Shown here piece by piece: positions 1 to 64,000 of a DNA stretch of 64,000 bases (position 1 is its first letter; every line of letters begins with the position of its first letter). The position numbers and the translations under genes are program-made. The stretch covers positions 496,001-560,000 of the forward strand of contig NZ_BCQM01000001.1 in assembly GCF_001552075.1 (NCBI RefSeq), in the 5' to 3' direction. The stretch is from Arthrobacter luteolus NBRC 107841 (GTDB taxonomy: Bacteria; Actinomycetota; Actinomycetes; Actinomycetales; Micrococcaceae). The notes below the pieces were generated by a model, which saw only the letters and a program-made list of their open reading frames with translations, had not been told where the DNA came from and searched no databases.

Positions 1-531
1 TACGAGGCTGGTGACCTGGCTACCTGGCCGCTGATCGTCGTCCGGCATGCGAAAGCCAAGCCCCGGTCCTCCTGGGCCCGGGCCGAGGGCGAACGTCCGC
101 TCGCAGCCACCGGCCAGCGCCAGGCCAAGGCGGTGGCCCGCCTGCTGGTGGCCTGGAGCCCGGACCGGGTGGCCACGAGCCCCTGGCTCCGCTGCGTCCA
201 GACCATGGGCCCCTACGTAAATGCGCGCAAGCCGAAGTTCAAGACAGTGGACGCCCTGACCGAGCACAGCGCCAAACGCAAGCCCGGCAAGGCCCGCGCC
301 GCCGTCGACAGTCTGTTTGAGAAAGCCAAACCGGTGGCGCTGTGCACCCACCGGCCGGTCCTGCCCCTGGTTTTCGAAGTCCTGTCAGCGCACATGGCGG
401 ACGCGATGTCAGCCCGGCTTCCGGACAAGGATCCGTATCTGGTTCCAGGCGAGGCCGTAATCTGCCATGTCAGCCGGCGCAATCCGCGGCGGATCGTCTC
501 ACTGGAGCGGTACCGGCCCTTCGATGACTAG
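1..531 (+). CDS. Histidine phosphatase domain, C-terminal part of a MutT1-like NUDIX hydrolase (5' end outside window)
   Basis: The reading frame is open from the first base, so the start lies upstream of the window. The visible 176 residues hold the SixA-type catalytic motif RHAKA (residues 15-19) and a second histidine in the segment CTHRPVLP. In actinobacteria this domain is usually the C-terminal half of a two-domain protein whose N-terminal NUDIX domain hydrolyses oxidised or diadenosine nucleotides (mycobacterial MutT1 type). The visible start, just ahead of the RHA motif, is where the domain linker would lie. The NUDIX half is not visible, so a stand-alone phosphatase remains possible. 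Confidence 0.75.
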   Translation, partial: YEAGDLATWPLIVVRHAKAKPRSSWARAEGERPLAATGQRQAKAVARLLVAWSPDRVATSPWLRCVQTMGPYVNARKPKFKTVDALTEHSAKRKPGKARAAVDSLFEKAKPVALCTHRPVLPLVFEVLSAHMADAMSARLPDKDPYLVPGEAVICHVSRRNPRRIVSLERYRPFDD

Positions 532-564
532 GGCTGCGGCGGCTGGGGAAACCCACAGGAGTGC

Positions 565-628
565 TTAGCCTAGCCTTGGCGAGCTAAGCCTATCCGTCCT
601 TTTCTGCGCAGGTCAGCACGCATATTGT
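565..628 (+). promoter_or_regulatory. Promoter region of the ferritin gene; possible leaderless -10 and weak iron-box-like repeat
   Basis: An imperfect inverted repeat with outer arms TTAGC and GCTAA lies at 565-587. It matches only part of the DtxR/IdeR consensus, so its role is speculative. TATTGT at 623-628 sits 7 bases before the ATG at 636 and no Shine-Dalgarno sequence is present, which fits a leaderless transcript. Confidence 0.3.
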
Positions 629-635
629 TAGCGTC

Positions 636-1160
636 ATGAGCAAATTCACTGAACTCCTTGAAGCCCAGATCGGTAACGAATTCAATGCCTCGCAGCAGTA
701 CGTGGCCATGGCCGTGTACTTTGACGGCGAGGACCTCCCGCAGCTGGCCCGCCACTTCTACGCGCAGTCAGTGGAAGAGCGGAACCACGCGATGATGCTG
801 GTCCAGTACATGCTGGACCGGGACCTGCCCGTCCGGATTCCCGGGATTGAGCCGGTCAAGAACGATTTCACCGATGTGGTGGAGCCGATTTCCCTGGCCC
901 TGGCCCAGGAAAAGCAGGTGACCTCCCAGATCGAGGCGCTGTTCGCGGCGGCCCGCACGGAAGGCGACGCCCTCGGCGAGCAGTTCATGCTGTGGTTCCT
1001 CAAGGAGCAGGTGGAGGAAGTCGCTTCCATGAGCACGCTGCTTGCCGTGGCCCGCCGGGCGGACAACCTGTTCGATCTGGAGAACTTCATGGCCCGCGAG
1101 CGCGTAGGCGACGGCGGCGACGACGCCGGTGCCCCCGAGGCCGCCGGCGGCGCTCTCTAA
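636..1160 (+). CDS. Non-haem ferritin (iron storage)
   Basis: A 174-residue four-helix ferritin that oxidises Fe(II) and stores ferric iron in a cytosolic 24-mer shell. The ferroxidase ligands can be read in order: E15, E48 and H51 in the EERNH segment, E92 and Q125. The length matches bacterial Ftn plus a short glycine/alanine-rich tail. No haem-binding methionine typical of bacterioferritin is evident at the usual place. The gene stands alone between the MutT1-like gene and the thyA operon. The start is the ATG just after a -10-like TATTGT, with no ribosome-binding site. Confidence 0.9.
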   Translation: MSKFTELLEAQIGNEFNASQQYVAMAVYFDGEDLPQLARHFYAQSVEERNHAMMLVQYMLDRDLPVRIPGIEPVKNDFTDVVEPISLALAQEKQVTSQIEALFAAARTEGDALGEQFMLWFLKEQVEEVASMSTLLAVARRADNLFDLENFMARERVGDGGDDAGAPEAAGGAL

Positions 1161-1177
1161 GGGTTGCCCTCAAACCC

Positions 1178-1234
1178 TTGACCCCCGGAGTTATGTATCA
1201 AATACTCGGTACATTCGATTCATAGCTCCGGGGG
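1178..1234 (+). promoter_or_regulatory. Promoter and candidate GntR operator of the membrane protein-gntR-thyA-folA-asd operon
   Basis: TTGACC at 1178-1183 and AATACT at 1201-1206 are separated by 17 bases, a good sigma-70-type spacing. The -10 overlaps two repeats: GTAT-CAA-ATAC at 1195-1205, and ATGTA/TACAT arms at 1193-1197 and 1210-1214. A 9-base inverted repeat (CCCCCGGAG at 1182-1190, CTCCGGGGG at 1226-1234) could fold the leader; its right arm contains the Shine-Dalgarno sequence of the 1241 gene. Autorepression by the GntR protein encoded at 3001 is an inference. Confidence 0.5.
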
Positions 1235-1240
1235 ATCCTT

Positions 1241-3004
1241 ATGGCAGCGGTTGTCCTATCCACACTCGGCACCCTGCTGTTCTGGGCGGTTGTCCTCACC
1301 CTGATGGTGCTGTCCGTCCGGCCCAAGCCGGGAACGGACGCCCGGACCGTCACTGAGGCCGCGCAAAAGTACGCCCGGCGGATCGGGATCGTTGCTTTGG
1401 CAACGGCTATGTGGCTCCCCGGTGTCCTGCGGCCCGCGCTCGTGGAAGTGAGCGGGGACCTGTGGTGGAACGGCCACTTCAGCATCCCCGCCGCGCTCCT
1501 GCAGCTGGGGCCGCCCACAGTCTTCGCACTCGCAGTCCTCGCCGTCGGTGAACTGACCTGGCCGCGGCCGCGTGGCGCTGTCCGCACCGCCGTCCTCCGG
1601 CACCGCAGCCTGCGCACGCTCGTGCCAAGGTATATGGCCTGCGTTGCCCTGATCTTCCTGGTCCTGGATCTGCTGCTCCTCGGGACCGTGCTTCAACGCG
1701 ATCCGTTCTCGCCACCAGCCATGGCACTGCTGTTCGGGTGGCTGCCCTGGCTCCTGCTGACGGCCGGAGCCACGGCGGGAATCCTCAAACTCATCTCTGT
1801 GCGGCCCATGGTCCCAGGCACCACCGTGGAAGCGGACGCCGCACTGCGTCGGGCCTCGGCTCACCGGGTCCTGCGGGTGGCCGCCGCCCTCCTGATGTCA
1901 TTGAACACCTCCGGTGCCATCTTCCTCTCCAACTACCCCACACCGCCTGGGCTGAGCCAGACGGGGGATGTCCTGAGGATTATCAGCCTGCCCCTCTTCT
2001 ACGCCGGCCTGTTTGCCCTGCTGAAGCGCGCACCTCGGGTGCCGCTGCCCGAGGCTCCGGAGGACGAACCGCTGGGGCAAGCCGAAGCTCCCCCGCGGTC
2101 GCCGCTGGCGGTCAGGTCCCTTGCGGCGAGCCTGCGCCTCACCCTCGCCGGTCCCATCGCGGCCGCCGCAGCCGGATCGGTCCTATTCGCCCTGACCTGG
2201 CAGGACCGGGTCGGTGCGCTGCTGGCCGTGGCAGGCGGCGCGCTGGTGTTCCTGGTTCTGTCATTCTTCACGGATCGCTGGATTGCCCGGCGCACCGTGC
2301 GCCTCTGCAGCGGGAGCACCGGGAACATCGGGAACATCGGCGAGCTGGACCCGGAGGACCTGAATTTCCTCCGGCCGCCCCGCTGGCTGGGGTGGACCCC
2401 CACCGGTGCAGCCGCCGTCGTCCTGCTGATCCAGCTGGGCTCGGCGCTGATTGGTCCGTCGGTTGACCCGGCAGCCCGCGCCTATGCCGTGGATGCTGCC
2501 GCGAACGCATACGGCCCGCAAGGGACGAATCCCCCGGGCCTAACCATTGACACCATTGACATTGACCCGTTCTTTGACTGGCGCTTCGCCCTTTCCGCAG
2601 CCGTCCTGGTGCTGCTGCTGCCCGTGTTGACGGATTTCCTCTCCCGCCGGGTCCTGGAGCGTCCCGCTTTCCCGGAAGCAGACCGCACCGTGGACCTGCG
2701 CCTGCGCCGCGTGGCGCTCTTCCGGATCGCCCGGACCACAGCGGCTGCCAGTGTTGCGGCCGTGGGTGTCTCCATCTTCAACCTCTCGCTGCACAGCGCC
2801 TGGGCACACAGCTCATGGAACGGCATCGAACTCGAACCGCCGCTGACCTGGCTGGCACCGCTGGTCCAGCAGGCAGGCGCGGGGGCCTGGCTGTGGCTGC
2901 TGGCCGCGCTGGTCATTGCGCTGCGGCAGTTCGGCCCGTCCCACTTTCCGGACCTGCCGGGCTACGCCGACCGTGAGGACGTTCCTCCGGCCCTGCGGAC
3001 ATGA
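1241..3004 (+). CDS. Multi-pass membrane protein of unknown function
   Basis: A 587-residue protein with roughly 12 hydrophobic segments (for example near residues 2-24, 82-104, 131-182, 303-343, 386-405, 448-466 and 545-570) joined by short arginine-rich loops. I do not recognise the family. Its stop codon overlaps the start of the GntR regulator by ATGA, so the two are translationally coupled. YtrA-type GntR genes are often coupled to membrane transport genes, which suggests a regulated envelope function. No ATP-binding motif is present. The GGGGGATC sequence before the ATG supports the start. Confidence 0.75.
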   Translation: MAAVVLSTLGTLLFWAVVLTLMVLSVRPKPGTDARTVTEAAQKYARRIGIVALATAMWLPGVLRPALVEVSGDLWWNGHFSIPAALLQLGPPTVFALAVLAVGELTWPRPRGAVRTAVLRHRSLRTLVPRYMACVALIFLVLDLLLLGTVLQRDPFSPPAMALLFGWLPWLLLTAGATAGILKLISVRPMVPGTTVEADAALRRASAHRVLRVAAALLMSLNTSGAIFLSNYPTPPGLSQTGDVLRIISLPLFYAGLFALLKRAPRVPLPEAPEDEPLGQAEAPPRSPLAVRSLAASLRLTLAGPIAAAAAGSVLFALTWQDRVGALLAVAGGALVFLVLSFFTDRWIARRTVRLCSGSTGNIGNIGELDPEDLNFLRPPRWLGWTPTGAAAVVLLIQLGSALIGPSVDPAARAYAVDAAANAYGPQGTNPPGLTIDTIDIDPFFDWRFALSAAVLVLLLPVLTDFLSRRVLERPAFPEADRTVDLRLRRVALFRIARTTAAASVAAVGVSIFNLSLHSAWAHSSWNGIELEPPLTWLAPLVQQAGAGAWLWLLAALVIALRQFGPSHFPDLPGYADREDVPPALRT

Positions 3005-3423
3005 GCGCAGAGATCAGTGTGGATCTGGAGTCTCCAGTTCCTCCGTATGAGCAGATCCGCGGTCAGGTCAGCGCGCTGGCTGCTTCCGGCGTCCTCTCCC
3101 CCGGCGACCGGCTGCCCACCATCCGGATGCTGGCCGCGGACCTCGGCGTCGCGCCGGGCACCGTGGCCAGGGCCTACAAGGAGCTCGAAGCCGAAGGCAC
3201 CGTCACCGCCATGCGCCGGCGCGGCACGGTCATCGCCCCGCGGCCGCCGGGAACACGGTCCGTGCAGGCCACGCCGCCGGAGCTCACCGCCGCCGTCGAG
3301 AACCTCCTCACACTCGCCCGCCGGCACGGCATCAGCGGCCCCGCACTGCTTCAGCTGCTGGGGACTGCATTGCGCTCTGTGCCCGGGGATCATCAACGCA
3401 CGCCCACTACACTGGAGCAGTGA
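3001..3423 (+). CDS. GntR-family transcriptional regulator, YtrA-like
   Basis: A 140-residue protein with a winged-helix domain at about residues 10-78, including [26 protein letters not shown] and [14 protein letters not shown], typical of GntR N-termini. The C-terminal part is only about 60 residues, too short for a FadR or UbiC ligand domain, which places it in the short YtrA group. It overlaps the upstream membrane-protein gene by ATGA and the downstream thyA by GTGA. It is therefore wedged inside a thymidylate/folate operon and probably controls the operon promoter near 1200. Confidence 0.85.
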
Positions 3424-4226
3424 CCACCATTCCCACACCGTACGAAGACCTGCTCCGCGACGTCCTGGCGAACGGGACCCAAAAGTCCGACCGCACCGGC
3501 ACCGGCACCCGCAGCGTTTTCGGCCGGCAGATGCGCTTTGACCTCAGCACGTCCTTTCCGCTGATCACCACCAAGCGGGTGCATTTCAAGTCCGTGGCGC
3601 TGGAACTGCTGTGGTTCCTGCGCGGGGATTCGAATGTCCGCTGGCTGCAGGAACGCGGCGTCAGCATCTGGAACGAGTGGGCGGACGACGACGGCGAGCT
3701 GGGCCCGGTCTACGGTGTCCAGTGGCGCTCCTGGCCCACTCCGGACGGCGGGCAGATCGACCAGATCGAGAAGCTCATTAACGGGCTGAAGACGAACCCC
3801 GATTCACGCCGGCACATCGTCACCGCCTGGAATCCGGCAGAAGTGGAGAACATGGCCCTGCCGCCGTGCCACGCGATGTTCCAGTTCTATGTCGCGGACG
3901 GAAAACTCTCCTGCCAGCTCTACCAGCGCTCCGCGGACACGTTCCTGGGCGTCCCCTTCAACATTGCTTCCTACGCCCTGCTGACCCTGATGGTGGCGCA
4001 GCAGGTGGGCCTGGAGCCCGGTGAGTTTGTCTGGACCGGCGGCGATGTCCACATCTACGACAACCACATGGACCAGGTCACCGAACAGCTGTCCCGCGAG
4101 CCGTTCCCGTATCCTCAGCTGCGGCTGCGGCGGAAGCCGGCCAGCATCTTCGACTATGAGCTTGAGGACTTCGAGGTCCTGGATTACCAGCACCACCCCG
4201 GTATCAAAGCACCTATCGCCGTGTGA
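3420..4226 (+). CDS. thyA: Thymidylate synthase
   Basis: Converts dUMP and methylene-tetrahydrofolate to dTMP and dihydrofolate. The 268 residues show the family hallmarks: N-terminal RTGTGT loop, [16 protein letters not shown], catalytic Cys150 in [11 protein letters not shown], and the [18 protein letters not shown] segment. The length equals that of the E. coli type. The GTG start overlaps the TGA of the GntR gene (GTGA) with GGAG upstream, so translation is coupled. It is followed after 13 bases by folA, which recycles the dihydrofolate it makes. Confidence 0.97.
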
Positions 4227-4239
4227 AAGGGCATTCGCC

Positions 4240-4917
4240 TTGAATGAGAAGAACAAGTCCGCTGCTTCCACCCGCTACTACCCTGCCGGCGATCCGGGGA
4301 AGCCTGGACTGGAGCTCGATGAGGCCCTGGCTGCCCGCGGGTTCGGCACAACGGGCGTGCCGCTGGTCGGGATGATCTGGGCTCAGACGGGCGACGGCGT
4401 GATCGGCAAGGACGGCGGGATGCCCTGGCACCTGCCGGAGGACCTGGCCCATTTCAAGGCCAGCACCCAGGGACATCCGGTGATCATGGGCCGGCGCACC
4501 TGGGAATCCTTCCCCGAGGCTTACCGGCCGCTGCCCGGCCGCACCAACATCGTGATCTCCTCCCGCCCGGGACTGGCAGCCGAGCTCGGCCCCCAGGGCG
4601 CCGTCGTCGTCCCCTCCCTGGAAGCCTCCCTGGAAGCTGCGGAGGGCAGCGAAGGCAGCAGCCAGATCTGGATCGTGGGCGGGTCCCAGCTGTACGCCGC
4701 AGCTGAACCGCTGGCTGATGTTGCAATCGTCACGGTGATCAACACGGAGACCGAGGGGGACAGCTATGCGCCCCGGCTGGGACCGGACTGGACCTTTACC
4801 GCCGTCAGCCCTGCCCAGGACTGGTATACCTCCGCCAACGGGCTGCAGTACCGCATTGCCCTGTGGACCCGGAACCGCGGCGTAACCGATCAGGACAGCG
4901 GCCAGCCACTGGCCTAG
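4240..4917 (+). CDS. folA: Dihydrofolate reductase
   Basis: Reduces dihydrofolate to tetrahydrofolate with NADPH. Core motifs are present: [20 protein letters not shown] with the substrate-binding PEDLAHFK, the [13 protein letters not shown] motif, and IVGGSQLY. The chosen TTG start at 4240 has AAAGG upstream and gives 225 residues, including about 40 ahead of the catalytic core. An alternative GTG at 4357 would give a 186-residue enzyme closer to usual DHFR length. The gene lies directly downstream of thyA and ends 10 bases before asd. Confidence 0.92.
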
Positions 4918-4927
4918 ACTGATTCCC

Positions 4928-6073
4928 ATGACATCAGCAGCTACCTCTGTTCCCACCGCGGGCTTCGTCGGCTGGCGGGGCATGGTCGGTTCCGTCCTTA
5001 TGCAGCGCATGCAGGATGAAGGCGATTTCGACCTGATCAACCCCGTCTTCTTCTCCACCTCGAACGCGGGCGGCCAGGCACCGGCCTTCGCCCAGGGTGC
5101 CGGCACCCTGGAAGACGCGTACGACATTGAGACTTTGGCCAAGCTGCCGATTATCGTCACCACCCAGGGCGGCGACTACACCGCCGAGGTCTACCCCAAG
5201 CTGCGCGACGCCGGCTGGGACGGCCTGTGGATCGATGCCGCCTCCACGCTGCGCATGGATGACAGTGCGATCATCGTGCTGGATCCGGTCAACCGCGACG
5301 TCATCGACGCCGGGCTGGCCCGGGGCGTAAAGAACTTCGTGGGCGGCAACTGCACCGTGTCCTGCATGCTGATGGGCCTGGGCGGGCTGTTCCGCAACGG
5401 GCTCGTTGAGTGGGGCACCTCCATGACCTACCAGGCAGCCTCCGGCGGCGGCGCCCGCCATATGCGTGAACTGCTGAACCAGTTCGGCACCCTGAACTCC
5501 GCCGTCGCGGCCAACCTGGCCGATCCGGCGTCGGCCATCCTGGAAATCGACCGCGCGGTCCTGGCCCAGCAGAAGGATCCGTCCATGGATGCTTCCCAGT
5601 TCGGGGTTCCGCTGGCCGGTTCCGTCATCCCCTGGATCGATGCTGACCTGGGCAACGGGCAGTCCAAGGAAGAGTGGAAGGGCGGAGCGGAGACCAACAA
5701 GATCCTCGGCCGCCATACCGCTGAAGCTGCCAGGATTCCGTTCGACGGTCTCTGCGTCCGCATCGGTGCCATGCGCTCCCACTCCCAGGCCCTGACCCTG
5801 AAGCTCACCGAAGACCTTTCCATCGGCGAGATTGAGCGGATCATCGACGCCGACAACGAGTGGGCAAAGGTGGTTCCGAACACCAAGGAAGCCACCATGG
5901 CGCAGCTGACCCCGGTAGCGGTCACTGGCACGCTGGACATTCCCGTGGGCCGGATCCGCAAGCTGGAAATGGGTCCGCAGTACATCAGCGCCTTCACCGT
6001 CGGCGACCAGCTTCTCTGGGGCGCGGCCGAGCCGCTGCGCCGGATGCTGCGCATCGCGACCGGAAACCTGTAG
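4928..6073 (+). CDS. asd: Aspartate-semialdehyde dehydrogenase, E. coli-like type
   Basis: Reduces aspartyl phosphate to aspartate semialdehyde, the branch point to lysine/diaminopimelate, methionine and threonine. The 381 residues begin with [17 protein letters not shown] and carry the catalytic Cys142 in [10 protein letters not shown], followed by [15 protein letters not shown] and a late RSHSQALT histidine. The sequence follows the gammaproteobacterial (E. coli) enzyme along its whole length rather than the shorter Gram-positive form. It is last in the thyA-folA-asd group. TAGACT lies 7 bases before the ATG, so an extra leaderless promoter is possible. A strong terminator follows. Confidence 0.95.
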
Positions 6074-6088
6074 CCCCGCAAAACGCGA

Positions 6089-6124
6089 AAAGCGGCCGTT
6101 TGGAGTTCCAAACGGCCGCTTTTT
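6089..6124. terminator. Bidirectional rho-independent terminator between asd and the MFS gene
   Basis: A perfect 13-base stem (6091-6103 and 6108-6120) has a 4-base AGTT loop, with A-runs before and T-runs after it. It can end both the rightward asd operon and the leftward marR-MFS operon. Confidence 0.9.
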
Positions 6125-6143
6125 CGCTGTCCCGGGCCGGGCG

Positions 6144-7385
6144 TCAGTCTGCGCCGACGGCGGCAGCTTCCTCCGGCACGGTGTGCGGATCCGGGTCGCC
6201 GGCCTCCTGGCGGAGCAGCAGCAGCCCTGCGGCTAAGGCACAGCAGATGGCACCCACCCAGAACGGGGCCCGCAGGCCCAGCCACCCGGCCACGTGGCCC
6301 ACCAGCACGGCGGAAACTGCTCCGCCGAACCAGCGCAGGAAGTTGTAGCCGGCGCTGTTGACGGCGCGCGGGGCCGTTCCCGAACTCATGGCGGTACCGG
6401 TGAAGAGGGTGTTCAGGATGCCGGAGAAGATACCGGACACAATGATCCCGATGACCACAACGGTCTTGTTGCCCACGGCCATGGCGAGCAGGACCAGGGC
6501 GTAAATCAGCACGGCGAGGACGGCTCCTCCGCGTTCGCCGAACCACCGGGCCACCTTGGGGGCAAGCACCACGCCGGAGACTGCCACGCACAGGCCCCAG
6601 CCGAAGAAGACGAAGCCCACGTAGAAGGCGCCTTCCTCCAGGACGAAGGGCGCCCAGGCGATGATGGCGAAGAACGCCGCCGTGTAGAAGGCCGATCCCA
6701 GGGAGGTCAGGAGCAGGTTGCGGTTGCGCAGGGCCAGGAGCGGGTCGATGAGCCGGATCCGCTGACGCTCGGCCTTTCCCTTGTCCTTGGCCAGCATGGT
6801 GGCGCAGAGGATGACACCAACAGCCATCAGCACGGCGGTGCCGGCGAACGGACCGCGCCAGGAGATGGTGCCCAGTGCGGCACCCAGGAGCGGCCCGACG
6901 GCGAGTCCGACGCCGAGGGCGGCCTCATACAGCAGGATGGCGCCGGCCTGGCCGCCGGCCGCTGCGCCGACGATAACCGAGAGGGCCGTGGCGATGAAGA
7001 AGGCGTTACCCAGTCCCCAGAGGGCGCGGAGCCACACCAGCGCCTCGATGCTGTTCACCAGGGAGCAGGCTCCGGCGGCCAGCACAATCAGCACCAGGCC
7101 GGTGATGAGCGTCCGTTTGGCTCCGAACCGGTAGGACATCACGCCGGTCAGCAGCATGGCCACCACCTGGACGCCCAGGTAGGAGCCGAAGAGCAGCGTG
7201 GTTTCTGTGGGCGACGCTCCCAGTTCTTCCGTGATGGTGTTGAGGATGGGATCAACCAGTCCGATGCCCATAAAAGCGATCACGGCGGCAAAGGCAGTAA
7301 CCCACACCGTTTTCGGCTGCCCCCGCAGCGCATCCGTAAGCCGCGGATGTGCCGGATGGGGTTCAGTGGCTGCGGCTTTGCTCAT
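6144..7385 (-). CDS. MFS efflux transporter
   Basis: A 413-residue major facilitator with 12 predicted membrane segments, an N-terminal GLVDPILNTI motif-D-like stretch in the first helix pair, and a YRFGAKR loop at the motif A position. The family exports drugs or metabolites by proton antiport. The gene lies 27 bases downstream of a MarR regulator on the same strand, the classic layout of an inducible multidrug pump. Substrate cannot be told from sequence. Confidence 0.85.
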   Translation of the reverse strand: MSKAAATEPHPAHPRLTDALRGQPKTVWVTAFAAVIAFMGIGLVDPILNTITEELGASPTETTLLFGSYLGVQVVAMLLTGVMSYRFGAKRTLITGLVLIVLAAGACSLVNSIEALVWLRALWGLGNAFFIATALSVIVGAAAGGQAGAILLYEAALGVGLAVGPLLGAALGTISWRGPFAGTAVLMAVGVILCATMLAKDKGKAERQRIRLIDPLLALRNRNLLLTSLGSAFYTAAFFAIIAWAPFVLEEGAFYVGFVFFGWGLCVAVSGVVLAPKVARWFGERGGAVLAVLIYALVLLAMAVGNKTVVVIGIIVSGIFSGILNTLFTGTAMSSGTAPRAVNSAGYNFLRWFGGAVSAVLVGHVAGWLGLRAPFWVGAICCALAAGLLLLRQEAGDPDPHTVPEEAAAVGAD

Positions 7386-7412
7386 ATGCTTGTTTGCCTT
7401 TCCGGTTGCGTG

Positions 7413-7898
7413 TTAGTTCTCTTCGTCATCCGCGGGCACGGCTCCGGCCCGGTCCCCTGCGGGCCCCGTCCCCAGCGCCAGCAGGCGCCCTATGGCCGGA
7501 ACCGCACTCTCCAGCAGCCTGCGGTCTGCCTCGGGCAGGCGCTCGAGCAGCAAAGCGAAGGCCTGGTTCCGCCGGGTCACCAGCTCCTGCACCTGCTTCC
7601 GGCCCTTCCCGGTCAGATCAATGACGACCGCCCTGCGGTCCGCAGGGTCCGCCCGGCGCTCGACCAGGTCCAGTTTGACCAGGCCGTTGACCACCGACGT
7701 GGCGGACGGGAGCTGAACGCCTTCCAGCGCTGCCAGCTCGCCCATCCGCAGGGGGCCACGGTCCACCAGAGTGGTCATCGTGGAGGACTGCGACGCCGTC
7801 AGGTCCCACCCCGGAAGACGCCGGCGGCTCAGATGGTAGAGCCGGGGCAGCATCGGGCGCAGCTGCCGGGATAGTTCGAGGGAATCATCGAAGCTCAT
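7413..7898 (-). CDS. MarR-family regulator of the adjacent MFS pump
   Basis: A 161-residue winged-helix protein. The recognition region lies near residues 35-95 (SQSSTMTTLVDRGPLRMGELAALEG onward, then the wing ADPADRRAVVIDLT with the family DRR signature). It probably represses itself and the MFS gene and releases DNA on binding a ligand. A perfect inverted repeat lies immediately ahead of its start codon over the presumed -10 box. Translation may be leaderless, because TAGACT lies 8 bases before the ATG and no Shine-Dalgarno sequence is visible. Confidence 0.88.
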   Translation of the reverse strand: MSFDDSLELSRQLRPMLPRLYHLSRRRLPGWDLTASQSSTMTTLVDRGPLRMGELAALEGVQLPSATSVVNGLVKLDLVERRADPADRRAVVIDLTGKGRKQVQELVTRRNQAFALLLERLPEADRRLLESAVPAIGRLLALGTGPAGDRAGAVPADDEEN

Positions 7899-7899
7899 G

Positions 7900-7914
7900 G
7901 TTAGAAAGTCTAAC
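7900..7914 (-). promoter_or_regulatory. MarR operator overlapping the -10 region
   Basis: GTTAGA-AAG-TCTAAC is a perfect inverted repeat with 6-base arms, 1-2 bases upstream of the marR start codon. It contains the candidate -10 box TAGACT on the minus strand, so binding would block transcription of marR and the MFS gene. Confidence 0.6.
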
Positions 7915-7967
7915 TATTCAAGAGCCGAAGTTTAAATCAGTGCGGAGTCCATGCCCCCTGCGGCAGC

Positions 7968-8003
7968 AAAAAAGCGGCCGCCCGGAGATCCGGACGGCCG
8001 CTT
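7968..8003 (-). terminator. Terminator of the murB operon
   Basis: Stem 7972-7985 pairs with 7990-8003 (one mismatch, loop AGAT) and is followed on the minus strand by a run of six T residues. It lies 13 bases past the murB stop. Confidence 0.85.
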
Positions 8004-8015
8004 ACAGCAGGTGGT

Positions 8016-9098
8016 TTACAGGGAGCAGTTGATCAGCAGCGGCTCCGGCTGCAGCCGGATACCAAACGCCTGTTCGACGCCGTCGGCCACCGCACGGGCG
8101 ATCGCCAGCAGGTCCTGTGCCGACGCATCGCCGCGGTTGGTCACGGCGAGGGTGTGCTTAGCGGACAGGGAAGCCCGGCCGCCGGCGATCCCACTCCCCG
8201 GGTTTCCGGGCAGTCCGAAACCTTTGCCGAAGCCCGCATGCTCGATCAGCCAGGCGGCACTGAGTTTAACCATGCCCGGTTCGGCAACCGGGTAGCGCGG
8301 CGCCTCGGCGGGGAGCCTGTCCGCGTCCGGAGCCGGAAGGATGGGGTTGGTGAAGAAGGAACCGGTGCTGTGGGTATCGGGATCGGCAGGGTTCAGGACC
8401 ATGCCCTTGCCGGCTCGCAGTCTAAGCACTTCGCGGCGGACATCCGTGGCGTCGGCGCTGTCTCCAACTTCCACACCGAGCGCCCGGGCCAGCTCGGCGT
8501 AGCGGATCGGTGCACTGGCTGTGCCTTGGGTGAGAGAGAACTCCACGCTCAGCACAACATAGCGGGGCGAACCGTTGACGGTGGTGCGTTTCAGGAGGGA
8601 ATCGCGGTAACCGAATTCCAGTTCCGCGGCGCCGAAGCGGCGCAGCTGCCGGGTTTCGCGGTCCCAGGTCTGCACGGAGACGATGCTGTGGGAAACGTCG
8701 GCTCCGTAGGCACCCACGTTCTGCACCGGCGTCGCTCCGGCCAGGCCCGGGATGCCGGAGAGAGCTTCCAGCCCGGAATACCCCTCGGCCACGGTGTGGG
8801 CGACGAGCTCATCCCAGGGATGGCCAGCCTGGGCTTCGACGACTGCGGTGCCGCCCTTGCCGTTCCGGATGGTTACTCCGCGGTTCCCGACATGCACTAC
8901 TGCACCGTCAAAGCCGGTGTCGGAAATCAGCAGGTTGGATCCTCCACCCACCAGCAGAAGCGGTTCGGACGCCTCGTCCGCCGCCCGGACCATACCGATG
9001 AGCTCATCCGGCGTTTCGGCCAACAGATAGCGCCGCGCGGGTCCGCCCACGCGGGATGTAGTCAGTGATGCCAGCTGCATCGAGGTCAGTGCGCTCAC
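8016..9098 (-). CDS. murB: UDP-N-acetylenolpyruvoylglucosamine reductase
   Basis: FAD enzyme that completes UDP-N-acetylmuramate synthesis for peptidoglycan. FAD-binding GGGSNLLISD, the segment GIPGLAGATPVQNVGAYG, the catalytic serine region TGSFFTNP and the C-terminal glutamate in QPEPLLIN are all present in 360 residues. The GTG start at 9098 overlaps the TGA of the upstream dehydratase gene as GTGA. The open frame continues upstream but is low-complexity arginine-rich sequence antisense in character to the real hadB gene, so it was not included. Confidence 0.94.
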   Translation of the reverse strand: MSALTSMQLASLTTSRVGGPARRYLLAETPDELIGMVRAADEASEPLLLVGGGSNLLISDTGFDGAVVHVGNRGVTIRNGKGGTAVVEAQAGHPWDELVAHTVAEGYSGLEALSGIPGLAGATPVQNVGAYGADVSHSIVSVQTWDRETRQLRRFGAAELEFGYRDSLLKRTTVNGSPRYVVLSVEFSLTQGTASAPIRYAELARALGVEVGDSADATDVRREVLRLRAGKGMVLNPADPDTHSTGSFFTNPILPAPDADRLPAEAPRYPVAEPGMVKLSAAWLIEHAGFGKGFGLPGNPGSGIAGGRASLSAKHTLAVTNRGDASAQDLLAIARAVADGVEQAFGIRLQPEPLLINCSL

Positions 9099-9526
9099 CA
9101 GATCCGGACGACCGCCTGCGCTTTGACCAGAACCTTCTGGCCGTTGAAGGTGACAGTCAGATCCACCCGCGCGGTGGAGTTGTCGGCGTCGAGTGCCCCG
9201 ATCGTGCCGGTGACGTTCACAACCGCACCGGGAGCATCGTCGAAGTCCTCGACGAGCACCGGCCGGGTGAAGCGGGTCTGGTAGTCCAGCACGGCCCCGG
9301 GATCGCCGATCCAATCGGTGACCAGCTGGACGGCAGCGCCCATGGTGAACATACCGTGCGCGATCACGCCGGGCAGTTCCACCGACCGGGCGAACCGCTC
9401 GTTCCAGTGGATCGGGTTGAAGTCGCCGGAGGCACCGGCGTAGCGGACCAGGTCCGCCCGGCTGATCTCCAGCGTGGTGCTGCCGATTTCCTGGCCGGCT
9501 GCCAGTTCACTGAGTGCAATGGACAT
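9095..9526 (-). CDS. MaoC-like dehydratase, HadB-type subunit
   Basis: A 143-residue hot-dog-fold protein with the catalytic hydratase-2 motif YAGASGDFNPIHWNE (Asp and His of the active site) and GMFTMGAAVQLVTDW after it. In mycobacteria the HadB subunit carries the active site of the (3R)-hydroxyacyl-ACP dehydratase and HadA the partner subunit. It starts 2 bases after the hadA-like gene and overlaps murB, so it is part of one operon. The exact acyl substrate in an organism without mycolic acids is unknown. Confidence 0.85.
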   Translation of the reverse strand: MSIALSELAAGQEIGSTTLEISRADLVRYAGASGDFNPIHWNERFARSVELPGVIAHGMFTMGAAVQLVTDWIGDPGAVLDYQTRFTRPVLVEDFDDAPGAVVNVTGTIGALDADNSTARVDLTVTFNGQKVLVKAQAVVRIW

Positions 9527-9528
9527 GG

Positions 9529-9978
9529 TTACTGGCCCTCTCCCCGGACGAGGATGGATGAGACGGTGGTGGCGACCCTTTCGCCTTCCAGCGTGGAGAT
9601 TTCCGCACGGGTGCTGATCAGGGCGCCGTCGCCCATGGCACGCACGGAGTCGACGTGAAGTTCAGCCACCAGTTCGTCGCCGGCCACAATGGGCCGGTGG
9701 TGGGTGAACCGCTGGTCGGCATGGACCACGCGGGAGAAATCGATCCGGGCCTCAGGATCGTTGATCAGCTGGGCGTCGGCCTGCTGGGCCACGATGATCG
9801 CGAACGTCGGAGGGGCGACCAGGTCTGCATAACCGAGCTTCTCCGCGGCGGCGGTCTCGAAGTGCGCCGGATGGGTCGCTTTCACCGCACGGGCGAACTC
9901 GCGGATTTTCTCCCGCCCCACCTGGTAAGGCTCCCCCGCCGGGTAGCTGCGGCCCTGCAGGTCGGGGTTGATGCTCAT
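9529..9978 (-). CDS. MaoC-like dehydratase N-terminal domain protein, HadA-type subunit
   Basis: A 149-residue FAS1-type dehydratase domain beginning MSINPDLQGRSYP, with FAIIVAQQ and the DQRFTHHRPIVAGDEL strand typical of HadA/HadC. It lacks the catalytic Asp-His pair seen in the downstream partner, which fits a structural or substrate-binding subunit. The ATG overlaps the stop of the small membrane-protein gene (ATGA), with GGGAAA upstream. A longer in-frame start exists but would read through that gene. Confidence 0.85.
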   Translation of the reverse strand: MSINPDLQGRSYPAGEPYQVGREKIREFARAVKATHPAHFETAAAEKLGYADLVAPPTFAIIVAQQADAQLINDPEARIDFSRVVHADQRFTHHRPIVAGDELVAELHVDSVRAMGDGALISTRAEISTLEGERVATTVSSILVRGEGQ

Positions 9979-10205
9979 TTGTTTCCCTTCATCCGGCGTT
10001 TGGCGTCGCGGGCACGCACCACCATACCGCTGAGGTGCGCGCTCATGCCCACCACGATCACCGGCAGGGCAAGGTACATAATGATCTGCTGGTTGGTCAC
10101 CGCCCCGAGGAGGACCATCAGGATTCCGGCGCCCGTCACGGAGAGCGCAATGACGACCAGACGGCGGTACAGCGGAGATCCGGTTTCCCAAGGGGTGTTA
10201 AGCAT
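9975..10205 (-). CDS. Small two-helix membrane protein, first gene of the hadAB-murB operon
   Basis: A 76-residue protein with hydrophobic helices near residues 17-36 and 41-60 and a strongly basic C-terminus (RARDAKRRMKGNK). I do not recognise the family. It is the first gene of a coupled operon with the HadA/HadB-like dehydratases and murB, so a role at the membrane in envelope synthesis is possible. TATTCT lies 6 bases before the ATG with no ribosome-binding site, suggesting a leaderless mRNA. Confidence 0.7.
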   Translation of the reverse strand: MLNTPWETGSPLYRRLVVIALSVTGAGILMVLLGAVTNQQIIMYLALPVIVVGMSAHLSGMVVRARDAKRRMKGNK

Positions 10206-10279
10206 AGTTTCAGAATACAGTCGGGGCCCCGGCGTTACCGAAACCGTGTGGCCGGCGCCGCACCGAAGCAGCCGGGCGT

Positions 10280-11191
10280 TTAGAAGAGCGATTCCTGCAG
10301 GGCAGGCAGCGCAGTGCGGAACCGGCCCAGTTCCAGCCGCTGCCCCTTGAGCTGGGTGAGGTCCGCCAGGAATCGGAGCACCGCGCTGTCCGTCGACACC
10401 AGCGCGGTGCTGCCCAGCAGGCCGTGGAGCAGCAGGCCGTGCTCACCGGATGCCAGCGGCAGCGGATAGATTCCCGCGCCGCCGTGGCCCAGCACCGCAT
10501 CAAAGGCAGCCGGACGGGGCCAGGAATCCTTGACCACCTGGAAGCCTTCGGGGTCCAGGGTGAAGAGCAGCGCCCGGGCGGCATCCGCGTGGGCGGTGTT
10601 GATGTCCGTGATGGATTCTGCCGGAAGCGGAGCTGCCAGCGACGCACATTTTGCCCCGGACCGCACGGCCTGGGTGAGGCCGAGGCCGGAGGACACCGTG
10701 TCCTCCAGGATCCGCACCCGCAGCCCATCCGCGGCCCGGGCCACGTACTGGGCCGCAACGGCGCCCTGCTCCGTCAGGCGCAGCACCCTCCGTTGGTCTG
10801 CTGCGGTTCCTACCTTGGTGGTGCCGTCGGCAAAGGTGGCGATATACAGCCACTGCGGCCGGGAAAGATAGCTCCGCAGCCCGGTAGGGAGGGGCCCGCC
10901 GCGGTGGCTGTTGTGCACCAGCCGGCCCTCATCGCGGGCAAAGCAGCTCCCGCACTGGTAACCGCGTTCAGCCGGGGCCTGTGCCGGGCAGGGGCGGGAC
11001 CCGCGGCCGGTTTCCCGCACCAGGTCATAGCCCAGGCAGTACCGCGGTGACCCGGGCTGGATCCGGAAACGCAGTTCGGTGCCGGGGTCCAGCCGCAGCG
11101 GGTGCGTGCTGCCGCCGGGTGTCTGCAGCCTGAGCGCCGCGCCGCCGTCGTCCCAGGCCGTGCCGGCGCACAGGCAGCGAAGGTCACTCAT
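10280..11191 (-). CDS. DUF2797 family protein
   Basis: A 303-residue protein with two cysteine pairs: CLCAG near the start and GYQCGSCFARDEGRL near residue 80. These look like a zinc-binding knuckle. A GIY-YIG-like stretch follows (WLYIATFADGTTKVGTA). This pattern fits DUF2797, a family of unknown function common in actinobacteria. The ATG at 11191 is preferred over an in-frame TTG one codon upstream. The gene is monocistronic, 74 bases from the leaderless small-membrane-protein gene. Nucleic-acid binding is only suggested by the zinc-knuckle pattern. Confidence 0.75.
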   Translation of the reverse strand: MSDLRCLCAGTAWDDGGAALRLQTPGGSTHPLRLDPGTELRFRIQPGSPRYCLGYDLVRETGRGSRPCPAQAPAERGYQCGSCFARDEGRLVHNSHRGGPLPTGLRSYLSRPQWLYIATFADGTTKVGTAADQRRVLRLTEQGAVAAQYVARAADGLRVRILEDTVSSGLGLTQAVRSGAKCASLAAPLPAESITDINTAHADAARALLFTLDPEGFQVVKDSWPRPAAFDAVLGHGGAGIYPLPLASGEHGLLLHGLLGSTALVSTDSAVLRFLADLTQLKGQRLELGRFRTALPALQESLF

Positions 11192-11234
11192 CAAAGCGGA
11201 CGGTCATTCGTGCACGGCCTCCGGGCGCGGAAAG

Positions 11235-11265
11235 GGGTGGGGCAACATTTCACGGTACCCCACCC
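11235..11265 (-). terminator. Hairpin downstream of gcdH
   Basis: GGGTGGGG (11235-11242) pairs with CCCCACCC (11258-11265) around a 15-base loop, 24 bases past the gcdH stop. There is no clear T-run, so its efficiency is uncertain. Confidence 0.45.
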
Positions 11266-11288
11266 GTTGCCGCCGGCTTCTGCTGGAA

Positions 11289-12482
11289 TCAGCGGAACGC
11301 GGGAAGACCGGTGAGCCGCTGCCCCAGGATCAGGGTGTGGACCTCATCGGTCCCTTCGTAGGTGCGGACCGACTCCAGGTTGTTCGCGTGGCGCAGCGGT
11401 GAGTAGTCCAGGGTGATGCCGTTGCCGCCGAGGATCGTCCGGGCCTCCCGCGCGATGGCGATGGCCTCACGGACGTTGTTGAGCTTGCCGACGGAAATCT
11501 GGTGGTTCTGCAGGGTTCCGGCGTCCTTGAGCCGGCCCAGGTGCAGGGCAAGCAGGAATCCCTTGTTGATTTCCAGGGCCATGTCCACGAGTTTCTGCTG
11601 GGTGAGCTGGTAGCCCGCCAGGGGTTTGTCGAACTGCAGCCGGTCCTTGGAGTAGGCGAGGGCGGCCTCGAAGGAGTCCCGGGCCGCTCCCATGGCGCCC
11701 CAGATAATGCCGTAGCGGGCTTCGTTCAGGCAGGAGAACGGACCGCGCAGGCCCTGCGCGTCAGGGAGCAGCGCGCCGGCCGGGAGGCGGAGGTCAGTGA
11801 GTTCGATCTCGCACTGGATGCTGGCCCGCATGGAGAGCTTCGGCTCGATCGGTGTGGCGGAGAACCCCCTGGTTCCGGTGGGAACAACAAAGCCGCGGAT
11901 GCCGCCGTCTGTCTGTGCCCAGATCACGGCTACGTCCGCCACATTGGCCAGGCCGATCCAGCGCTTCGTTCCGTTCAGCACCCAGTCTTCGCCGTCCCGC
12001 CGGGCGAAGGTCTTCATGGCGGACGGATCGGAGCCGGCCGTGGGTTCGGTCAGGCCGAAACAGCCAATCAGCTCACCCTTCGCCATGCCGGGCAGCCACC
12101 GGGACTTCTGCTCCTCGGAACCCCATTTGGCGATGGCGCTCATCGCCAGGGAGCCCTGCACCGAAACAAACGTCCGCAGCCCGGAATCGCCTGCCTCAAG
12201 TTCGGCTCCGGCAATGCCGTACTCCACCGCTGTGCGTCCGGCGCAGCCGTAGCCCTGCAGGTGCATCCCCAGCAGGCCAAGCCTGCCCAGCTCCGGGACG
12301 ATCTCCAGCGGGAAGTGCGCTGCCTCGAACCAGCCGGCAATATTCGGGCGGATCGCGTCGTCCACGAAGGTCCGCACCGTGGATCGCAGGGCCAGCTCCT
12401 CGCCGCTGAGCAGGGAATCGAAGTCAATCAGGTCAGCAGGTTCCAGGGTTTCCCCCGTGGCAGCAGATGCAGTTTGGGTCAT
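11289..12482 (-). CDS. gcdH: Glutaryl-CoA dehydrogenase-like acyl-CoA dehydrogenase
   Basis: A 397-residue FAD flavoprotein that oxidises and decarboxylates glutaryl-CoA to crotonyl-CoA. Acyl-CoA dehydrogenase motifs run in order: GCFGLTEPTAGSDPS, KRWIGLANVADVAVIW, and the catalytic glutamate in YEGTDEVHTLILGQ near the C-terminus, the position used in GCDH. Electrons would pass to ETF. A CaiB-type CoA-transferase and a PucR regulator lie next to it, which supports a glutarate (lysine degradation) role over a generic fatty acyl dehydrogenase. Confidence 0.85.
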   Translation of the reverse strand: MTQTASAATGETLEPADLIDFDSLLSGEELALRSTVRTFVDDAIRPNIAGWFEAAHFPLEIVPELGRLGLLGMHLQGYGCAGRTAVEYGIAGAELEAGDSGLRTFVSVQGSLAMSAIAKWGSEEQKSRWLPGMAKGELIGCFGLTEPTAGSDPSAMKTFARRDGEDWVLNGTKRWIGLANVADVAVIWAQTDGGIRGFVVPTGTRGFSATPIEPKLSMRASIQCEIELTDLRLPAGALLPDAQGLRGPFSCLNEARYGIIWGAMGAARDSFEAALAYSKDRLQFDKPLAGYQLTQQKLVDMALEINKGFLLALHLGRLKDAGTLQNHQISVGKLNNVREAIAIAREARTILGGNGITLDYSPLRHANNLESVRTYEGTDEVHTLILGQRLTGLPAFR

Positions 12483-12551
12483 GAGCCCACGCTACGGTCG
12501 CCGGCGACATGCGTCATTGAGCATTCCGGCCACACTGGCAGCAGATGACGG

Positions 12552-14078
12552 ATGATTTGTCCTATGGTTTCACTCACTGAGCTCAGCATTGCCCTCGGAT
12601 CCAGCCTGGTGCCCGTGAGCCGCCGGACCCTCCCGTCCCGTCAGCTCACCGGCGTCCACGTATCCGAGCTTGAGGATCCCACTCCGTATCTGGAAGGCGG
12701 GGAGCTCCTCCTGACCACGGGTATGCCGCTGGGCGGTTCCCCCTCCGCCGCAGCCGGCTATGTGGCCAGGCTCCGGGCAAGGGGTATCCACGCCCTGGGG
12801 ATCGGACTCGGCCCCTGGCTGGAGCAGGTTCCGGCGCAGCTGGCCGAGGCCTGCGACGAGGCCGGAATCCACCTGCTGACCGTGCCCGACGGCGTGCCCT
12901 TCCAGCAGGTCTCCCGCGCCTTCTGGGGTCTTTCAGCCCGCAGCGGGCAGGCCGACCTGCTCGGCAGCCTCGGCACCCAGACCGCCCTCGCGCAGGCGAC
13001 GATGCGGCCGGATGGAACCTCCGCCGTCGTCCGTGGGCTGGCGCAGGCCCTGGGCGGCTGGGCTGCCTTCCTCCCGGCGGATCAGGGACCGGCCCGGTAC
13101 TGGCCGGAAAGCACTGGATCCCTCCTGCCCCTGCTGCGGACCGAAACCATCCGGCTGAACCGGGCCGGCACGCATTCTGCCGCGACGTTCGAAATCCATG
13201 GGCAGGCCGTTGTGGAGTATCCGATTCCGGTGAGCGGGCGCACCGGGAGGATCCACGGCTTCCTCGCGGTTGGTCCGGGGCGGAAGCTCACTGCGGCGGA
13301 CCGCCAGGTCATTATGACCGTCTGCACGCTCCTGGCACTGAAGGCCAGGCAGCGCGAAGCCGCCTCCGGCACCACCTCGGCACTGGCTTCAGCCGCGGCC
13401 AAGCTGCTGCTGCACGGGCATCCGGAAGCAGCCCGGCTCCTCGCCGAGGAGGTTGGGCTGGCCGAGCTTCCACAGCGGGTGCGGGTACTGGCGCTTCCGT
13501 CCGACGGCGCCGATGCCCCGGAGCTGGTTCGGAGTGCCCGGGCACTGGTCCCCGAGGGCGGCGTGCAGCCGCTCCCCCGGGCTCTGGCGGCATGCTCCCT
13601 CCGGTACGAACGCGAGGGGGTCCTCTATGTCCTGCTTCCAAACGACGGGTTACCTGCGGAAGCTGACGCGGGACCGGACACCGCTGTCATCGCGGCAGAG
13701 ACCGCGGTTCCCGGGCGGGGAGGCGTCGTCAGTGAACCGGTTTCCCTGGGTGAGGTGGCGGGCCTGATTCCGGGGCTGCGCCGCGCGCTGGGCCAGGTTC
13801 CCCCGGGCGTGCTGGCCGGCACCGGCAATCCGCACCACGCCGCGGCGCAGGCCTGGGTGCAGAAACTGGCGCAGTATCCGCGGGCTGATCTGGTCGGCAC
13901 CGTCGCCGAGTACCTGCGGCACCGGGGACACTGGGAAAACACCTCCCGTGCCCTGGGCGTGCACCGCAACTCGCTGCGGCACCGCATCGGGATCGCTGTT
14001 TCCCTGCTGGGTGTGGATCTGGATGATCCGGATGTCTCCGCGCCGCTGTGGCTGGAGCTGCGCCAGTACGAGCGGTAG
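12552..14078 (+). CDS. PucR/CdaR-family transcriptional activator
   Basis: A 508-residue regulator. The N-terminal PucR domain (about residues 8-125) contains HVSELEDPTPYLEGGELLLTTG. The C-terminal HTH_30 domain (about 440-500) contains LVGTVAEYLRHRGHWENTSR and LGVHRNSLRHRI. It is divergent from gcdH (69 bases between starts) and convergent with the CaiB gene, so it most likely senses a pathway intermediate and activates both. Inverted sites TGCGTCAT (12510-12517) and ATGACGGA (12545-12552) flank the intergenic region. The start could also be the ATG at 12564. Confidence 0.85.
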   Translation: MICPMVSLTELSIALGSSLVPVSRRTLPSRQLTGVHVSELEDPTPYLEGGELLLTTGMPLGGSPSAAAGYVARLRARGIHALGIGLGPWLEQVPAQLAEACDEAGIHLLTVPDGVPFQQVSRAFWGLSARSGQADLLGSLGTQTALAQATMRPDGTSAVVRGLAQALGGWAAFLPADQGPARYWPESTGSLLPLLRTETIRLNRAGTHSAATFEIHGQAVVEYPIPVSGRTGRIHGFLAVGPGRKLTAADRQVIMTVCTLLALKARQREAASGTTSALASAAAKLLLHGHPEAARLLAEEVGLAELPQRVRVLALPSDGADAPELVRSARALVPEGGVQPLPRALAACSLRYEREGVLYVLLPNDGLPAEADAGPDTAVIAAETAVPGRGGVVSEPVSLGEVAGLIPGLRRALGQVPPGVLAGTGNPHHAAAQAWVQKLAQYPRADLVGTVAEYLRHRGHWENTSRALGVHRNSLRHRIGIAVSLLGVDLDDPDVSAPLWLELRQYER

Positions 14079-14126
14079 CCAACCGGCTGCTCCGGGGCCG
14101 GCAGGCCCACCCCGCCAGCGCTGAGG

Positions 14127-15401
14127 CTATCGCTGCGCTGGCAGGCCCGCCTCCGCCCCAGTGGTTTCCGTCATCGCTTCCGCAGCGCCGTCCGTCCTGT
14201 CCTGCAGCCAGGCCACCACTTCGCCGGTGTGCTGGCCGAGCCGCGGCGGGGCCTCTGCCCGGGGCGCCAGGGGCGGATCCCAGAGCGCGGGATGCCGGAT
14301 CTGCCGTCCGGCGGCCTGTCCGGAGGAATCCCGCACTTCCATGGTGGGCTGCAGGCCCAGCGACGCGGCATAGGCGATGCCCTCATCGATTCCGGCAACC
14401 CTCCCGGCGGGGACTCCGGCACCGGTCAGGCGCTGCTGCCAGACGGCGGCCGGTGCGGTTTCCAGCAGCTCCTCGAGCAGGGGAATCAACACGTCCCGGT
14501 GCTCCACCCGCGCGCTGTTCGTGGCGAAACGTGGGTCCTCAGCCAGTTCGGGCGCCCCCAGCTCTGCAGCCAAGCGGGCAAACTGGGAGTCATTTCCGCA
14601 GGCGACGGCCAGCGGCCCGTCGGCGCAGCCCAGCAGCTGGTACGGCACGATCGAGGGGTGCGCGTTGCCCATCCTGGCCGGAACTGACCCGGCCCCGAGA
14701 TATGCCTGGGCCTGGTTCGCCAGGGCGCCCTGCAGGCTGGAGAGCAGGTTCAGCTGGATGTGGCTGCCCCGGCCGGTGCTGCGGCGGGACTGCAGCGCGG
14801 CAAGAACGGCAATGGCGGCGTCCTTAGCGGTCAGTACGTCCACCAGCGCCACTCCGGCCTTCATGGGCGGCCCGTCAACCTCGCCGGTGATACTCATCAG
14901 ACCGCCCAGGGCCTGGACCACAAAATCGTAGCCGGGAAGGTCCCGTCCGCCTTCAGCGCCGAACCCCGAAATGGAGACGCAGATGAGGCCCGGATTCTCT
15001 GCGCTGAGTTCCGGGTACGCCAAGCCCAGCCGGGCAAGGCCGCCCGGCTTGAAGTTCTCCACCAGCACGTCCGCGCGGAGGGCGAGCTCCCGCGCCAGCC
15101 GCCTGCCGCCGTCGTCGTTCAGATCAAGGCACACGGACTCCTTGTTCCGGTTCACGGACTCGAAGTAGGTGGCACCGGTTTCCGACCAGGGCGGCCCCCA
15201 GCTGCGTGTGTCATCGCCGGCACCGGGGCGTTCCACCTTGATCACCCGGGCACCCAGGTCGGCGAGCGTCATGCTGCACAGCGGACCGGCCAGGACCCGG
15301 GAGAAATCGGCTACCAGGATTCCCTCGAGCGGACGCTGCCCGTCTGTCACGGCAGAGCCGCCGGCGGCGGGTTCCTCCGGTACGGGTTCTTCGCTGGGCA
15401 C
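14127..15401 (-). CDS. CaiB/BaiF family CoA-transferase (probable succinyl-CoA:glutarate CoA-transferase)
   Basis: A 424-residue class III CoA-transferase that moves CoA between acids through an aspartyl-CoA anhydride. The catalytic aspartate is in PGYDFVVQALGGLMS, preceded by the family signature DFSRVLAGPLCSM and ESVNRNKESVCLDL. The GTG at 15401 was chosen because AAGGGGAG precedes it at good spacing; a GTG at 15407 and a longer upstream frame are alternatives. With gcdH nearby, activation of glutarate to glutaryl-CoA is the likely reaction, but substrate is inferred from context only. Confidence 0.82.
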   Translation of the reverse strand: MPSEEPVPEEPAAGGSAVTDGQRPLEGILVADFSRVLAGPLCSMTLADLGARVIKVERPGAGDDTRSWGPPWSETGATYFESVNRNKESVCLDLNDDGGRRLARELALRADVLVENFKPGGLARLGLAYPELSAENPGLICVSISGFGAEGGRDLPGYDFVVQALGGLMSITGEVDGPPMKAGVALVDVLTAKDAAIAVLAALQSRRSTGRGSHIQLNLLSSLQGALANQAQAYLGAGSVPARMGNAHPSIVPYQLLGCADGPLAVACGNDSQFARLAAELGAPELAEDPRFATNSARVEHRDVLIPLLEELLETAPAAVWQQRLTGAGVPAGRVAGIDEGIAYAASLGLQPTMEVRDSSGQAAGRQIRHPALWDPPLAPRAEAPPRLGQHTGEVVAWLQDRTDGAAEAMTETTGAEAGLPAQR

Positions 15402-15544
15402 AGACACGCTCCCCTTCGCTAGGCCCGGGAGGCTGATTTCCCCGGATGTTTCCACCCTAGGCAGTGGGCCGGAAAAGCGCAGGGACTTCTCATCCAACAG
15501 TGCTGGACAACCTGCACAGGACCAGAAGCCGGTTTAGACAGCAG

Positions 15545-15587
15545 TCCGCCCCGGCTGCCACAGGGTATCCCGGGCAGCCGGGGCGGA
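15545..15587 (-). terminator. Hairpin after the PfpI-like gene
   Basis: A 15-base GC-rich stem (15545-15559 with 15573-15587) and a 13-base loop, 14 bases past the PfpI stop codon. There is little T-run. Confidence 0.55.
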
Positions 15588-15600
15588 AATGCGTGCAGGC

Positions 15601-16166
15601 CTAGGCGTGCTGGCCGGCGTGCTGGCCTTCGGAGATTTCCTCTACGACCTTGTCGTTGAAGGCCGGAAGATCATCCGGCGTGCGGCTGGTGACCAGGCCC
15701 TGATCCACGACTACCTCCTCGTCGGACCAGTTCGCGCCAGCGTTGCGCAGGTCCGTGGCGAGGGTGTGGAAGGATGTCAGGTCCCGCCCCTTGACCACGC
15801 CGGCGTCGATCAGCAGCCAGGGGCCGTGGCAGATCGCCGCCACCGGCTTGCCGGCTTCGAAGAAGTTCCGGGTGAACCGCCGCGCGTCTTCGTTTACGCG
15901 CAGGTAGTCGGCGTTGATCACGCCGCCGGGGAGGACCAGTGCGTCAAAGTCCGCAGCGTTGGCCTTGGCAACGTCCAGGTCAACGGTGAACGTATCTGCC
16001 TTGTCCACACCGTTGAAGCCCTGGAGGGTGCCGCTGGCCGGCGAGACCAGCACCGGCTGGCCGCCGGCCTGCTTCACCGCATCCCAGGGGCTTGTAAGTT
16101 CAATCTGCTCCACACCGTCCGTGAGCAGGAAAGCGACCTTCTTGCCGGAATATCATGTGCTGACAT
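15601..16166 (-). pseudogene. DJ-1/PfpI-family protein gene with an apparent 1-base frameshift near its start
   Basis: Class I glutamine-amidotransferase-like protein (PfpI/YhbO group: deglycase or protease-like stress protein). The main frame encodes LVLPGGVINADYLR and the nucleophile motif AAICHGPW. The natural start is clear: GGAGG followed by ATG at 16166 and codons for MSAHDI. After 20 bases the frame shifts, and the conserved GKKVAFLLTDGVEQIEL continues in another frame. One base seems to be missing in the short T-run near 16149-16151. In the main frame the first possible start is a GTG at 16113, giving 170 residues without beta-strand 1. It may be a true mutation or a sequencing error. 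Confidence 0.75.
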
Positions 16167-16269
16167 TTTGCCTCCGTTCGTGGGTCAGGCGGTCCGGCCT
16201 GGACCGCCGCTGCCTTCCACCCTAGGAACAAGAGCCAATACTAAGCAAGCTGACGAATTAATCTTTTTG

Positions 16270-18240
16270 CTACAGGCCCTCGGCGACGGCGGCGGCAGCC
16301 TTCAGCCAGGCCCGCTGGGTTGCCGGCCGCAGGGAGGCGTACCGGATCTGGCCCTTCACCAGCGCGGGGTCATAAGGAATGGTCACAGCGGCCCGGGCCA
16401 GCACCTTAAAGGCTTCGGCCACCCGGCGGGCCTGGGCTTCGGTGCCGTTGCGGTCAGCCTGGGAGACAATCACGACGGCGCCGCGCGCCAGCTCGGCGGA
16501 GCGTCCACCGCGTTCCTGGAGCGCCTCCAGCAGCAGGGCCCCAGCCTCGGCATGCTCTTCGACGGTGGTCGTCGCGATGACCAGCTGATCGGTGTGGTCA
16601 ATCATCCGCAGCCAGCGCTCGGCACTTTCGTCATTGCCGGAGTCCACGATGTTCAGCCGGAAGTATTTCGAGGCCACTTCATGCAGGGCATCGAAGTCTG
16701 CCTGGGTGACCTTCTGCTCGGAGGCCAGGACATTCGGATTCGAGCGGAGGACGTCGTACTTGTCATCGGTCTGGTGGTGCACAAACCGGGCGAGCATCGC
16801 CGACTGCGCCACCGGTGAGAGCAGCAGTCCGGTCTCCGGGAGCAGGTCCATAACGGTGGAATCGTGCTGCGCCTGTTCCGTGCGCCAGCCGAGGGTTCCG
16901 CGGGTTTCATTGTTGTCCCACGCCAAAACCGGCCCGCCGCCGTTGCGGGCAAACAACGCTGCCAGCATCACCGTGGTGGGGGTCTTATTGGCTCCGCCCT
17001 TGCCGTTCACCACGGAAATGGTCCGCGGTCCCGGCCAGTGCTGGCTGACGGCACGGGTGTCCCGCCGTTCGGCGAGCTCCTTCGAGGACGGTGCGATGCG
17101 CAGTCCCATAGAGGCCAGGAAGCCGCGGAATCCGCGTGCTGCTGGAATCTTCGCGGTGCCGGTGTCCAGGAAGGTCGCCCGGCGGACGTCGTTAGGCTCC
17201 CCGCGGACGGCAAGGCGCGTGCGTTCGCGCAGGTCCGCGGGCATCTGGGCGGGGGCCGGGGGCAGCACCGCAACCTCGGCCGCGGGGCGCGCGGTGCCGT
17301 CTTCCACGGGTGCTTCAGCATCGCCGGAGGCGGCAGGGGCATCGGAGGGAAGAGCACCTCCGGAAGGGGCGGCGTCCTCGGAAGGGGCAGCGCCCCCGGA
17401 AGGGAAAGCGTCATCAGCGGGCCCCGAACCGTCCACGAGGGGAAGTTCTTCGGAGTTGACCGGCGGTTCAGCCGGGGGCTGAGGAAGGACGGCGGGGAAA
17501 ACCGACGCCGGAAGATCGCTCAGCAGCGGAATCCGGGACATGCCGGCCGTCGCCGGTTCCGGGCCGTCCCAGGCATAGGTGGGCGCTTCCGGTGCGGGCA
17601 CCTGTTCCAGCTCTCCGGCACCCCGGGCCGGTTCCGTTTCGTTCGGGAACTCGTTTGGCAGTTCCTCGCCGGAAGGCAGCCCACTGGCCGGCTGCACCGA
17701 CTCGGTTTTTTCCGCGGCGTCGGTTTTCTCCACGGAGTCGGTTTCTTCCACCGAGTCAGATTCTTCAACAGGGGCGGCGTGCTCGGTAGAGATGTTCGTA
17801 TCGCTTTCAGTTGTCGATGCACCCGCGCCGGGCGCCCCCACGCCAGCACCGGCCAATTCTGCCTGGGTGTCGGGTCCCACGGCCCCGTGGTTTTCCTGGA
17901 CAGCGGATCCGGCTTCCGTCCATTCGCGTAATTCATACGCAGGTTCGGTTTCCCCGCGGCCCTGGGCTGCACGGCTCCGGCGTCCGCTCACGGCCGGCGC
18001 GGCCGCGGTCCCGCCGTCATCCTGACCGTGGTCCCGGACGCTGGTGTCCCAACCACTGGTGTTCTGCACGGCCTCCCAAGCGCCCTCAGCCGGAGCGTCC
18101 GCGGGCGCAGCAGCAGCCGCGTCGTCCCCGTCCGGTGCCTGGTCTTCGGTCTGTGCGGCCAACCGGGCCTCCGCGGCCCGGCGGCCCCGCCGGGTGGACA
18201 GAGGCTCGGGTTGTCCCGGGGCGGGCAGGTTTTCAGTCAT
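16270..18240 (-). CDS. ParA/MinD-like P-loop ATPase with a long disordered acidic N-terminus
   Basis: A 656-residue protein. Residues 1 to about 370 are low-complexity, rich in Ala, Glu, Pro and Ser, with six-residue repeats of the VEETDS type and PSGGA/PSEDA repeats. The C-terminal 280 residues form a ParA/MinD fold: deviant Walker A VNGKGGANKTPTT, AWDNNETRGTLGW, and Walker B-like LNIVDSGNDESAE. The usual GK-T/S step of the P-loop reads NKT, so nucleotide handling may differ. The ATG at 18240 is chosen; an in-frame TTG at 18303 is possible. Its role (DNA or protein-complex positioning) and partner are unknown; no parB or parS is seen. Confidence 0.8.
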   Translation of the reverse strand: MTENLPAPGQPEPLSTRRGRRAAEARLAAQTEDQAPDGDDAAAAAPADAPAEGAWEAVQNTSGWDTSVRDHGQDDGGTAAAPAVSGRRSRAAQGRGETEPAYELREWTEAGSAVQENHGAVGPDTQAELAGAGVGAPGAGASTTESDTNISTEHAAPVEESDSVEETDSVEKTDAAEKTESVQPASGLPSGEELPNEFPNETEPARGAGELEQVPAPEAPTYAWDGPEPATAGMSRIPLLSDLPASVFPAVLPQPPAEPPVNSEELPLVDGSGPADDAFPSGGAAPSEDAAPSGGALPSDAPAASGDAEAPVEDGTARPAAEVAVLPPAPAQMPADLRERTRLAVRGEPNDVRRATFLDTGTAKIPAARGFRGFLASMGLRIAPSSKELAERRDTRAVSQHWPGPRTISVVNGKGGANKTPTTVMLAALFARNGGGPVLAWDNNETRGTLGWRTEQAQHDSTVMDLLPETGLLLSPVAQSAMLARFVHHQTDDKYDVLRSNPNVLASEQKVTQADFDALHEVASKYFRLNIVDSGNDESAERWLRMIDHTDQLVIATTTVEEHAEAGALLLEALQERGGRSAELARGAVVIVSQADRNGTEAQARRVAEAFKVLARAAVTIPYDPALVKGQIRYASLRPATQRAWLKAAAAVAEGL

Positions 18241-18303
18241 CGGGTCTGCATCTTTCGTTCCGTGCTCGGTGCGATTGATCGGGACGGTGTGCTCTTCTCC
18301 CAA

Positions 18304-18964
18304 ACGATCCTACAAGCCCATGCCCTTCACCGACGGCCCGCGGGGCCGGGAGTTGAGCTCGGTGATCATGAGTCTGGCTGGAACTTCATTGCCAACACCT
18401 TCGGTTCCAACCTGGCCAGCACCCCTTCCAGCGCATTGCGTTCTATCTCCATGGACAACTACGTCATCTCCGAGAATAGGTCCCGCGGATTCACCACACG
18501 ACTGGCCTCGGGCTTCTGTGATTTTGAATGGACTAAGCAGAGATAGGGGCCCGAAGCATTACGGTGTTGTTTCTTACGTTGACGCCGCGCGAACCCATCA
18601 TTTTCATTTTATCGGACCGTACAACGGGGAAATTACACGAAGCTTCGAGGTTGCTTGGCATTGTCAGGCCGCCTCCGCATCCCCGTCATTCTCATCGGAA
18701 AGGTGAGGCGCCTTTCGTCGTTATGTCATCGCCGGCTGACGACCGCTCACCGTGAACAAAGTGGATGCCAGGGGCCAGCAAGGGACTCCACAGCGGGCGT
18801 GATAACCATCCTCCCGGGAACGTCGCCCACGCCCAGCACAGGCACGAACTTTACATCCGCGTCCGATTCCCCAAACAGCCGTCAAAAGGATCCCGCGGGA
18901 CGAATCAAACTGGAGAGACCCCTACGACCTGCCGGAGTGAAGAACGCGCCCACACTCCAAACGC
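18304..18964. other. Gene-poor, lower-GC stretch
   Basis: About 660 bases hold no coding frame I can support. The sequence is visibly more AT-rich than its neighbours (for example 18560-18640). Short open frames on the plus strand show no family motif and run on from antisense of the ParA-like gene. It also holds the upstream region of the ParA-like gene. It may be decayed coding sequence or untranslated regulatory DNA. Confidence 0.5.
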
Positions 18965-19006
18965 AACGTGCCCCATTCCCAGTGAGGGAGTGGGGCACGT
19001 TCTTTG
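18965..19006 (-). terminator. Strong hairpin after the Ltp-like gene
   Basis: A 16-base stem (18965-18980 with 18986-19001, one G-T pair) and loop AGTGA, about 27 bases past the stop of the Ltp-like gene. On the plus strand it is followed by CTTTGTT. Confidence 0.8.
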
Positions 19007-19027
19007 TTCAACCCGAATGGGTGGACC

Positions 19028-19579
19028 TTACTTGAGGTTGGTCACCGCGTAGTCAGCCTCTTCAGGAGTAAATTTGCCGCCGTACTCGCTGGTGAGCTGA
19101 TCGCGGACCGCCTCGGGCGACAGTGCCATAGTGTCCTGGTAGCTCTGGCCCTGCTCCAGCGCGTTGACCTTGAAGTCGGCCTTGACGTTGTCAATGGCGT
19201 ACTGAGCTGCCTCAGCAGTGAACTTACCGCCGTACTCGCTGGTCAGCTGATCGTAAAGACCGGCCTTGCTCAGGTGCATCATGTCCGAGTAGGTCTGCGC
19301 CTGCTTCAGTGCGGACTTGTACTCGCTGGGCACGTCCGCAGCCGTGGGCGTGGCCTCGGCCGGGGCAGGAGCTGCCGGGGCGGGAGCGGCTTCCGTTGCG
19401 GGGGCATCCGAAGCTGCAGCGGACGGGGTTGTCGCCGGCGCACTGTCAGCAGCCGACTCCTTATCGCCACCCCCACCAAGGACGCTCGCGAAGATGATGA
19501 CGACCAGGATGGCCAGCAGTACCCACGGCCATTTCTTCTTCTTTTTAGCCGGTGCCGACTGCACAGTTTCAGTGCTCAA
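19028..19579 (-). CDS. Ltp-type surface protein with two repeated domains
   Basis: A 183-residue protein. The N-terminal membrane anchor is KKKKKWPWVLLAILVVIIF, followed by a proline/alanine-rich linker (about residues 45-90) and two copies of the host-cell surface-exposed lipoprotein domain. Each copy reads AL-Q-Q-Y-D-M-LS and then QLTSEYGGKFT. There is no lipobox cysteine, so it is membrane-anchored rather than lipidated. In a Streptococcus prophage the related Ltp blocks phage DNA injection; chromosomal actinobacterial versions are of unknown role. The start is a TTG four bases after GGGGG. It is monocistronic. Confidence 0.78.
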   Translation of the reverse strand: MSTETVQSAPAKKKKKWPWVLLAILVVIIFASVLGGGGDKESAADSAPATTPSAAASDAPATEAAPAPAAPAPAEATPTAADVPSEYKSALKQAQTYSDMMHLSKAGLYDQLTSEYGGKFTAEAAQYAIDNVKADFKVNALEQGQSYQDTMALSPEAVRDQLTSEYGGKFTPEEADYAVTNLK

Positions 19580-19600
19580 AATTCCCCCATAAGTGAGTGA

Positions 19601-19996
19601 TAGATCAGATCGAAATAAGTGTGCCACACGGCACGGACAACGGTTAGTTAGGCGACCTTATTCAGGATCAGCGACGCATCCCGACGACTCGCCGCCCTTC
19701 GTCGGGCAGCCCGCAGGAAGCGGGGATGGGCTCCCAGCACGGCGTCGCTCAACAGTTTCTTCGAGCAGCTCAAGCAAAGCCTGGTCTCCATCGGGCGGTG
19801 TAGTCATGCCACACACAGTACGAGGCGTCGGTGACACTCGTAACACTCACTAGATACACAGACTCACCGCGGACGTCAAAGGCCGTCAGTGGCGCGCTGG
19901 AATGTGCTGAAGTAGGCTGACGCAAGCTGACCACTTCCGAAAGCGGAAGGCTACAGCGGCGGCTACAGTGAACGGCCTCAACTTGGCCCGGGAACC
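19601..19996. other. Intergenic stretch upstream of the Ltp-like gene
   Basis: No gene is well supported. A 49-codon minus-strand frame starts at an ATG at 19807 and ends at 19658 (MTTPPDGDQALLELLEETVE...). It looks protein-like but has no ribosome-binding site or recognised motif. The rest should hold the Ltp promoter and the tRNA transcript end. Confidence 0.4.
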
Positions 19997-20024
19997 AAAA
20001 AACCCCCGGCAATCCGGGGGTTTT
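19997..20024 (-). terminator. Terminator after tRNA-Met
   Basis: Nine-base stem AACCCCCGG (20001-20009) with 20014-20022 and loop CAAT, followed on the minus strand by a T-run. It lies directly downstream of the tRNA-Met 3' end. Confidence 0.88.
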
Positions 20025-20028
20025 CCAG

Positions 20029-20102
20029 TAGCGGTGGGGAGGCTCGATCTCCCGACCTCACGATTATGAGTCGTGCGCTCTAACCAACTGAGCTACACCG
20101 CC
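20029..20102 (-). tRNA. tRNA-Met (CAT), elongator type
   Basis: A 74-base cloverleaf. Acceptor stem GGCGGTG pairs with CACCGCT (the first pair is G-U), D-arm GCTCAGTTGGTTAGAGC, anticodon loop CTCATAA (anticodon CAT), and T-arm GGGAG-ATCGAGC-CTCCC. The 1-72 pair is not the C-A mismatch of initiator tRNA, so this is the elongator; CAA/CCA is not fully encoded. Confidence 0.95.
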
Positions 20103-20174
20103 ATAAATGAGTCAAGCCCGCGTGCTAAAGCCATTGCGAACAACAGGCTTAGAAACGCGGACCCTCCCATTGAG

Positions 20175-20246
20175 AGCCCCGACCGGGAATCGATCCCGGG
20201 ACCTCCATCTTACCAAGATGGCGCTCTACCACTGAGCTATCGGGGC
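20175..20246 (-). tRNA. tRNA-Thr (GGT)
   Basis: A 72-base cloverleaf with acceptor GCCCCGA/TCGGGGC, D-arm GCTCAGTGGTAGAGC, anticodon loop TTGGTAA (anticodon GGT) on a CCATC/GATGG stem, and T-loop ATCGATT. It lies 72 bases upstream of tRNA-Met on the same strand, so they are probably one transcript. Confidence 0.95.
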
Positions 20247-20482
20247 ATCGCCCCCACCGGGGCAACGACATAAAACTCTACCAGCACTATCTCCGCATCG
20301 CGAAATCGATTCGGGGCAAAGTGCCTCAGTGTGACCGAAGACACTGTCTGCGCATGTCAGGTGGCCTGTCGTGCTGAACATGAGATGGCCGCTGGGCATA
20401 GAATCCGTAGCTGGAGACGACTGGGTTTCCTGCCCCCGCCGATGCCTCGCTGCACGGACAAGAATCGTACAGGAGCACGCTC

Positions 20483-21868
20483 ATGCCGAAGCAAATGGGA
20501 CCCGGGACGGTAGTCGGAGGCAGATACAAACTCCAGGAACGGATCGGTTACGGGTCCATGGGATCGGTACACCGTGCGGTGGATGAACTGCTGGGCCGCG
20601 ATGTAGCAGTGAAGCTCATTGCTTCGCGCGCCCGGACTGCCGGCGATCGGCAGCGCCACGAGGCTGAGGCGAAGGTGCTTTCACGCCTGAGCCATCACAG
20701 CCTGATCACATTGTTCGACGCCGGGACGGAGGTCTCTCCGTCCGGAACGTCTATCGTGTGGCTGGCCATGGAACTGGTCCAGGGAGGCGACCTCAGCCGG
20801 CGGCTGAGGAAGGGAAAGCTGCCCGCACGGCAGGTGGCGTATCTCGCGTATGACCTTGCCATCGGCCTCGACTACATGCATCGCGGCAGCATCGTGCACC
20901 GAGATGTTAAGCCTGCCAACATCCTGCTCGTCGACTATCGGGAAGACGAATCCCGGCTAAGGGCCAAGCTCACTGATTTCGGTGTTGCCCAGATGGCGGG
21001 CGACCCCAACCCGCAGCGGGATGAATTCACCGGCACTGCCGGCTTTATGAGCCCGGAACAGGTGCGTTCCGAGCCAGCGGGGCCGCACAGTGACGTCTAC
21101 TCGCTGGGACTGGTGCTGTTGCAGTGCCTCACCGGAGAACGTGCCTTCCCCGGCATCGCGGTGGAAAGCGCGGTAGCCCGCCTGTTCCGGGGACCCGAAA
21201 TCCCGGAATACCTCGAGCCTCACTGGAGCGGAATCCTCCGGGCCATGACGGCCCTGGACCCAGCTGATAGACCCACGGCCCACGAAGTAGCCGAAGCGAT
21301 GCCGGACCTGACCGTTGCGGGACGGGGGCGGCGCAGCATCCGCACCGCGGACAATGCGCGCCGGAACCGGGCTGTGGAGCACCTCGGCACCATGGAACAG
21401 GATCCGGTGCTGGACCGCATTACCCGCCTGACCGCGCGGTTGCTTGGGGTGCCGGTGGCTGCGGTCTCTATTGTGGGCGCGGACCGGGTCTGGACGGTTT
21501 CGGGCAGCGGCACGGAGCGCGGCTCGGCCGGGCTTACTGATTCCCTCTGCCCCGTGACCGTAGCCCAGGACAGGCCGTTCCTCGTTGATGACGTGCAGAA
21601 TGACCCGCGCACCGCTGACGACCCCCTGGTAGCCGCTTCACCGGGCTTCGGCTTCTACGCCGGTGTGCCGCTGCACAATGCCGAGGGGCTGGCCGTGGGG
21701 ACGTTGTGCGTCATGGACCGGAAGGCCCGAAGCCTGACCAGCGAACAGGAAGCCACCCTGCAGGACCTCGCTGCCCTGGCCGCGGATGTGCTGCAGCTGC
21801 GCGGGGAGGCAGCGGCCGCCAGACACACCGGAGATCGCCTCGGCGGAGCACCGGTTATGGCAGACTGA
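20483..21868 (+). CDS. Serine/threonine protein kinase fused to a C-terminal GAF domain
   Basis: A 461-residue soluble Hanks-type kinase. Residues 15-275 carry the glycine loop IGYGSMGSV, catalytic Lys44 in VAVK, HRDVKPAN (Asp141), DFG (Asp165), and the GTAGFMSPEQ activation end. Residues about 300-445 form a GAF sensor domain (DPVLDRITRLTARLLGV, then GFGFYAGVPLHNAEGLAVGT and CVMDRKARSL). No transmembrane helix or PASTA repeats are present, unlike PknB. It likely phosphorylates targets in response to a small molecule or redox signal. GGAG precedes the ATG. It is monocistronic, with no phosphatase neighbour. Confidence 0.9.
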   Translation: MPKQMGPGTVVGGRYKLQERIGYGSMGSVHRAVDELLGRDVAVKLIASRARTAGDRQRHEAEAKVLSRLSHHSLITLFDAGTEVSPSGTSIVWLAMELVQGGDLSRRLRKGKLPARQVAYLAYDLAIGLDYMHRGSIVHRDVKPANILLVDYREDESRLRAKLTDFGVAQMAGDPNPQRDEFTGTAGFMSPEQVRSEPAGPHSDVYSLGLVLLQCLTGERAFPGIAVESAVARLFRGPEIPEYLEPHWSGILRAMTALDPADRPTAHEVAEAMPDLTVAGRGRRSIRTADNARRNRAVEHLGTMEQDPVLDRITRLTARLLGVPVAAVSIVGADRVWTVSGSGTERGSAGLTDSLCPVTVAQDRPFLVDDVQNDPRTADDPLVAASPGFGFYAGVPLHNAEGLAVGTLCVMDRKARSLTSEQEATLQDLAALAADVLQLRGEAAAARHTGDRLGGAPVMAD

Positions 21869-22004
21869 CGCAGAACCGGTCCAGCGCAGGCCATCGATCA
21901 TCCCTAGGAGCTACGCGTGGCAGAAGGCCCCTTCCAGGCCCGCTGGCCTGGTTCCTGCTCCGGAGAACGGGTTCCCCCAGGACTGACAGCCGGGTCTTAA
22001 CGCC

Positions 22005-22032
22005 AAAGGGCGCCCCTTCCGGGACGCCCTTT
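22005..22032. terminator. Terminator between the kinase and the helicase genes
   Basis: AAAGGGCG (22005-22012) pairs with CGCCCTTT (22025-22032) between two convergent genes. Confidence 0.75.
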
Positions 22033-22059
22033 GATTGAGCTTTAGGCTACGGGTACTGC

Positions 22060-23967
22060 TTAGTCGCGGAAACGCGGCTTGCGGGCACCGGCACCGGCAC
22101 CTGCGGGCTTGCTGAAGCTGCGGTCGCCGTCGAACTTCTTCTTGTACGGGCGGTCGGAGCCACGGTCACCGAAGGACCGCTCGCCGTCGCGCTTCTTGAA
22201 GTCCTTCTTGAAACCGCCGCGCTCAGCGCGGTCGCTCGAGCCGCCTTCGCGGGCCGGACGGCGTCCGTTGTCCAGTTCCAGGTGGATCAGCTCGCCGCCG
22301 ATCCGGGTGCGGGACAGGGCGCGCAGCTGGTCCTTGGACAGGTCTGCGGGCAGCTCCACCAGGGTGTGGTCGGCACGGATGTCGATGCCGCCGATCTGTG
22401 CGGAGGACAGGCCGCCCTCGTTGGCGATGGCGCCGACAATGGAGCCGGGCATTACGCGCTGGCGGCGGCCGACGGCGATGCGGTACGTTGCGTTGCCTTC
22501 GGTCAGCGGGCGCGTCGGGCCGCGGGAGCCGAAGCCGTCATTGCGGCCTTCGGAACGCTCGCGCTGGCGGGCCGGAGCCTGCGGAATTTCTTCCATCAGC
22601 AGCGGGCGGCCGGCCTGGGCCATAACAACCAGGGCTGCGGCGACTTCCTCGGCGGGAACGTCGTGCTCGGCAATGTACTTGGTGACCAGTTCGCGGAAGA
22701 CCGAGAGGTCTTCGGACTTCATGGTCTCCGTGATGCGGTCGGAGAACTTGGCCAGGCGCTTGGCGTTGACAACGTCAATGCCGGGCAGCTGCATGTGCTC
22801 AACGGGCTGGCGGGTGGCCTTCTCGATGGCGCGCAGCAGGTACTTCTCGCGCGGGGTCATGAAGAGGATCGCGTCACCGCTGCGGCCTGCACGGCCGGTG
22901 CGGCCGATGCGGTGCACGTAGGACTCGGTGTCGTGCGGGATGTCGTAGTTGAAGACGTGGCTGATGCGCTCGACGTCCAGGCCGCGGGCGGCGACGTCGG
23001 TGGCGACCAGGATGTCGATCTTGCCGTCGCGCAGGGCCTCAACGGTGCGCTCACGCTGCTGCTGCGGGATGTCGCCGTTGATGGCGGCAGCCTTGTAGCC
23101 GCGGGCCTTCAGCTTGTCGGCGAGGTCCTCGGTGGCCATCTTGGTGCGGACGAAGGCGATGACGCCGTCGAAGTCCTCGGTCTCGAGGATGCGGGACATG
23201 GCATCGAGCTTGTGCGGGCCCATGACCTGCACGTAGCGCTGGCGGGTGTTGACGCCGGTGGTGGTCTTGGACTTGACCGTGATTTCAGCCGGGTTGTTCA
23301 GGTACTTCTTGGCGATCTTGCGGATCGCGCCCGGCATCGTGGCGGAGAAGAGGGCAACCTGCTTCTCATCCGGGGTGCTGGAGAGGATCTGCTCCACGTC
23401 TTCGGCGAAGCCCATACGCAGCATTTCGTCTGCTTCGTCCAGGACCAGGTACTGCAGGTTGGACAGGTCCAGGGAGCCCTTGGAGATGTGGTCGATCACG
23501 CGGCCCGGGGTACCAACAACAACCTGGGCGCCACGGCGCAGGCCGTTGAGCTGGGGGCCGTAGGGGGATCCGCCGTAGACGGGAAGGACGGTGAAGTCAT
23601 CCATGTGCGCGGCGTAGGAGGTGAAAGCCTCGGCTACCTGCAGGGCCAGTTCGCGGGTCGGGGCCAGGACCAGGATCTGAGTGTCCTTGGTGGGTCCGTT
23701 GATCTCGGCCAGCTCAGCCATGCGGGAGAGGGCGGGAACAGCGAATGCTGCGGTCTTGCCGGTACCGGTCTGGGCCAGGCCGACGACGTCGCGGCCTTCG
23801 AGCAGAACCGGAATGGTGGCTGCCTGGATGGGCGACGGCGTCTTGTAGCCGACGTCGGTCAGGGCAGCCAGGACGCGGGCGTCCAGGTTGAAATCGGTGA
23901 ACAGTACCTCGTTGGCTTCTTCAGCTTCAACGGGCGCTTCTACAGTGTCTTGGGCATTCTCAGGCAC
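22060..23967 (-). CDS. DEAD-box ATP-dependent RNA helicase, DeaD/CsdA-like
   Basis: Unwinds RNA during ribosome assembly or mRNA decay, often induced by cold. Helicase motifs occur in order: Q motif with FTDFNLDARVLAAL and TPSPIQAATIP, AQTGTGKT, PTRELALQ, VLDEADEML, FSATMP, and the HRIGRTGRAGR end. A DbpA-type RNA-binding domain follows (YRIAVGRRQRVMPGSIVGAI), then a basic Arg/Lys/Gly tail. The GTG at 23967 with GAGG upstream gives 635 residues; a longer frame starts at 24087 but its extra 40 residues are not helicase-like. Confidence 0.93.
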   Translation of the reverse strand: MPENAQDTVEAPVEAEEANEVLFTDFNLDARVLAALTDVGYKTPSPIQAATIPVLLEGRDVVGLAQTGTGKTAAFAVPALSRMAELAEINGPTKDTQILVLAPTRELALQVAEAFTSYAAHMDDFTVLPVYGGSPYGPQLNGLRRGAQVVVGTPGRVIDHISKGSLDLSNLQYLVLDEADEMLRMGFAEDVEQILSSTPDEKQVALFSATMPGAIRKIAKKYLNNPAEITVKSKTTTGVNTRQRYVQVMGPHKLDAMSRILETEDFDGVIAFVRTKMATEDLADKLKARGYKAAAINGDIPQQQRERTVEALRDGKIDILVATDVAARGLDVERISHVFNYDIPHDTESYVHRIGRTGRAGRSGDAILFMTPREKYLLRAIEKATRQPVEHMQLPGIDVVNAKRLAKFSDRITETMKSEDLSVFRELVTKYIAEHDVPAEEVAAALVVMAQAGRPLLMEEIPQAPARQRERSEGRNDGFGSRGPTRPLTEGNATYRIAVGRRQRVMPGSIVGAIANEGGLSSAQIGGIDIRADHTLVELPADLSKDQLRALSRTRIGGELIHLELDNGRRPAREGGSSDRAERGGFKKDFKKRDGERSFGDRGSDRPYKKKFDGDRSFSKPAGAGAGARKPRFRD

Positions 23968-24368
23968 GGGAAATATATCCTCATCAGTGGGGCCGGGCAG
24001 CCGGTCTTTGCGGCTGCGAGTACATAAGTCCGGGCACTGTTGCAATCCCAGGCAGGACTCTCCGTCACAGCTGTGGGCCGGTGTCACTGGATTGCGACTT
24101 CAGCTCGGTATGACGATTTCTTTGCCGGCGCTCCCAGGAGATGAATCTGCCCGCATTTTGAATGCGGGCCCCAACACAACGTATACCTGCAGGAACTTTG
24201 CCCGCAGGAAAATCAGGGAATACCGGAGTGGGGGACTCTTCAAGTGTACGGCATCCCGGCCGCCGGACCAGCCGCAGGCACCGTGAGGTCCGGCACAGGG
24301 CTTGGAATCGCGGCTCCGGCCGGGCACCGGCCGGGCTGCGGGCCAGGCTCCGGTGTTTCGTGCGGCTG
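23968..24368 (-). promoter_or_regulatory. Long upstream region of the RNA helicase gene with a perfect hairpin
   Basis: Four hundred bases without a gene. A perfect 9-base inverted repeat with a 3-base loop lies at 24149-24169, and a second pair of arms CCTGC/GCAGG at 24189-24211. GTATAC at about 24180 could act as a -10 on the minus strand, giving a leader of roughly 200 bases. Long structured leaders are known on cold-shock helicase genes; function here is inferred. Confidence 0.4.
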
Positions 24369-25022
24369 CTATCCCGCGGCGGGGACGGCCGGTTTCCGTG
24401 CCAGGACCTTCCGGATTTCCGGTGACAGATAGGTCCCGGCCTCTCCGGCTGCCAGCAGCAGGTCCCGCTGCCCTGATGTGGGGCCGGTGAAGATGTCGGC
24501 GACACTCACCCCATGTTCCGGACGGTGGATGACCTCTATCCTGTCCCCTGCCTGAATGGTTCCGCGCTTGATGACCCGCAGGTAGGTTCCCAGCCTTCCA
24601 GCCGCCGCGAACCGGGCCACCCACCGGGGCTGGCCCATGTACTGGGCGAAATTCCGGCACGGTGTCCGCGGGCAGGTGACCTCCAGGACCACGGTGCCGC
24701 CGATCTGCCAGCGCTCCCCCACCACTGCACGGGATGCGTCGATTCCTGCGACCCGCAGGTTCTCGCCGAAGCGGCCCGGCGGAACGGCTTCCCCCAGCTC
24801 CGCTTCCCAGTAGGCGGCGTCTTCCTGCGAATAGGCGTAAATGGCTTTGGATTCCCCGCCGTGGTGCTTGCGGTCAGCCTGCAGATCACCGGTCAGTCCC
24901 AGCGCGTAGACCTGCACCGGCCCCTCAGCGGCGCGCTTGTCGATCGCGGTCACACCGGTCGCGTCAGAGGTGGGCAGCAGGGTGTGGAGCCGGCAGGCGG
25001 CCAGCAGGGTTCCGGTGCTCAT
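24369..25022 (-). CDS. MOSC domain protein, YiiM-like
   Basis: A 217-residue protein with the MOSC beta-barrel. DRKHHGGESKAIYAYSQEDAA lies near residues 50-70 and GRFGENLRVAG at about 85, followed by the conserved cysteines in TCPRTPCRNF. MOSC proteins bind molybdenum cofactor and act in N-hydroxylated-compound reduction or sulfur transfer. The C-terminus carries a short helix typical of YiiM. It follows the GT87 gene by 10 bases on the same strand, although no functional link is evident. A GTG two codons upstream is an alternative start. Confidence 0.87.
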   Translation of the reverse strand: MSTGTLLAACRLHTLLPTSDATGVTAIDKRAAEGPVQVYALGLTGDLQADRKHHGGESKAIYAYSQEDAAYWEAELGEAVPPGRFGENLRVAGIDASRAVVGERWQIGGTVVLEVTCPRTPCRNFAQYMGQPRWVARFAAAGRLGTYLRVIKRGTIQAGDRIEVIHRPEHGVSVADIFTGPTSGQRDLLLAAGEAGTYLSPEIRKVLARKPAVPAAG

Positions 25023-25032
25023 GGGCACCAGT

Positions 25033-26319
25033 CTAGGACCGCTGCACCAGGTCGACGGCGGAGGCTTGCCCGGTGCGCCACCATCCCTTGGGCCGGCCTG
25101 GCCAGAGCAGGGCGAACCACCAGGCCAGCATCGCGGCCCCGCAGAACACTCCGGCGCTGGCAGCCATCAGCCACAGGACGGGTTCCTGGGCGTTCAGGTC
25201 CTGTGCGCCCAGGACCTGGGCCAGGGTTTTGGGGGAAAAGTAAAACACGGTGACCGAGGTGCAGAGCAGCACCCATCCGGTGATCCGCAGACCCCGCCGG
25301 CCGGCGGGAAGGCTGAACAGTCCGGCGCCGATGAGCGGGAGGAACACCGCCACCCAGACCCAGTGGTGGGACCAGGAGACCGGCGAAATCAGCAGCATCA
25401 GCAGCGCCGCCGCGGCAAGCGCCAGCAGGTCCGATCCGGCAAGGACCGCCAGTCGGATGACGACGGCGGCGGCAGCGGCCGCTGCCAGGCTCAGCAGCAG
25501 CCAGTAAGGCGTCACCTCGGCCTGCGGCCCGGTGAAGTGCAGCAGTGCCCCGCGGATGGAGAGGTTGTCCACGTAGGCTCCGCCGCCGACCCGCGAGGTG
25601 TCCGGGAGAAGTTCGCCCCAGTAGATTTTGGATTCCCTGGGCAGGATGAGGAAGCCGAGGCCGAAGGCGGCGAGAAAGCCAAAGGCCATGTTCCGCAGTC
25701 CGCGCCAGTCCCCGCGGACCAGGTAGTAGAAGGCGAATGCCAGCGGCGTCAGCTTGATTCCGGCGGCCACGCCGGTGAGCAGGCCGCGTGGCCAGCCCGG
25801 CCGGCGCTCCAGGAAGTCCAGCATGACCAGGGCAAACAGGAGTATGTTGATCTGCCCGAACGCCAGGGTTTCCCGCCACGGGCCCAGTGCTGCCACCAGC
25901 CCGAAGGTCAGCACCGCTGCCGGACGCAGCCAGAAATCCCGCAGGATCGCCTTGGCACTGTGTTTGCCGCTGAAGTGGCTCACCAGCCATAACGCGGTCA
26001 GCGCGGTCAGGACAAGGGAGATCCCGAAGAAGATGTCTCCGCCGGTCTTGGGGCCAAAGGGCGCAAAGAGCACAAACAGCAGGGCCGCGGCCGGCGGATA
26101 GGTGAACATCAGGGCCGGGTTGTCACCGTTGGGGACGCTCACCGAGTACAGCTCTCCGCTGGCATCAATGATGCTCTGTCCTCCGGTCACGTAGACCGTG
26201 AAGTCCAGTCCGTCCCGGGGAGCCAGATCCATCGCCAGGAAGAGAAGGCCTGCGGCAGCCGCGCCCGCGCCGAGCACAAGGGCAGCGGCAGCCACCCGCG
26301 AACGCAGTACCCTGGCCAT
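25033..26319 (-). CDS. GT87-family (GT-C) polyprenyl-phosphate-dependent glycosyltransferase
   Basis: A 428-residue integral membrane enzyme with about 10 helices. GT87 features: DFTVYVTGG in the first outer loop (catalytic Asp), MFTYPPAAALLF, AFGQINILLFALVM, GIKLTPLAF, and SPVSWSHHWVW. The family includes mycobacterial mannosyltransferases using polyprenyl-phosphomannose at the outer membrane face for phosphatidylinositol mannosides or lipomannan. The precise acceptor cannot be read. It shares an operon with the MOSC gene. Confidence 0.85.
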   Translation of the reverse strand: MARVLRSRVAAAALVLGAGAAAAGLLFLAMDLAPRDGLDFTVYVTGGQSIIDASGELYSVSVPNGDNPALMFTYPPAAALLFVLFAPFGPKTGGDIFFGISLVLTALTALWLVSHFSGKHSAKAILRDFWLRPAAVLTFGLVAALGPWRETLAFGQINILLFALVMLDFLERRPGWPRGLLTGVAAGIKLTPLAFAFYYLVRGDWRGLRNMAFGFLAAFGLGFLILPRESKIYWGELLPDTSRVGGGAYVDNLSIRGALLHFTGPQAEVTPYWLLLSLAAAAAAAVVIRLAVLAGSDLLALAAAALLMLLISPVSWSHHWVWVAVFLPLIGAGLFSLPAGRRGLRITGWVLLCTSVTVFYFSPKTLAQVLGAQDLNAQEPVLWLMAASAGVFCGAAMLAWWFALLWPGRPKGWWRTGQASAVDLVQRS

Positions 26320-26564
26320 TTAGCCGTCCCTCCTGCACCGCCGCCGTCGGGCGGGCGAGCGAGGGTCACTCTACCGGCGCGGACACCGCTGCGGCGCTGA
26401 TCCGGGCGAAATTAACCAGGTAGTTCCCGGGATTCACCTGACGGCCGGCCAGTCTCCGCCGTCCCGGCCTGGTGCGGCGTGGAGATACGGTTAGAACTGC
26501 ACAGGAATGAGCGGGCGGAACCCTGTGCCGCACAGCGGAGCCGACGCTATCTAAGGAGACCTAC

Positions 26565-26975
26565 TTGAGCAGTTCCAATCTGCCTATGCCCGGCACCATG
26601 CGGCTGGCCTTCCTGGCATGGCTGGTAGCCGCCGTCGTCCTCCTCCTGGCCGGCGGCTCGTTTCTCTTTACGGCCCAGACCCAGCGGCAGGACAGCCAGG
26701 GCTTGCTCACGCTGGGCGTCCTCGGCGCCGCACTGGGATTGCTCACCGCGTTCTACGCCGTCCGGCTCCGGCATGGGAAACGCAGCAGCCGGGAAACCCT
26801 GACCACCCTGGGGCTGATCGCCGGCGTTCCGCTGCTGTTCCGCGGCCCTTCCCTGATGGCCCTGGGCGCGCTGCTGCTGGCCTGCGCTGCACTCCTCTGG
26901 CTGCCGCCGAGCAGCCGCTACTTTGCCGCCCGTGATCCGAAGGTCCGCAGGCGCAGGCTTTCCGGCCGCCGCTGA
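26565..26975 (+). CDS. Small four-helix membrane protein of unknown function
   Basis: A 136-residue protein with hydrophobic helices near residues 13-35, 46-66, 80-94 and 96-112 and a strongly basic C-terminus (RDPKVRRRRLSGRR). I do not recognise the family. AAGGAG sits 6 bases before the TTG start, which is the only reasonable start. The gene stands alone between the GT87 gene (divergent) and the metB-like gene (convergent). Confidence 0.75.
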   Translation: MSSSNLPMPGTMRLAFLAWLVAAVVLLLAGGSFLFTAQTQRQDSQGLLTLGVLGAALGLLTAFYAVRLRHGKRSSRETLTTLGLIAGVPLLFRGPSLMALGALLLACAALLWLPPSSRYFAARDPKVRRRRLSGRR

Positions 26976-27007
26976 CACGCCGTCATAAACCCAGCCAGAC
27001 ACACAAA

Positions 27008-27041
27008 AAGCCCGCCGGTCCGCGTTCGAACCGGCGGGCTT
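27008..27041. terminator. Bidirectional terminator between the small membrane protein and metB-like genes
   Basis: Twelve-base stem (27008-27019 with 27030-27041) with A residues before it, giving TTTTT on the minus strand for the metB-like transcript. Confidence 0.88.
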
Positions 27042-27065
27042 CTGCGTGCGTCCCGGCGCTGAGTC

Positions 27066-28214
27066 CTAGAGCTGCTTCAGCGCCTGGTCCAGGTCTGCGA
27101 TGAGGTCCTCAAGGTCCTCGATCCCCACCGAAAGCCGCAGCAGGTTCTCCGGAACGGCCAGCTCGGTTCCCTTCACCGAGGCATGGGTCATTTCCGACGG
27201 ATAGTTCATCAGCGATTCCACGCCGCCCAGGGATTCGGCCAGGGTGAAGACCTTCGTGGATTCAGCGACCTTGCGGGCGGCGGCTTCACCGCCCTTGAAG
27301 GACACGGAGACCATACCGCCGAAGTCCTTCATCTGGGCCTTCGCCAGTTCGTGTCCGGGATGGCCTTCCAGCCCCGGGTAAAGCACCGATTCAACAGCGG
27401 GCTGATCCAGCAGCCAGGTGGCCACAGCCATGGCGTTGGAAGAGTGGCGGTCCATGCGCACGCCAAGGGTTTTCAGCCCGCGGGTGGTCAGCCAGGCTTC
27501 CATCGGCGCCGAAACGGCACCCACAGCGAACTGGATGAAGCCGATCTTCTCCGCCGCGCCGTCGTCGTTCAGGATCACCGCGCCGCCCACCGCGTCGGAG
27601 TGTCCGCCGATGTATTTGGTGGTGGAATGCACCACGATGTCCGCCCCCAGGGCCAGCGGCTGCTGCAGGTAGGGCGAGGCAAAGGTGTTGTCGACCACTA
27701 GCAGGGCACCGGCGTCGTGCGCGGCCTGCGCGGTCGCCGCGATGTCGGAGATCTTCATCATCGGGTTGGACGGTGTTTCAAGCCAGACCATTTTGGTGTT
27801 CCCGGCAGCGATCGCTGCCTGAAGCGCGGCGGCGTCGGACATATCCACGGCGGCGTTGGTAATCCCCCAGGGCGAAAGGACCCGGTTGATCAGCCGGTAA
27901 GTGCCGCCGTAGGCATCGTTGCCGAGGACAATGTGGTCCCCGGGAGCCAGCAGGGCTCGGATCAGGGAATCCTCGGCGGCCAGCCCGGAGCTGAAGGAAA
28001 ACGCGTGGCGTCCGCCTTCCAGCGCCGCCAGCTGTTCCTGCAGCGCGTCCCGGGTCGGGTTGGTGCCGCGGCCGTACTCATAGCCGTTGCGCAGCCCGCC
28101 GATCCCGTCCTGGGCGTAGGTGGTGCTCTGGTAAAGCGCCGGAATCACCGCCCCGGTGGTGGGGTCCGGGGACTGCCCGGCGTGGATCGCTCGCGTGTTG
28201 AAGCCTGTGCTCAT
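27066..28214 (-). CDS. metB: Cystathionine gamma-synthase or gamma-lyase (PLP enzyme)
   Basis: A 382-residue fold-type I PLP enzyme of the Cys/Met metabolism group. Motifs: YEYGRGTNPTRDALQ, SSGLAAEDSL, the PLP serine region, and the Schiff-base Lys200 in HSTTKYIGGHSD. The family makes cystathionine from O-acyl-homoserine or splits it to cysteine. It sits 50 bases downstream of a cystathionine beta-synthase gene on the same strand, which would favour a gamma-lyase role in reverse transsulfuration. The symbol is given for the family; the true reaction is unresolved. Confidence 0.88.
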   Translation of the reverse strand: MSTGFNTRAIHAGQSPDPTTGAVIPALYQSTTYAQDGIGGLRNGYEYGRGTNPTRDALQEQLAALEGGRHAFSFSSGLAAEDSLIRALLAPGDHIVLGNDAYGGTYRLINRVLSPWGITNAAVDMSDAAALQAAIAAGNTKMVWLETPSNPMMKISDIAATAQAAHDAGALLVVDNTFASPYLQQPLALGADIVVHSTTKYIGGHSDAVGGAVILNDDGAAEKIGFIQFAVGAVSAPMEAWLTTRGLKTLGVRMDRHSSNAMAVATWLLDQPAVESVLYPGLEGHPGHELAKAQMKDFGGMVSVSFKGGEAAARKVAESTKVFTLAESLGGVESLMNYPSEMTHASVKGTELAVPENLLRLSVGIEDLEDLIADLDQALKQL

Positions 28215-28264
28215 GGTTTCCTCCTGGTGCCGGTAGCGGCGGGATGGGTCGGCGGGTGGCGCGG

Positions 28265-29644
28265 TTAGGCGCTGAGATAGGACAGCAGGTCGTGGCGGGT
28301 GAGGATTCCGACGGGAGCCCCGTCCTGGGTCACCATCAGCGCGTCGTTTTCCTGCAGCCGTTCCCGGGCAGCGGCAACGGATTCGCCGGCGCCGATCAGC
28401 GGCAGCTTCTCTCCCAGGTGTGCGCTGACCGGGTCGGTGGGCTTGGCTTCGCCGCGGAACAGCTTCTCGGTCAGGGAACGCTCGTCCACGGAACCCGCAA
28501 CTTCACCCAGGACCACCGGTGGCTCCTGGGACAGCACCGGGAGATAGGAGACTCCGTACTCGTTGAGGATGCCGATGGCGTCCAGCACTGTCTCGCCCGG
28601 GTGGGTGTGGACCAGATCCGGAAGTGCCCCGGACTTGGTGGCCAGCACATCGCGGACGGAGGCTTCCTCTTCGTCGCCGGCGAGGAAGCCATAGGACTTC
28701 ATCCAGCCGTCGTTGAAGATTTTGCCCATGTAACCGCGTCCGCTGTCCGGCAGCAGGACAACGACGACGTCTTCCGGCCCCAGACCCTTGGCGGCCTGGA
28801 GCGCAGCGACCACCGCCATGCCGGAGGATCCGCCCACCAGGAGGCCTTCCTCGCGGGCGAGCCGGCGGGTCATGGCGAAGGAATCGGCGTCGTTGACGGC
28901 AATCACCTCGTCCGGAACGGACGGGTCGTAGTTGCCCGGCCACATGTCCTCCCCCACGCCTTCGACGAAGTAGGGGCGGCCGGTGCCTCCGGAGTACACC
29001 GAACCTTCGGGATCCGCGGCGATAACCCGCACCGGGCCGGAGGGGCGGTCTGCCGAAATTTCCTTCAGGTAGCGGCCGGTGCCGGTGATGGTGCCGCCGG
29101 TGCCCGCGCCTGCCACGAAGTGGGTGACCTGCCCGTCCGTGTCCTTCCAGATTTCCGGGCCGGTGGATTCGAAGTGGCTGGCCGGGGCAGCGGGGTTGGA
29201 GAACTGGTCCGGCTTGTAGGCGCCCTCAATTTCGCGGACCAGGCGGTCAGAGACGCCGTAGTAGGAGTCGGGGCTGTCCGGGGCGACGGAAGTAGGCGTG
29301 ACCACCACTTCGGCACCGTAGGCGCGCAGCACGTCGCGCTTCTCCACACCCACCTTGTCCGGGGTCACGAAAATGCACTTGTAGCCCTTTTGCTGGGCCA
29401 CCAGGGCCAGGCCGACGCCGGTGTTGCCGCTGGTCGGTTCGATCACGGTTCCGCCGGGCTTGAGTTTCCCCTCGGCTTCCGCGGTTTCGATCATCCGGAC
29501 CGCGATCCGGTCCTTAATCGACCCCCCGGGGTTGAGGTACTCCAGCTTCACCAGCACCGTGGCTTCAATGCCTTCGGTGACGTGGTGCAGTTTTACCAGC
29601 GGAGTGTTGCCGATCAGGTCCAGGACAGTGTTGGCATACTTCAT
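28265..29644 (-). CDS. Cystathionine beta-synthase with C-terminal CBS pair
   Basis: Condenses homocysteine with serine to cystathionine. The 459 residues have a PLP domain (NPGGSIKDR with Lys44, then EPTSGNTGVGLA and GAGTGGTITGTGRY) followed by two CBS domains at about residues 335-459 (VRDVLATKSGALPDLV..., SYLPVLS, APVGILTRHDLLSYL). The start is the ATG at 29644, 7 bases after TAACGT, which fits a leaderless mRNA. A longer frame to 29704 lacks support. It forms a unit with the metB-like gene. Confidence 0.92.
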   Translation of the reverse strand: MKYANTVLDLIGNTPLVKLHHVTEGIEATVLVKLEYLNPGGSIKDRIAVRMIETAEAEGKLKPGGTVIEPTSGNTGVGLALVAQQKGYKCIFVTPDKVGVEKRDVLRAYGAEVVVTPTSVAPDSPDSYYGVSDRLVREIEGAYKPDQFSNPAAPASHFESTGPEIWKDTDGQVTHFVAGAGTGGTITGTGRYLKEISADRPSGPVRVIAADPEGSVYSGGTGRPYFVEGVGEDMWPGNYDPSVPDEVIAVNDADSFAMTRRLAREEGLLVGGSSGMAVVAALQAAKGLGPEDVVVVLLPDSGRGYMGKIFNDGWMKSYGFLAGDEEEASVRDVLATKSGALPDLVHTHPGETVLDAIGILNEYGVSYLPVLSQEPPVVLGEVAGSVDERSLTEKLFRGEAKPTDPVSAHLGEKLPLIGAGESVAAARERLQENDALMVTQDGAPVGILTRHDLLSYLSA

Positions 29645-29811
29645 GGGCACCACGTTACTGGCTAAGCCTTTCCGGATCAGGTGGCGCTGAACACGGCGTA
29701 GCAAACCGGCCCGGCGCCCTGGGCTGCGGCTTCCGTGACATCAGCTGGCTTCTCCTTGGCGGCGGCCGGTTTTGGGACAGAAGTGGTCTCGGTCCGTGCG
29801 AGCATGGTGGC

Positions 29812-30822
29812 ATGTCCTCCGGCACCGCTGTTTCCTCCTCCGACCGTTGGGGCACCGCCCGCTGCCGGTCCGGGGTGTCCAGCGCCGCGGTTGCCGGGTT
29901 CGAGTTCTCCCGGCCCCTGGACCTCGCCGGAACCCTGCGAGTTTTAGCCCATGGACGCGGGGACCCGACTGTCCGGATCTCCGGGTCCGAGGCCTGGCTT
30001 GCCTTCCGCATGCCGTCCGGTCCCCTCACACTGCGGCTGGTGCAGCAGGCAGGTCCTGTCCTGTCCGGCGGCCGCGTGGCGGCGCAGGCCTGGGGACCCG
30101 GCGCCGCCGAGGCCCTGGATTCAGTACCCGCGCTGCTGGGCGAATTCGATGACTGGCGTACCTTCGACGAGCCTGATTTCCTGGCCACCCTCCCGCACGG
30201 CCTGCAGGAAGCGCGGCGCCGGCATCCCGGTATCCGGCTGCCCAGTACCGGGCGGATCATCGACTCCCTGGTTCCCGTGGTGCTGGAGCAGAAGGTGACC
30301 GTCATGGAGGCCACCCATGCCTGGCGTTATTTGGTTCAGCGCTTTGGGGACCCTGCGCCGGGACCTGCACCCGCCGGATTAATGGTTGCGCCGGACGCCG
30401 CGGGCTGGCGGAAGGTTCCGAGCTGGGACTGGCACCGCGCCGGCGTCGACACCCAGCGTTCGCGCACCGTGCTGCGTGCCTGTTCCGCGGCGTCGGGCCT
30501 GGAACGCCTGGCACAGCAGGCGCTGGGGCCGGAGGTTTCGGCGAAGCTGCAGTCCCTGCCCGGGATCGGGCCCTGGACCGCGGCCGAGATTCTGCAGCGC
30601 ACACACGGCTCCCCGGACGACGTCTCGGTCGGGGACTTCCACCTGGCCGCCTATGTTGGTGCCGCCCTAACCGGCCAGCGGACCGACGACGCCGGGATGC
30701 TGGCACTGCTCGAACCGTGGCGCGGGCACCGGCAGCGCGTGGTGCGGCTGATCGGGCTGACGGGATTCCGCAAACAGGCCTACGGTCCGCGGCTGGCCCC
30801 TCAGGACCACCGGCGGCACTGA
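29812..30822 (+). CDS. AlkA-type DNA-3-methyladenine glycosylase (HhH-GPD)
   Basis: Base-excision repair glycosylase removing alkylated purines. The 336 residues contain a helix-hairpin-helix LPGIGPWTAAEIL near residue 245 and the downstream catalytic aspartate in VGDFHLAAYVG. The N-terminal 110 residues form the AlkA-like beta domain. There is no iron-sulfur cluster cysteine set. It is divergent from the cbs gene, and no ada-type regulator adjoins it. The start ATG at 29812 is the first well-placed one. Confidence 0.88.
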   Translation: MSSGTAVSSSDRWGTARCRSGVSSAAVAGFEFSRPLDLAGTLRVLAHGRGDPTVRISGSEAWLAFRMPSGPLTLRLVQQAGPVLSGGRVAAQAWGPGAAEALDSVPALLGEFDDWRTFDEPDFLATLPHGLQEARRRHPGIRLPSTGRIIDSLVPVVLEQKVTVMEATHAWRYLVQRFGDPAPGPAPAGLMVAPDAAGWRKVPSWDWHRAGVDTQRSRTVLRACSAASGLERLAQQALGPEVSAKLQSLPGIGPWTAAEILQRTHGSPDDVSVGDFHLAAYVGAALTGQRTDDAGMLALLEPWRGHRQRVVRLIGLTGFRKQAYGPRLAPQDHRRH

Positions 30823-30997
30823 TCCACTGCCGCGCAGTAGCGCCCCCGGGGCAGGCGCGCCCCGTACTGGGTTGTTCTGTGCCCGAATAGCCTCAGCCGG
30901 GCCGGACACGGTTTTGCCGGGCCGCAGCTCAAGTGGATCCACAGAATTGACACGTCCAAGGGCATGGGTTTCACTATTACACACAATGGAATATTAA

Positions 30998-31012
30998 TTC
31001 CGCTTTATGAAA
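30998..31012 (+). promoter_or_regulatory. Candidate purine-regulon operator upstream of uraD
   Basis: TTCCG-CTTTA-TGAAA fits the pattern TTCCR-N5-YGRAA found at other promoters of this cluster. A second 14-base palindrome GGAAT-ATTA-ATTCC lies just upstream at 30988-31001. The site is 68 bases before the uraD start. Confidence 0.5.
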
Positions 31013-31079
31013 TTTATTGAGGAAGCCCCGCGGCAAGGGGTTTCCCGCGTACCCCCGGACCAACCCCCAAAGGACGTCA

Positions 31080-31577
31080 ATGCTGCTCCACGACTTCAAT
31101 GAGGCCAGCCGCGCGGAGGTTACCGCCGCGCTCCTCCCCTGCCTTGACGTTCCGCGCTGGGCCGCCCAGATCGCTGACGCCCGTCCTTTCGACTCCGCCG
31201 GCGACCTGCTGCGTTTTGCCGGGGACGCCGCTGCTCCCCTCTCCTCCCGCGAGGTCGAGTCTGCCCTGGCCCAGCACCCCCGGATTGGTGAGCGCGCTGC
31301 GGGCGAGAACGCCGAAGCTCAATGGTCCCGGCAGGAACAAGCAGGGCTGGGCACTGCACCGGAGACGGTCATAGCTGCCCTGGCCGAGGGCAACCGCCGG
31401 TACGAAGAGAAATTTGGCCGGGTCTTCCTGATCCGCGCTGCCGGGCGCACCAAAGAAGAGGTCCTTGAGGCACTCCGGGAGCGGATCACCCTCCCCGCCG
31501 CCGAAGAGGAACACATTGTGCAGCAGCAGCTGCGCCAAATCGCAGTTCACCGGTTGGAAGGAATGATCTCCCAGTGA
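31080..31577 (+). CDS. uraD: 2-oxo-4-hydroxy-4-carboxy-5-ureidoimidazoline (OHCU) decarboxylase
   Basis: Third step from urate to S-allantoin: decarboxylates OHCU. The 165-residue all-helical protein has catalytic His66 in AQHPRIGERA and the LAEGNRRYEEKFGRVFLI substrate segment. AAAGGA precedes the ATG at 31080; a longer upstream frame is not family-like. The stop overlaps the GTG of uraH (GTGA), coupling the two steps. Its promoter region carries the cluster operator motif, consistent with control by the IclR-type regulator. Confidence 0.95.
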   Translation: MLLHDFNEASRAEVTAALLPCLDVPRWAAQIADARPFDSAGDLLRFAGDAAAPLSSREVESALAQHPRIGERAAGENAEAQWSRQEQAGLGTAPETVIAALAEGNRRYEEKFGRVFLIRAAGRTKEEVLEALRERITLPAAEEEHIVQQQLRQIAVHRLEGMISQ

Positions 31578-31915
31578 CAACCTCACACATCACCACGCAC
31601 GTCCTGGACACCGCCGCAGGAAAGCCCGCGGCAGGGATACCCGTCCGTCTGAGCTCCCTCGAAGACGGCACCTGGACCCAGCTGGCAACGTCCGAAACGG
31701 ATGCCGATGGACGCGTCAAGACACTTGGCCCCGCGGCGCTGCCCTCCGGGACCTACCGTCTGGAGTTCACCACCGCAGAGTACTTTGCCCGGCAGAAGAC
31801 GCCGGCGTTCTTCCCCGAAGTCCTGCTCACTTTCGATGTCGACGGGGGCGAAGCCCACTACCACGTCCCGCTGCTGCTGAGCCCGTACTCCTTCTCCAGC
31901 TACCGCGGCAGCTGA
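31574..31915 (+). CDS. uraH: 5-hydroxyisourate hydrolase (transthyretin-like)
   Basis: Hydrolyses the 5-hydroxyisourate made by uricase to OHCU. The 113 residues show the three signatures: THVLDTAAGKPA at the start (His), the central DADGRVKTL arginine segment, and the C-terminal tetrapeptide YRGS. It is translationally coupled to uraD by a 4-base overlap. In many Arthrobacter-like genomes uricase would follow directly; here aceE intervenes. Confidence 0.96.
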   Translation: MTTSHITTHVLDTAAGKPAAGIPVRLSSLEDGTWTQLATSETDADGRVKTLGPAALPSGTYRLEFTTAEYFARQKTPAFFPEVLLTFDVDGGEAHYHVPLLLSPYSFSSYRGS

Positions 31916-31968
31916 CCCGGCCGTGTGGCAGCGGCCGGCATCGCGCTGCCGCACTGCACCCGTACCCG

Positions 31969-31988
31969 CTGTGGCAGCGCTGCCACAG
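31969..31988 (+). promoter_or_regulatory. Perfect 20-base palindrome upstream of aceE
   Basis: CTGTGGCAGC is followed directly by its reverse complement. A degenerate partial copy with arms GTGGCAGC and GCTGCC lies upstream at 31925-31950. The palindrome centre is 54 bases before the aceE start, a usual operator position, and lacks a T-run expected of a terminator. Confidence 0.55.
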
Positions 31989-32032
31989 CCTTCGACTCCT
32001 TCTACTCTCTTCAACGATGAAACGAGGCTGCA

Positions 32033-34774
32033 ATGGCTGCAGGCGAAGACACGTCCCCCATCCTCAGCGGGCTGACCAGCCAGCTGCCGGATCGTGACCC
32101 GGAAGAAACCGCGGAATGGATTGAATCCCTCGACGAGCTGATCCGCTCGCAGGGTACCGAGCGGGCGCAGTTCATCATGCGTTCCCTGCTCCAGCGGGCA
32201 GGCTCCCGCTCCGTGGGCGTTCCGATGGTCACCACTACCGACTACGTCAACACCATCCCCGCGGATCAGGAACCGGAGTTCCCCGGCGATGAGGAAGTTG
32301 AACGCCGCTACCGTGCCTGGCTGCGCTGGAACGCCGCGGTCATGGTGCACCGCGCCCAGCGCCCCGGCATCGGCGTCGGCGGCCACATCTCCACCTACGC
32401 CGGAGCCGCGACCCTGTACGAAGTGGGCATGAACCACTTCTTCCGCGGCAAGGACCACCCCGGCGGCGGCGACCAGGTCTTCTTCCAGGGCCACGCCTCC
32501 CCCGGCATGTACGCCCGGGCCTTCCTCGAAGGCCGCCTGTCCGAGGAGGACCTCGACGGGTTCCGGCAGGAGAAGTCCCGCGAGGGACACGCCCTGTCCT
32601 CCTACCCGCACCCGCGGAACATGCCGGACTTCTGGGAATTCCCCACCGTGTCCATGGGCATCGGCCCGATGAACGCGATCTACCAGGCGCAGTCCAACCG
32701 CTACCTGCATAACCGCGGACTGAAGGACACCTCCGACCAGCACGTCTGGGCGTTCCTGGGCGACGGCGAAATGGACGAACCCGAATCGCGCGGCCTGCTC
32801 CAGCTCGCGGCGAATGACAAGCTCGACAACCTGACCTTCGTGGTGAACTGCAACCTGCAGCGCCTGGACGGCCCGGTGCGCGGCAACGGCAAGATCATGC
32901 AGGAACTCGAAGCGTTCTTCCGCGGTGCCGGCTGGAATGTGATCAAGGTTGTCTGGGGCCGGGAGTGGGATTCGCTGCTGGAGAAGGACAACGACGGCGC
33001 GCTGGTGGACATCATGAACTCCACCCTCGACGGCGATTACCAGACGTACAAGGCCGAGTCCGGCGGGTTCGTGCGGGAGCACTTCTTCGGCAAGACCCCG
33101 CAGACCAAGGACATGGTCGCTGACCTCTCGGACCAGGACATCTGGAACCTCAAGCGCGGCGGGCACGATTACCGCAAGGTTTACGCCGCGTACAAGGCTG
33201 CCACCGAGTTCAAGGGCAAGCCCACGGTCATCCTGGCGCACACGGTCAAGGGCTACGGCCTGGGCACGCACTTCGAGGGCCGCAACGCGACCCACCAGAT
33301 GAAGAAGCTGACCCTGGATGACCTCAAGGCCTTCCGCGACCACCTGCGGATCCCGATCAGCGATGAGCAGCTCGAAGCTGATCCGTACCAGCCCCCGTAC
33401 TTCCACCCGGGAGCTGATTCTCCGGAGATCAAGTACCTGCTCGAACGCCGCCGCGAGCTCGGCGGCAACGTTCCGGAGCGCCGCGAGAAGCACGCCCCGG
33501 TAAAACTGCCCTCGGCAGACTCCTACGCCGTCGCCAAGAAGGGCTCCGGCAAGCAGTTCGCTGCCACCACCATGGCCTTCGTCCGGCTGCTCAAGGACCT
33601 GATGCGGGACAAGGACTTCGGTGACCGGCTGGTCCCCATCGTCCCGGACGAATCGCGCACCTTCGGGATGGATGCCTTCTTCCCGAGCGCCAAGATCTAC
33701 AACCCTGACGGCCAGAACTATCTTTCCGTGGACCGCGACCTGATGCTGGCCTACAAGGAATCTCCCGCAGGAAAGCTGATCCATCCCGGAATCAACGAGG
33801 CTGGTGCAGTGGCAGCCTTCACCGCTGCCGGCACTGCCTACGCCACCCACGGCGAACCGCTGGTTCCGGTCTACGTGTTCTACTCGATGTTCGGCTTCCA
33901 GCGCACGGGCGACTCCTTCTGGGCGGCTGCCGACCAGCTGACCCGGGGTTTTGTCATTGGGGCCACTGCGGGGCGCACCACCCTGACCGGTGAGGGCCTG
34001 CAGCACGCTGACGGGCATTCCCCGATCCTGGCCTCCACCAACCCCGCGGTGAAGACCTACGATCCGGCCTACGGCTACGAGATCGGGCACATCATGCGCC
34101 ACGGCCTCGAAGAGATGTATGGCGAAGGATCCGAAGACCGGAACCTGATGTACTACCTGACGGTCTACAACGAACCAATTATCCAGCCGGCCGAGCCGGA
34201 GAACCTGGACGTGGACGGACTGCTCCGGGGGATTTACCGGGTGTCCGAATCGCCGGCAGAGGGGCCAAAGTGCCAGCTTCTAGCATCCGGTGTCTCCGTT
34301 CCCTGGGCACTGGAAGCCCAGAAACTGCTCGCGGAGGACTGGGGAGTTTCGGCCGATGTCTGGTCGGTGACCTCCTGGACCGAGCTGCGCCGTGACGGCC
34401 TGGCTGCCGAGGAGGAAGCCTTCCTCAACCCGGATGCCGAGCCGCGAGTGCCGTTCGTGACCCAGCAGCTCGCCGGCGCCGAAGGCCCGGTTGTGGCTGT
34501 CACCGACTACATGAAGGCCGTTCCGGACCAGATCCGGCAGTTCCTGCCGAACGAATTCGCCTCGCTGGGGGCGGACGGCTTCGGCTTCTCGGATACCCGT
34601 GCCGCGGCCCGCCGGTACTTCAAGAACGACACCCACTCCGTGGTGGTCCGCACCCTGCAGCTGCTCGCAGCGCGCGGCTCGGTGGGCGCCGACATCCCTG
34701 CCTACGCCATGGACCGCTACAAACTCCTGGACGTTAATGCCGGAACCACCGGCGGGGCCGGCGGCGACGCGTAG
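32033..34774 (+). CDS. aceE: Pyruvate dehydrogenase E1 component (homodimeric type)
   Basis: Thiamine-diphosphate enzyme that decarboxylates pyruvate and feeds acetyl groups to E2. The 913 residues have ThDP motif [17 protein letters not shown] with [27 protein letters not shown], and the transketolase-like second half ([30 protein letters not shown]). E2 and E3 genes are not in the window. GAGG precedes the ATG. It lies inside the urate cluster, between uraH and the uricase gene, away from the regulator-fabD-fabH-acpP-fabF group that often follows aceE in actinobacteria. Confidence 0.96.
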
Positions 34775-34790
34775 GTCCGCCGGAGCGCTG

Positions 34791-34876
34791 GCTCCAGGAC
34801 TCTGGCTCGAGGACTCTGGGTCCAGGGCTTGGATTGCAGGGGCTTGGATTACAGGGCTTGGATTGCAGGGACTTGG
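34791..34876 (+). repeat. Six-unit degenerate 14-15 base tandem repeat
   Basis: Six units share the core CAGG-x-CTTGG, starting at 34791, 34805, 34819, 34833, 34848 and 34862 (for example GGTCCAGGGCTTGG and ATTACAGGGCTTGG). The array begins 16 bases after the aceE stop codon and runs straight into a large hairpin. Confidence 0.8.
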
Positions 34877-34909
34877 CCCCAGGGATTCCCGGACCGGGAA
34901 TCCCTGGGG
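34877..34909. terminator. Perfect 33-base palindrome downstream of aceE, probable terminator or REP-like element
   Basis: Arms of 16 bases (34877-34892 and 34894-34909) are perfectly complementary around a single central A. Such a stem would be very stable in RNA. There is no T-run, so it may block exonucleases rather than end transcription. Confidence 0.7.
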
Positions 34910-34916
34910 CGGCATT

Positions 34917-34986
34917 CCTGTTCCGGCGCAGCGGGCCAGTGCGCTGCGCAGGAACAGGACGCCGGAATGCTCGCCGGAATGCTCGC
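34917..34986. repeat. Second large hairpin and a 12-base direct repeat
   Basis: CCTGTTCC-G-GCGCAGCG (34917-34933) pairs with CGCTGCGC-A-GGAACAGG (34942-34958) with one mismatch. GCCGGAATGCTC is then repeated twice at 34961-34984. Confidence 0.7.
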
Positions 34987-34997
34987 CGGAGGAGCGT

Positions 34998-35204
34998 TTA
35001 CCTGACCGCCGGGGATTCCCTGGCTGAGCGCCTGCGGCCGAAGGGACGCCACTTCAGCCAGCGGAAGCGGTCCTTGGAGCTCTTCCGCCTGGCCGGCAGG
35101 AAAAAGTCCGGATCTGCGCCCCCGCCTGCCGGAAAATAGAACTCCTGTGCCGCCACGGACTTCAGTACCGGCGGCTTCACTGTCTTCTCTGCTTCAGGGG
35201 ACAC
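34998..35204 (-). CDS. Small basic hypothetical protein
   Basis: A 68-residue protein beginning MSPEAEKTVKPPVLKS and ending in a very basic tract (KSSKDRFRWLKWRPFGRRR). The GTG start has GGAAG at good spacing, and the AT-rich DNA upstream looks like a promoter with a candidate cluster operator at 35219-35233. It is divergent from the uricase gene, about 350 bases away. I do not recognise a family. The composition differs from shadow frames nearby, but the gene is not proven. Confidence 0.45.
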   Translation of the reverse strand: MSPEAEKTVKPPVLKSVAAQEFYFPAGGGADPDFFLPARRKSSKDRFRWLKWRPFGRRRSARESPAVR

Positions 35205-35218
35205 CTTGACTCACTTCC

Positions 35219-35233
35219 TTCCATAAAGTGGAA
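35219..35233 (-). promoter_or_regulatory. Candidate purine-regulon operator upstream of the small basic protein
   Basis: TTCCA-TAAAG-TGGAA is a perfect 5-base-arm inverted repeat, the best match to the shared motif in the cluster. It lies 15 bases upstream of the GTG at 35204. Confidence 0.5.
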
Positions 35234-35509
35234 AAAGATTCTTGTTATGTGAAAAACAGTAACCGTCGGCACTTTCGCCGGTCAAGGGTTCCGCCGCCCT
35301 CAAGGGGATTCCGGAGGGCCGATCAGAAAATCTGCCAGAAGGCATTTACGTTGCTGATTGCCTCGGGTACTGTGAAGGCTACTTCGTGACCCAGGTCACG
35401 TAACCTGGGAGCAGCAGGCAGGGTTGTAATGAGCTGACATCAACCGATGTCGGCTCATTTTTTATGAGCCGATCCACAACGAGTGTGCAGATGACCGCTT
35501 CACACCCAA
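35234..35509. other. Intergenic region ahead of the uricase gene
   Basis: No coding frame is supported. Near 35433-35467 the inverted pair ATGAGCTGACATC and GATGTCGGCTCAT is followed by TTTTTTATG, a terminator- or attenuator-like hairpin on the plus strand. The uricase promoter must lie downstream of it, close to the operators at 35510-35543. Confidence 0.5.
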
Positions 35510-35543
35510 TTTCAATATGAAAACTTATTTCCATATAACGGAA
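35510..35543 (+). promoter_or_regulatory. Two candidate operators directly upstream of the uricase gene
   Basis: TTTCA-ATA-TGAAA is at 35510-35522 and TTCCA-TATAA-CGGAA at 35529-35543, the second matching the shared cluster motif. The pair ends 14 bases before the ATG and abuts the Shine-Dalgarno GGAGAAGG, a position suited to repression. Confidence 0.55.
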
Positions 35544-35557
35544 GTTTGGAGAAGGCC

Positions 35558-36466
35558 ATGAGCAGCAAAATCATCTTGGGAGACAACCAGTTCGGCAAGG
35601 CCGAAGTCCGAGTCGTAAAAATCTCGAGGGACACCTCCCGGCACGAAATCGAAGACCTCAATGTGACCTCCCAGCTGCGGGGCGATTTTTCCGCAGCCCA
35701 TCTGGAGGGCGACAACGCACACGTCGTTCCGACTGACACACAGAAAAACACCATCTATGCCTTCGCCCGGGAGGGCATCGGGGCCCCCGAGTCCCTTCTC
35801 CTGCGCCTGGGCGACCACTTCACCTCCAGCTTTGACTGGGTCACCGGCGGCCGGTGGGAAGCGGAAGCGTACAGCTGGGACCGGATCCAGGCCCACGGCA
35901 CCGGACACGACCACTCCTTCGTGCGCAGCGGCCAGGAAATCCGCACCGCGGTCCTGGTCCGTGAGGGCGGGACCAGCCACCTCATCGCAGGGCTGCGGGA
36001 CCTCACCGTCCTGAAGTCGACCGAGTCAGGTTTCATCGGATATCCCAAGGACCGGTACACCACCCTGCAGGAGACCACAGACCGCATCCTGGCCACGGAC
36101 ATCGCAGCCCGCTGGCGGTTCAAGACGGGCACGGATTTCAGCAAGGTCGACTTCAACAAGAGCTACAACGACGTCCGGGCGCTGCTGCTGGAGGGTTTCA
36201 CGGAGAAGTACTCCCACGCCCTGCAGCAGACCCTGTTCGACATGGGAACCAAGGTTCTCGAGGCACACAGCGAGATCGACGAAATCAAGTTCTCCATGCC
36301 CAATAAGCACCATTTCCTGGTGGACCTCTCCCCGTTCGGCCTCGACAACCCCAACGAAGTCTTCTTCGCGGCGGACCGGCCTTACGGGCTCATCGAAGCC
36401 ACCGTCAAACGCGAAGACGCGGCTGGCGCGGAAACCGCCTGGTCCGGCATCGCCGGATTCTGCTAG
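35558..36466 (+). CDS. uox: Urate oxidase (uricase)
   Basis: Cofactor-free oxidation of urate to 5-hydroxyisourate and hydrogen peroxide. The 302-residue tandem T-fold enzyme resembles Arthrobacter globiformis uricase throughout. Catalytic residues are Lys14 in FGKAEVR, the threonine in PTDTQKNT (59-65), and histidine in MPNKHHFLVDL. SARWRF-type substrate clamp and C-terminal AADRPYGLIEATV are present. It ends AGFC rather than with a peroxisomal SKL signal, as expected in bacteria. The ATG at 35558 follows GGAGAAGG. The furA-katA pair elsewhere in the window could remove the peroxide. Confidence 0.97.
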   Translation: MSSKIILGDNQFGKAEVRVVKISRDTSRHEIEDLNVTSQLRGDFSAAHLEGDNAHVVPTDTQKNTIYAFAREGIGAPESLLLRLGDHFTSSFDWVTGGRWEAEAYSWDRIQAHGTGHDHSFVRSGQEIRTAVLVREGGTSHLIAGLRDLTVLKSTESGFIGYPKDRYTTLQETTDRILATDIAARWRFKTGTDFSKVDFNKSYNDVRALLLEGFTEKYSHALQQTLFDMGTKVLEAHSEIDEIKFSMPNKHHFLVDLSPFGLDNPNEVFFAADRPYGLIEATVKREDAAGAETAWSGIAGFC

Positions 36467-36674
36467 CAGCGCTGTTCCGCACCAGAGCGCACAACGCACC
36501 AGAAGCAGTACAAGCAGTACAAGCAGTAACCATGCCTTCAAGGCACACTCACTCCGCATCCACATCCGGAAGGGTGCACCGCCGGCACCGGCGGTGCACC
36601 CTGCAGCCTCATTTTGTTAGCCAGACCACTTCAGAAAAGACGAAGACGTCTGCCATGAACCAAGGAAGTCTGCT

Positions 36675-38198
36675 ATGACCATGAAAAACCGCCGGAATGG
36701 CGAAACCCTGCAGCGCCGCAGCCATCAGCACTCCAGCCGCCCGGAAGACGAACGGCTCCCGCTCGGAAGCACCTTCGCCTACGGCTTCCAGCACGTCCTG
36801 ACCATGTACGGCGGAATCATTGCCGTTCCCCTCATCATCGGCCAGGCGGCTGGCCTCTCCTCCGCCGACATCGGCATCCTGATCGCCGCCGCACTGTTTA
36901 TGGGCGGACTGGCCACCCTGCTGCAGACACTCGGCCTTCCCTTCTTCGGCTCGCAGCTGCCGCTGGTACAGGGGGTGTCCTTCGCCAGCGTCGCCACCAT
37001 GGTCGCCATTGTTTCCGGTGGAGGCGGCCTTCCGGCAGTTTTCGGCGCCGTCATCGTCTCCGCTGCGATCGGCCTCCTCATCGCGCCGGTGTTCTCCCGG
37101 ATCGTCCGGTTCTTCCCACCGGTGGTTACCGGGACTGTTATCACCACCATCGGCCTGACCCTGATGCCCGTCGCCGCGAACTGGGCCATGGGCGGTAACC
37201 GGACGGCCGAAGACTACGGAAGCATGGCGAACATCGGGCTGGCCGGCGTCACCCTCGTCCTGGTCCTCCTGCTCAGCAAGGTCGGCAGCGCCACGATCTC
37301 CCGGCTGTCCATCCTGCTGGCGATGGTCATTGGCACCCTCGTCGCCGTCGCGGCCGGCGTCGCCGACTTCTCAAAGGTCGGCGAGGGCCCCATTGTCGCT
37401 TTCCCGACGCCGTTCCACCTCGGAGCGCCGACATTTGAAATTGCCGCCATTATCTCCATGCTGATCGTGGTCCTGGTGATCCTCACTGAAACCATGGCGG
37501 ACATCCTGGCTGTCGGCGAGATCGTCGGCACCCGCACGGACTCCAAGCGGATCGCGGCCGGACTGCGGGCAGACATGGCCTCCAGCCTGGTTGCCCCGGT
37601 CTTTGGCTCCTTTACCCAGAGCGCCTTCGCCCAGAACGTGGGACTGGTTGCCGTCACCAAGATCAAGAGCCGCTATGTGGTGGCCGCCGGCGGCGTCATC
37701 CTGGTCCTGCTGGGACTGCTGCCCATCATGGGGCGCCTGATCGCAGCGGTCCCCACCGCAGTGCTCGGCGGCGCCGGAATCGTCCTGTTCGGAACGGTGG
37801 CCGCCAGCGGCATCCGCACCCTGGCCAAGGTCGAATACAAGAACAACATGAACCTCATCATCGTGGCCACCTCCATCGGGTTCGGCATGCTCCCGATCGC
37901 GGCTCCGACCTTCTACGACGCTTTCCCTGCCTGGTTCGGCACGATCTTCCACTCCGGCATCAGCTCGTCTGCGCTCATGGCGATCGCACTGAACCTGCTC
38001 TTCAACCACCTCAAAGCCGGGAACTCGGAAAACTCGTCGGTCTTCGCCGCCGGCACCGGCCGGGTCATCCGCGAGGAGGACCTGCAGTGCCTGGCAGAAG
38101 GGGACCGTTATGAGAACGGCCAGCTGATCGACTGCGACGGCAATGTTGTCCCCGTCGATCCGGAGGCACCCAAGCCGGCCGGGACCGCCGGCACGTAG
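36675..38198 (+). CDS. NCS2 nucleobase permease (urate/xanthine type)
   Basis: A 507-residue proton symporter with about 14 helices, including the two half-helices. The NCS2/NAT signature appears as QNVGLVAVTKIKSR near residue 320, with the substrate glutamate region ETMADILAVGE about 50 residues earlier. GFQHVLTMYGGIIAVPLIIG is the typical first helix. It lies 208 bases downstream of uricase, so urate or xanthine uptake is likely. The long N- and C-terminal tails are hydrophilic. Confidence 0.92.
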   Translation: MTMKNRRNGETLQRRSHQHSSRPEDERLPLGSTFAYGFQHVLTMYGGIIAVPLIIGQAAGLSSADIGILIAAALFMGGLATLLQTLGLPFFGSQLPLVQGVSFASVATMVAIVSGGGGLPAVFGAVIVSAAIGLLIAPVFSRIVRFFPPVVTGTVITTIGLTLMPVAANWAMGGNRTAEDYGSMANIGLAGVTLVLVLLLSKVGSATISRLSILLAMVIGTLVAVAAGVADFSKVGEGPIVAFPTPFHLGAPTFEIAAIISMLIVVLVILTETMADILAVGEIVGTRTDSKRIAAGLRADMASSLVAPVFGSFTQSAFAQNVGLVAVTKIKSRYVVAAGGVILVLLGLLPIMGRLIAAVPTAVLGGAGIVLFGTVAASGIRTLAKVEYKNNMNLIIVATSIGFGMLPIAAPTFYDAFPAWFGTIFHSGISSSALMAIALNLLFNHLKAGNSENSSVFAAGTGRVIREEDLQCLAEGDRYENGQLIDCDGNVVPVDPEAPKPAGTAGT

Positions 38199-38231
38199 GT
38201 CCACGTTCAGCGGAGCTGCCCAGGGAACCAG

Positions 38232-38264
38232 TTGAGGCCCTGACCGTATCGATCAGGGCCTCAA
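38232..38264. terminator. Terminator between the permease and the IclR-type regulator
   Basis: TTGAGGCCCTGA (38232-38243) pairs perfectly with 38253-38264 around a 9-base loop, between two convergent genes. Confidence 0.8.
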
Positions 38265-38298
38265 CTCCGGCGCACCGCCGGCGCTCAGCAGCGGACGC

Positions 38299-39054
38299 TC
38301 AGTGCTGGTTCAGTTCCTCGGAAATGGCGAGGGCGGCTTCCCGCAGCAGCGGAACGGCCCGCTTGGCGAAGGCGTCATCAACGCGGGAGACCGGCCCGGA
38401 AACGGAAATCGCGGCTGGAGTCGGGGCGCCGGGGATAGCCATCGCGAAACACCGGACGCCGATCTCCTGCTCCTCCTCATCCACGGAGTAACCACGTTCC
38501 CGGATCAGATTCAGATCCGCCAGCAGCGACTCGATATCACCGATGCTCTTCGGGGTCGGCGTGGGCAGGCCCTTGCGCCCAGCGATCCCGCGCACAGTGT
38601 CGTCGTCGAGCTCCGCCAGGATGGCCTTGCCCATTCCGGTTGCGTGCATGTACCCGCGCCGGCCCACCTCGGTGAACATCCGCATGGAGTGCAGCGAGGG
38701 AACCTGGGCCACATAGAGGACCATGTCGGAATCCAGGACCGCCATGTTGGCGGTCTCACCCAGCTGGTCCACCAGGGACTTCAGCTGGGGGCGGGCCAGG
38801 GCGCCGAGCTGCTTGTTCGCTCCTTCGCCCAGCCGGATCAGGCGCGGACCCAGGGCATAGCGGCGGTTCGGCAGCTGCCGGATGTAGCCAAGTGTCACCA
38901 GGGTGCGCAGCAGCCGGTGGATTGTGGGGAGGGGTAAATCCGTGGAGGCCGAAAGTTCGCTGAGGGTTACGTCGCCCCCGGCATCGGTGATGAGCTCCAG
39001 CAGCTCAAATACGCGTTCAACAGACTGCACGCCGCCCGGGGCTTTTTCGCCCAT
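38299..39054 (-). CDS. IclR-family regulator (AllR-like) of purine and glyoxylate catabolism
   Basis: A 251-residue regulator. The winged helix at residues about 8-70 contains VQSVERVFELLELI and STDLPLPTIHRLLRTLVTLG, followed by an IclR ligand domain (GYMHATGMGKAILAEL, RERGYSVDEEEQEIGVRCFA). AllR of enterobacteria represses allantoin and glyoxylate genes and responds to glyoxylate or allantoin. The gene is centred in the cluster, divergent from the malic enzyme gene. A copy of the shared operator lies at 39092-39106 just upstream, suggesting autoregulation. Confidence 0.88.
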   Translation of the reverse strand: MGEKAPGGVQSVERVFELLELITDAGGDVTLSELSASTDLPLPTIHRLLRTLVTLGYIRQLPNRRYALGPRLIRLGEGANKQLGALARPQLKSLVDQLGETANMAVLDSDMVLYVAQVPSLHSMRMFTEVGRRGYMHATGMGKAILAELDDDTVRGIAGRKGLPTPTPKSIGDIESLLADLNLIRERGYSVDEEEQEIGVRCFAMAIPGAPTPAAISVSGPVSRVDDAFAKRAVPLLREAALAISEELNQH

Positions 39055-39091
39055 AACGCAGGACTCCTACCAGTTAAGTGTTCCGAAGCTT

Positions 39092-39106
39092 ATCCACATC
39101 GTGAAA
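39092..39106 (-). promoter_or_regulatory. Candidate operator upstream of the IclR-type gene
   Basis: ATCCA-CATCG-TGAAA matches the shared 15-base pattern with one change and lies 38 bases before the regulator start. Confidence 0.4.
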
Positions 39107-39193
39107 TTACTCTATCGACCTTCCCTGCCTAACGCAGGTTTCCCGTGAATTTGCTTCCCATGTGGGTTGTATTTCCACAGAGTAGATAATAAT

Positions 39194-39208
39194 GTCCATA
39201 ATACGAAA
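39194..39208 (+). promoter_or_regulatory. Candidate operator upstream of the malic enzyme operon
   Basis: GTCCA-TAATA-CGAAA matches the shared pattern with one change, 62 bases before the malic enzyme ATG. A weaker half-site TTCCACAGAG lies at 39173-39182. Confidence 0.4.
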
Positions 39209-39269
39209 TAACTCAGAGATCCCGAGCAGACCAAGCCCTCTTCGAGGGCCCACACATGGAGGAATCCCA

Positions 39270-40682
39270 ATGGCAAATCCCGGCCCCGGCAACTCGATCA
39301 CCCTGCGGGTGGAGGCACCCTCCGGTTTCACCGCCACCAGCGAACTGGCGGCCGCCGCCGCTGCCGCCGGTGCTGCCGTCACCGCCCTGGACGTCACCGA
39401 GTCCCGCCACGAAACCATCGTGGTCGACGTCACCTGCGATACCACCGGCGACGAGCATGCCCGCCAGGTGGAGGCCGCCCTGAACCAGCTCGACGGCGTT
39501 ACCGTCCGCAATGTTTCGGACCGGACCTTCCTGATGCACCTCGGCGGCAAGCTCCAGGTGACGCCGAAGGTCACGCTCAACAACCGCGACGATCTTTCCC
39601 GCGCCTACACGCCCGGCGTTGCCCGGGTATGCCTGGCCATTGCGGAAAACCCCGAGGCCGCCCGCAACCTGACCATCAAGCGCAACACCATCGCCGTCGT
39701 CACCGATGGCTCCGCTGTGCTGGGCCTGGGCAACATCGGGCCGGCCGCGGCGCTGCCGGTCATGGAAGGCAAGGCCGCCCTGTTTAAGCAGTTCGCCAAC
39801 GTGGATGCCTGGCCGGTGTGCCTGGATACTCAGGACACCGAGGAGATCATCAGCATCGTCAAGGCCCTGGCACCCGTCTACGGCGGCGTGAATCTGGAGG
39901 ACATCGCCGCGCCGCGCTGCTTCGAAATCGAAAACCGGCTCCGCGAGGAACTGGACATTCCGGTCTTCCACGATGACCAGCATGGAACCGCCATCGTCAC
40001 CCTGGCCGCGCTGGTCAACGCGCTGCGCGTAGTGGGCAAACAGCTCTCCGAGGTCCGGATTGTGGTCTCCGGTGTCGGCGCGGCAGGCTCGGCCATCATT
40101 GCGCTGCTCAAGGCACAGGGGGCGGAGCACATCATCGCCGCAGGCCGTTCAGGTGCCATTCATTCCGGCGCCAGCTACGACGACGAACACCGGGCCTGGA
40201 TTGCCGAAAACACCAACGTGGAGGGCTTCTCCGGCACGCTTCACGAAGCCCTGGCCGGCGCTGACGTCTTCATTGGAGTGAGCGCGCCTCACGTCATCGG
40301 TGAGGAACAGGTCGCCGCGATGGCCGATAACGCCATTGTCTTTGCCATGGCCAACCCGACCCCGGAAATCGATCCCGCCATCGCCGCCCGGCATGCCGCC
40401 GTCGTCGCCACCGGACGCAGCGACTTCCCGAACCAGATCAACAACGTCCTGGCCTTCCCCGGCTTCTTCCGCGGCCTCCTCGACGCCGGGGTCTCCGATA
40501 TCACCCCGGAAATGCTGGTGGCCGCTGCCCAGGCAATCGCCGGCCGGGTGGCCGACGACGAGCTCAATGCCAGCTACATCATTCCGAGCGTTTTTGACCC
40601 GCAGGTCGCCGGGGACGTCGCCGCCGCCGTCGCGGGTGCCGCACAGTCCGCCCGTACCGCCGCTGCTGAACTGGTCGGCTGA
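39270..40682 (+). CDS. NAD-type malic enzyme with N-terminal ACT-like domain
   Basis: Oxidatively decarboxylates malate to pyruvate. The 470 residues begin with an ACT-like region (about 10-90), then malic enzyme motifs [29 protein letters not shown], the divalent-metal [14 protein letters not shown], and the Rossmann loop GVGAAGSA. The short type without the phosphotransacetylase domain usually prefers NAD. GGAGG precedes the ATG at 39270; a longer in-frame start at 39192 would overlap the operator. It leads the operon of the DUF6986 protein and the ureidoglycine enzyme. Confidence 0.92.
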
Positions 40683-40685
40683 GGC

Positions 40686-41978
40686 ATGGCAAAGCACCTC
40701 GCTTCCCTGACTCCGCAGGACCTGGACCGGATCGATGCCTCCCTCCAGGGGACGGACCGGTTCCTGGAGCGGAACTACCCGGGCGATGACGGCACCCGCC
40801 AGCCGATCCACACTGTTTATGTACCCGCAGACCGGTTCACTCCGGCGCTCGCCGCTGATTGGGGAGCCCAGGCAACCGCTGCGGTGGACGGCCGCGGCGG
40901 CCTGGAGCGGCTCGGCGAACTGCTGGGCCTGGAACCGGAGCTTGGAACCGCCGTCGCCACCCGGGTGGCCCGGAAGCTGGCCGAGGAACCCATCGAGGAC
41001 CTCCGGCTGGACTTCGAGGACGGCTACGGCGACCGGGGCGATGACGCCGAGGACGACGACGCCGTCGCGGCCGCCACTGCCGTGGCTGCTGCCGTGGAAG
41101 CCGGCACAGCACCGCCCTTCATCGGCATCCGCTTCAAGTGCTTCGAGGCGCCTACCCGGGCCCGCGGGCTGCGGACGCTTGATCTGTTCGTTTCCACGCT
41201 GGCCCGGTCCGGTGAGCTCCCCACGGGGCTGGTCCTCACGCTGCCCAAGGTCTCCACCGTTGACCAGGTCAAGGCCATGGACGACGCCGTGACCCGGCTG
41301 GAGGAGATCCACTGCCTGCCGGCGGGGCGGCTGAAGTTCGAGGTCCAGGTGGAAACACCCCAGCTGATCCTCGGTGCGGACGGCGCCTCGCCGGTTGCGC
41401 AGCTGCCGCACGCTGTCCCCGGCCGGATCAGCTCGCTGCACTACGGCACCTATGACTACTCCGCGTCGCTGCAGGTCGCTGCGGAGTACCAGTCAATGGA
41501 ACACCCCGTGGCGGACCTGGCCAAGGAGATCATGCAGCTGGCCGTGGCCGGTACGGGCATCCGCCTCTCCGACGGCTCCACCAACGTCATTCCCGTCGGT
41601 GACAATACGGAGAACGCCTGGAAACTGCACGGCAGGCTGGTGCGCAGGTCCCTGGAACGGGGTTACTACCAGGGCTGGGACCTGCACGCAGCCCAGCTGC
41701 CCAGCCGGTTTACCGCTACCTATGCTTTCTACCGCGAAGGCCTGCCCGCGGCCGCACTCCGGCTGCGCAACTACGTTGAGCAGACCGGCAGCGGCGTGAT
41801 GGATGAACCAGCCACGGCACGCGCCCTGGCCGGGTTCATTCTCCGCGGTGTCCAGTGCGGGGCCGTAGGCCCCGAGGAAGTCCTGTCCCAGGCCGGCGTC
41901 GGGCTAAGCCGGCTCACCGCCCTTGCCCACCCGCAGCTGGCCGCCAACCCGCGGCTTGCCAGCCCGGCCGCCAACTAA
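40686..41978 (+). CDS. DUF6986 / HpcH-HpaI aldolase-like protein, possible malate synthase
   Basis: A 430-residue CitE-like TIM-barrel protein. Putative metal and substrate residues: RLDFEDGYG, the Glu in EVQVETPQLIL, HYGTYDYSASLQ, and GWDLHAAQLPSR. CitE-superfamily proteins cleave or form C-C bonds with acyl-CoA; the haloarchaeal malate synthase (isoform H) belongs to this superfamily and is about the same length. It starts 3 bases after the malic enzyme gene, in a glyoxylate-producing pathway. Condensation of glyoxylate with acetyl-CoA to malate is therefore a reasonable but unproven guess. Confidence 0.75.
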   Translation: MAKHLASLTPQDLDRIDASLQGTDRFLERNYPGDDGTRQPIHTVYVPADRFTPALAADWGAQATAAVDGRGGLERLGELLGLEPELGTAVATRVARKLAEEPIEDLRLDFEDGYGDRGDDAEDDDAVAAATAVAAAVEAGTAPPFIGIRFKCFEAPTRARGLRTLDLFVSTLARSGELPTGLVLTLPKVSTVDQVKAMDDAVTRLEEIHCLPAGRLKFEVQVETPQLILGADGASPVAQLPHAVPGRISSLHYGTYDYSASLQVAAEYQSMEHPVADLAKEIMQLAVAGTGIRLSDGSTNVIPVGDNTENAWKLHGRLVRRSLERGYYQGWDLHAAQLPSRFTATYAFYREGLPAAALRLRNYVEQTGSGVMDEPATARALAGFILRGVQCGAVGPEEVLSQAGVGLSRLTALAHPQLAANPRLASPAAN

Positions 41979-41991
41979 GAGGAGCACCTTG

Positions 41992-42804
41992 ATGAGCAGT
42001 TACTTCTATCCGCAGGGCGGTCTTCCGCCCCAGACCCAGCTCCTTACCGACCGCGCCGTGGTCAAGGAGGCCTACACCGTCATTCCAAAGGGCGTGCTCC
42101 GCGACATCGTCACCTCCAACCTCCCGGGCTGGGAGAATACCCGGTCCTGGATCCTTGCCCGGCCCATCGCCGGCTTTGCCACCACTTTCAGCCAGCTCAT
42201 CGTCGAGGTGGGCCCCGGCGGAGGCTCAGCCAAACCGGAGCCCGAGGCCGGTGTGGAGGGGGTCATTTTCCTCACCCAGGGCAGCCTGACGCTCGGACTC
42301 GACGGCGAGACACACCAGCTCGAGGCCGGCGGCTACGCCTACCTTGCGGCCGGAGCGGACTGGAGCCTGCGTAACTCCTCGGAGGGGATCGCCAGCTTCC
42401 AGTGGATCCGCAAGGCGTATGAGCCGTTGGAGGGTTTCGCGGCGAAGTCCTTCGTGACCAGTGACCAGGAGGTGGAACCCACCCCCATGCCAGGCACGGA
42501 CGGAGCCTGGGCCACTACCCGCTTCGCGGACCCCAATGATCTGGCGCATGACATGCACGTCAACATCGTTACCTTCCGGCCGGGTGCCTCCATACCGTTC
42601 GCCGAAACCCACGTGATGGAGCACGGGCTCTTCGTCCTGGAGGGGAAGGCGGTCTACCGCCTCAACGATGACTGGGTTGAGGTGGAGGCCGGCGACTTCA
42701 TGTGGCTGCGCGCCTTCTGCCCGCAGGCCTGTTACGCGGGCGGACCGGGCAACTTCCGCTACCTGCTGTACAAGGACGTCAACCGGCAGATCCGGCTCAC
42801 CTGA
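41992..42804 (+). CDS. allE: (S)-ureidoglycine aminohydrolase (bicupin)
   Basis: Releases ammonia from S-ureidoglycine to give S-ureidoglycolate in the allantoin pathway. The 270-residue bicupin has the second cupin metal motif FAETHVMEHGLFVLEG with the expected Glu-His-His ligands and a downstream glutamine in CPQACYAGG. YFYPQGGLPPQTQLLTDRA is the typical N-terminus. GAGGAG precedes the ATG. It is the third gene of the malic enzyme operon, so expression of nitrogen recovery and glyoxylate use is linked. Confidence 0.9.
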   Translation: MSSYFYPQGGLPPQTQLLTDRAVVKEAYTVIPKGVLRDIVTSNLPGWENTRSWILARPIAGFATTFSQLIVEVGPGGGSAKPEPEAGVEGVIFLTQGSLTLGLDGETHQLEAGGYAYLAAGADWSLRNSSEGIASFQWIRKAYEPLEGFAAKSFVTSDQEVEPTPMPGTDGAWATTRFADPNDLAHDMHVNIVTFRPGASIPFAETHVMEHGLFVLEGKAVYRLNDDWVEVEAGDFMWLRAFCPQACYAGGPGNFRYLLYKDVNRQIRLT

Positions 42805-42939
42805 CCTGTTTCTGCCGCCCTGCCCCAAACAGCTGCGCCCCGCCCTTCCATGGGCCGGGGCGCAGCTGTTTTAAGTCCAGCGGCAGGGGTTGACTCCATC
42901 GGCACTCCATCCTAGGCTTTTCACATAGCAAGATATTGT

Positions 42940-42954
42940 TTCCACAATATGAAA
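42940..42954 (+). promoter_or_regulatory. Candidate purine-regulon operator upstream of the hyi-glxR-gcl-glxK operon
   Basis: TTCCA-CAATA-TGAAA matches the shared 15-base motif, 53 bases before the hyi start. TTCACA and TATTGT nearby may form promoter boxes. Confidence 0.5.
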
Positions 42955-43007
42955 AAGACTATGAAACAGATGATTGGGGTTTTCCCCCTCCGTCCTGAAG
43001 GAACCCA

Positions 43008-43808
43008 ATGACGTATTCCGTGAACTGCTCAATCCTCCTGACCGAGCTGCCACTGCTCGAGCGTCCCGCCGCAGCCAAGGCCGCTGGTTTCGACGCCGTC
43101 GAGTTCTGGTGGCCCTTCGATACCTCGGTGCCCTCCGATTCCCAGGTCACGGAGTTCGAGAACGCCATCACCGGGGCCGGCGTCCAGCTCACGGGCCTGA
43201 ATTTCAACGCCGGAGACATGCCCGCCGGGGACCGCGGCCTGGTGTCCTGGAAGGGCCGCTGCTCCGAGTTCAAGGACAACATCGACGTTGTCGCCGGCAT
43301 TGGGGAGCGGCTGGGCTGCCGGTCCTTCAACGCTCTCTACGGCAACCGCCAGGACGAATTCACTCCGGAGGAACAGGACACCCTGGCCGTCAAGAACCTG
43401 GCCGCGGCCGCTCAGGGCGTTGCCCGCATTGGCGGCACCGTCCTGCTGGAACCGGTCAGCGGCGCTGCCCGCTATCCCCTCCTGACCGCGCAGGATGCCC
43501 TGGGGGTCATCGCCCGGGTCAAGGAGGAAACCGGCGCGGACAACATCAAACTCCTCGCCGACTTCTACCACCTCGCCGTCAACGGCGACGATGTAGCCGC
43601 CGTCATCGAAAACCACGCCAAGGACTTCGGCCACATCCAGATTGCCGACAGCCCGGGCCGCGGCGCCCCCGGAACCGGCGAGCTGCCCCTCGGCGAATGG
43701 ATCGCCCGCAGCCGCGAACTCGGCTACACCGGCACGATCGGCCTGGAGTACAAGGAACCTGCGCAGACCGCCTTTGCCTGGACCATCCGCCAGCCGGTCT
43801 CCAACTAA
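43008..43808 (+). CDS. hyi: Hydroxypyruvate isomerase
   Basis: Interconverts hydroxypyruvate and tartronate semialdehyde in glyoxylate metabolism. A 266-residue AP-endonuclease-2-like TIM barrel starting MTYSVNCSILLTELPLLERP. Metal ligands can be seen in LLEPVSG (Glu), LADFYHLAV (Asp/His), HIQIADSPGRGAPGTGEL (His/Asp) and the final YTGTIGLEYKE (Glu). The gene opens the gcl operon, 44 bases ahead of glxR, behind a candidate operator. Confidence 0.94.
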   Translation: MTYSVNCSILLTELPLLERPAAAKAAGFDAVEFWWPFDTSVPSDSQVTEFENAITGAGVQLTGLNFNAGDMPAGDRGLVSWKGRCSEFKDNIDVVAGIGERLGCRSFNALYGNRQDEFTPEEQDTLAVKNLAAAAQGVARIGGTVLLEPVSGAARYPLLTAQDALGVIARVKEETGADNIKLLADFYHLAVNGDDVAAVIENHAKDFGHIQIADSPGRGAPGTGELPLGEWIARSRELGYTGTIGLEYKEPAQTAFAWTIRQPVSN

Positions 43809-43852
43809 CCCGTGCCCTCCCGGCACCCACATATCTCAGCAAAGGAATCCTC

Positions 43853-44731
43853 ATGAGCAACGTTGCAGTCATCGGACTCGGAATCATGGGCCTGCCCATG
43901 GCCATCAATCTGGTCAAAGCCGGCCACTCGGTCACCGGGTTCAACCGCAGCCAGGACAAGATCGACAAACTCGTCGCCGAAGGCGGCAACGGCGCCGGCA
44001 GCATTGCCGAGGCCGTCAAGGATGCCGACGTCGTCATCACGATGGTGCCGGACTCCCCCGACGTCGAAGGCGTAGTCTCCGGCCCCGACGGCGTTTTCGC
44101 CAACGCCCGGCCGGGCACCCTGTGGATCGACGCCAGCAGCATCCGCCCGGACGTTGCCAAGCAGCTCGCCGACAACGCCAAGGCCGCTGGAATCCGTGCC
44201 CTCGACGCACCGGTCTCCGGCGGAGAACAGGGAGCAATCAATGCTGCCCTGTCCATCATGGTCGGCGGAGACGCTGCGGACTTCGAGGCCGCCCAGGACG
44301 TGCTGAACGCCGTCGGGAAGACCATTGTCCACGTTGGGCCGGCCGGTTCCGGCCAGACCGTAAAAGCTGCCAACCAGCTGATCGTGGCCGTCAACATCCA
44401 GGTCCTCGGAGAGGCCGTTGCCTTCCTCGAGGCCTACGGAGTGGACACCGACGCGGCGCTCAAGGTGCTCGGCGGCGGTCTTGCCGGCTCCAAGGTCCTG
44501 GACCAGAAGGGGCAGAAGATGCTGGACCGCAACTTCGAGCCCGGTTTCCGGCTTGCCCTGCACCACAAGGACCTGGGCATCGTGACCTCAGCCGCCCGCG
44601 AGGCAAACGTCGCCCTTCCGCTCGGCGCAATCGCAGCCCAGCTCGTCGCCGCCACGGTGAATCAGGGCGACGGCGGACTGGACCATTCCGGACTGTTCAA
44701 GCAGACCCTCCGGCTCAGCGGCCGCGAGTAA
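43853..44731 (+). CDS. glxR: Tartronate semialdehyde reductase (2-hydroxy-3-oxopropionate reductase)
   Basis: Reduces tartronate semialdehyde to D-glycerate. The 292-residue beta-hydroxyacid dehydrogenase has the Rossmann loop [15 protein letters not shown], the substrate loop [11 protein letters not shown], catalytic lysine in [10 protein letters not shown], and HHKDLGIV near the C-terminus. The start ATG follows AAAGGA. It is the second gene of the glycerate route, between hyi and gcl. The name glxR here is the E. coli metabolic gene, not the corynebacterial CRP-like regulator. Confidence 0.95.
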
Positions 44732-44819
44732 GCCCTGGGCCAACCGGCCCCCAAACGCAGCTGCCCCGGGCATCCCCGCCCGCACCCCAGCACCGAAGCA
44801 GACTTTCAAGGAGAACATC

Positions 44820-46598
<1,779 letters not shown>

Positions 46599-46667
46599 TG
46601 CCTCGGTCCCGGGGCGGTCCTTCGCGGCCGCCCCGGGACATCTGACTGATCGAAAGGAAGTACCGGC

Positions 46668-47837
46668 ATGCGTGTGGTCATAGCACCGGACAAGTTCAAG
46701 GGCTCGCTGACGGCCCCGGACGTTGTTGCTCACCTCACCGCCGGCCTCCGCGCGGTATCCCTGCCAGCCGGACAAACCCTGGAAGTGGACGGTATTCCGG
46801 TGGCCGACGGCGGTGAAGGCACCCTGGAGGCCGCCGTCGCCACGGGTTTCACGCGCCGCAGCGCCGTGGTCAGCGGTCCCACCGGGGAACCGCTGACCGC
46901 TGCCTTCGCTGTCCGCGGCGGCGAGGCAGTCATCGAGATGGCCACCGCCTCCGGCCTCGCAGTGCTGCCCGGCGGTGTGAAGGACGCACTGGGGTCCAGC
47001 TCCCGGGGAACCGGCGAGCTGATTACCGCAGCATTGGACGCCGGCTGTACCCGCATCATCCTGGGCGTCGGGGGCAGCGCCGGGACTGACGGCGGCGCCG
47101 GCATCCTGCAGGGACTCGGTGTGCGCCTGCTGGACGCGGACGGCAACGACCTTGAGGGCGGCGGCGCAGCGCTGCTCCGGCTCGCCGGCATCGATTCTTC
47201 TGCCCTCGACCCGCGGCTGCGGGAAGCACGGTTTGTGCTGGCCAGCGACGTGGACAATCCGCTGCTCGGACCGGACGGTGCCGCAGCGGTCTTCGGACCG
47301 CAGAAGGGTGCCTCTGCCGGCGACCTCCAGCTGCTCGATGCAGCTCTGGCACGCTTCGTGGAAGTCCTCGGGCAGCATTTCGGACCGCGCGCAGCGGCAG
47401 CCGCTAAGGCTCCGGGGGCAGGAGCAGCCGGCGGCGTCGGGTTCGCGGCGCTCGCGGTCCTTGCGGCGGACCGCCGGCCAGGCATCGACGTCGTCCTGGA
47501 ATTCACCGGGCTTGCGGACCGGCTGGCCGGTGCGGACCTCGTTATCACCGGTGAAGGCAGCCTCGATGAGCAAAGCCTGCTCGGTAAAACCCCGTTGGGT
47601 GTTGCCCGGGCAGCTGCCGCGGCGGGTGTGCCTGCAATCGCCGTCTGCGGGCGCACGACCCTGCATGATGACCAGCTCCGCGCGGCGGGCTTCCAGCGCA
47701 CCTATGCCCTGACGGCACTGGAAGCCGACACGGACAAATCCATGGCCGGTGCTGGACCGCTCCTGGAACAGGTGGGCGCGGAGATCGCCGGACAGCTTGC
47801 CCGCGGACCGCTGCCCGAGCCGGTGGAAACCCGCTGA
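46668..47837 (+). CDS. glxK: Glycerate kinase (GlxK/GarK type)
   Basis: Phosphorylates D-glycerate to 2-phosphoglycerate, delivering carbon to glycolysis. The 389-residue type 1 kinase shows the N-terminal APDKFKGSLTAPDVVAHL, ADGGEGTLEA, GVGGSAGTDGGAGILQGLG, and the C-terminal ITGEGSLDEQSLLGKTPLGV motifs. AAAGGAAG precedes the ATG. It closes the hyi-glxR-gcl-glxK operon, 69 bases after gcl. Confidence 0.95.
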   Translation: MRVVIAPDKFKGSLTAPDVVAHLTAGLRAVSLPAGQTLEVDGIPVADGGEGTLEAAVATGFTRRSAVVSGPTGEPLTAAFAVRGGEAVIEMATASGLAVLPGGVKDALGSSSRGTGELITAALDAGCTRIILGVGGSAGTDGGAGILQGLGVRLLDADGNDLEGGGAALLRLAGIDSSALDPRLREARFVLASDVDNPLLGPDGAAAVFGPQKGASAGDLQLLDAALARFVEVLGQHFGPRAAAAAKAPGAGAAGGVGFAALAVLAADRRPGIDVVLEFTGLADRLAGADLVITGEGSLDEQSLLGKTPLGVARAAAAAGVPAIAVCGRTTLHDDQLRAAGFQRTYALTALEADTDKSMAGAGPLLEQVGAEIAGQLARGPLPEPVETR

Positions 47838-47884
47838 CCACCCGGCCGCAGACTTGAATCACCCACCCCTACCGAAGGATTCTC

Positions 47885-48382
47885 ATGACAACGAAACAGT
47901 TCCAGTCCCCGCTCCGTCTCCAGCCCGGCGGCGAAGCCCCCGGTTTCACCCTGCCTGATGCCGTTGGCCGGCAGGTCTCACTTGCCGATTATCGGGGCAG
48001 AAACGTCATTGTCTACTTCTATCCCAAGGCGGCGACGCCGGGCTGCACCACCGAAGCCTGCGATTTCCGCGACAGCCTCGCCTCGCTGCAGGGCGCGGGC
48101 TACGACGTTCTGGGTATCTCCCCCGACCCGCTCCAGGCCCTGGCTGAGTTCACGGAGGATCTGGGCCTCACCTTCCCGCTTCTTTCCGATGAGGACCACG
48201 CCGTTGCCCGCGCCTACGGCGCCTGGGGGCCTAAGGTCCTCAACGGGCAAACCGTGGAGGGCGTGCTGCGTTCCACCGTCGTTGTGGATTCCGATGGCCG
48301 GGTGGCACTGGCCCAGTACCAGGTGGACGCTGCAGGACACGTCGCCGCGCTGCGGAACGAGCTGGCGGGCTTGGGCATCTAG
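47885..48382 (+). CDS. Peroxiredoxin, BCP/PrxQ type
   Basis: A thiol peroxidase of 165 residues. Peroxidatic Cys54 is in ATPGCTTEACDF and resolving Cys59 is five residues later, the classic PrxQ alpha-type pair. The YFYPKAATPGC loop and GVLRSTVVVDSDGRV follow. It is reduced by thioredoxin, which is encoded at 52.4 kb. It lies 47 bases after glxK on the same strand and may be cotranscribed; peroxide is a by-product of urate oxidation, although a link is speculative. Confidence 0.93.
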   Translation: MTTKQFQSPLRLQPGGEAPGFTLPDAVGRQVSLADYRGRNVIVYFYPKAATPGCTTEACDFRDSLASLQGAGYDVLGISPDPLQALAEFTEDLGLTFPLLSDEDHAVARAYGAWGPKVLNGQTVEGVLRSTVVVDSDGRVALAQYQVDAAGHVAALRNELAGLGI

Positions 48383-48392
48383 AGTTGTCTTT

Positions 48393-48671
48393 ATGACTGC
48401 ACCCGTTGACCTGACCGCTGTTTTCACTCCCAACCCCGGAGAGTTCTTCCGCGTAAAGCTGGCCTTGGAAATCGCGATTGAGCAGGTCCTCTCCGAGCCC
48501 GGCTGCCTGCGCTATGAAATCACCGAAGAGTCGGAGGAACGGATTGTCCTGACCGAGCAGTGGGCGTCGGAGGACGATCTTGCCCGCCATGCCAAGGGCG
48601 CTGCCAAGCAGGATCTCGATGAATCCCTCAGCGCCCTGCTCGCAGAGCCGGTCGCTCTCCACCGCGGCTAA
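48393..48671 (+). CDS. Antibiotic biosynthesis monooxygenase (ABM) domain protein
   Basis: A 92-residue ferredoxin-like ABM fold: VFTPNPGEFFRVKLALEIAIE, then EPGCLRYEITEESEERIVLTEQWASEDDLARHA, typical of YgiN/quinol monooxygenase-like small proteins. It likely acts as a dimer on quinones or reactive small molecules. The ATG lies 10 bases after the peroxiredoxin stop, so the pair forms an oxidative-stress unit. The exact substrate is unknown. Confidence 0.82.
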   Translation: MTAPVDLTAVFTPNPGEFFRVKLALEIAIEQVLSEPGCLRYEITEESEERIVLTEQWASEDDLARHAKGAAKQDLDESLSALLAEPVALHRG

Positions 48672-48677
48672 CCTTGC

Positions 48678-48713
48678 CCTCCCCGGAAGGCAAGGCACCC
48701 GCTTCCGGGGAGG
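48678..48713. terminator. Terminator between the ABM protein and the ammonium transporter
   Basis: CCTCCCCGGAAG (48678-48689) pairs perfectly with 48702-48713, between convergent genes. Confidence 0.8.
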
Positions 48714-48718
48714 AACCG

Positions 48719-50305
48719 CTACGAGGTAAGGTCCAGCCGGTGAATGGACTCCGGTTCTGCCCCAAAACGGCGCAGCACCGCGGCAACAGCTTCCTCGTGC
48801 TCGTTGTCCACCGCCGTGTACACCCGCAGCCGGTCTTCGAAGTCCAGCTTTCGGACGTCGGAGCGGAATACCTCGGTGCGGTCCCGGCCGGTGTACACCG
48901 TCGTCTCCATCAGTTCGATTGACAGGGCGCCGGCAACCAGCAGGGCGTCCCGCAGCCCGTCGATCCGGTCAGTGTTGACGATTGCACTGATCAGGTGCCG
49001 CGGTGCCCGGGGCTGCCCGGTCTGCTCCGGCACCGCTCTCATGCCCCGTCCGCTGGCCGTGGGCCGGGAAGCGATCCCGCCCAGCGAGTAAGCCGCCTGG
49101 CCCTGCTGCACCCGGTCCAGGGAATCCTGTTCCGGACCAGGTTCGCGCAGTCCGATGGTCCTGCTGATAACCGCTGCGATAACCCAGCTGAGCACGAAGG
49201 AAAACAGCACCACGCAGATGATGGCCACCACCTGGTGCCACAGAAGAAGCCCTCCCCCACCGGCAAACACACCGTCGCCGCTCACCGGATTTATCTCGCT
49301 GTCGGCGAAGAACCCCAGCAGCAACGAGCCGGTCACCCCGCCGATGAAGTGCACGGCAATCACGTCCAGTGCGTCGTCGTAATGGAGGACATGCTTGAGC
49401 CGCACCGCGAAGCAGCAGACAACACCGGCGATCAGCCCGATGATGAGCGCCGATCCGGTGTTGACGAACCCGGCGCAGGGAGTGATGGTCGCCAGCCCGG
49501 CGACCGCACCGGAGACCCCGCCTACCAGGGTTGAATGGCCGCTGGTTAGGCGTTCCACAAGCAGCCAGGTCAGCATCGCCGCTCCGCCGGCAACATGTGT
49601 GTTCACCAGGGCCTGGGCGGCTATCGCGTTTGCCTGCAGCCCGTCACCGGCGTTGAACCCGAACCAGCCAAACCACAGGATTCCCGCGCCGACAAGCATC
49701 AGCGGCAGGTTGTTCGGCGAGGTCTTCACCTGCGGCCAGCCGCGGCGCCGGCCCACCACCAGCAGGACCGCGATGGCAGCCGCTCCAGCGGAAGCATGGA
49801 CCACTATTCCGCCGGCCCAGTCCTGGGCTCCGAGCTGCGCGAGCCAGCCCTTCGGGTGCCAGAGCCACCGGGCAACCTGCGGGTAGACGAGGATCGAGAA
49901 CGCTGCCAGGAAGACCGTCCAGCCGGCGAACCGCAGCCGGCCCGCCGTCGCACCCGTCAGCAGCGCCGGCGTGATAATCGCGAACATCATCTGGTAGGCA
50001 ACGAACGCGAGCGCCGGGATGGTGACTCCCGCGGCCACGGTGTGGAACTGGGGGGTGTCCACGTTGATCAGCGCCCAGGCGTCAAACTCGCCGAACACTG
50101 ATGAGCCCTTGTTGCTGAAGGCCAGCGTGTATCCAACCAGGATCCAGGTGATCGTGATGATGCCGAGCGGAATGATGTTCTGCATCATCATCGTCAGCAC
50201 ATTGCGCACCGGGACCATACCGCCGTAGAAAAGCGCCAGCCCGGGTGTCATAAACAGCACCAGACCGGCGCAGACCAGAACCCAGGCGGTATCCGCCCCG
50301 TTCAC
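48719..50305 (-). CDS. Ammonium transporter with a C-terminal PII-like domain
   Basis: A 528-residue protein. Residues 1 to about 395 are an Amt/MEP channel with 11 helices: DTAWVLVCAGLVLFMTPGLALFYGG, IVVHASAGAAAIA (pore His) and VIAVHFIGGVTGSLLLG (second His). Residues 437-528 resemble a PII signal protein: ISAIVNTDRIDGLRDALL, then METTVYTGRDRTEVFRSD and DRLRVYTAVDNEHEEAVAAV. The T-loop lacks the uridylylated tyrosine and the GKIGDGKIF-type B-loop end is missing, so control may be built in and not covalently modified. The GTG start follows GGGAGG. Confidence 0.9.
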   Translation of the reverse strand: MNGADTAWVLVCAGLVLFMTPGLALFYGGMVPVRNVLTMMMQNIIPLGIITITWILVGYTLAFSNKGSSVFGEFDAWALINVDTPQFHTVAAGVTIPALAFVAYQMMFAIITPALLTGATAGRLRFAGWTVFLAAFSILVYPQVARWLWHPKGWLAQLGAQDWAGGIVVHASAGAAAIAVLLVVGRRRGWPQVKTSPNNLPLMLVGAGILWFGWFGFNAGDGLQANAIAAQALVNTHVAGGAAMLTWLLVERLTSGHSTLVGGVSGAVAGLATITPCAGFVNTGSALIIGLIAGVVCCFAVRLKHVLHYDDALDVIAVHFIGGVTGSLLLGFFADSEINPVSGDGVFAGGGGLLLWHQVVAIICVVLFSFVLSWVIAAVISRTIGLREPGPEQDSLDRVQQGQAAYSLGGIASRPTASGRGMRAVPEQTGQPRAPRHLISAIVNTDRIDGLRDALLVAGALSIELMETTVYTGRDRTEVFRSDVRKLDFEDRLRVYTAVDNEHEEAVAAVLRRFGAEPESIHRLDLTS

Positions 50306-50609
50306 CGCGGGCCTCCCGCGCCTGGAGTGCCCGGTCTCCTCAATGCTGCCGGGAGCGGTGCAGCGGGCTGCACTGCAGCGGGCGCAGCCCCCGAACCGGA
50401 GCCACGCCCCGGGCCCGCCGCCGCACCTGTCTGTGCCACGTTCCTTGGAAAGTCACTGCCGAATGCCAGGGGTGCGCGCATCTGGTCCCCGCTTCCAACT
50501 CTCGTACCGCATGAGTGGTGGGCCGCCGGGGTGCCATGAGATGTGGCGGGATGTCCCCGGCGAGACGAGTTTACGTGCGCGGCACCGGACATTAGAAGGC
50601 AAAAGGACG
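50306..50609. other. Upstream region of the ammonium transporter gene
   Basis: About 300 bases without a supported gene. A short minus-strand frame overlaps it but is proline/alanine-rich, overlaps the Amt start and has no recognised motif. The region should carry the amt promoter; I could not identify a GlnR- or AmtR-type box with confidence. Confidence 0.45.
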
Positions 50610-50663
50610 CAACCGGGGCACCGGGGCCGACACTGTTGAGTGCCGGCCCCGGTGCCCCGGTTG
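50610..50663 (-). terminator. Long hairpin terminator of the formaldehyde dehydrogenase gene
   Basis: A 20-base GC-rich stem (50610-50629 with 50644-50663) is extended by partial inner pairing, and CCTTTT follows within 12 bases on the minus strand. Confidence 0.8.
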
Positions 50664-50735
50664 GATCAGCGGCGTATGTCCGCCGGGTTAGCCGTCCGGA
50701 CTGGCCGTCCGGACTGGTGCTGAGGGTGCCGGGCG

Positions 50736-51962
50736 CTAGTTCGCGTTCGCCCCGGTCACCCCGTGCGGGTCAATCACGTACTTGCGGGCAGCGCCCGAGT
50801 CGAACTCGCGGTAGGCCTCCGGTGCTCCGTCCAGGTTGATGGCAGTAGCGTTGACGGCCTTGGCGATCTGCACCTTGTCATTAAGGATGGCCATCATCAG
50901 GTCCCGGTTGTACTTCATCACCGGGCACTGGCCGGTGGTGAAGGACAGGGACTTCGCCCAGCCGGTGCCCAGGCTCAGGGACAGGGACCCCACCTTGGCG
51001 GCTTCGTCGACTCCACCCGGATCTCCCGTAACGTAGAGGCCCGGGATGCCCAGGGCGCCGCCGGCCGCGGTGACGTCCATAAGCGAGTTGAGCACGGTCG
51101 CCGGAGCTTCCGTACCTGAGCCGTGCCCGTGGCCGCGGGCCTCGAAGCCCACGGCGTCCACACCGCAGTCCACCTCGGGAACACCGAGCAGCTGCTCAAT
51201 CTGGTCCCTCGGATCGCCCTTGGAAATGTCCACCGTCTCGCAGCCGAAGCTGCGGGCTTGGGCCAGCCGGTCTTCATTGAGGTCTCCCACTATGACGACG
51301 GCGGCGCCGAGCAGCTGCGCGCTCGCGGCGGCGGCGAGGCCCACGGGCCCCGCGCCGGCAATGTAGACCGTGGAACCGGTCCGCACGCCGGAGGTGATGG
51401 CACCGTGATATCCCGTAGGGAAAATGTCGGAGAGCATGGTCAGGTCCATGATCTTCTCCATCGCCTGGTCCTTGTCCGGGAACTTCAGCAGGTTCCAGTC
51501 CGCGTATGGCACCAGTGCGTACTCGGCCTGCCCGCCGACCCAACCGCCCATGTCCACGTACCCATAGGCACTGCCGGGCCGGTCCGGATTCACATTCAGG
51601 CAGACTCCGGTTTTGCGTTCCTTGCAGTTTTTACAGCGGCCGCACGAAATGTTGAAGGGTACCGACACCAGGTCGCCAACCTTGATGAACTCGACGCCGG
51701 GGCCGGTTTCCACGACCTCGCCGGTGATCTCATGGCCCAGAATCAGGTTTGGCGGTGCAGTGGTGCGGCCACGGACCATGTGCTGGTCCGAACCGCAGAT
51801 ATTCGTGGTTACTACCTTCAGGATGGCCGCGTGGGGCAGTTTCCGGCCCACGTTGGCCGGGTTAACGCCCGGACCGTCCTTGAGTTCAAAAGTGGGATAG
51901 TCGATGTCCTGGACTTCCACAACACCGGGTTCGATATATGCAATTGCTCGATTGCCGCTCAT
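50736..51962 (-). CDS. fdhA: Glutathione-independent formaldehyde dehydrogenase
   Basis: Zinc- and tightly bound NAD-dependent oxidoreductase of 408 residues that oxidises (or dismutates) formaldehyde. It resembles the Pseudomonas putida FdhA along its length. Catalytic zinc ligands are in TTNICGSDQHMVRGR and LGHEITGEV, the structural zinc cysteines in CGRCKNCKERKTGVC, the NAD loop GAGPVGLAAAASA, and GFEARGHGHGSGTEAPA. GAGGAA precedes the ATG at 51962. No one-carbon pathway partners adjoin it, so it appears to be a stand-alone detoxification gene. Confidence 0.93.
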   Translation of the reverse strand: MSGNRAIAYIEPGVVEVQDIDYPTFELKDGPGVNPANVGRKLPHAAILKVVTTNICGSDQHMVRGRTTAPPNLILGHEITGEVVETGPGVEFIKVGDLVSVPFNISCGRCKNCKERKTGVCLNVNPDRPGSAYGYVDMGGWVGGQAEYALVPYADWNLLKFPDKDQAMEKIMDLTMLSDIFPTGYHGAITSGVRTGSTVYIAGAGPVGLAAAASAQLLGAAVVIVGDLNEDRLAQARSFGCETVDISKGDPRDQIEQLLGVPEVDCGVDAVGFEARGHGHGSGTEAPATVLNSLMDVTAAGGALGIPGLYVTGDPGGVDEAAKVGSLSLSLGTGWAKSLSFTTGQCPVMKYNRDLMMAILNDKVQIAKAVNATAINLDGAPEAYREFDSGAARKYVIDPHGVTGANAN

Positions 51963-52315
51963 GTATATTCCTCGCCTTGTTACCTGGGTCTTCATTGACT
52001 GGTACTCCCGGCAGGCAGCCCAAGGCTGCCTACTCCCCCCGGGAGCTCAGAGCCTACAACGGAAGCTCCAGCACGGCTAGGAGTGAAATTCGGGCATCTC
52101 AGCCAACCGGGTGAGGGGGCACGGGTTCCTGCGCGTTTCATGGCGGCGGGTCGGGCAGCAGCCAGGAGCCACGATAGATGAGCAGCCTGCACGGCGCAGG
52201 GTGCTCTACCGCTGTCCGGGGTCCGGCCCGGCACGGGCTTTCATGTTCTGGCGGGGACCGCCATCCAGCGCGCCAGCCCACCGCCACCCACCGCCGACCC
52301 GCGGCTTAACCAACA
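51963..52315. other. Intergenic region between the formaldehyde dehydrogenase and thioredoxin genes
   Basis: No supported gene. An 80-codon minus-strand frame here is low-complexity and unlike a known protein. The region should contain the fdhA promoter; I found no clear operator. Confidence 0.4.
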
Positions 52316-52350
52316 ACGGGGAGTCCCTCCGGTGTGGAGGAACTCCCCGT
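52316..52350 (-). terminator. Terminator after the thioredoxin gene
   Basis: Fifteen-base stem (52316-52330 with 52336-52350, one mismatch) with loop GGTGT, 27 bases past the thioredoxin stop. Confidence 0.8.
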
Positions 52351-52377
52351 CGCTAAAAGCCCGGCGGAACGAGCGCG

Positions 52378-52776
52378 CTAGTTGACCTGGCCGTCCTGGC
52401 CGGCAGCAGCCTGGCCCTTTTCCTGGGCGGCAATCTGCTCGTGGACGGCCTTCATGTCCAGGCCCTTGACCGCTTCAACCAGTTCGCTGAACTGGTTGGC
52501 GTTGAGGGCGCCGGGCTGGGAGAAGACCAGGACCTTTTCGCGGAAGGCCATCAGTGTGGGGATCGAGGTAATTCCTGCGGCAGCGGCGAGCCCCTGCTCG
52601 GCTTCGGTGTCCACCTTCGCAAAGGTGATGTCCTCATGCTGCTGCGAGACGGCGTCGTAAACCGGTGCGAACTGCTTGCACGGGCCGCACCAATCAGCCC
52701 AGAAGTCAACGAACACAATGTCGTTGTCCTCAATGGTCTCAGGGAACGTTGCCTCGGTGATGTCAATAGTTGCCAT
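52378..52776 (-). CDS. Thioredoxin with a C-terminal extension
   Basis: Disulfide reductase of 132 residues. Active site WCGPCK (Cys30, Cys33) follows VFVDFWAD, and the cis-proline is in GITSIPTLMAF. A helical tail of about 25 residues rich in Gln, Ala and Gly follows the fold. TAGCGT lies 7 bases before the ATG and no ribosome-binding site is seen, consistent with a leaderless mRNA. It could reduce the PrxQ enzyme encoded at 47.9 kb. Confidence 0.93.
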   Translation of the reverse strand: MATIDITEATFPETIEDNDIVFVDFWADWCGPCKQFAPVYDAVSQQHEDITFAKVDTEAEQGLAAAAGITSIPTLMAFREKVLVFSQPGALNANQFSELVEAVKGLDMKAVHEQIAAQEKGQAAAGQDGQVN

Positions 52777-52842
52777 AGCTTCAACGCTATCGGTCCCCCG
52801 CGGCGATGTCTGCAATTGTTCGCTCAGCGGTGAAGCGCCAGG

Positions 52843-53289
52843 CTAACCGACGGACGAAAAACCCATCCGGGTCACTTTCGCGATGACCGGCAGGGCCTGG
52901 CGCAGCTTCTCGCGTTCCGTTTCCGCCAGCTGCGCCAGCAGGCTGGCCATCAGGGCAGCGCGCCGGGCGGTTTCCACCACGAGTTTGTGCTCGCCGTCGG
53001 GGGTCAGCGTCACCCGGACTCCCCTCGAATCGTCCGGATCCTGCGTGCGCCGGACCAGTCCGGCGTGTTCCAGCCGGATGATCTGTTCGGTGGCGCTGGG
53101 AACCTTGACGCCGAGGTTGCGGGCAATGTCGCTGACCCGCATACCGTCTCCGGACACCATCCGCAGGGTGCCAAGCTGGTTGCTGGTGAGGCCGAACTCG
53201 GTGTCCATGTGGCGCACAAGGAATACTGCTTCACGCAGAGCTTCCCGGAATTCTTCGGCCAGGGGATCCAGTGCCGTGTCCTCGTTCAT
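52843..53289 (-). CDS. MarR-family transcriptional regulator
   Basis: A 148-residue winged-helix regulator with TEFGLTSNQLGTLRMV, the recognition helix region SDIARNLGVKVPSATEQIIRL, and the wing TQDPDDSRGVRVTLTPDG containing the family DxR signature. It lies upstream of the thioredoxin gene on the same strand (66 bases). CTAG-ACCGC-CTAG at 53301-53313, close to the start, may be its operator. The ATG at 53289 is preceded by TAGTCT at 8 bases, so it may be leaderless. Target genes and ligand are unknown. Confidence 0.85.
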   Translation of the reverse strand: MNEDTALDPLAEEFREALREAVFLVRHMDTEFGLTSNQLGTLRMVSGDGMRVSDIARNLGVKVPSATEQIIRLEHAGLVRRTQDPDDSRGVRVTLTPDGEHKLVVETARRAALMASLLAQLAETEREKLRQALPVIAKVTRMGFSSVG

Positions 53290-53408
53290 GCTTAAGAAGA
53301 CTAGACCGCCTAGCCAATTGAGGCGCCGGGACGTGCCCGGACGGGTGAGTTTTCCGGCCAACTTTTTGGCCTGGGCGGATTCAGCCCGCTCAAAGTTTCC
53401 GGACAGCG

Positions 53409-53441
53409 AAAAACCCGTCCCAGCCAGTGGCTGGAACGGGT
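53409..53441 (-). terminator. Terminator after tRNA-Tyr
   Basis: Thirteen-base stem (53413-53425 with 53429-53441) with a 3-base loop, followed on the minus strand by TTTTT. Confidence 0.85.
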
Positions 53442-53450
53442 CTTCTTCGG

Positions 53451-53532
53451 TGGCAGATGAGGGATTCGAACCCCCGTAGGCATTGCCAGCTGATTTACAG
53501 TCAGCCCCCTTTGGCCGCTCGGGTAATCTGCC
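53451..53532 (-). tRNA. tRNA-Tyr (GTA)
   Basis: An 82-base class II tRNA. Acceptor GGCAGAT/ATCTGCC, anticodon loop CTGTAAA (anticodon GTA) on a GCTGA/TCAGC stem, a variable arm of about 10 bases, and T-arm GGGGG-TTCGAAT-CCCTC. The position after the acceptor is A. Confidence 0.95.
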
Positions 53533-53623
53533 GAAGGCCTTCTTGCGAAGACTTTGTCCGCGGTAACCGCGGGCAAGACAACTTTACAGAAAATTCTCCC
53601 CAGATACGAATCGGGCTCCTGAG

Positions 53624-54004
53624 TCACAGTCCGCGGGCGATCCGGGCACTGATCTGGGCGTAGAAACGCTCCGCCTGATCCGCCGTGACGCTCCCCCAGG
53701 AAACGGCGTTGGCGAGGTCCCGCCGCACTCCGGCCAGACGCTCCTCGCTGCTGGGAACCCGCACGGTGCTGATGGCTGCAGCCGTGTCCATGGCAGCCGC
53801 TGCCCCGGTCTGGCTGCCCGCGGGGAATGAGAAGCTGCCGGTCTCCGGTTCACGGGCCTGGGCGGCTGAGGCGCCAATTCCCGTGACGGAAACCGCGGCG
53901 AGGACAGAGGATGCCGCGGCGGTGCGGAAGCGGACTCCATTGAACCAGGATGAAGTTGCAGGAGCTGGCACAGGCTGGGTGGGATCGGTGTTCTCCTTGT
54001 TCAT
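53624..54004 (-). CDS. Secreted or membrane-anchored small protein of unknown function
   Basis: A 126-residue protein. Hydrophobic RTAAASSVLAAVSVTGIGASAAQA (about residues 30-53) ends in an AQA-R site like a signal peptidase I cleavage site, preceded by an unusually long 29-residue polar N-region. The mature part is about 70 residues, alpha-helical, ending AERFYAQISARIARGL. I do not recognise the family. The ATG at 54004 follows GAAGG. It is divergent from yajQ. Confidence 0.7.
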   Translation of the reverse strand: MNKENTDPTQPVPAPATSSWFNGVRFRTAAASSVLAAVSVTGIGASAAQAREPETGSFSFPAGSQTGAAAAMDTAAAISTVRVPSSEERLAGVRRDLANAVSWGSVTADQAERFYAQISARIARGL

Positions 54005-54140
54005 GCCTTCACCTTTTCCCGGCCGAATGTGAGAGCGGTGCATGCCGGCTGGACGCGCGCTGTGAACGCTGGACTGCCCGCGGGCGCAGCCCACCTATTA
54101 GGCTGGTGGGCAGGAACAACCGAACTACCAAGGAGCCACC

Positions 54141-54632
54141 ATGGCCAGTGAGTCGACATTCGACGTCGTTAGCAAGATCGACAAGCAGGAAGTCGCCAAC
54201 GCCCTGAACCAGGCACAGAAGGAAATCGCCCAGCGCTACGACTTCAAGGGTGTTGGCGCGGAGATCGATTTCAACGGCGAGAAGATCCTGATGAAGGCCA
54301 ACTCCGAAGACCGGGTCAAGGCCGTACTGGACGTGTTCCAGTCCAAGCTGGTGAAGCGGGGCATCTCGCTGAAGTCCTTCGACGACGGCGAGCCTTACCC
54401 TTCCGGCAAGGAATACCGGATTGAGGGCACCATGAAGGAAGGGATCGCCCAGGATCAGGCCAAGAAGATCAACAAGCTGATCCGTGACGAGGGGCCCAAG
54501 GGCGTCAAGTCCCAGATCCAGGGCGACGAGCTGCGGGTCAGCTCCAAGTCCCGTGATGATCTGCAGGCCACGATGGCGCTGCTCAAGGGCGCGGACCTCG
54601 ACGTCGACCTTCAGTTCATCAACTTCCGCTAG
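54141..54632 (+). CDS. YajQ-family nucleotide-binding protein
   Basis: A 163-residue member of the YajQ (DUF520) family: [36 protein letters not shown], and [17 protein letters not shown] before the end DLQFINFR. Some family members bind cyclic di-GMP and act with transcription factors; others were described as nucleotide-binding or chaperone-like. CAAGGAG precedes the ATG. It is monocistronic, with a strong hairpin downstream. Confidence 0.93.
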
Positions 54633-54678
54633 CCTTCCGCCGGCCAGGGCGGCTTCACGCCGGAATAACGGCTGATGA

Positions 54679-54733
54679 ACGACGGCGGCGCCTCCCCCGA
54701 TGGTGAAACCACCGGGACGGGCGCCGCCGTCGT
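54679..54733. terminator. Hairpin between yajQ and the histidine phosphatase gene
   Basis: A 14-base perfect stem (54679-54692 with 54720-54733) with a 27-base loop, between convergent genes. There is no T-run, and the left part lies 47 bases past the yajQ stop. Confidence 0.55.
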
Positions 54734-54749
54734 CGTCTGCGGGGCTGGG

Positions 54750-55433
54750 CTACGGCGCCAGCTCGACGTCGTCCGCTGCTGGTCCGTCGGTGCCGGAATC
54801 CTGCAGGGCCGCGCCGCCGACCGCTTCACCCATCCAGGTCAGCAATTCCCAGGAATGGCCGTGCGCTTCAGGGCGCCTCCTGGATTCCAGCACCACGATG
54901 CCGGTGTTGCTTAGGGCGTTGTGGATGATGAAGTCCGGCCCAACGTTGTGGGCCCGGGAGGTGGCCCAGGCCCGGATGATCGCCCCGTGGCTGAAAATCA
55001 CCGGCACCTGGTGGCCGGCGCGGTGCAGTTCCGCAACCACCTCGTCGAACCGGCCCAGTGTTTCCGCGCCGTCCGGCCCGCCGGGCATGGACACGGAGAG
55101 GTCGCCGTTCACCCACGCATACACGGTCTGCAGGTAGGAGCGGATGGACTCCGGGTCCCCGCGCATCTCCAGGTCTCCGGCAGAGATCTCCCGCAGCCCG
55201 TCCCGCACCTCAACCGGCTGGGCCAGCGCGTTTGCCAGCGGCTCGGCCGTGAGCTGCGTACGGATGAGGTTGGACGCGAAAACCGCGCTCACCTGCTCGT
55301 GTCCCAGTGCCTGCGGCAGAGACGCCGCCTGGGCCAGTCCCAGTTCGGTGAGCCCGGGCCCGGGTGCCTCCGTGTCCAGAAGCCGTTCAATGTTGGACGG
55401 CGTCTGGCCGTGCCGCACGAGGATCAAGCGCAC
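54750..55433 (-). CDS. Histidine phosphatase family protein
   Basis: A 227-residue phosphoglycerate-mutase-like phosphatase. The catalytic motif RHGQTPSN begins at residue 7, SNLIRTQLTAEPLANAL gives the second arginine, a glutamate follows in REISAGDLE, and the second histidine is in IFSHGAIIRAW. Substrates in this family are diverse (sugar phosphates, acid phosphates). It follows htpX on the same strand after 64 bases. The C-terminal 25 residues are disordered. Confidence 0.88.
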   Translation of the reverse strand: MRLILVRHGQTPSNIERLLDTEAPGPGLTELGLAQAASLPQALGHEQVSAVFASNLIRTQLTAEPLANALAQPVEVRDGLREISAGDLEMRGDPESIRSYLQTVYAWVNGDLSVSMPGGPDGAETLGRFDEVVAELHRAGHQVPVIFSHGAIIRAWATSRAHNVGPDFIIHNALSNTGIVVLESRRRPEAHGHSWELLTWMGEAVGGAALQDSGTDGPAADDVELAP

Positions 55434-55497
55434 CGATCCGCCTTCCTTTCCTGCTGGGCGCTGCCTGGTCCGGCAGCGGTGCTAGTGGGGTGCCTGG

Positions 55498-56370
55498 TTA
55501 GGAACCGAGCGGGCGGCCGGCCATGTTCTCCAGCCGGCGGATGCGGTCCGCCATCGGCGGGTGGGTGGCCAGCAGGCCCTTGACGCCGTTGCGGAAGGGG
55601 TTGGCGATCATCAGGTGGGAGGCGTTGACCAGCTTCTGGTCGCTGTTGGGCAGCGGAGCCTGCTGGGTTCCGGACTCCAGCTTGCGCAGCGCGGAGGCGA
55701 GCGCCAGCGGATCGTCAGTGAGCTTTGCGCCGTCTTCGTCGGCGTCGTACTCCCGGGTGCGGCCAATGGCCATCTGGACCAGGCTGGCGGCCAGCGGTGC
55801 GAGGATCGCCATCGCGATCATGGCCAGCGGGTTGGCGTTGCGGCGGTCGCCGCCGCCAAAGAAGAGCAGGAACTGGCCCAGGGAGGTGATCACACCGGCA
55901 ATCGCGCCGGCAACCGAGGAGGTCAGGATGTCCCGGTTGTAGACGTGCATCAGCTCATGGCCCAGCACGCCGCGCAGTTCACGTTCATTGAGCAGCTGCA
56001 GAATGCCCTGGGTGCAGCAGACCGCAGCGTTTTTCGGGTTGCGTCCGGTGGCGAAGGCATTCGGGGCCATCGTGGGTGAAATGTAGAGCCGCGGCATCGG
56101 CTGGTTGGCCTTCGCTGACAGCTCGCGGACAATCCGGTACATTTCCGGTGCCTGCGCCTCGGTGACCGGAACGGCATGCATGGCCCGGATGGCCAGCTTG
56201 TCACTGTTCCAGTAGCTGTAGGCCGTGGTTGCGAGGCCGATCAGCAGGAAAATCCAGATGAACGACGAGTTGCCCGTGCCGCTGGAAAGCAGGCCGCCGA
56301 TGGCCAGCAGCACGGCGAAGAGCACCCCGAAAAGGGCCGCAGTCTTCAAACCGTTGAAATGTTGGTGCAC
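55498..56370 (-). CDS. htpX: Membrane zinc metalloprotease HtpX
   Basis: Quality-control endopeptidase of the cytoplasmic membrane. The 290 residues have two N-terminal helices (about 10-30 and 36-53), the zinc motif HELMH (138-142) in [12 protein letters not shown], two further helices (155-200), and the third ligand region [27 protein letters not shown] ahead of the motif is typical. The GTG start at 56370 has AGGAAGG upstream at longer spacing. M48B family assignment is firm. Confidence 0.94.
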
Positions 56371-56518
56371 GTGTACACGATCCTTCCTGGGCGGAAGGCC
56401 CCGCCGCCCCTCAGGCCAGCCGGTCCAAGACCTTCCGCGTTACGTTTCAGTACGTTTCTGTAAGGCTTTAACGCTCAAGCGTGCCACACTGTTCCGCGCC
56501 ACTGCAGGGATACCGTGC

Positions 56519-57790
56519 CTACGGCACCGGGTTGCGGGCGTCATAACGGGCGAACCCCGGCTGCACTTTGGCCAGGACGGCGACGGCGGCCACGCAGGCC
56601 AGTCCTCCGGCCACAGCTGCCCAGCCTTCACCCAGGAAGGAAGCATCCAGACCGGACACCAGGTCCCCCAGCCGCGGACCGCCGGCGACGACCACCACGA
56701 AAACTCCCTGCAGCCGCCCCCGCATGGCATCCGGAGTAGCGGACTGCAGAATCGTTGACCGGAAGATACCGCTGATCGAGTCCGCCACACCGGCCACCCC
56801 CATGGCGAGCGCTGCCGGGAGCAGCCAGGGCGAGACGCCGCCGCCGTCGTGCTCTCCTGCCATGACCACCACGGCCCCAAACGCTGCCACGGAAAGTCCC
56901 CAGGCAACCACCGACCACATCACTGCCAGCCCCTGCCGCCGCACCAGGCCCAGCGGACCGGAGAAGAGGCCGGCCAGGAGGGACCCGGCCGCCACTGCGG
57001 CAAGCAGGATGCCGACGGTTTCCGCTCCGCCGCCAAGCATCAGCGCCCCGATGGCCGGGAGCAGTGCCCGCGGCTGGGCCAGCACCATTGCGGCCAGGTC
57101 AACGATGAACGTCATGCGGATGTTGGGGCGGGTGCCCAGGAAGGCGAAACCGGCCAGGACCGATTTCAGGCCGGCTTTCTGGACCTCCCCTTCCGGAGGC
57201 ATGGGCGGCAGCCGGTACAGCGCCCACATGGCGAAGGTGAAGGTGACGACGTCGATCGTGTAGGTCCAGCCGTAGCCCACCTGGCCCACCAGCACACCGG
57301 CAAGGAGCGGCCCAGCCGTCATGGCGAGGCCAAAGGTGATCATGCTCAGGGCGTTTGCCGCCGGCAGCAGCTCTGGCCGGACCAACCGCGGAATGATGGC
57401 GCTGCGGGCGGGGTGGTTCAGTCCGGCAGCACCGGAGTTGACCGCAATGAGCGCAAACAGCAGCCAGACGTTGCCCACACCGAACCAGGCCTGTGCGGCG
57501 ATGCCGATGGTGGTGACCCACAGGATCACTGCGGAAAAGAGCGCGACCTTGCGGCGGTCATAAGCATCCACCACGGATCCGCCATAGAGGCCTGCCAGGA
57601 CCAGCGGCGCCAGCCCGACCACGCCGAGCATACCGACGTAGAGGCTGGACTGGGTCAGGTCATAGACTTCCAGGCTCACCGCAACCAGGGTGAGCTGGGT
57701 GCCGACCGCCGAGAGCGCCGTCCCCGTCCACAGCCGGCGGTATTCCGGACTTTCACGCAGGGGGGTCAGGTCAGCTAGCAGTCTTGGCAC
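56519..57790 (-). CDS. MFS exporter, EntS-like (MFS_3)
   Basis: A 423-residue 12-helix transporter starting MPRLLADLTPLRESPEYRRLWTG, with the loop GGSVVDAYDRRKVALFSA (motif A type) and RSAIIPRLVRPELLPAANAL. This start and pattern match the EntS/MFS_3 group that exports siderophores or drugs. The C-terminal half keeps PDAMRGRLQGVFVV. GTG is used as start, at the usual place just before the conserved LPRLLADLTPL-like N-terminus. Substrate is unknown; no siderophore genes are near. Confidence 0.87.
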   Translation of the reverse strand: MPRLLADLTPLRESPEYRRLWTGTALSAVGTQLTLVAVSLEVYDLTQSSLYVGMLGVVGLAPLVLAGLYGGSVVDAYDRRKVALFSAVILWVTTIGIAAQAWFGVGNVWLLFALIAVNSGAAGLNHPARSAIIPRLVRPELLPAANALSMITFGLAMTAGPLLAGVLVGQVGYGWTYTIDVVTFTFAMWALYRLPPMPPEGEVQKAGLKSVLAGFAFLGTRPNIRMTFIVDLAAMVLAQPRALLPAIGALMLGGGAETVGILLAAVAAGSLLAGLFSGPLGLVRRQGLAVMWSVVAWGLSVAAFGAVVVMAGEHDGGGVSPWLLPAALAMGVAGVADSISGIFRSTILQSATPDAMRGRLQGVFVVVVAGGPRLGDLVSGLDASFLGEGWAAVAGGLACVAAVAVLAKVQPGFARYDARNPVP

Positions 57791-57844
57791 CAGTGCAGTC
57801 TAGGTGAGTTGCCGCACGGACCCCGCCTGGTTACGTCCGGCCGG

Positions 57845-57925
57845 GCCCCCGTCCCAGATGCGGGGTCAGGGGCGCCGTCCCAAAGTGCGGGGGCAGGGGC
57901 GCCGTCCCAAAGGGCCGGGCGAGGG
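57845..57925 (-). repeat. Three-copy 27-base tandem repeat
   Basis: Three units start at 57845, 57872 and 57899 and share the core GTCCCA and CGGG blocks. The second and third copies are nearly identical over their first 14 bases. The array lies 10 bases past the stop of the small membrane protein gene, between it and the MFS gene. Confidence 0.7.
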
Positions 57926-57935
57926 AGGGCCTCGG

Positions 57936-58130
57936 CTACGGGCCGGCGGTACCGGCGGGGTCCGTGCTGCCGGCGGGGTCCGCACCGGCCTGCAGGCGCC
58001 GCAGCTCGGCAATCCGCAGCCGAAGGAAGATGATCAGCAGCACCAGTGCCCACACCACCAGGACAGCCAACGCGGCCACCACCACTACGTACAGAATGAA
58101 AAAGAGCGCACCTATCCATGACATGGCCAT
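57936..58130 (-). CDS. Small single-helix membrane protein
   Basis: A 64-residue protein, MAMSWIGALFFILYVVVVAA onward, with one long hydrophobic segment (about residues 4-35) followed by a basic helix LRLRIAELRRLQAG and a Gly/Thr/Pro tail. No family is recognised. The ATG at 58130 has GGGGG upstream at long spacing; ATG at 58124 is an alternative. It lies 76 bases after the lipase-like gene on the same strand. Confidence 0.55.
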   Translation of the reverse strand: MAMSWIGALFFILYVVVVAALAVLVVWALVLLIIFLRLRIAELRRLQAGADPAGSTDPAGTAGP

Positions 58131-58206
58131 CACGTGTTGTCCCCCGGTTGCCGTACCCAAATGTTCTCCCGATGCTACCCCGTGGATCGCGCTCACGCCG
58201 GAGCAG

Positions 58207-58998
58207 TCAGTCCTCTGGAGAAGGGACTCCCCCGTCCAGTTCCCCGGCGGCGCCCCGGGCCACTTCCTCGGAGACTATCCGGTGCAGCGCCGGGTCGCCG
58301 ATGGGCCGGAAGTGGCCCATGGCGTCCAGGACGATGTTGCGCGCGCCTTCGAGCCGGCTGCCGCCGGGTATGTGCGGATCGAAGGAAGCATAGACCGAGG
58401 TGATGCGGGAGTTGACGTCGAGCTTCGCCTGCAGCCCTCGCAGGTGCCGGTCCCGCGGCGAGAAGGCGCGGATGGAGGGAGCCAGGAAAAGGCGGGCATA
58501 CGGCGAGCCGGAGAATGGGGTATTGACCGCAACCATGCGGCTGACCCGGTGCCCTTCAGGCCCCAGCATGAGCTTCTTCCCAATGAGGCCGCCCTTGCTG
58601 TGCGCCACGATGGCAGCGTGTTCAATTCCCTGCAGCCGCAGATAGGCCTCCACCCGCCGGGCCATTTCCTCGACCGTGCCACGGTTGTATCCGAGAGTCC
58701 GTACGGCGTGGACGGGATGTCCGCGGTCCGCCAGGTGCTGAGCGAGTGGCCGCAGGAACTGCCAGTTCTCGTACACCCCGGGGATCAGGAGAACCGGTTC
58801 GCGCCGCCCGGTCTCCGACGCCGGATGCCGGTAAACCCCGGGGTCCACAGGAGCCAGGAACCCCTGGACCTGCCAGCGGACAACGTAGGCGTAGTCGGCG
58901 GCCCAGGCAGCGGCGAACCCCATTCGACGGCGCAGCCGGCGGAGCACCGGAGGTGCGGCGGACGGGCGTCGGACCCTTCCGGCAGCTTCGGGGCTCAC
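58207..58998 (-). CDS. Alpha/beta-hydrolase, lipase-like
   Basis: A 263-residue esterase/lipase. LLIPGVYENWQFLRPLA is the oxyanion strand, nucleophile Ser134 lies in VAHSKGGLIG (AHSKG in place of the usual GHSxG), and the likely catalytic His is in DAMGHFRPIGDP. The Asp is probably in YASFDPHIPGGSRL. The GTG at 58998 overlaps the stop of the upstream hydrolase gene as GTGA, so the two are translationally coupled. The N-terminal 50 residues are basic. Substrate is unknown. Confidence 0.82.
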   Translation of the reverse strand: MSPEAAGRVRRPSAAPPVLRRLRRRMGFAAAWAADYAYVVRWQVQGFLAPVDPGVYRHPASETGRREPVLLIPGVYENWQFLRPLAQHLADRGHPVHAVRTLGYNRGTVEEMARRVEAYLRLQGIEHAAIVAHSKGGLIGKKLMLGPEGHRVSRMVAVNTPFSGSPYARLFLAPSIRAFSPRDRHLRGLQAKLDVNSRITSVYASFDPHIPGGSRLEGARNIVLDAMGHFRPIGDPALHRIVSEEVARGAAGELDGGVPSPED

Positions 58999-59765
58999 GC
59001 CCCTGCCTCCCCCATCCTGCGCACCCATGCAGCGGTTTCAACCGGACGGTTCCACATCAACACGTGCGGCGACTCCGGAATTTCACCCAGCAGGGTTCCA
59101 GGCCGGGCCTGCTCCAGCCGGGCGAGCCAGGAAGCCGGCACAATCGGGTCCTTGGCACCGCGGACCACCCCGACGGGCGGGGCGACCAGGGCCAGGCGTT
59201 CCTCCAGGCGGTGCTCCATCATCTGCCGGAGCGTCTCGAGGTACCACCGCGGCCCGGCGCGAAGATAGTCGGTGAACACGATCCGGTTGACGTCGAGGCT
59301 CTCGTGCAGCGTGTCCTGGGCCAGCCGGAGGGCCTGCAGCACGGTGGCGTGCTCTGCCCGGTTGACGGTAGGCGCCAACAGCAGCACCGACGACACCAGG
59401 TCAGGAGCCTGGAGTGCGGCCTCCACCGTGACCTGGCAGCCCATGGAATGCCCCACCAGCTGGGCCCGGCTGATTCCGGCGGCCTGCAGCGCCTGGACGA
59501 CGACACCGCCATAGCCTGCCATGGACAGCACCCGCGGCGGGCGCGGCAGGCCACCGTGCCCAGGCAGCTCAACGCAGTGCACTCTGTTGTCTGCGGACAG
59601 TTCCCCGGCCAGCCGCTCGAAGTAGCGTGCCGAAGCGCCAATGCCGTGGATCAGGACTACATCCGGGCCGGCAGTGCCGGAGGTGCGCAGTCCGACGTCG
59701 TACTCCCCAATCTGCAGGCGCTGAACCTGGGTCTGCGTGTGTGTTTGTGGCCCCGTTCCGGGCAT
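58995..59765 (-). CDS. Alpha/beta-hydrolase fold protein
   Basis: A 256-residue hydrolase with VVLIHGIGASARYFE, the nucleophile Ser107 in LVGHSMGCQ, an Asp in GAKDPIVPASW, and His in IPESPHVLMW, giving a full Ser-Asp-His triad. The ELPGHGGLPRPP segment resembles the menaquinone-type hydrolase and haloperoxidase-like group. GAAGGAG precedes the ATG at 59765. It is coupled to the lipase-like gene. Substrate is unknown. Confidence 0.85.
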   Translation of the reverse strand: MPGTGPQTHTQTQVQRLQIGEYDVGLRTSGTAGPDVVLIHGIGASARYFERLAGELSADNRVHCVELPGHGGLPRPPRVLSMAGYGGVVVQALQAAGISRAQLVGHSMGCQVTVEAALQAPDLVSSVLLLAPTVNRAEHATVLQALRLAQDTLHESLDVNRIVFTDYLRAGPRWYLETLRQMMEHRLEERLALVAPPVGVVRGAKDPIVPASWLARLEQARPGTLLGEIPESPHVLMWNRPVETAAWVRRMGEAGA

Positions 59766-59830
59766 TCTGGCTCCTTCCGGACGGCAGCCCATGCTGCCGG
59801 TACCACCACCCTAACGCCAGCTTAGGCTGT

Positions 59831-59866
59831 CCTTATTATGAACTAGTCAGAATAAGGGAGTATGCT
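59831..59866 (+). promoter_or_regulatory. Fur-type operator and leaderless promoter of furA-katA
   Basis: CCTTATTATGA (59831-59841) and TCAGAATAAGG (59847-59857) form an inverted repeat with 10 of 11 matches around ACTAG. TATGCT at 59861-59866 lies 7 bases before the ATG, fitting a leaderless mRNA. The repeat covers the -35 side, suiting autorepression by the Fur-family protein. Confidence 0.7.
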
Positions 59867-59873
59867 CTAGGTC

Positions 59874-60356
59874 ATGACTTCCACAGCAGCCTCAGCGGCG
59901 GCCACTAACAAGTGGTCGGCCGAGTTGCGTGCACACGGACGCCGGGTGACCAAGCAGCGCCTGGCAGTGCTGGAGGCCGTCGACTCCGCTCCGCACGCCG
60001 GAGCGGATGACGTCGCGGCCGCAGTCCGGGCCACCCTTCCGGACATTAGCCTGCAGTCCGTGTACGTAGTCCTGGCCGACCTGACCGAGACCGGACTCCT
60101 CCGCCGGATCGAGCCGCCGCATTCGCCGGCGCGCTACGAAACCCGAGTGGATGACAACCACCACCACGCGATCTGCACCGGCTGCGGGCGGATCGAGGAC
60201 GTGGACTGCGCCGTCGGGCACGCACCCTGCCTGACGCCGAGCGACACCCACGGCATGAGCATCCAGATCGCCGATGTCCTGTACCAGGGCCTCTGCGCAG
60301 ACTGTGCAGCCAAGGCAGCTGATGCCGGCCCGGACAGCGCAGCAAAGACTTCCTGA
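59874..60356 (+). CDS. Fur-family peroxide/iron regulator
   Basis: A 160-residue Fur protein. The winged helix contains LRAHGRRVTKQRLAVLEAV and SLQSVYVVLADLTETGLLR, followed by the dimer domain with RVDDNHHHAICTGCGRIED and a second CxxC (GLCADCAAK) for structural zinc. Peroxide-sensing FurA/CatR proteins regulate an adjoining catalase gene in actinobacteria; katA begins 39 bases downstream here. Iron-bound repressor oxidation by peroxide is the likely signal. It starts just after a leaderless -10 box. Confidence 0.92.
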   Translation: MTSTAASAAATNKWSAELRAHGRRVTKQRLAVLEAVDSAPHAGADDVAAAVRATLPDISLQSVYVVLADLTETGLLRRIEPPHSPARYETRVDDNHHHAICTGCGRIEDVDCAVGHAPCLTPSDTHGMSIQIADVLYQGLCADCAAKAADAGPDSAAKTS

Positions 60357-60395
60357 CCCATCGACTTACCAGTTCATCCACAAGAAAGAGAGAGA

Positions 60396-61886
60396 ATGTC
60401 GAACTTCACCACTACCCAGACCGGCACTCCGGTTGCCAGTGACGCACACTCGCTGAGCACCGGTGCTGACGGCGCGGTTGTCCTCCACGACCGCTACCTG
60501 GTCGAGAAGCTGGCCCAGTTCAACCGGGAGCGGATCCCGGAGCGCATCGTGCACGCCAAGGGCGGCGGCGCGTTCGGCGAATTCACCGTCACCGAAGACG
60601 TGTCCAAGTACACCCGTGCGGCTGTTTTCCAGCCCGGCACCACCACCGAGACCGTGCAGCGGTTCTCCTCGGTTGCCGGCGAGATGGGCTCGCCCGACAC
60701 CTGGCGCGACGTGCGTGGCTTCGCCATGCGTTTCTACACCTCCGAGGGCAACTACGACATCGTCGGCAACAACACCCCGGTGTTCTTCATCCGCGACGGC
60801 ATCAAGTTCCCCGACTTCATCCACTCGCAGAAGCGCCTTCCGGGTTCCGGCCTGCGCGACGCCGACATGCAGTGGGACTTCTGGACCAACTCCCCCGAGT
60901 CCGCACACCAGGTGACCTACCTGATGGGCGACCGCGGCCTGCCGCGTTCCTGGCGTGAAATGCCCGGCTTCGGCTCGCACACCTACCAGTGGATCAACGC
61001 TGCCGGTGAGCGCTTCTGGGTGAAGTACCACTTCACCTCCAACCAGGGCAACCATGAGATCACGGGTGCCGAGGCTGAGAAGATCGCCGGCGCAGACGCT
61101 GATTACTACCGCCGCGACCTGTACGAGAACATTGCTGCCGGCAACTTCCCGTCCTGGGACCTGCACGTTCAGGTCATGCCGTACGAAGACGCCAAGACCT
61201 ACCGGTTCAACCCGTTCGACCTGACCAAGGTCTGGCCGCACGCGGATTACCCGCTGATCAAGGTCGGTACGCACACGCTGAACCGCAACCCGGAGAACTT
61301 CTTCGCGCAGATCGAGCAGGTTGCCCTGTCCCCCGCGAACCTGGTTCCCGGCATCGGCGCCAGCCCGGACAAGATGCTGATGGCCCGCATCTTCTCCTAC
61401 CCGGATGCCCAGCGCTACCGCGTTGGCACCAACTACAACCAGCTGCCGGTCAACGCACCGAAGGCACCGGTTCACAACTACTCGCAGGATGGCTCCCAGC
61501 GCCACTTCTTCAACTCCCCGGAGACCCCGGTCTACGCCCCGAACACCCTGGGCGGCCCGGTTGCCGATCAGGGCCTCGCCGGCGAAGGCAGCTGGGAAGA
61601 CGACGGCGCGCTGGTGCGTTCCGCCGCCACCCTGCACTCCGAGGACAGCGACTTCGGCCAGGCCGGAACGCTCTACCGCGAGGTCTTCGATGACGCCGCC
61701 AAGGAGCGTTTCCTGGAGACCATCACCGGTGCCGTTTCCGGTGTGCAGCGCCCGCACATCCGCGAAGCTGCCATCCAGTACTGGACGAATGTTGATCCGG
61801 ACCTCGGCGCGAAGCTGCGTGCCAGCCTCGCCGCCGGTGAGACCACGGCCAACGAGCAGGCCGAGTACGTGGGCGTCGCGGAGTAA
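60396..61886 (+). CDS. katA: Monofunctional haem catalase
   Basis: Splits hydrogen peroxide to water and oxygen. The 496-residue clade 3-sized catalase has the active-site histidine His53 in [15 protein letters not shown], Asn126 in [11 protein letters not shown], and the proximal haem tyrosine in [14 protein letters not shown] near residue 336. An NADPH-binding region is likely. AGAGAG precedes the ATG. It is cotranscribed with the Fur gene and ends at a strong terminator. Confidence 0.96.
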
Positions 61887-61904
61887 TCTGCCCGCCTGGC
61901 GCGC

Positions 61905-61941
61905 AAAGCGGCCGGACCCCGTCCTGGGGTCCGGCCGCTTT
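61905..61941. terminator. Terminator after katA
   Basis: A perfect 16-base stem (61905-61920 with 61926-61941) with loop GTCCT, located between katA and the convergent crtEb gene. Confidence 0.88.
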
Positions 61942-61964
61942 GTCGTTAACCGCGGGGCTGTCCG

Positions 61965-62855
61965 CTAGCGCGAGGGCCAGTACCAAATGAGCAGCATGGT
62001 CACCAGGAACCCGGTGAGGAAGTTCAGTTTCAGGAACCGCTTCCAGCCGGCGTTGGCCTGCTCCGAGCCTTCATCGGTGATCGAGAGGAACGGGAGCAGG
62101 TTCAGCAGGTACGGCACTGCCAGCAGCGAGCCGAGCAGGGCCGGCCACGGTGCCAGGAGCATCAGCAGCCCGGCGGCCAGGTAGGCTGCGGCGGCGAACC
62201 AGACCACGGCCCGGGCTCCCAGGACGGTGGCAATCGAGGAGATCCCGCCTTCCCGGTCCGGCAGCACATCCTGGACTGCGCCAAAGGCCTGGCTGGCCAT
62301 CCCCCACAGGAAAAATGCACCCAGCACAGCCCACAGCCCGGAGGTGAAGTCCGCACCGGCCAGCACCAGCGCATAGAGGGCCGGGGAGACGAAGTGCGTG
62401 CTGGAGGTGATGGAGTCCAGGAACGGCCGTTCCTTGAACCGGAGCCCGGGAGCACTGTAGGCAACGACGGCGAACACGCTCACCGCCAGCACCAGCCAGG
62501 AGAGCGGGGAGCCCAGCAGCACCAGCAGCACCAGGAACGGCACGTTGGACCCTATGGCGGCCAGCAGCGTGACCCGGTGGAAGCTGCGGTCCAGCAGGGC
62601 GCCTTCCACCCCGCCCTTGCGCGGGTTCCGAAGGTCCGACTCGTAGTCGAAAACATCGTTGATGCCGTACATCGCCAGGTTGTACGGCACCAGGAAATAC
62701 AGGGTACCGATGATCCAGGTCAGGTCGATCTGCCCTGCGGTCAGCAGGTAGGCCGCGGCGAAAGGATAGGCGGTGTTCACCCAGGACAGCGGCCGGGAAG
62801 CGACCAGCAGCATCCGCAGAGTGGATCCGGGGGTTCTGATGGCGGGCGCGCTCAT
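61965..62855 (-). CDS. crtEb: UbiA-type prenyltransferase, lycopene elongase
   Basis: Adds C5 prenyl units to lycopene on the path to C50 carotenoids such as decaprenoxanthin. The 296-residue membrane enzyme has about 8 helices, the prenyl-diphosphate motif NDVFDYESD, and a second Asp motif near QDVLPDREGG. Gene order matches the corynebacterial crtI-crtYe-crtYf-crtEb operon. The ATG at 62855 overlaps the crtYf stop as ATGA; a longer frame upstream is crtYf shadow. Confidence 0.93.
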   Translation of the reverse strand: MSAPAIRTPGSTLRMLLVASRPLSWVNTAYPFAAAYLLTAGQIDLTWIIGTLYFLVPYNLAMYGINDVFDYESDLRNPRKGGVEGALLDRSFHRVTLLAAIGSNVPFLVLLVLLGSPLSWLVLAVSVFAVVAYSAPGLRFKERPFLDSITSSTHFVSPALYALVLAGADFTSGLWAVLGAFFLWGMASQAFGAVQDVLPDREGGISSIATVLGARAVVWFAAAAYLAAGLLMLLAPWPALLGSLLAVPYLLNLLPFLSITDEGSEQANAGWKRFLKLNFLTGFLVTMLLIWYWPSR

Positions 62856-63187
62856 GGGTTTTCCTCCCGAAGGGGTTTGCCGGAACCGAGCAGTTCCCAC
62901 AGGGCCGGCAGCAGCAGGACGGCGGCCAGCGGATAGGCGAAGTCCTCCAGCGGCGCGAGCCCGAGGAAGGCCCCGGAGATCCGATCCGGATTGTAGCCAA
63001 AGAGTCCGGCGGTGATCATCAGGTTATCGAAGACGGCGGTCAGGAGGAGCAGGACGGCGGCGGCGGCGCCCAGCGTGGCGAGGAAAGCCCGGTTGCTGCG
63101 GCTTCTCCTGCGCCGGCGGATCAGAGCGGCGGTGAGCACCAGAGCGGCGGGCACCAGAAAGCACAGGTTCAGGAGCCAGTACGTCAA
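62852..63187 (-). CDS. crtYf: C50 carotenoid epsilon-cyclase subunit CrtYf
   Basis: A 111-residue subunit of the heterodimeric cyclase acting on flavuxanthin. It starts TYWLLNLCFLVPAALVLTAAL and has three helices with FDNLMITAGLFGYNPDRISG between them, a CarR-type lycopene cyclase motif, then PLEDFAYPLAAVLLLPALWELL. The TTG start at 63187 overlaps the crtYe stop as TTGA. It needs CrtYe for activity. Confidence 0.9.
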   Translation of the reverse strand: MTYWLLNLCFLVPAALVLTAALIRRRRRSRSNRAFLATLGAAAAVLLLLTAVFDNLMITAGLFGYNPDRISGAFLGLAPLEDFAYPLAAVLLLPALWELLGSGKPLREENP

Positions 63188-63549
63188 CGCTGCACCCCTC
63201 CTGGGCTGCGCAGCTTCCCGCTGCGGGACCGGGAGGCCAGACGCGGGCCCAGGACCCGGATCAGGCCGTAGAGCACCATGGTCAGGTAGCAGAGGAAGGC
63301 GAGGAAAAATGCTTCCTCGAGCGGGAGGTGCGGTGCCAGTTCCACGCCGAGCATGAACCGGGTCTCCCCCCGGTAGAAGATGTCCAGGCCGATTCCATAG
63401 AGGTCCCAGACCAGGAAAAACACCAGGCCCGTCCCGAGCACGACGGCGGCCCGCCAGGGAGCGGCGAAGAAGAACAGCCGGAAGCGGTGGTCGAGCAGCA
63501 CCATGCAGCCGATCGAGGCCAGCAGGCACAGCAGGTAGAGCGCACCCAT
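63184..63549 (-). CDS. crtYe: C50 carotenoid epsilon-cyclase subunit CrtYe
   Basis: A 121-residue membrane subunit beginning MGALYLLCLLASIGCMVLLDHRFRLFFFA, with the CarR-domain motifs DLYGIGLDIFYRG and PLEEAFFLAFLCYLTMVLYG typical of heterodimeric lycopene-type cyclases. The ATG at 63549 shares one base with the TGA of crtI (TGATG). It pairs with CrtYf, which overlaps it downstream. Confidence 0.9.
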   Translation of the reverse strand: MGALYLLCLLASIGCMVLLDHRFRLFFFAAPWRAAVVLGTGLVFFLVWDLYGIGLDIFYRGETRFMLGVELAPHLPLEEAFFLAFLCYLTMVLYGLIRVLGPRLASRSRSGKLRSPGGVQR

Positions 63550-64000
63550 CAGGCTGCGCCGTCCGCGGTGCGGGCACCGGCGGTACGGGCCCCGGGAACC
63601 GGCTCGGGCAGGGCTTCGGTGCCGGTCTCGCCGCGCAGCCGTTTCAGCACCAGTTCGGCGCTGATCAGGCACATGGGCAGGCCGATGCCGGGGAGGGTGG
63701 ACCCGCCCGCGTAGAGCAGTCCGTCCACCTTCCGGCTGGCATTGGACCCGCGGAAGAAGGCGCTCTGCTTCAGCACGTGCGCGGGGCCCAGCAGGGTCCC
63801 CCGCCACGAGTTGAAGTCAGCGCTGAAATCACCCGGACCGACCGTGCGGCGCAGGGTGATGCGTTCAGCGAGGTCAGGGATGTCCGCCCAGGCGGCGATC
63901 TGTTCAATCACGGAGTCTGCCAGCGACTCAAGGCCCGGGTCCCCGGTGCCGTCGATTCCACCGGAGCCAAGCGCTGGGTCGGAGGGAACGGGCACCAGGA
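63549..64000 (-). CDS. crtI: Phytoene desaturase, C-terminal part (5' end outside window)
   Basis: FAD-dependent desaturase that converts phytoene to lycopene. Only the last 149 or so codons lie in the window. The frame is open to the edge, so the gene continues beyond 64000. The CrtI C-terminal signature is present: RTVGPGDFSADFNSWRGTLL, then GLLYAGGSTLPGIGLPMCL, the FAD-binding GGSTxPGIGLP loop. It leads the crtYe-crtYf-crtEb genes by overlapping codons. Confidence 0.93.
   Translation of the reverse strand, partial: LVPVPSDPALGSGGIDGTGDPGLESLADSVIEQIAAWADIPDLAERITLRRTVGPGDFSADFNSWRGTLLGPAHVLKQSAFFRGSNASRKVDGLLYAGGSTLPGIGLPMCLISAELVLKRLRGETGTEALPEPVPGARTAGARTADGAA

Follow-up and report, generated by a model that had tools for sequence, protein, structure and literature searches.

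Six palindromic sites of the form TTYCR-N5-YGRAA lie before genes for urate breakdown and glyoxylate use in the window (the whole stretch of 64,000 nucleotides that was analysed), and they are probably bound as operators by an IclR-family protein, the product of 38299-39054, which would repress from paired sites, respond to glyoxylate as inducer and be joined at uox by a leader RNA. On our best reading, this protein senses glyoxylate and represses the genes that break down urate and use glyoxylate. It, and probably also a 78% identical copy elsewhere in the genome, would hold the six sites, presumably as a tetramer bound to pairs of palindromes 21 bp apart on one face of the DNA, and a single site would serve to repress its own gene. 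The inducer is likely glyoxylate, in which the breakdown of urate and allantoin ends. When the protein lets go, three sets of genes would be turned on: those of urate oxidation (uox, uraD and uraH), those of the glycerate route (hyi, reductase, gcl and glycerate kinase) and those that burn glyoxylate by way of malate (malate synthase, malic enzyme and aceE). Upstream of uox, a leader RNA ending in a terminator hairpin, likely purine-reading and presumably co-transcribed with uox, would form a second layer. This would define how Arthrobacter and its kin control the breakdown of urate and glyoxylate, by operator (its binding predicted), regulator and regulon, with the malate route (malate synthase, malic enzyme and aceE) taken in. 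The cluster holds the following genes:

31080-31577, forward: uraD, OHCU decarboxylase (TIGR03180, 171.9 bits; cutoff 139.4)
31574-31915, forward: uraH, hydroxyisourate hydrolase (TIGR02962, 138 bits; cutoff 87.45)
32033-34774, forward: aceE, pyruvate dehydrogenase E1, within the cluster (TIGR00759, 1370.6 bits; cutoff 859.9)
34998-35204, reverse: small conserved protein of 68 aa, divergent from uox, with homologues in relatives (the copy in relative L096 has no Pfam match at E <= 1e-5)
35558-36466, forward: uox, urate oxidase (TIGR03383, 361.1 bits; cutoff 168.4)
36675-38198, forward: pbuX-type purine permease (TIGR03173, 499.9 bits; cutoff 414.15)
38299-39054, reverse: IclR-family regulator, predicted operator binder (PF09339, 62.0 bits; PF01614, 129.8 bits)
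39270-40682, forward: mae, malic enzyme (PF00390, PF03949)
40686-41978, forward: DUF6986 protein (PF22484, 588.4 bits)
41923-42804, forward: (S)-ureidoglycine aminohydrolase, start uncertain (NF008376, 492.1 bits; cutoff 338)
43008-43808, forward: hyi-like hydroxypyruvate isomerase (TIGR03234, 236.1 bits, under its cutoff of 353.45)
43853-44731, forward: 2-hydroxy-3-oxopropionate reductase (TIGR01505, 378.1 bits; cutoff 340.75)
44820-46598, forward: gcl, glyoxylate carboligase (TIGR01504, 1096.3 bits; cutoff 711.2)
46668-47837, forward: glycerate kinase (TIGR00045, 367.6 bits; cutoff 168.45)

The operators and their pairing

All six 15-mers listed in the initial annotation stand letter for letter at the coordinates it gave, with a start codon at most about 85 bp away. 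The consensus proposed there, TTCCA-N5-TGRAA, captured a real kind of motif but was drawn too tightly: the uox site ends in CGGAA and the mae site in CGAAA, the uraD site begins with TTCCG, and the iclR and mae sites are without the first T. The better description, TTYCR-N5-YGRAA, is exact at four of the six and has one mismatch at iclR and mae. A check by position matrix had also been proposed. Promoters from other strains' loci, namely iclR (78), mae (78), uox (73) and hyi (10), were used for training, after exclusion of the window and the two relatives closest to it; one iclR and one mae entry were misregistered. The six sites take ranks 1-6 among the 63,986 15-mers of the window, four of them being favoured as orthologues of training promoters and those of uraD and the small gene being absent from training. 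Their scores run from 15.5 to 22.8, and the top score of the reversed window is 13.4. Ranks 1-6 hold when one promoter at a time is left out of training, except that mae falls to rank 9 when mae is omitted. Places unrelated to these sites occupy rank 7 (5954, score 14.9), ranks 10-12 and rank 14.

For five of the six sites a partner lies exactly 21 bp away, the best of the offsets from 12 to 40 bp tried on both sides, and the iclR site is single. Tetramers of the IclR family use paired sites of this sort. The same offset is best at mae and hyi in relatives; for the uox partner in relatives no offset stands out. A 40-bp tandem-operator profile, whose training sites were selected partly by score, matches the 3.9-Mb genome at just six positions with E <= 10, five of them in this cluster and one beside the 78% identical IclR copy. 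The operators, followed by promoters read from the sequence, are:

30977-30991: distal operator of the uraD pair (TTACACACAATGGAA), 21 bp from 30998; rank 9
30998-31012: IclR-type operator upstream of uraD; rank 4, tandem profile match C1:526982
35219-35233: IclR-type operator before the small gene; rank 2
35240-35254: partner of 35219 at 21 bp, directly after the small gene's -10 box; rank 13
35508-35522: degenerate partner of the uox site (TTTCAATATGAAA at 35510), offset -21; score 7.9, rank 35
35529-35543: IclR-type operator before uox; rank 3
39092-39106: single IclR-type operator before iclR (predicted autoregulation); rank 5
39173-39187: distal operator of the mae pair; rank 8
39194-39208: proximal operator of the mae pair; rank 6
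42919-42933: first operator of the hyi pair, the 21-bp partner; rank 15
42940-42954: second operator of the hyi pair; rank 1, top tandem-profile match of the genome
30947-30977, forward: putative uraD promoter TTGACA ... CACTAT, the operator pair starting at its end
35256-35285, reverse: small-gene promoter TTGACC-18-TACTGT
42890-42918, forward: hyi promoter TTGACT-17-TAGGCT, the operator pair starting at the next base

In relatives, a TTGAC...TANNNT promoter followed by an operator pair is found before hyi in 10/10 cases (control duf6986, 0/78), and a promoter of this type followed by an operator (score >= 9) before the small gene in 69/73. The operator position of the small gene scores above 15 in 59/75 loci, and the iclR site of relatives lies at -51 to -54. 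The operator pair follows immediately on the -10 box at hyi and at the small gene, a position from which bound IclR protein would block transcription. Because no hyi-type promoter is found before mae (0/78) or uox (0/73), repression at these two genes is not readable from the layout.

Conservation, regulator and rival readings

Across 80 loci of relatives, the 250 bp before the gene contain a site with no more than one mismatch for iclR in 80/80, mae in 80/80 and hyi in 12/12, where the iclR and mae counts share one intergenic region and the related sequences are not independent. For uox this holds in 63/75, and the other 12 have two mismatches. Genes inside operons are rarely or never preceded by a site (duf6986 0/80, allE 0/80, pbuX 1/76, gcl 1/11). 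Among 29 genomes of the genus, an operator match (loose, E <= 1) occurs in 17 of the 23 with iclR (E <= 1e-50) and in none of the six without it. Malate synthase A is the open reading frame behind the match in four members whose iclR is without neighbouring cluster genes, and also in two other members. In nine other genomes, 20 open reading frames flanking matches were scanned and 18 could be assigned to families: hyi, allantoin-permease-like, aceE, dctA, gdhA, lactate/glycolate-permease-like, 8-oxoguanine deaminase and uraD. The genes marked by operators in relatives are hyi, uox, malic enzyme, malate synthase, allantoin permease/aceE, guanine deaminase, dctA and gdhA. The comparative evidence, from the 80 loci and the genus survey, supports the initial annotation in its claim of a single regulon joining urate breakdown to glyoxylate use, and the predicted regulon extends to malate synthase and aceE. 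The tandem pairing, the second IclR copy, this extension and the structured RNA before uox go beyond that annotation.

The relatives' matrix agrees with the group 1 consensus of the IclR family, the KTYCRYWWWRYGRAM palindrome, in the text of PMC8222616. The operators are by their letters of this known kind, which points to the encoded IclR protein. That text gives the motif as GKTYCRYW3-4RYGRAMC, with tandem sites 18-22 nt apart in 94 groups of the family; here the spacing is 21 bp at five of six sites, the uox partner being weak. The regulator falls below every NCBIfam equivalog cutoff (AllR 115 of 406, IclR 158 of 380, BhcR 189.9 of 350 bits). The residues that hold the glyoxylate oxygens in E. 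coli IclR (Gly160, Asp212, Ser239 and Ser241) are kept, with Ala161 replaced by Met, and one of four residues of the pyruvate patch is kept, the same pattern as in BhcR (alignment against Table 1 of PMC11323563). The genome encodes 12 further IclR-like proteins.

The presence of two related IclR copies blurs which of them acts. The second, at C1:859750 and 78% identical, adjoins its own aceE, DUF6986, aminohydrolase and hyi copies, has a paired operator of the same type before it and a further site before aceE2. That this copy or both hold the sites, the cluster being run from outside or jointly, we rate somewhat short of an even chance: only three of the 23 genus genomes with iclR have the window type (>= 97%) and 20 have only the 74-79% relative (assigned without a tree), but the window type accompanies the cluster in 80 relatives and has its own operator. 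An activating or dual role of the IclR protein at some promoters seems unlikely given the blocking position at hyi and the small gene, even though BhcR, its best NCBIfam match below cutoff, activates in vivo (PMC11323563, as far as its text goes), in other genera the RNA core before guanine deaminase or pbuX has a good site 71-113 nt upstream of it, and at L230, L232 and L233 this site was judged by eye to precede the -35 box. The idea that the conserved letters are chance matches in AT-rich DNA draws on the strict consensus TTYCA-N5-TGRAA, which has 16 occurrences in the genome: only two at the six sites and 14 elsewhere. When 13 of the 14 were retrieved as loci, eight scored below 13 and five at least 14; four of the five lie in open frames, including L014 (20.8) in recR, and for L012 (19.5) no explanation was found. 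Chance is nonetheless refuted, with hardly any probability left to it, by the foreign-trained ranks 1-6, the 21-bp partners, the six tandem places and the conservation over 80 loci.

The leader RNA upstream of uox

Two further features precede uox:

35368-35373, forward: putative -10 box TACTGT of the leader RNA, as the letters read
35383-35470, forward: structured leader RNA of about 88 nt with P1, P2 (CCUG/CAGG, CAGCAGR loop) and P3, a terminator hairpin (from covariation)

The uox gene starts about 87 nt past this RNA, with the IclR operators between. Over 26 distinct sequences, 98.7% of the cells are paired and nine pairs have changes on both sides, and 0/500 shuffles score as high, on an alignment fitted to an earlier model. 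Within the host's own family the RNA stands before uox, pbuX, xdhA or guanine deaminase, and in two further families before guanine deaminase. This genome holds two copies, the second before guanine deaminase (L258), where no good operator was found (best score 8.4). The genes after the core in 40 loci are uox (15), guanine deaminase (14, at 13 places), pbuX (4), xdhA (1), a Bmp-like gene (1) and others (5). A terminator hairpin with a U run is present in the uox, pbuX and xdhA leaders, and some guanine deaminase leaders are without the U run. Searched against Rfam, the RNA has no match at gathering score, and lax thresholds bring no riboswitch and just two miRNA hairpins, both weak (E 0.43 and 4.4). 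By eye it is unlike ANTAR target RNAs, which we take to be paired hairpins with six-base loops.

A covarying structure, a place as leader to one pathway in varied genomic contexts and an expression platform are all found, and the RNA is a candidate purine riboswitch, possibly of a new class. The chances are about balanced that it founds an undescribed purine-sensing class in which the P2 loop CAGC pairs with GCUG of the terminator 5'-arm to give read-through, working with IclR as a two-input gate. Sensing of guanine, xanthine or urate would then allow transcription to continue into uox, pbuX, xdhA or guanine deaminase, and one transcription unit would have its early substrate read by RNA and its last product by protein. 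A standalone small RNA, or an attenuator bound by a protein, is a weaker contender, though still a substantial one. The putative -10 box of its own, the complete terminator and the operator-filled gap before uox all suit it, but in 34/40 core-bearing loci (39 places) uox, pbuX, xdhA or guanine deaminase starts 59-216 nt past the core (plus one transporter), the genes differing by genus, which is the pattern of a cis-leader. The candidate riboswitch is the larger prize, since purine-breakdown leaders of this shape match no searched RNA-library family; its gene set limits the ligand to a few purines.

Relation to known systems

In another actinomycete, Streptomyces coelicolor, allantoin genes are repressed by AllR, an IclR-type protein. 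E. coli AllR and IclR are like the regulator described here in their IclR fold, in their link to glyoxylate and allantoin genes and in glyoxylate oxygen-binding residues that are mostly kept; the regulon here also covers urate oxidation and aceE, and the operator sequence differs (table in PMC8222616). With the group 1 operators in the text of that paper the half-sites and spacing are shared, including tandem pairs about two helix turns apart and 20-80 nt before the gene. A urate/glyoxylate/malate regulog of Arthrobacter and kin is not found in the text, as distinct from the supplements that list the regulogs. Paracoccus BhcR shows the same kept glyoxylate residues and changed pyruvate patch; in the text of PMC11323563 it activates the hydroxyaspartate cycle, and the regulator here lies under the BhcR cutoff. 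The NMT1 xanthine/uric acid riboswitch is likewise an RNA leader tied to purine oxidation. As described in PMC7373994, NMT1 is reported only in Proteobacteria and works as an OFF switch by masking the ribosome site, with hardly any terminators, and this description sets it apart from the leader RNA found here, which occurs in Arthrobacter and elsewhere in its order and in most cases has a terminator.

Operators of the urate and glyoxylate genes

The initial annotation placed six 15-mers before genes of urate breakdown and glyoxylate use, and all six are present in the window exactly as it wrote them. Its consensus, TTCCA-N5-TGRAA, is better rendered as TTYCR-N5-YGRAA.

30998: operator before uraD
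35219: operator before the small gene
35529: operator before uox
39092: operator before iclR
39194: operator before mae (malic enzyme)
42940: operator before hyi
34998-35204 (-): conserved small protein with an EFYLPxGGGxDPDFYLP-like motif, divergent from uox, with its own tandem operator
35383-35470 (+): structured leader RNA upstream of uox
38299-39054 (-): iclR, IclR-family regulator gene
40686-41978 (+): DUF6986 protein, encoded in the operon with malic enzyme and weakly similar to malyl-CoA lyase

A position matrix was trained on the promoters of four genes (iclR, mae, uox and hyi), taken from up to 78 loci of Arthrobacter, Pseudarthrobacter and Paenarthrobacter strains other than this one; of the 80 loci available, those of the two closest relatives (A. 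pullicola and A. gallicola) were excluded. The six sites took ranks 1 to 6 among all 15-mers of the window, with scores of 15.5-22.8 against a maximum of 13.4 in the reversed window. Two promoters were outside the training set, the small-gene site ranking 2 and the uraD site 4, and ranks 1-6 held when each training promoter was omitted in turn, except that mae fell to rank 9 when left out. Rank 7 (5954, score 14.9) has no relation to the cluster. As a genome-wide test, the strict pattern TTYCA-N5-TGRAA proved too blunt, with 16 places that covered only 2 of the six sites.

When offsets of 12-40 bp were scored on both sides, the best partner of the uraD, small-gene, uox, mae and hyi sites lay exactly 21 bp away, while the iclR site had no partner in that range on either side. 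Relatives keep this spacing at mae (mean partner score at -21 of 16.3, 78 loci) and hyi (17.8, 10 loci), where the next best offsets average near or below zero. The uox partner is degenerate in relatives, its best mean being -1.7, at offset -20.

Conservation was judged in 80 loci whose IclR is 83-98% identical, taking the best TTYCR-N5-YGRAA match within 250 bp before each gene. At most one mismatch was found before iclR and mae in 80/80 loci each (one intergenic region is common to both), before hyi in 12/12 and before uox in 63/75, the remaining 12 having two mismatches. The internal-gene controls gave 0/80 for duf6986, 0/80 for allE ((S)-ureidoglycine aminohydrolase), 1/76 for pbuX and 1/11 for gcl (glyoxylate carboligase). 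At the small gene, 59 of 75 loci have an operator that scores above 15, and in 62 of 75 a right half that fits follows 21 bp on; the arms of this operator vary by species yet remain palindromic, in sites that were partly selected by score. No Pfam family was assigned to a relative's copy of the small protein. In one relative (L072), the operon order is mae, malate synthase A, DUF6986, aminohydrolase.

Reach of the proposed regulon

Operator pairs were sought with a sequence-only 40-bp tandem profile at E up to 10. The profile was built from 51 foreign tandem sites, out of 68 listed among 128 distinct ones. Distal sites were kept only with a score above 17 and a fitting right half, and the alignment leaves out the misregistered mae L092 and uox L094, L119, L125 and L128, plus 12 others. 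In the 3,917,865-base genome, where 116 first-look candidates were scored, it reported six places, five of them at hyi, the small gene, uox, mae and uraD and the sixth upstream of a second IclR copy (C1:859750). Single sites were not reported by this profile, such as that of iclR, that of aceE2 (TTCCGCATAACGGAA, about 60 bp upstream; L050:8838) and a weak one upstream of the organism's own malate synthase (L209:3181, score 13.6). With the conserved sites in the 80 loci and these genome-wide matches, the proposal of one regulon joining urate breakdown to glyoxylate use was right.

The second IclR copy is 78% identical and lies in a second cluster (L050, C1:848001-868000) with aceE2 and further copies of DUF6986, aminohydrolase and hyi. 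Only 3 of 29 genus genomes carry iclR of the window type (97% or more), so one cluster of the two may be an acquisition. A strict operator match of score 19.5 also lies at L012 position 1501 (C4:215871), with no Pfam-named gene adjoining.

The same profile was applied to nine other genomes, where 20 ORFs flanking a subset of all matches were scanned and 18 were assigned a family: allantoin-permease-like 4, aceE 4, glutamate dehydrogenase 3, hydroxypyruvate isomerase 2, C4-dicarboxylate carrier 2, and lactate/glycolate-permease-like, 8-oxoguanine deaminase and uraD 1 each. One site often lies between the allantoin-permease-like and aceE genes. Within the genus, an operator match at E <= 1 was found in 17/23 genomes with iclR and 0/6 without it. 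Ten ORFs near these matches were scanned, giving six malate synthase A, one metabolite symporter and three to which no family was assigned; four of the six malate synthase A ORFs belong to genomes whose iclR has no cluster genes beside it. Acting in concert, malate synthase, malic enzyme and pyruvate dehydrogenase form an established pathway that burns glyoxylate by way of malate.

A leader RNA upstream of uox

In the leader RNA, 34 of 35 consecutive bases are invariant in 30 aligned sequences, partly by construction, as the sequences were gathered by a pattern on that core, found in 69/80 loci. Besides the window sequence, this alignment (A2) comprises 29 of 65 distinct RNA sequences, its core letters being partly fixed by the search. 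A further alignment (A5) combines seven Arthrobacter-group loci with 20 of the 26 in the set L211-L236; L234 and L236 were left out as weak, and L213, L216, L217 and L226 as near-duplicates. Folding z-scores were -3.5 to -5.0 in eight of nine members and -0.8 in one. Of the cells in 26 distinct sequences, 98.7% pair in the model, and 0/500 shuffles did as well; the alignment had been fitted to a preceding model, which biases it towards this result. Both-side changes occur in all 6 pairs of helix P1 and in 3 of 11 in P3, the terminator hairpin, while the 4 pairs of P2 never vary in the 26 sequences.

P2 is CCUG/CAGG in 37/38 cores. The organism's own second copy (L258, C8:91179), which lies before a guanine/8-oxoguanine deaminase gene and was found both with the search model R3 (E 0.016) and by an exact pattern match, has CUUG/CAAG, a compensatory change. 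A fifth P2 pair, of three different kinds, is found in 10 of the 14 guanine deaminase-type cores listed and in 0/24 others. In this count the pattern fixes both the tail and the CA in the right arm, and L264, with its degraded-looking gene, is among the 14. An RNAalifold P2 with the first CAGG was broken by six sequences and the second CAGG was adopted; a CCCAGGU/ACCUGGG pairing from a window-only fold was rejected, many relatives being without those letters.

The family search matched 24/149 genomes in 9/32 genera, or 23 genomes and 8 genera without L234, which has no core. A short core pattern gave 19 matches in 15/297 genomes of the order (control 1) and 8 in 7/394 of the class (reversed control 3), one of these, L269, inside an open frame. 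The R3 search of the order matched 14/396 genomes, two of them at tRNA flanks. Matches L234, L243, L244, L253, L255, L257 and L269 were set aside as weak or as chance matches at tRNA flanks or in coding sequence. Counting L264, the core is present in four families.

Gene contexts were counted in 41 loci, part of those found; 40 have the core and represent 39 places, L256 and L282 being the same one.

First known gene downstream of the leader RNA (40 core loci)
uox: 15
guanine/8-oxoguanine deaminase: 14 (13 places)
pbuX: 4
xdhA: 1
Bmp-like transporter protein: 1
other: 5

The uox, pbuX and xdhA contexts were seen only in the organism's own family, and the guanine deaminase context was met in two further families as well (L263 and kin; L265). 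The Bmp-like ABC transporter substrate protein (L251) was named by eye and is perhaps a purine nucleoside carrier. At L264 the core precedes an ORF with a guanine deaminase-like start and no tblastn match, which is possibly degraded.

In the 230 bp that precede the core, 8/21 loci carry an IclR-type site of score 13 or more, against 4/441 background windows; none was found in that range at the own second copy or the xdhA locus. Upstream of the RNA, GTGATGTACACCAC, which we take to be a CRP/GlxR-like motif, is seen in L072, L082 and others, many of the 20 loci listed, and not in the window.

The predicted regulator, its likely effector and known systems

The hyi pair begins one base past TTGACT-17-TAGGCT, a layout found in 10/10 relatives, and at the small gene a similar promoter is followed by the operator in 69/73 (score limit 9) against 0/78 before duf6986. 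Because the operators at both genes occupy a blocking position after the promoter, the regulator is predicted from these sequences to be a repressor. A promoter of that type was not recognised at mae (0/78) or uox (0/73). Aligned with E. coli IclR (PDB 2o99, 1td5), the window protein keeps 4 of the 5 residues that hold the glyoxylate oxygens and 1 of the 4 in the pyruvate patch, the same pattern as in BhcR (Table 1 of PMC11323563), so glyoxylate is likely to be its inducer.

No Rfam family matched the leader RNA at gathering score in the window, lax searches giving unrelated weak matches only, and no description of such an RNA was found in open-literature listings and abstracts. The NMT1 xanthine/uric acid riboswitch is reported from Proteobacteria, with hardly any terminators (PMC7373994). 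For the operators, an IclR-family survey gives the group 1 consensus GKTYCRYW3-4RYGRAMC and links tetramer binding to tandem sites 18-22 nt apart (PMC8222616). The window operators share both motif and pair spacing with this group, and they and their regulon are a further member of a kind already known. More novel than these is the leader RNA, which the initial annotation had not noticed and which is a candidate for a class of riboswitch that would respond to a purine.
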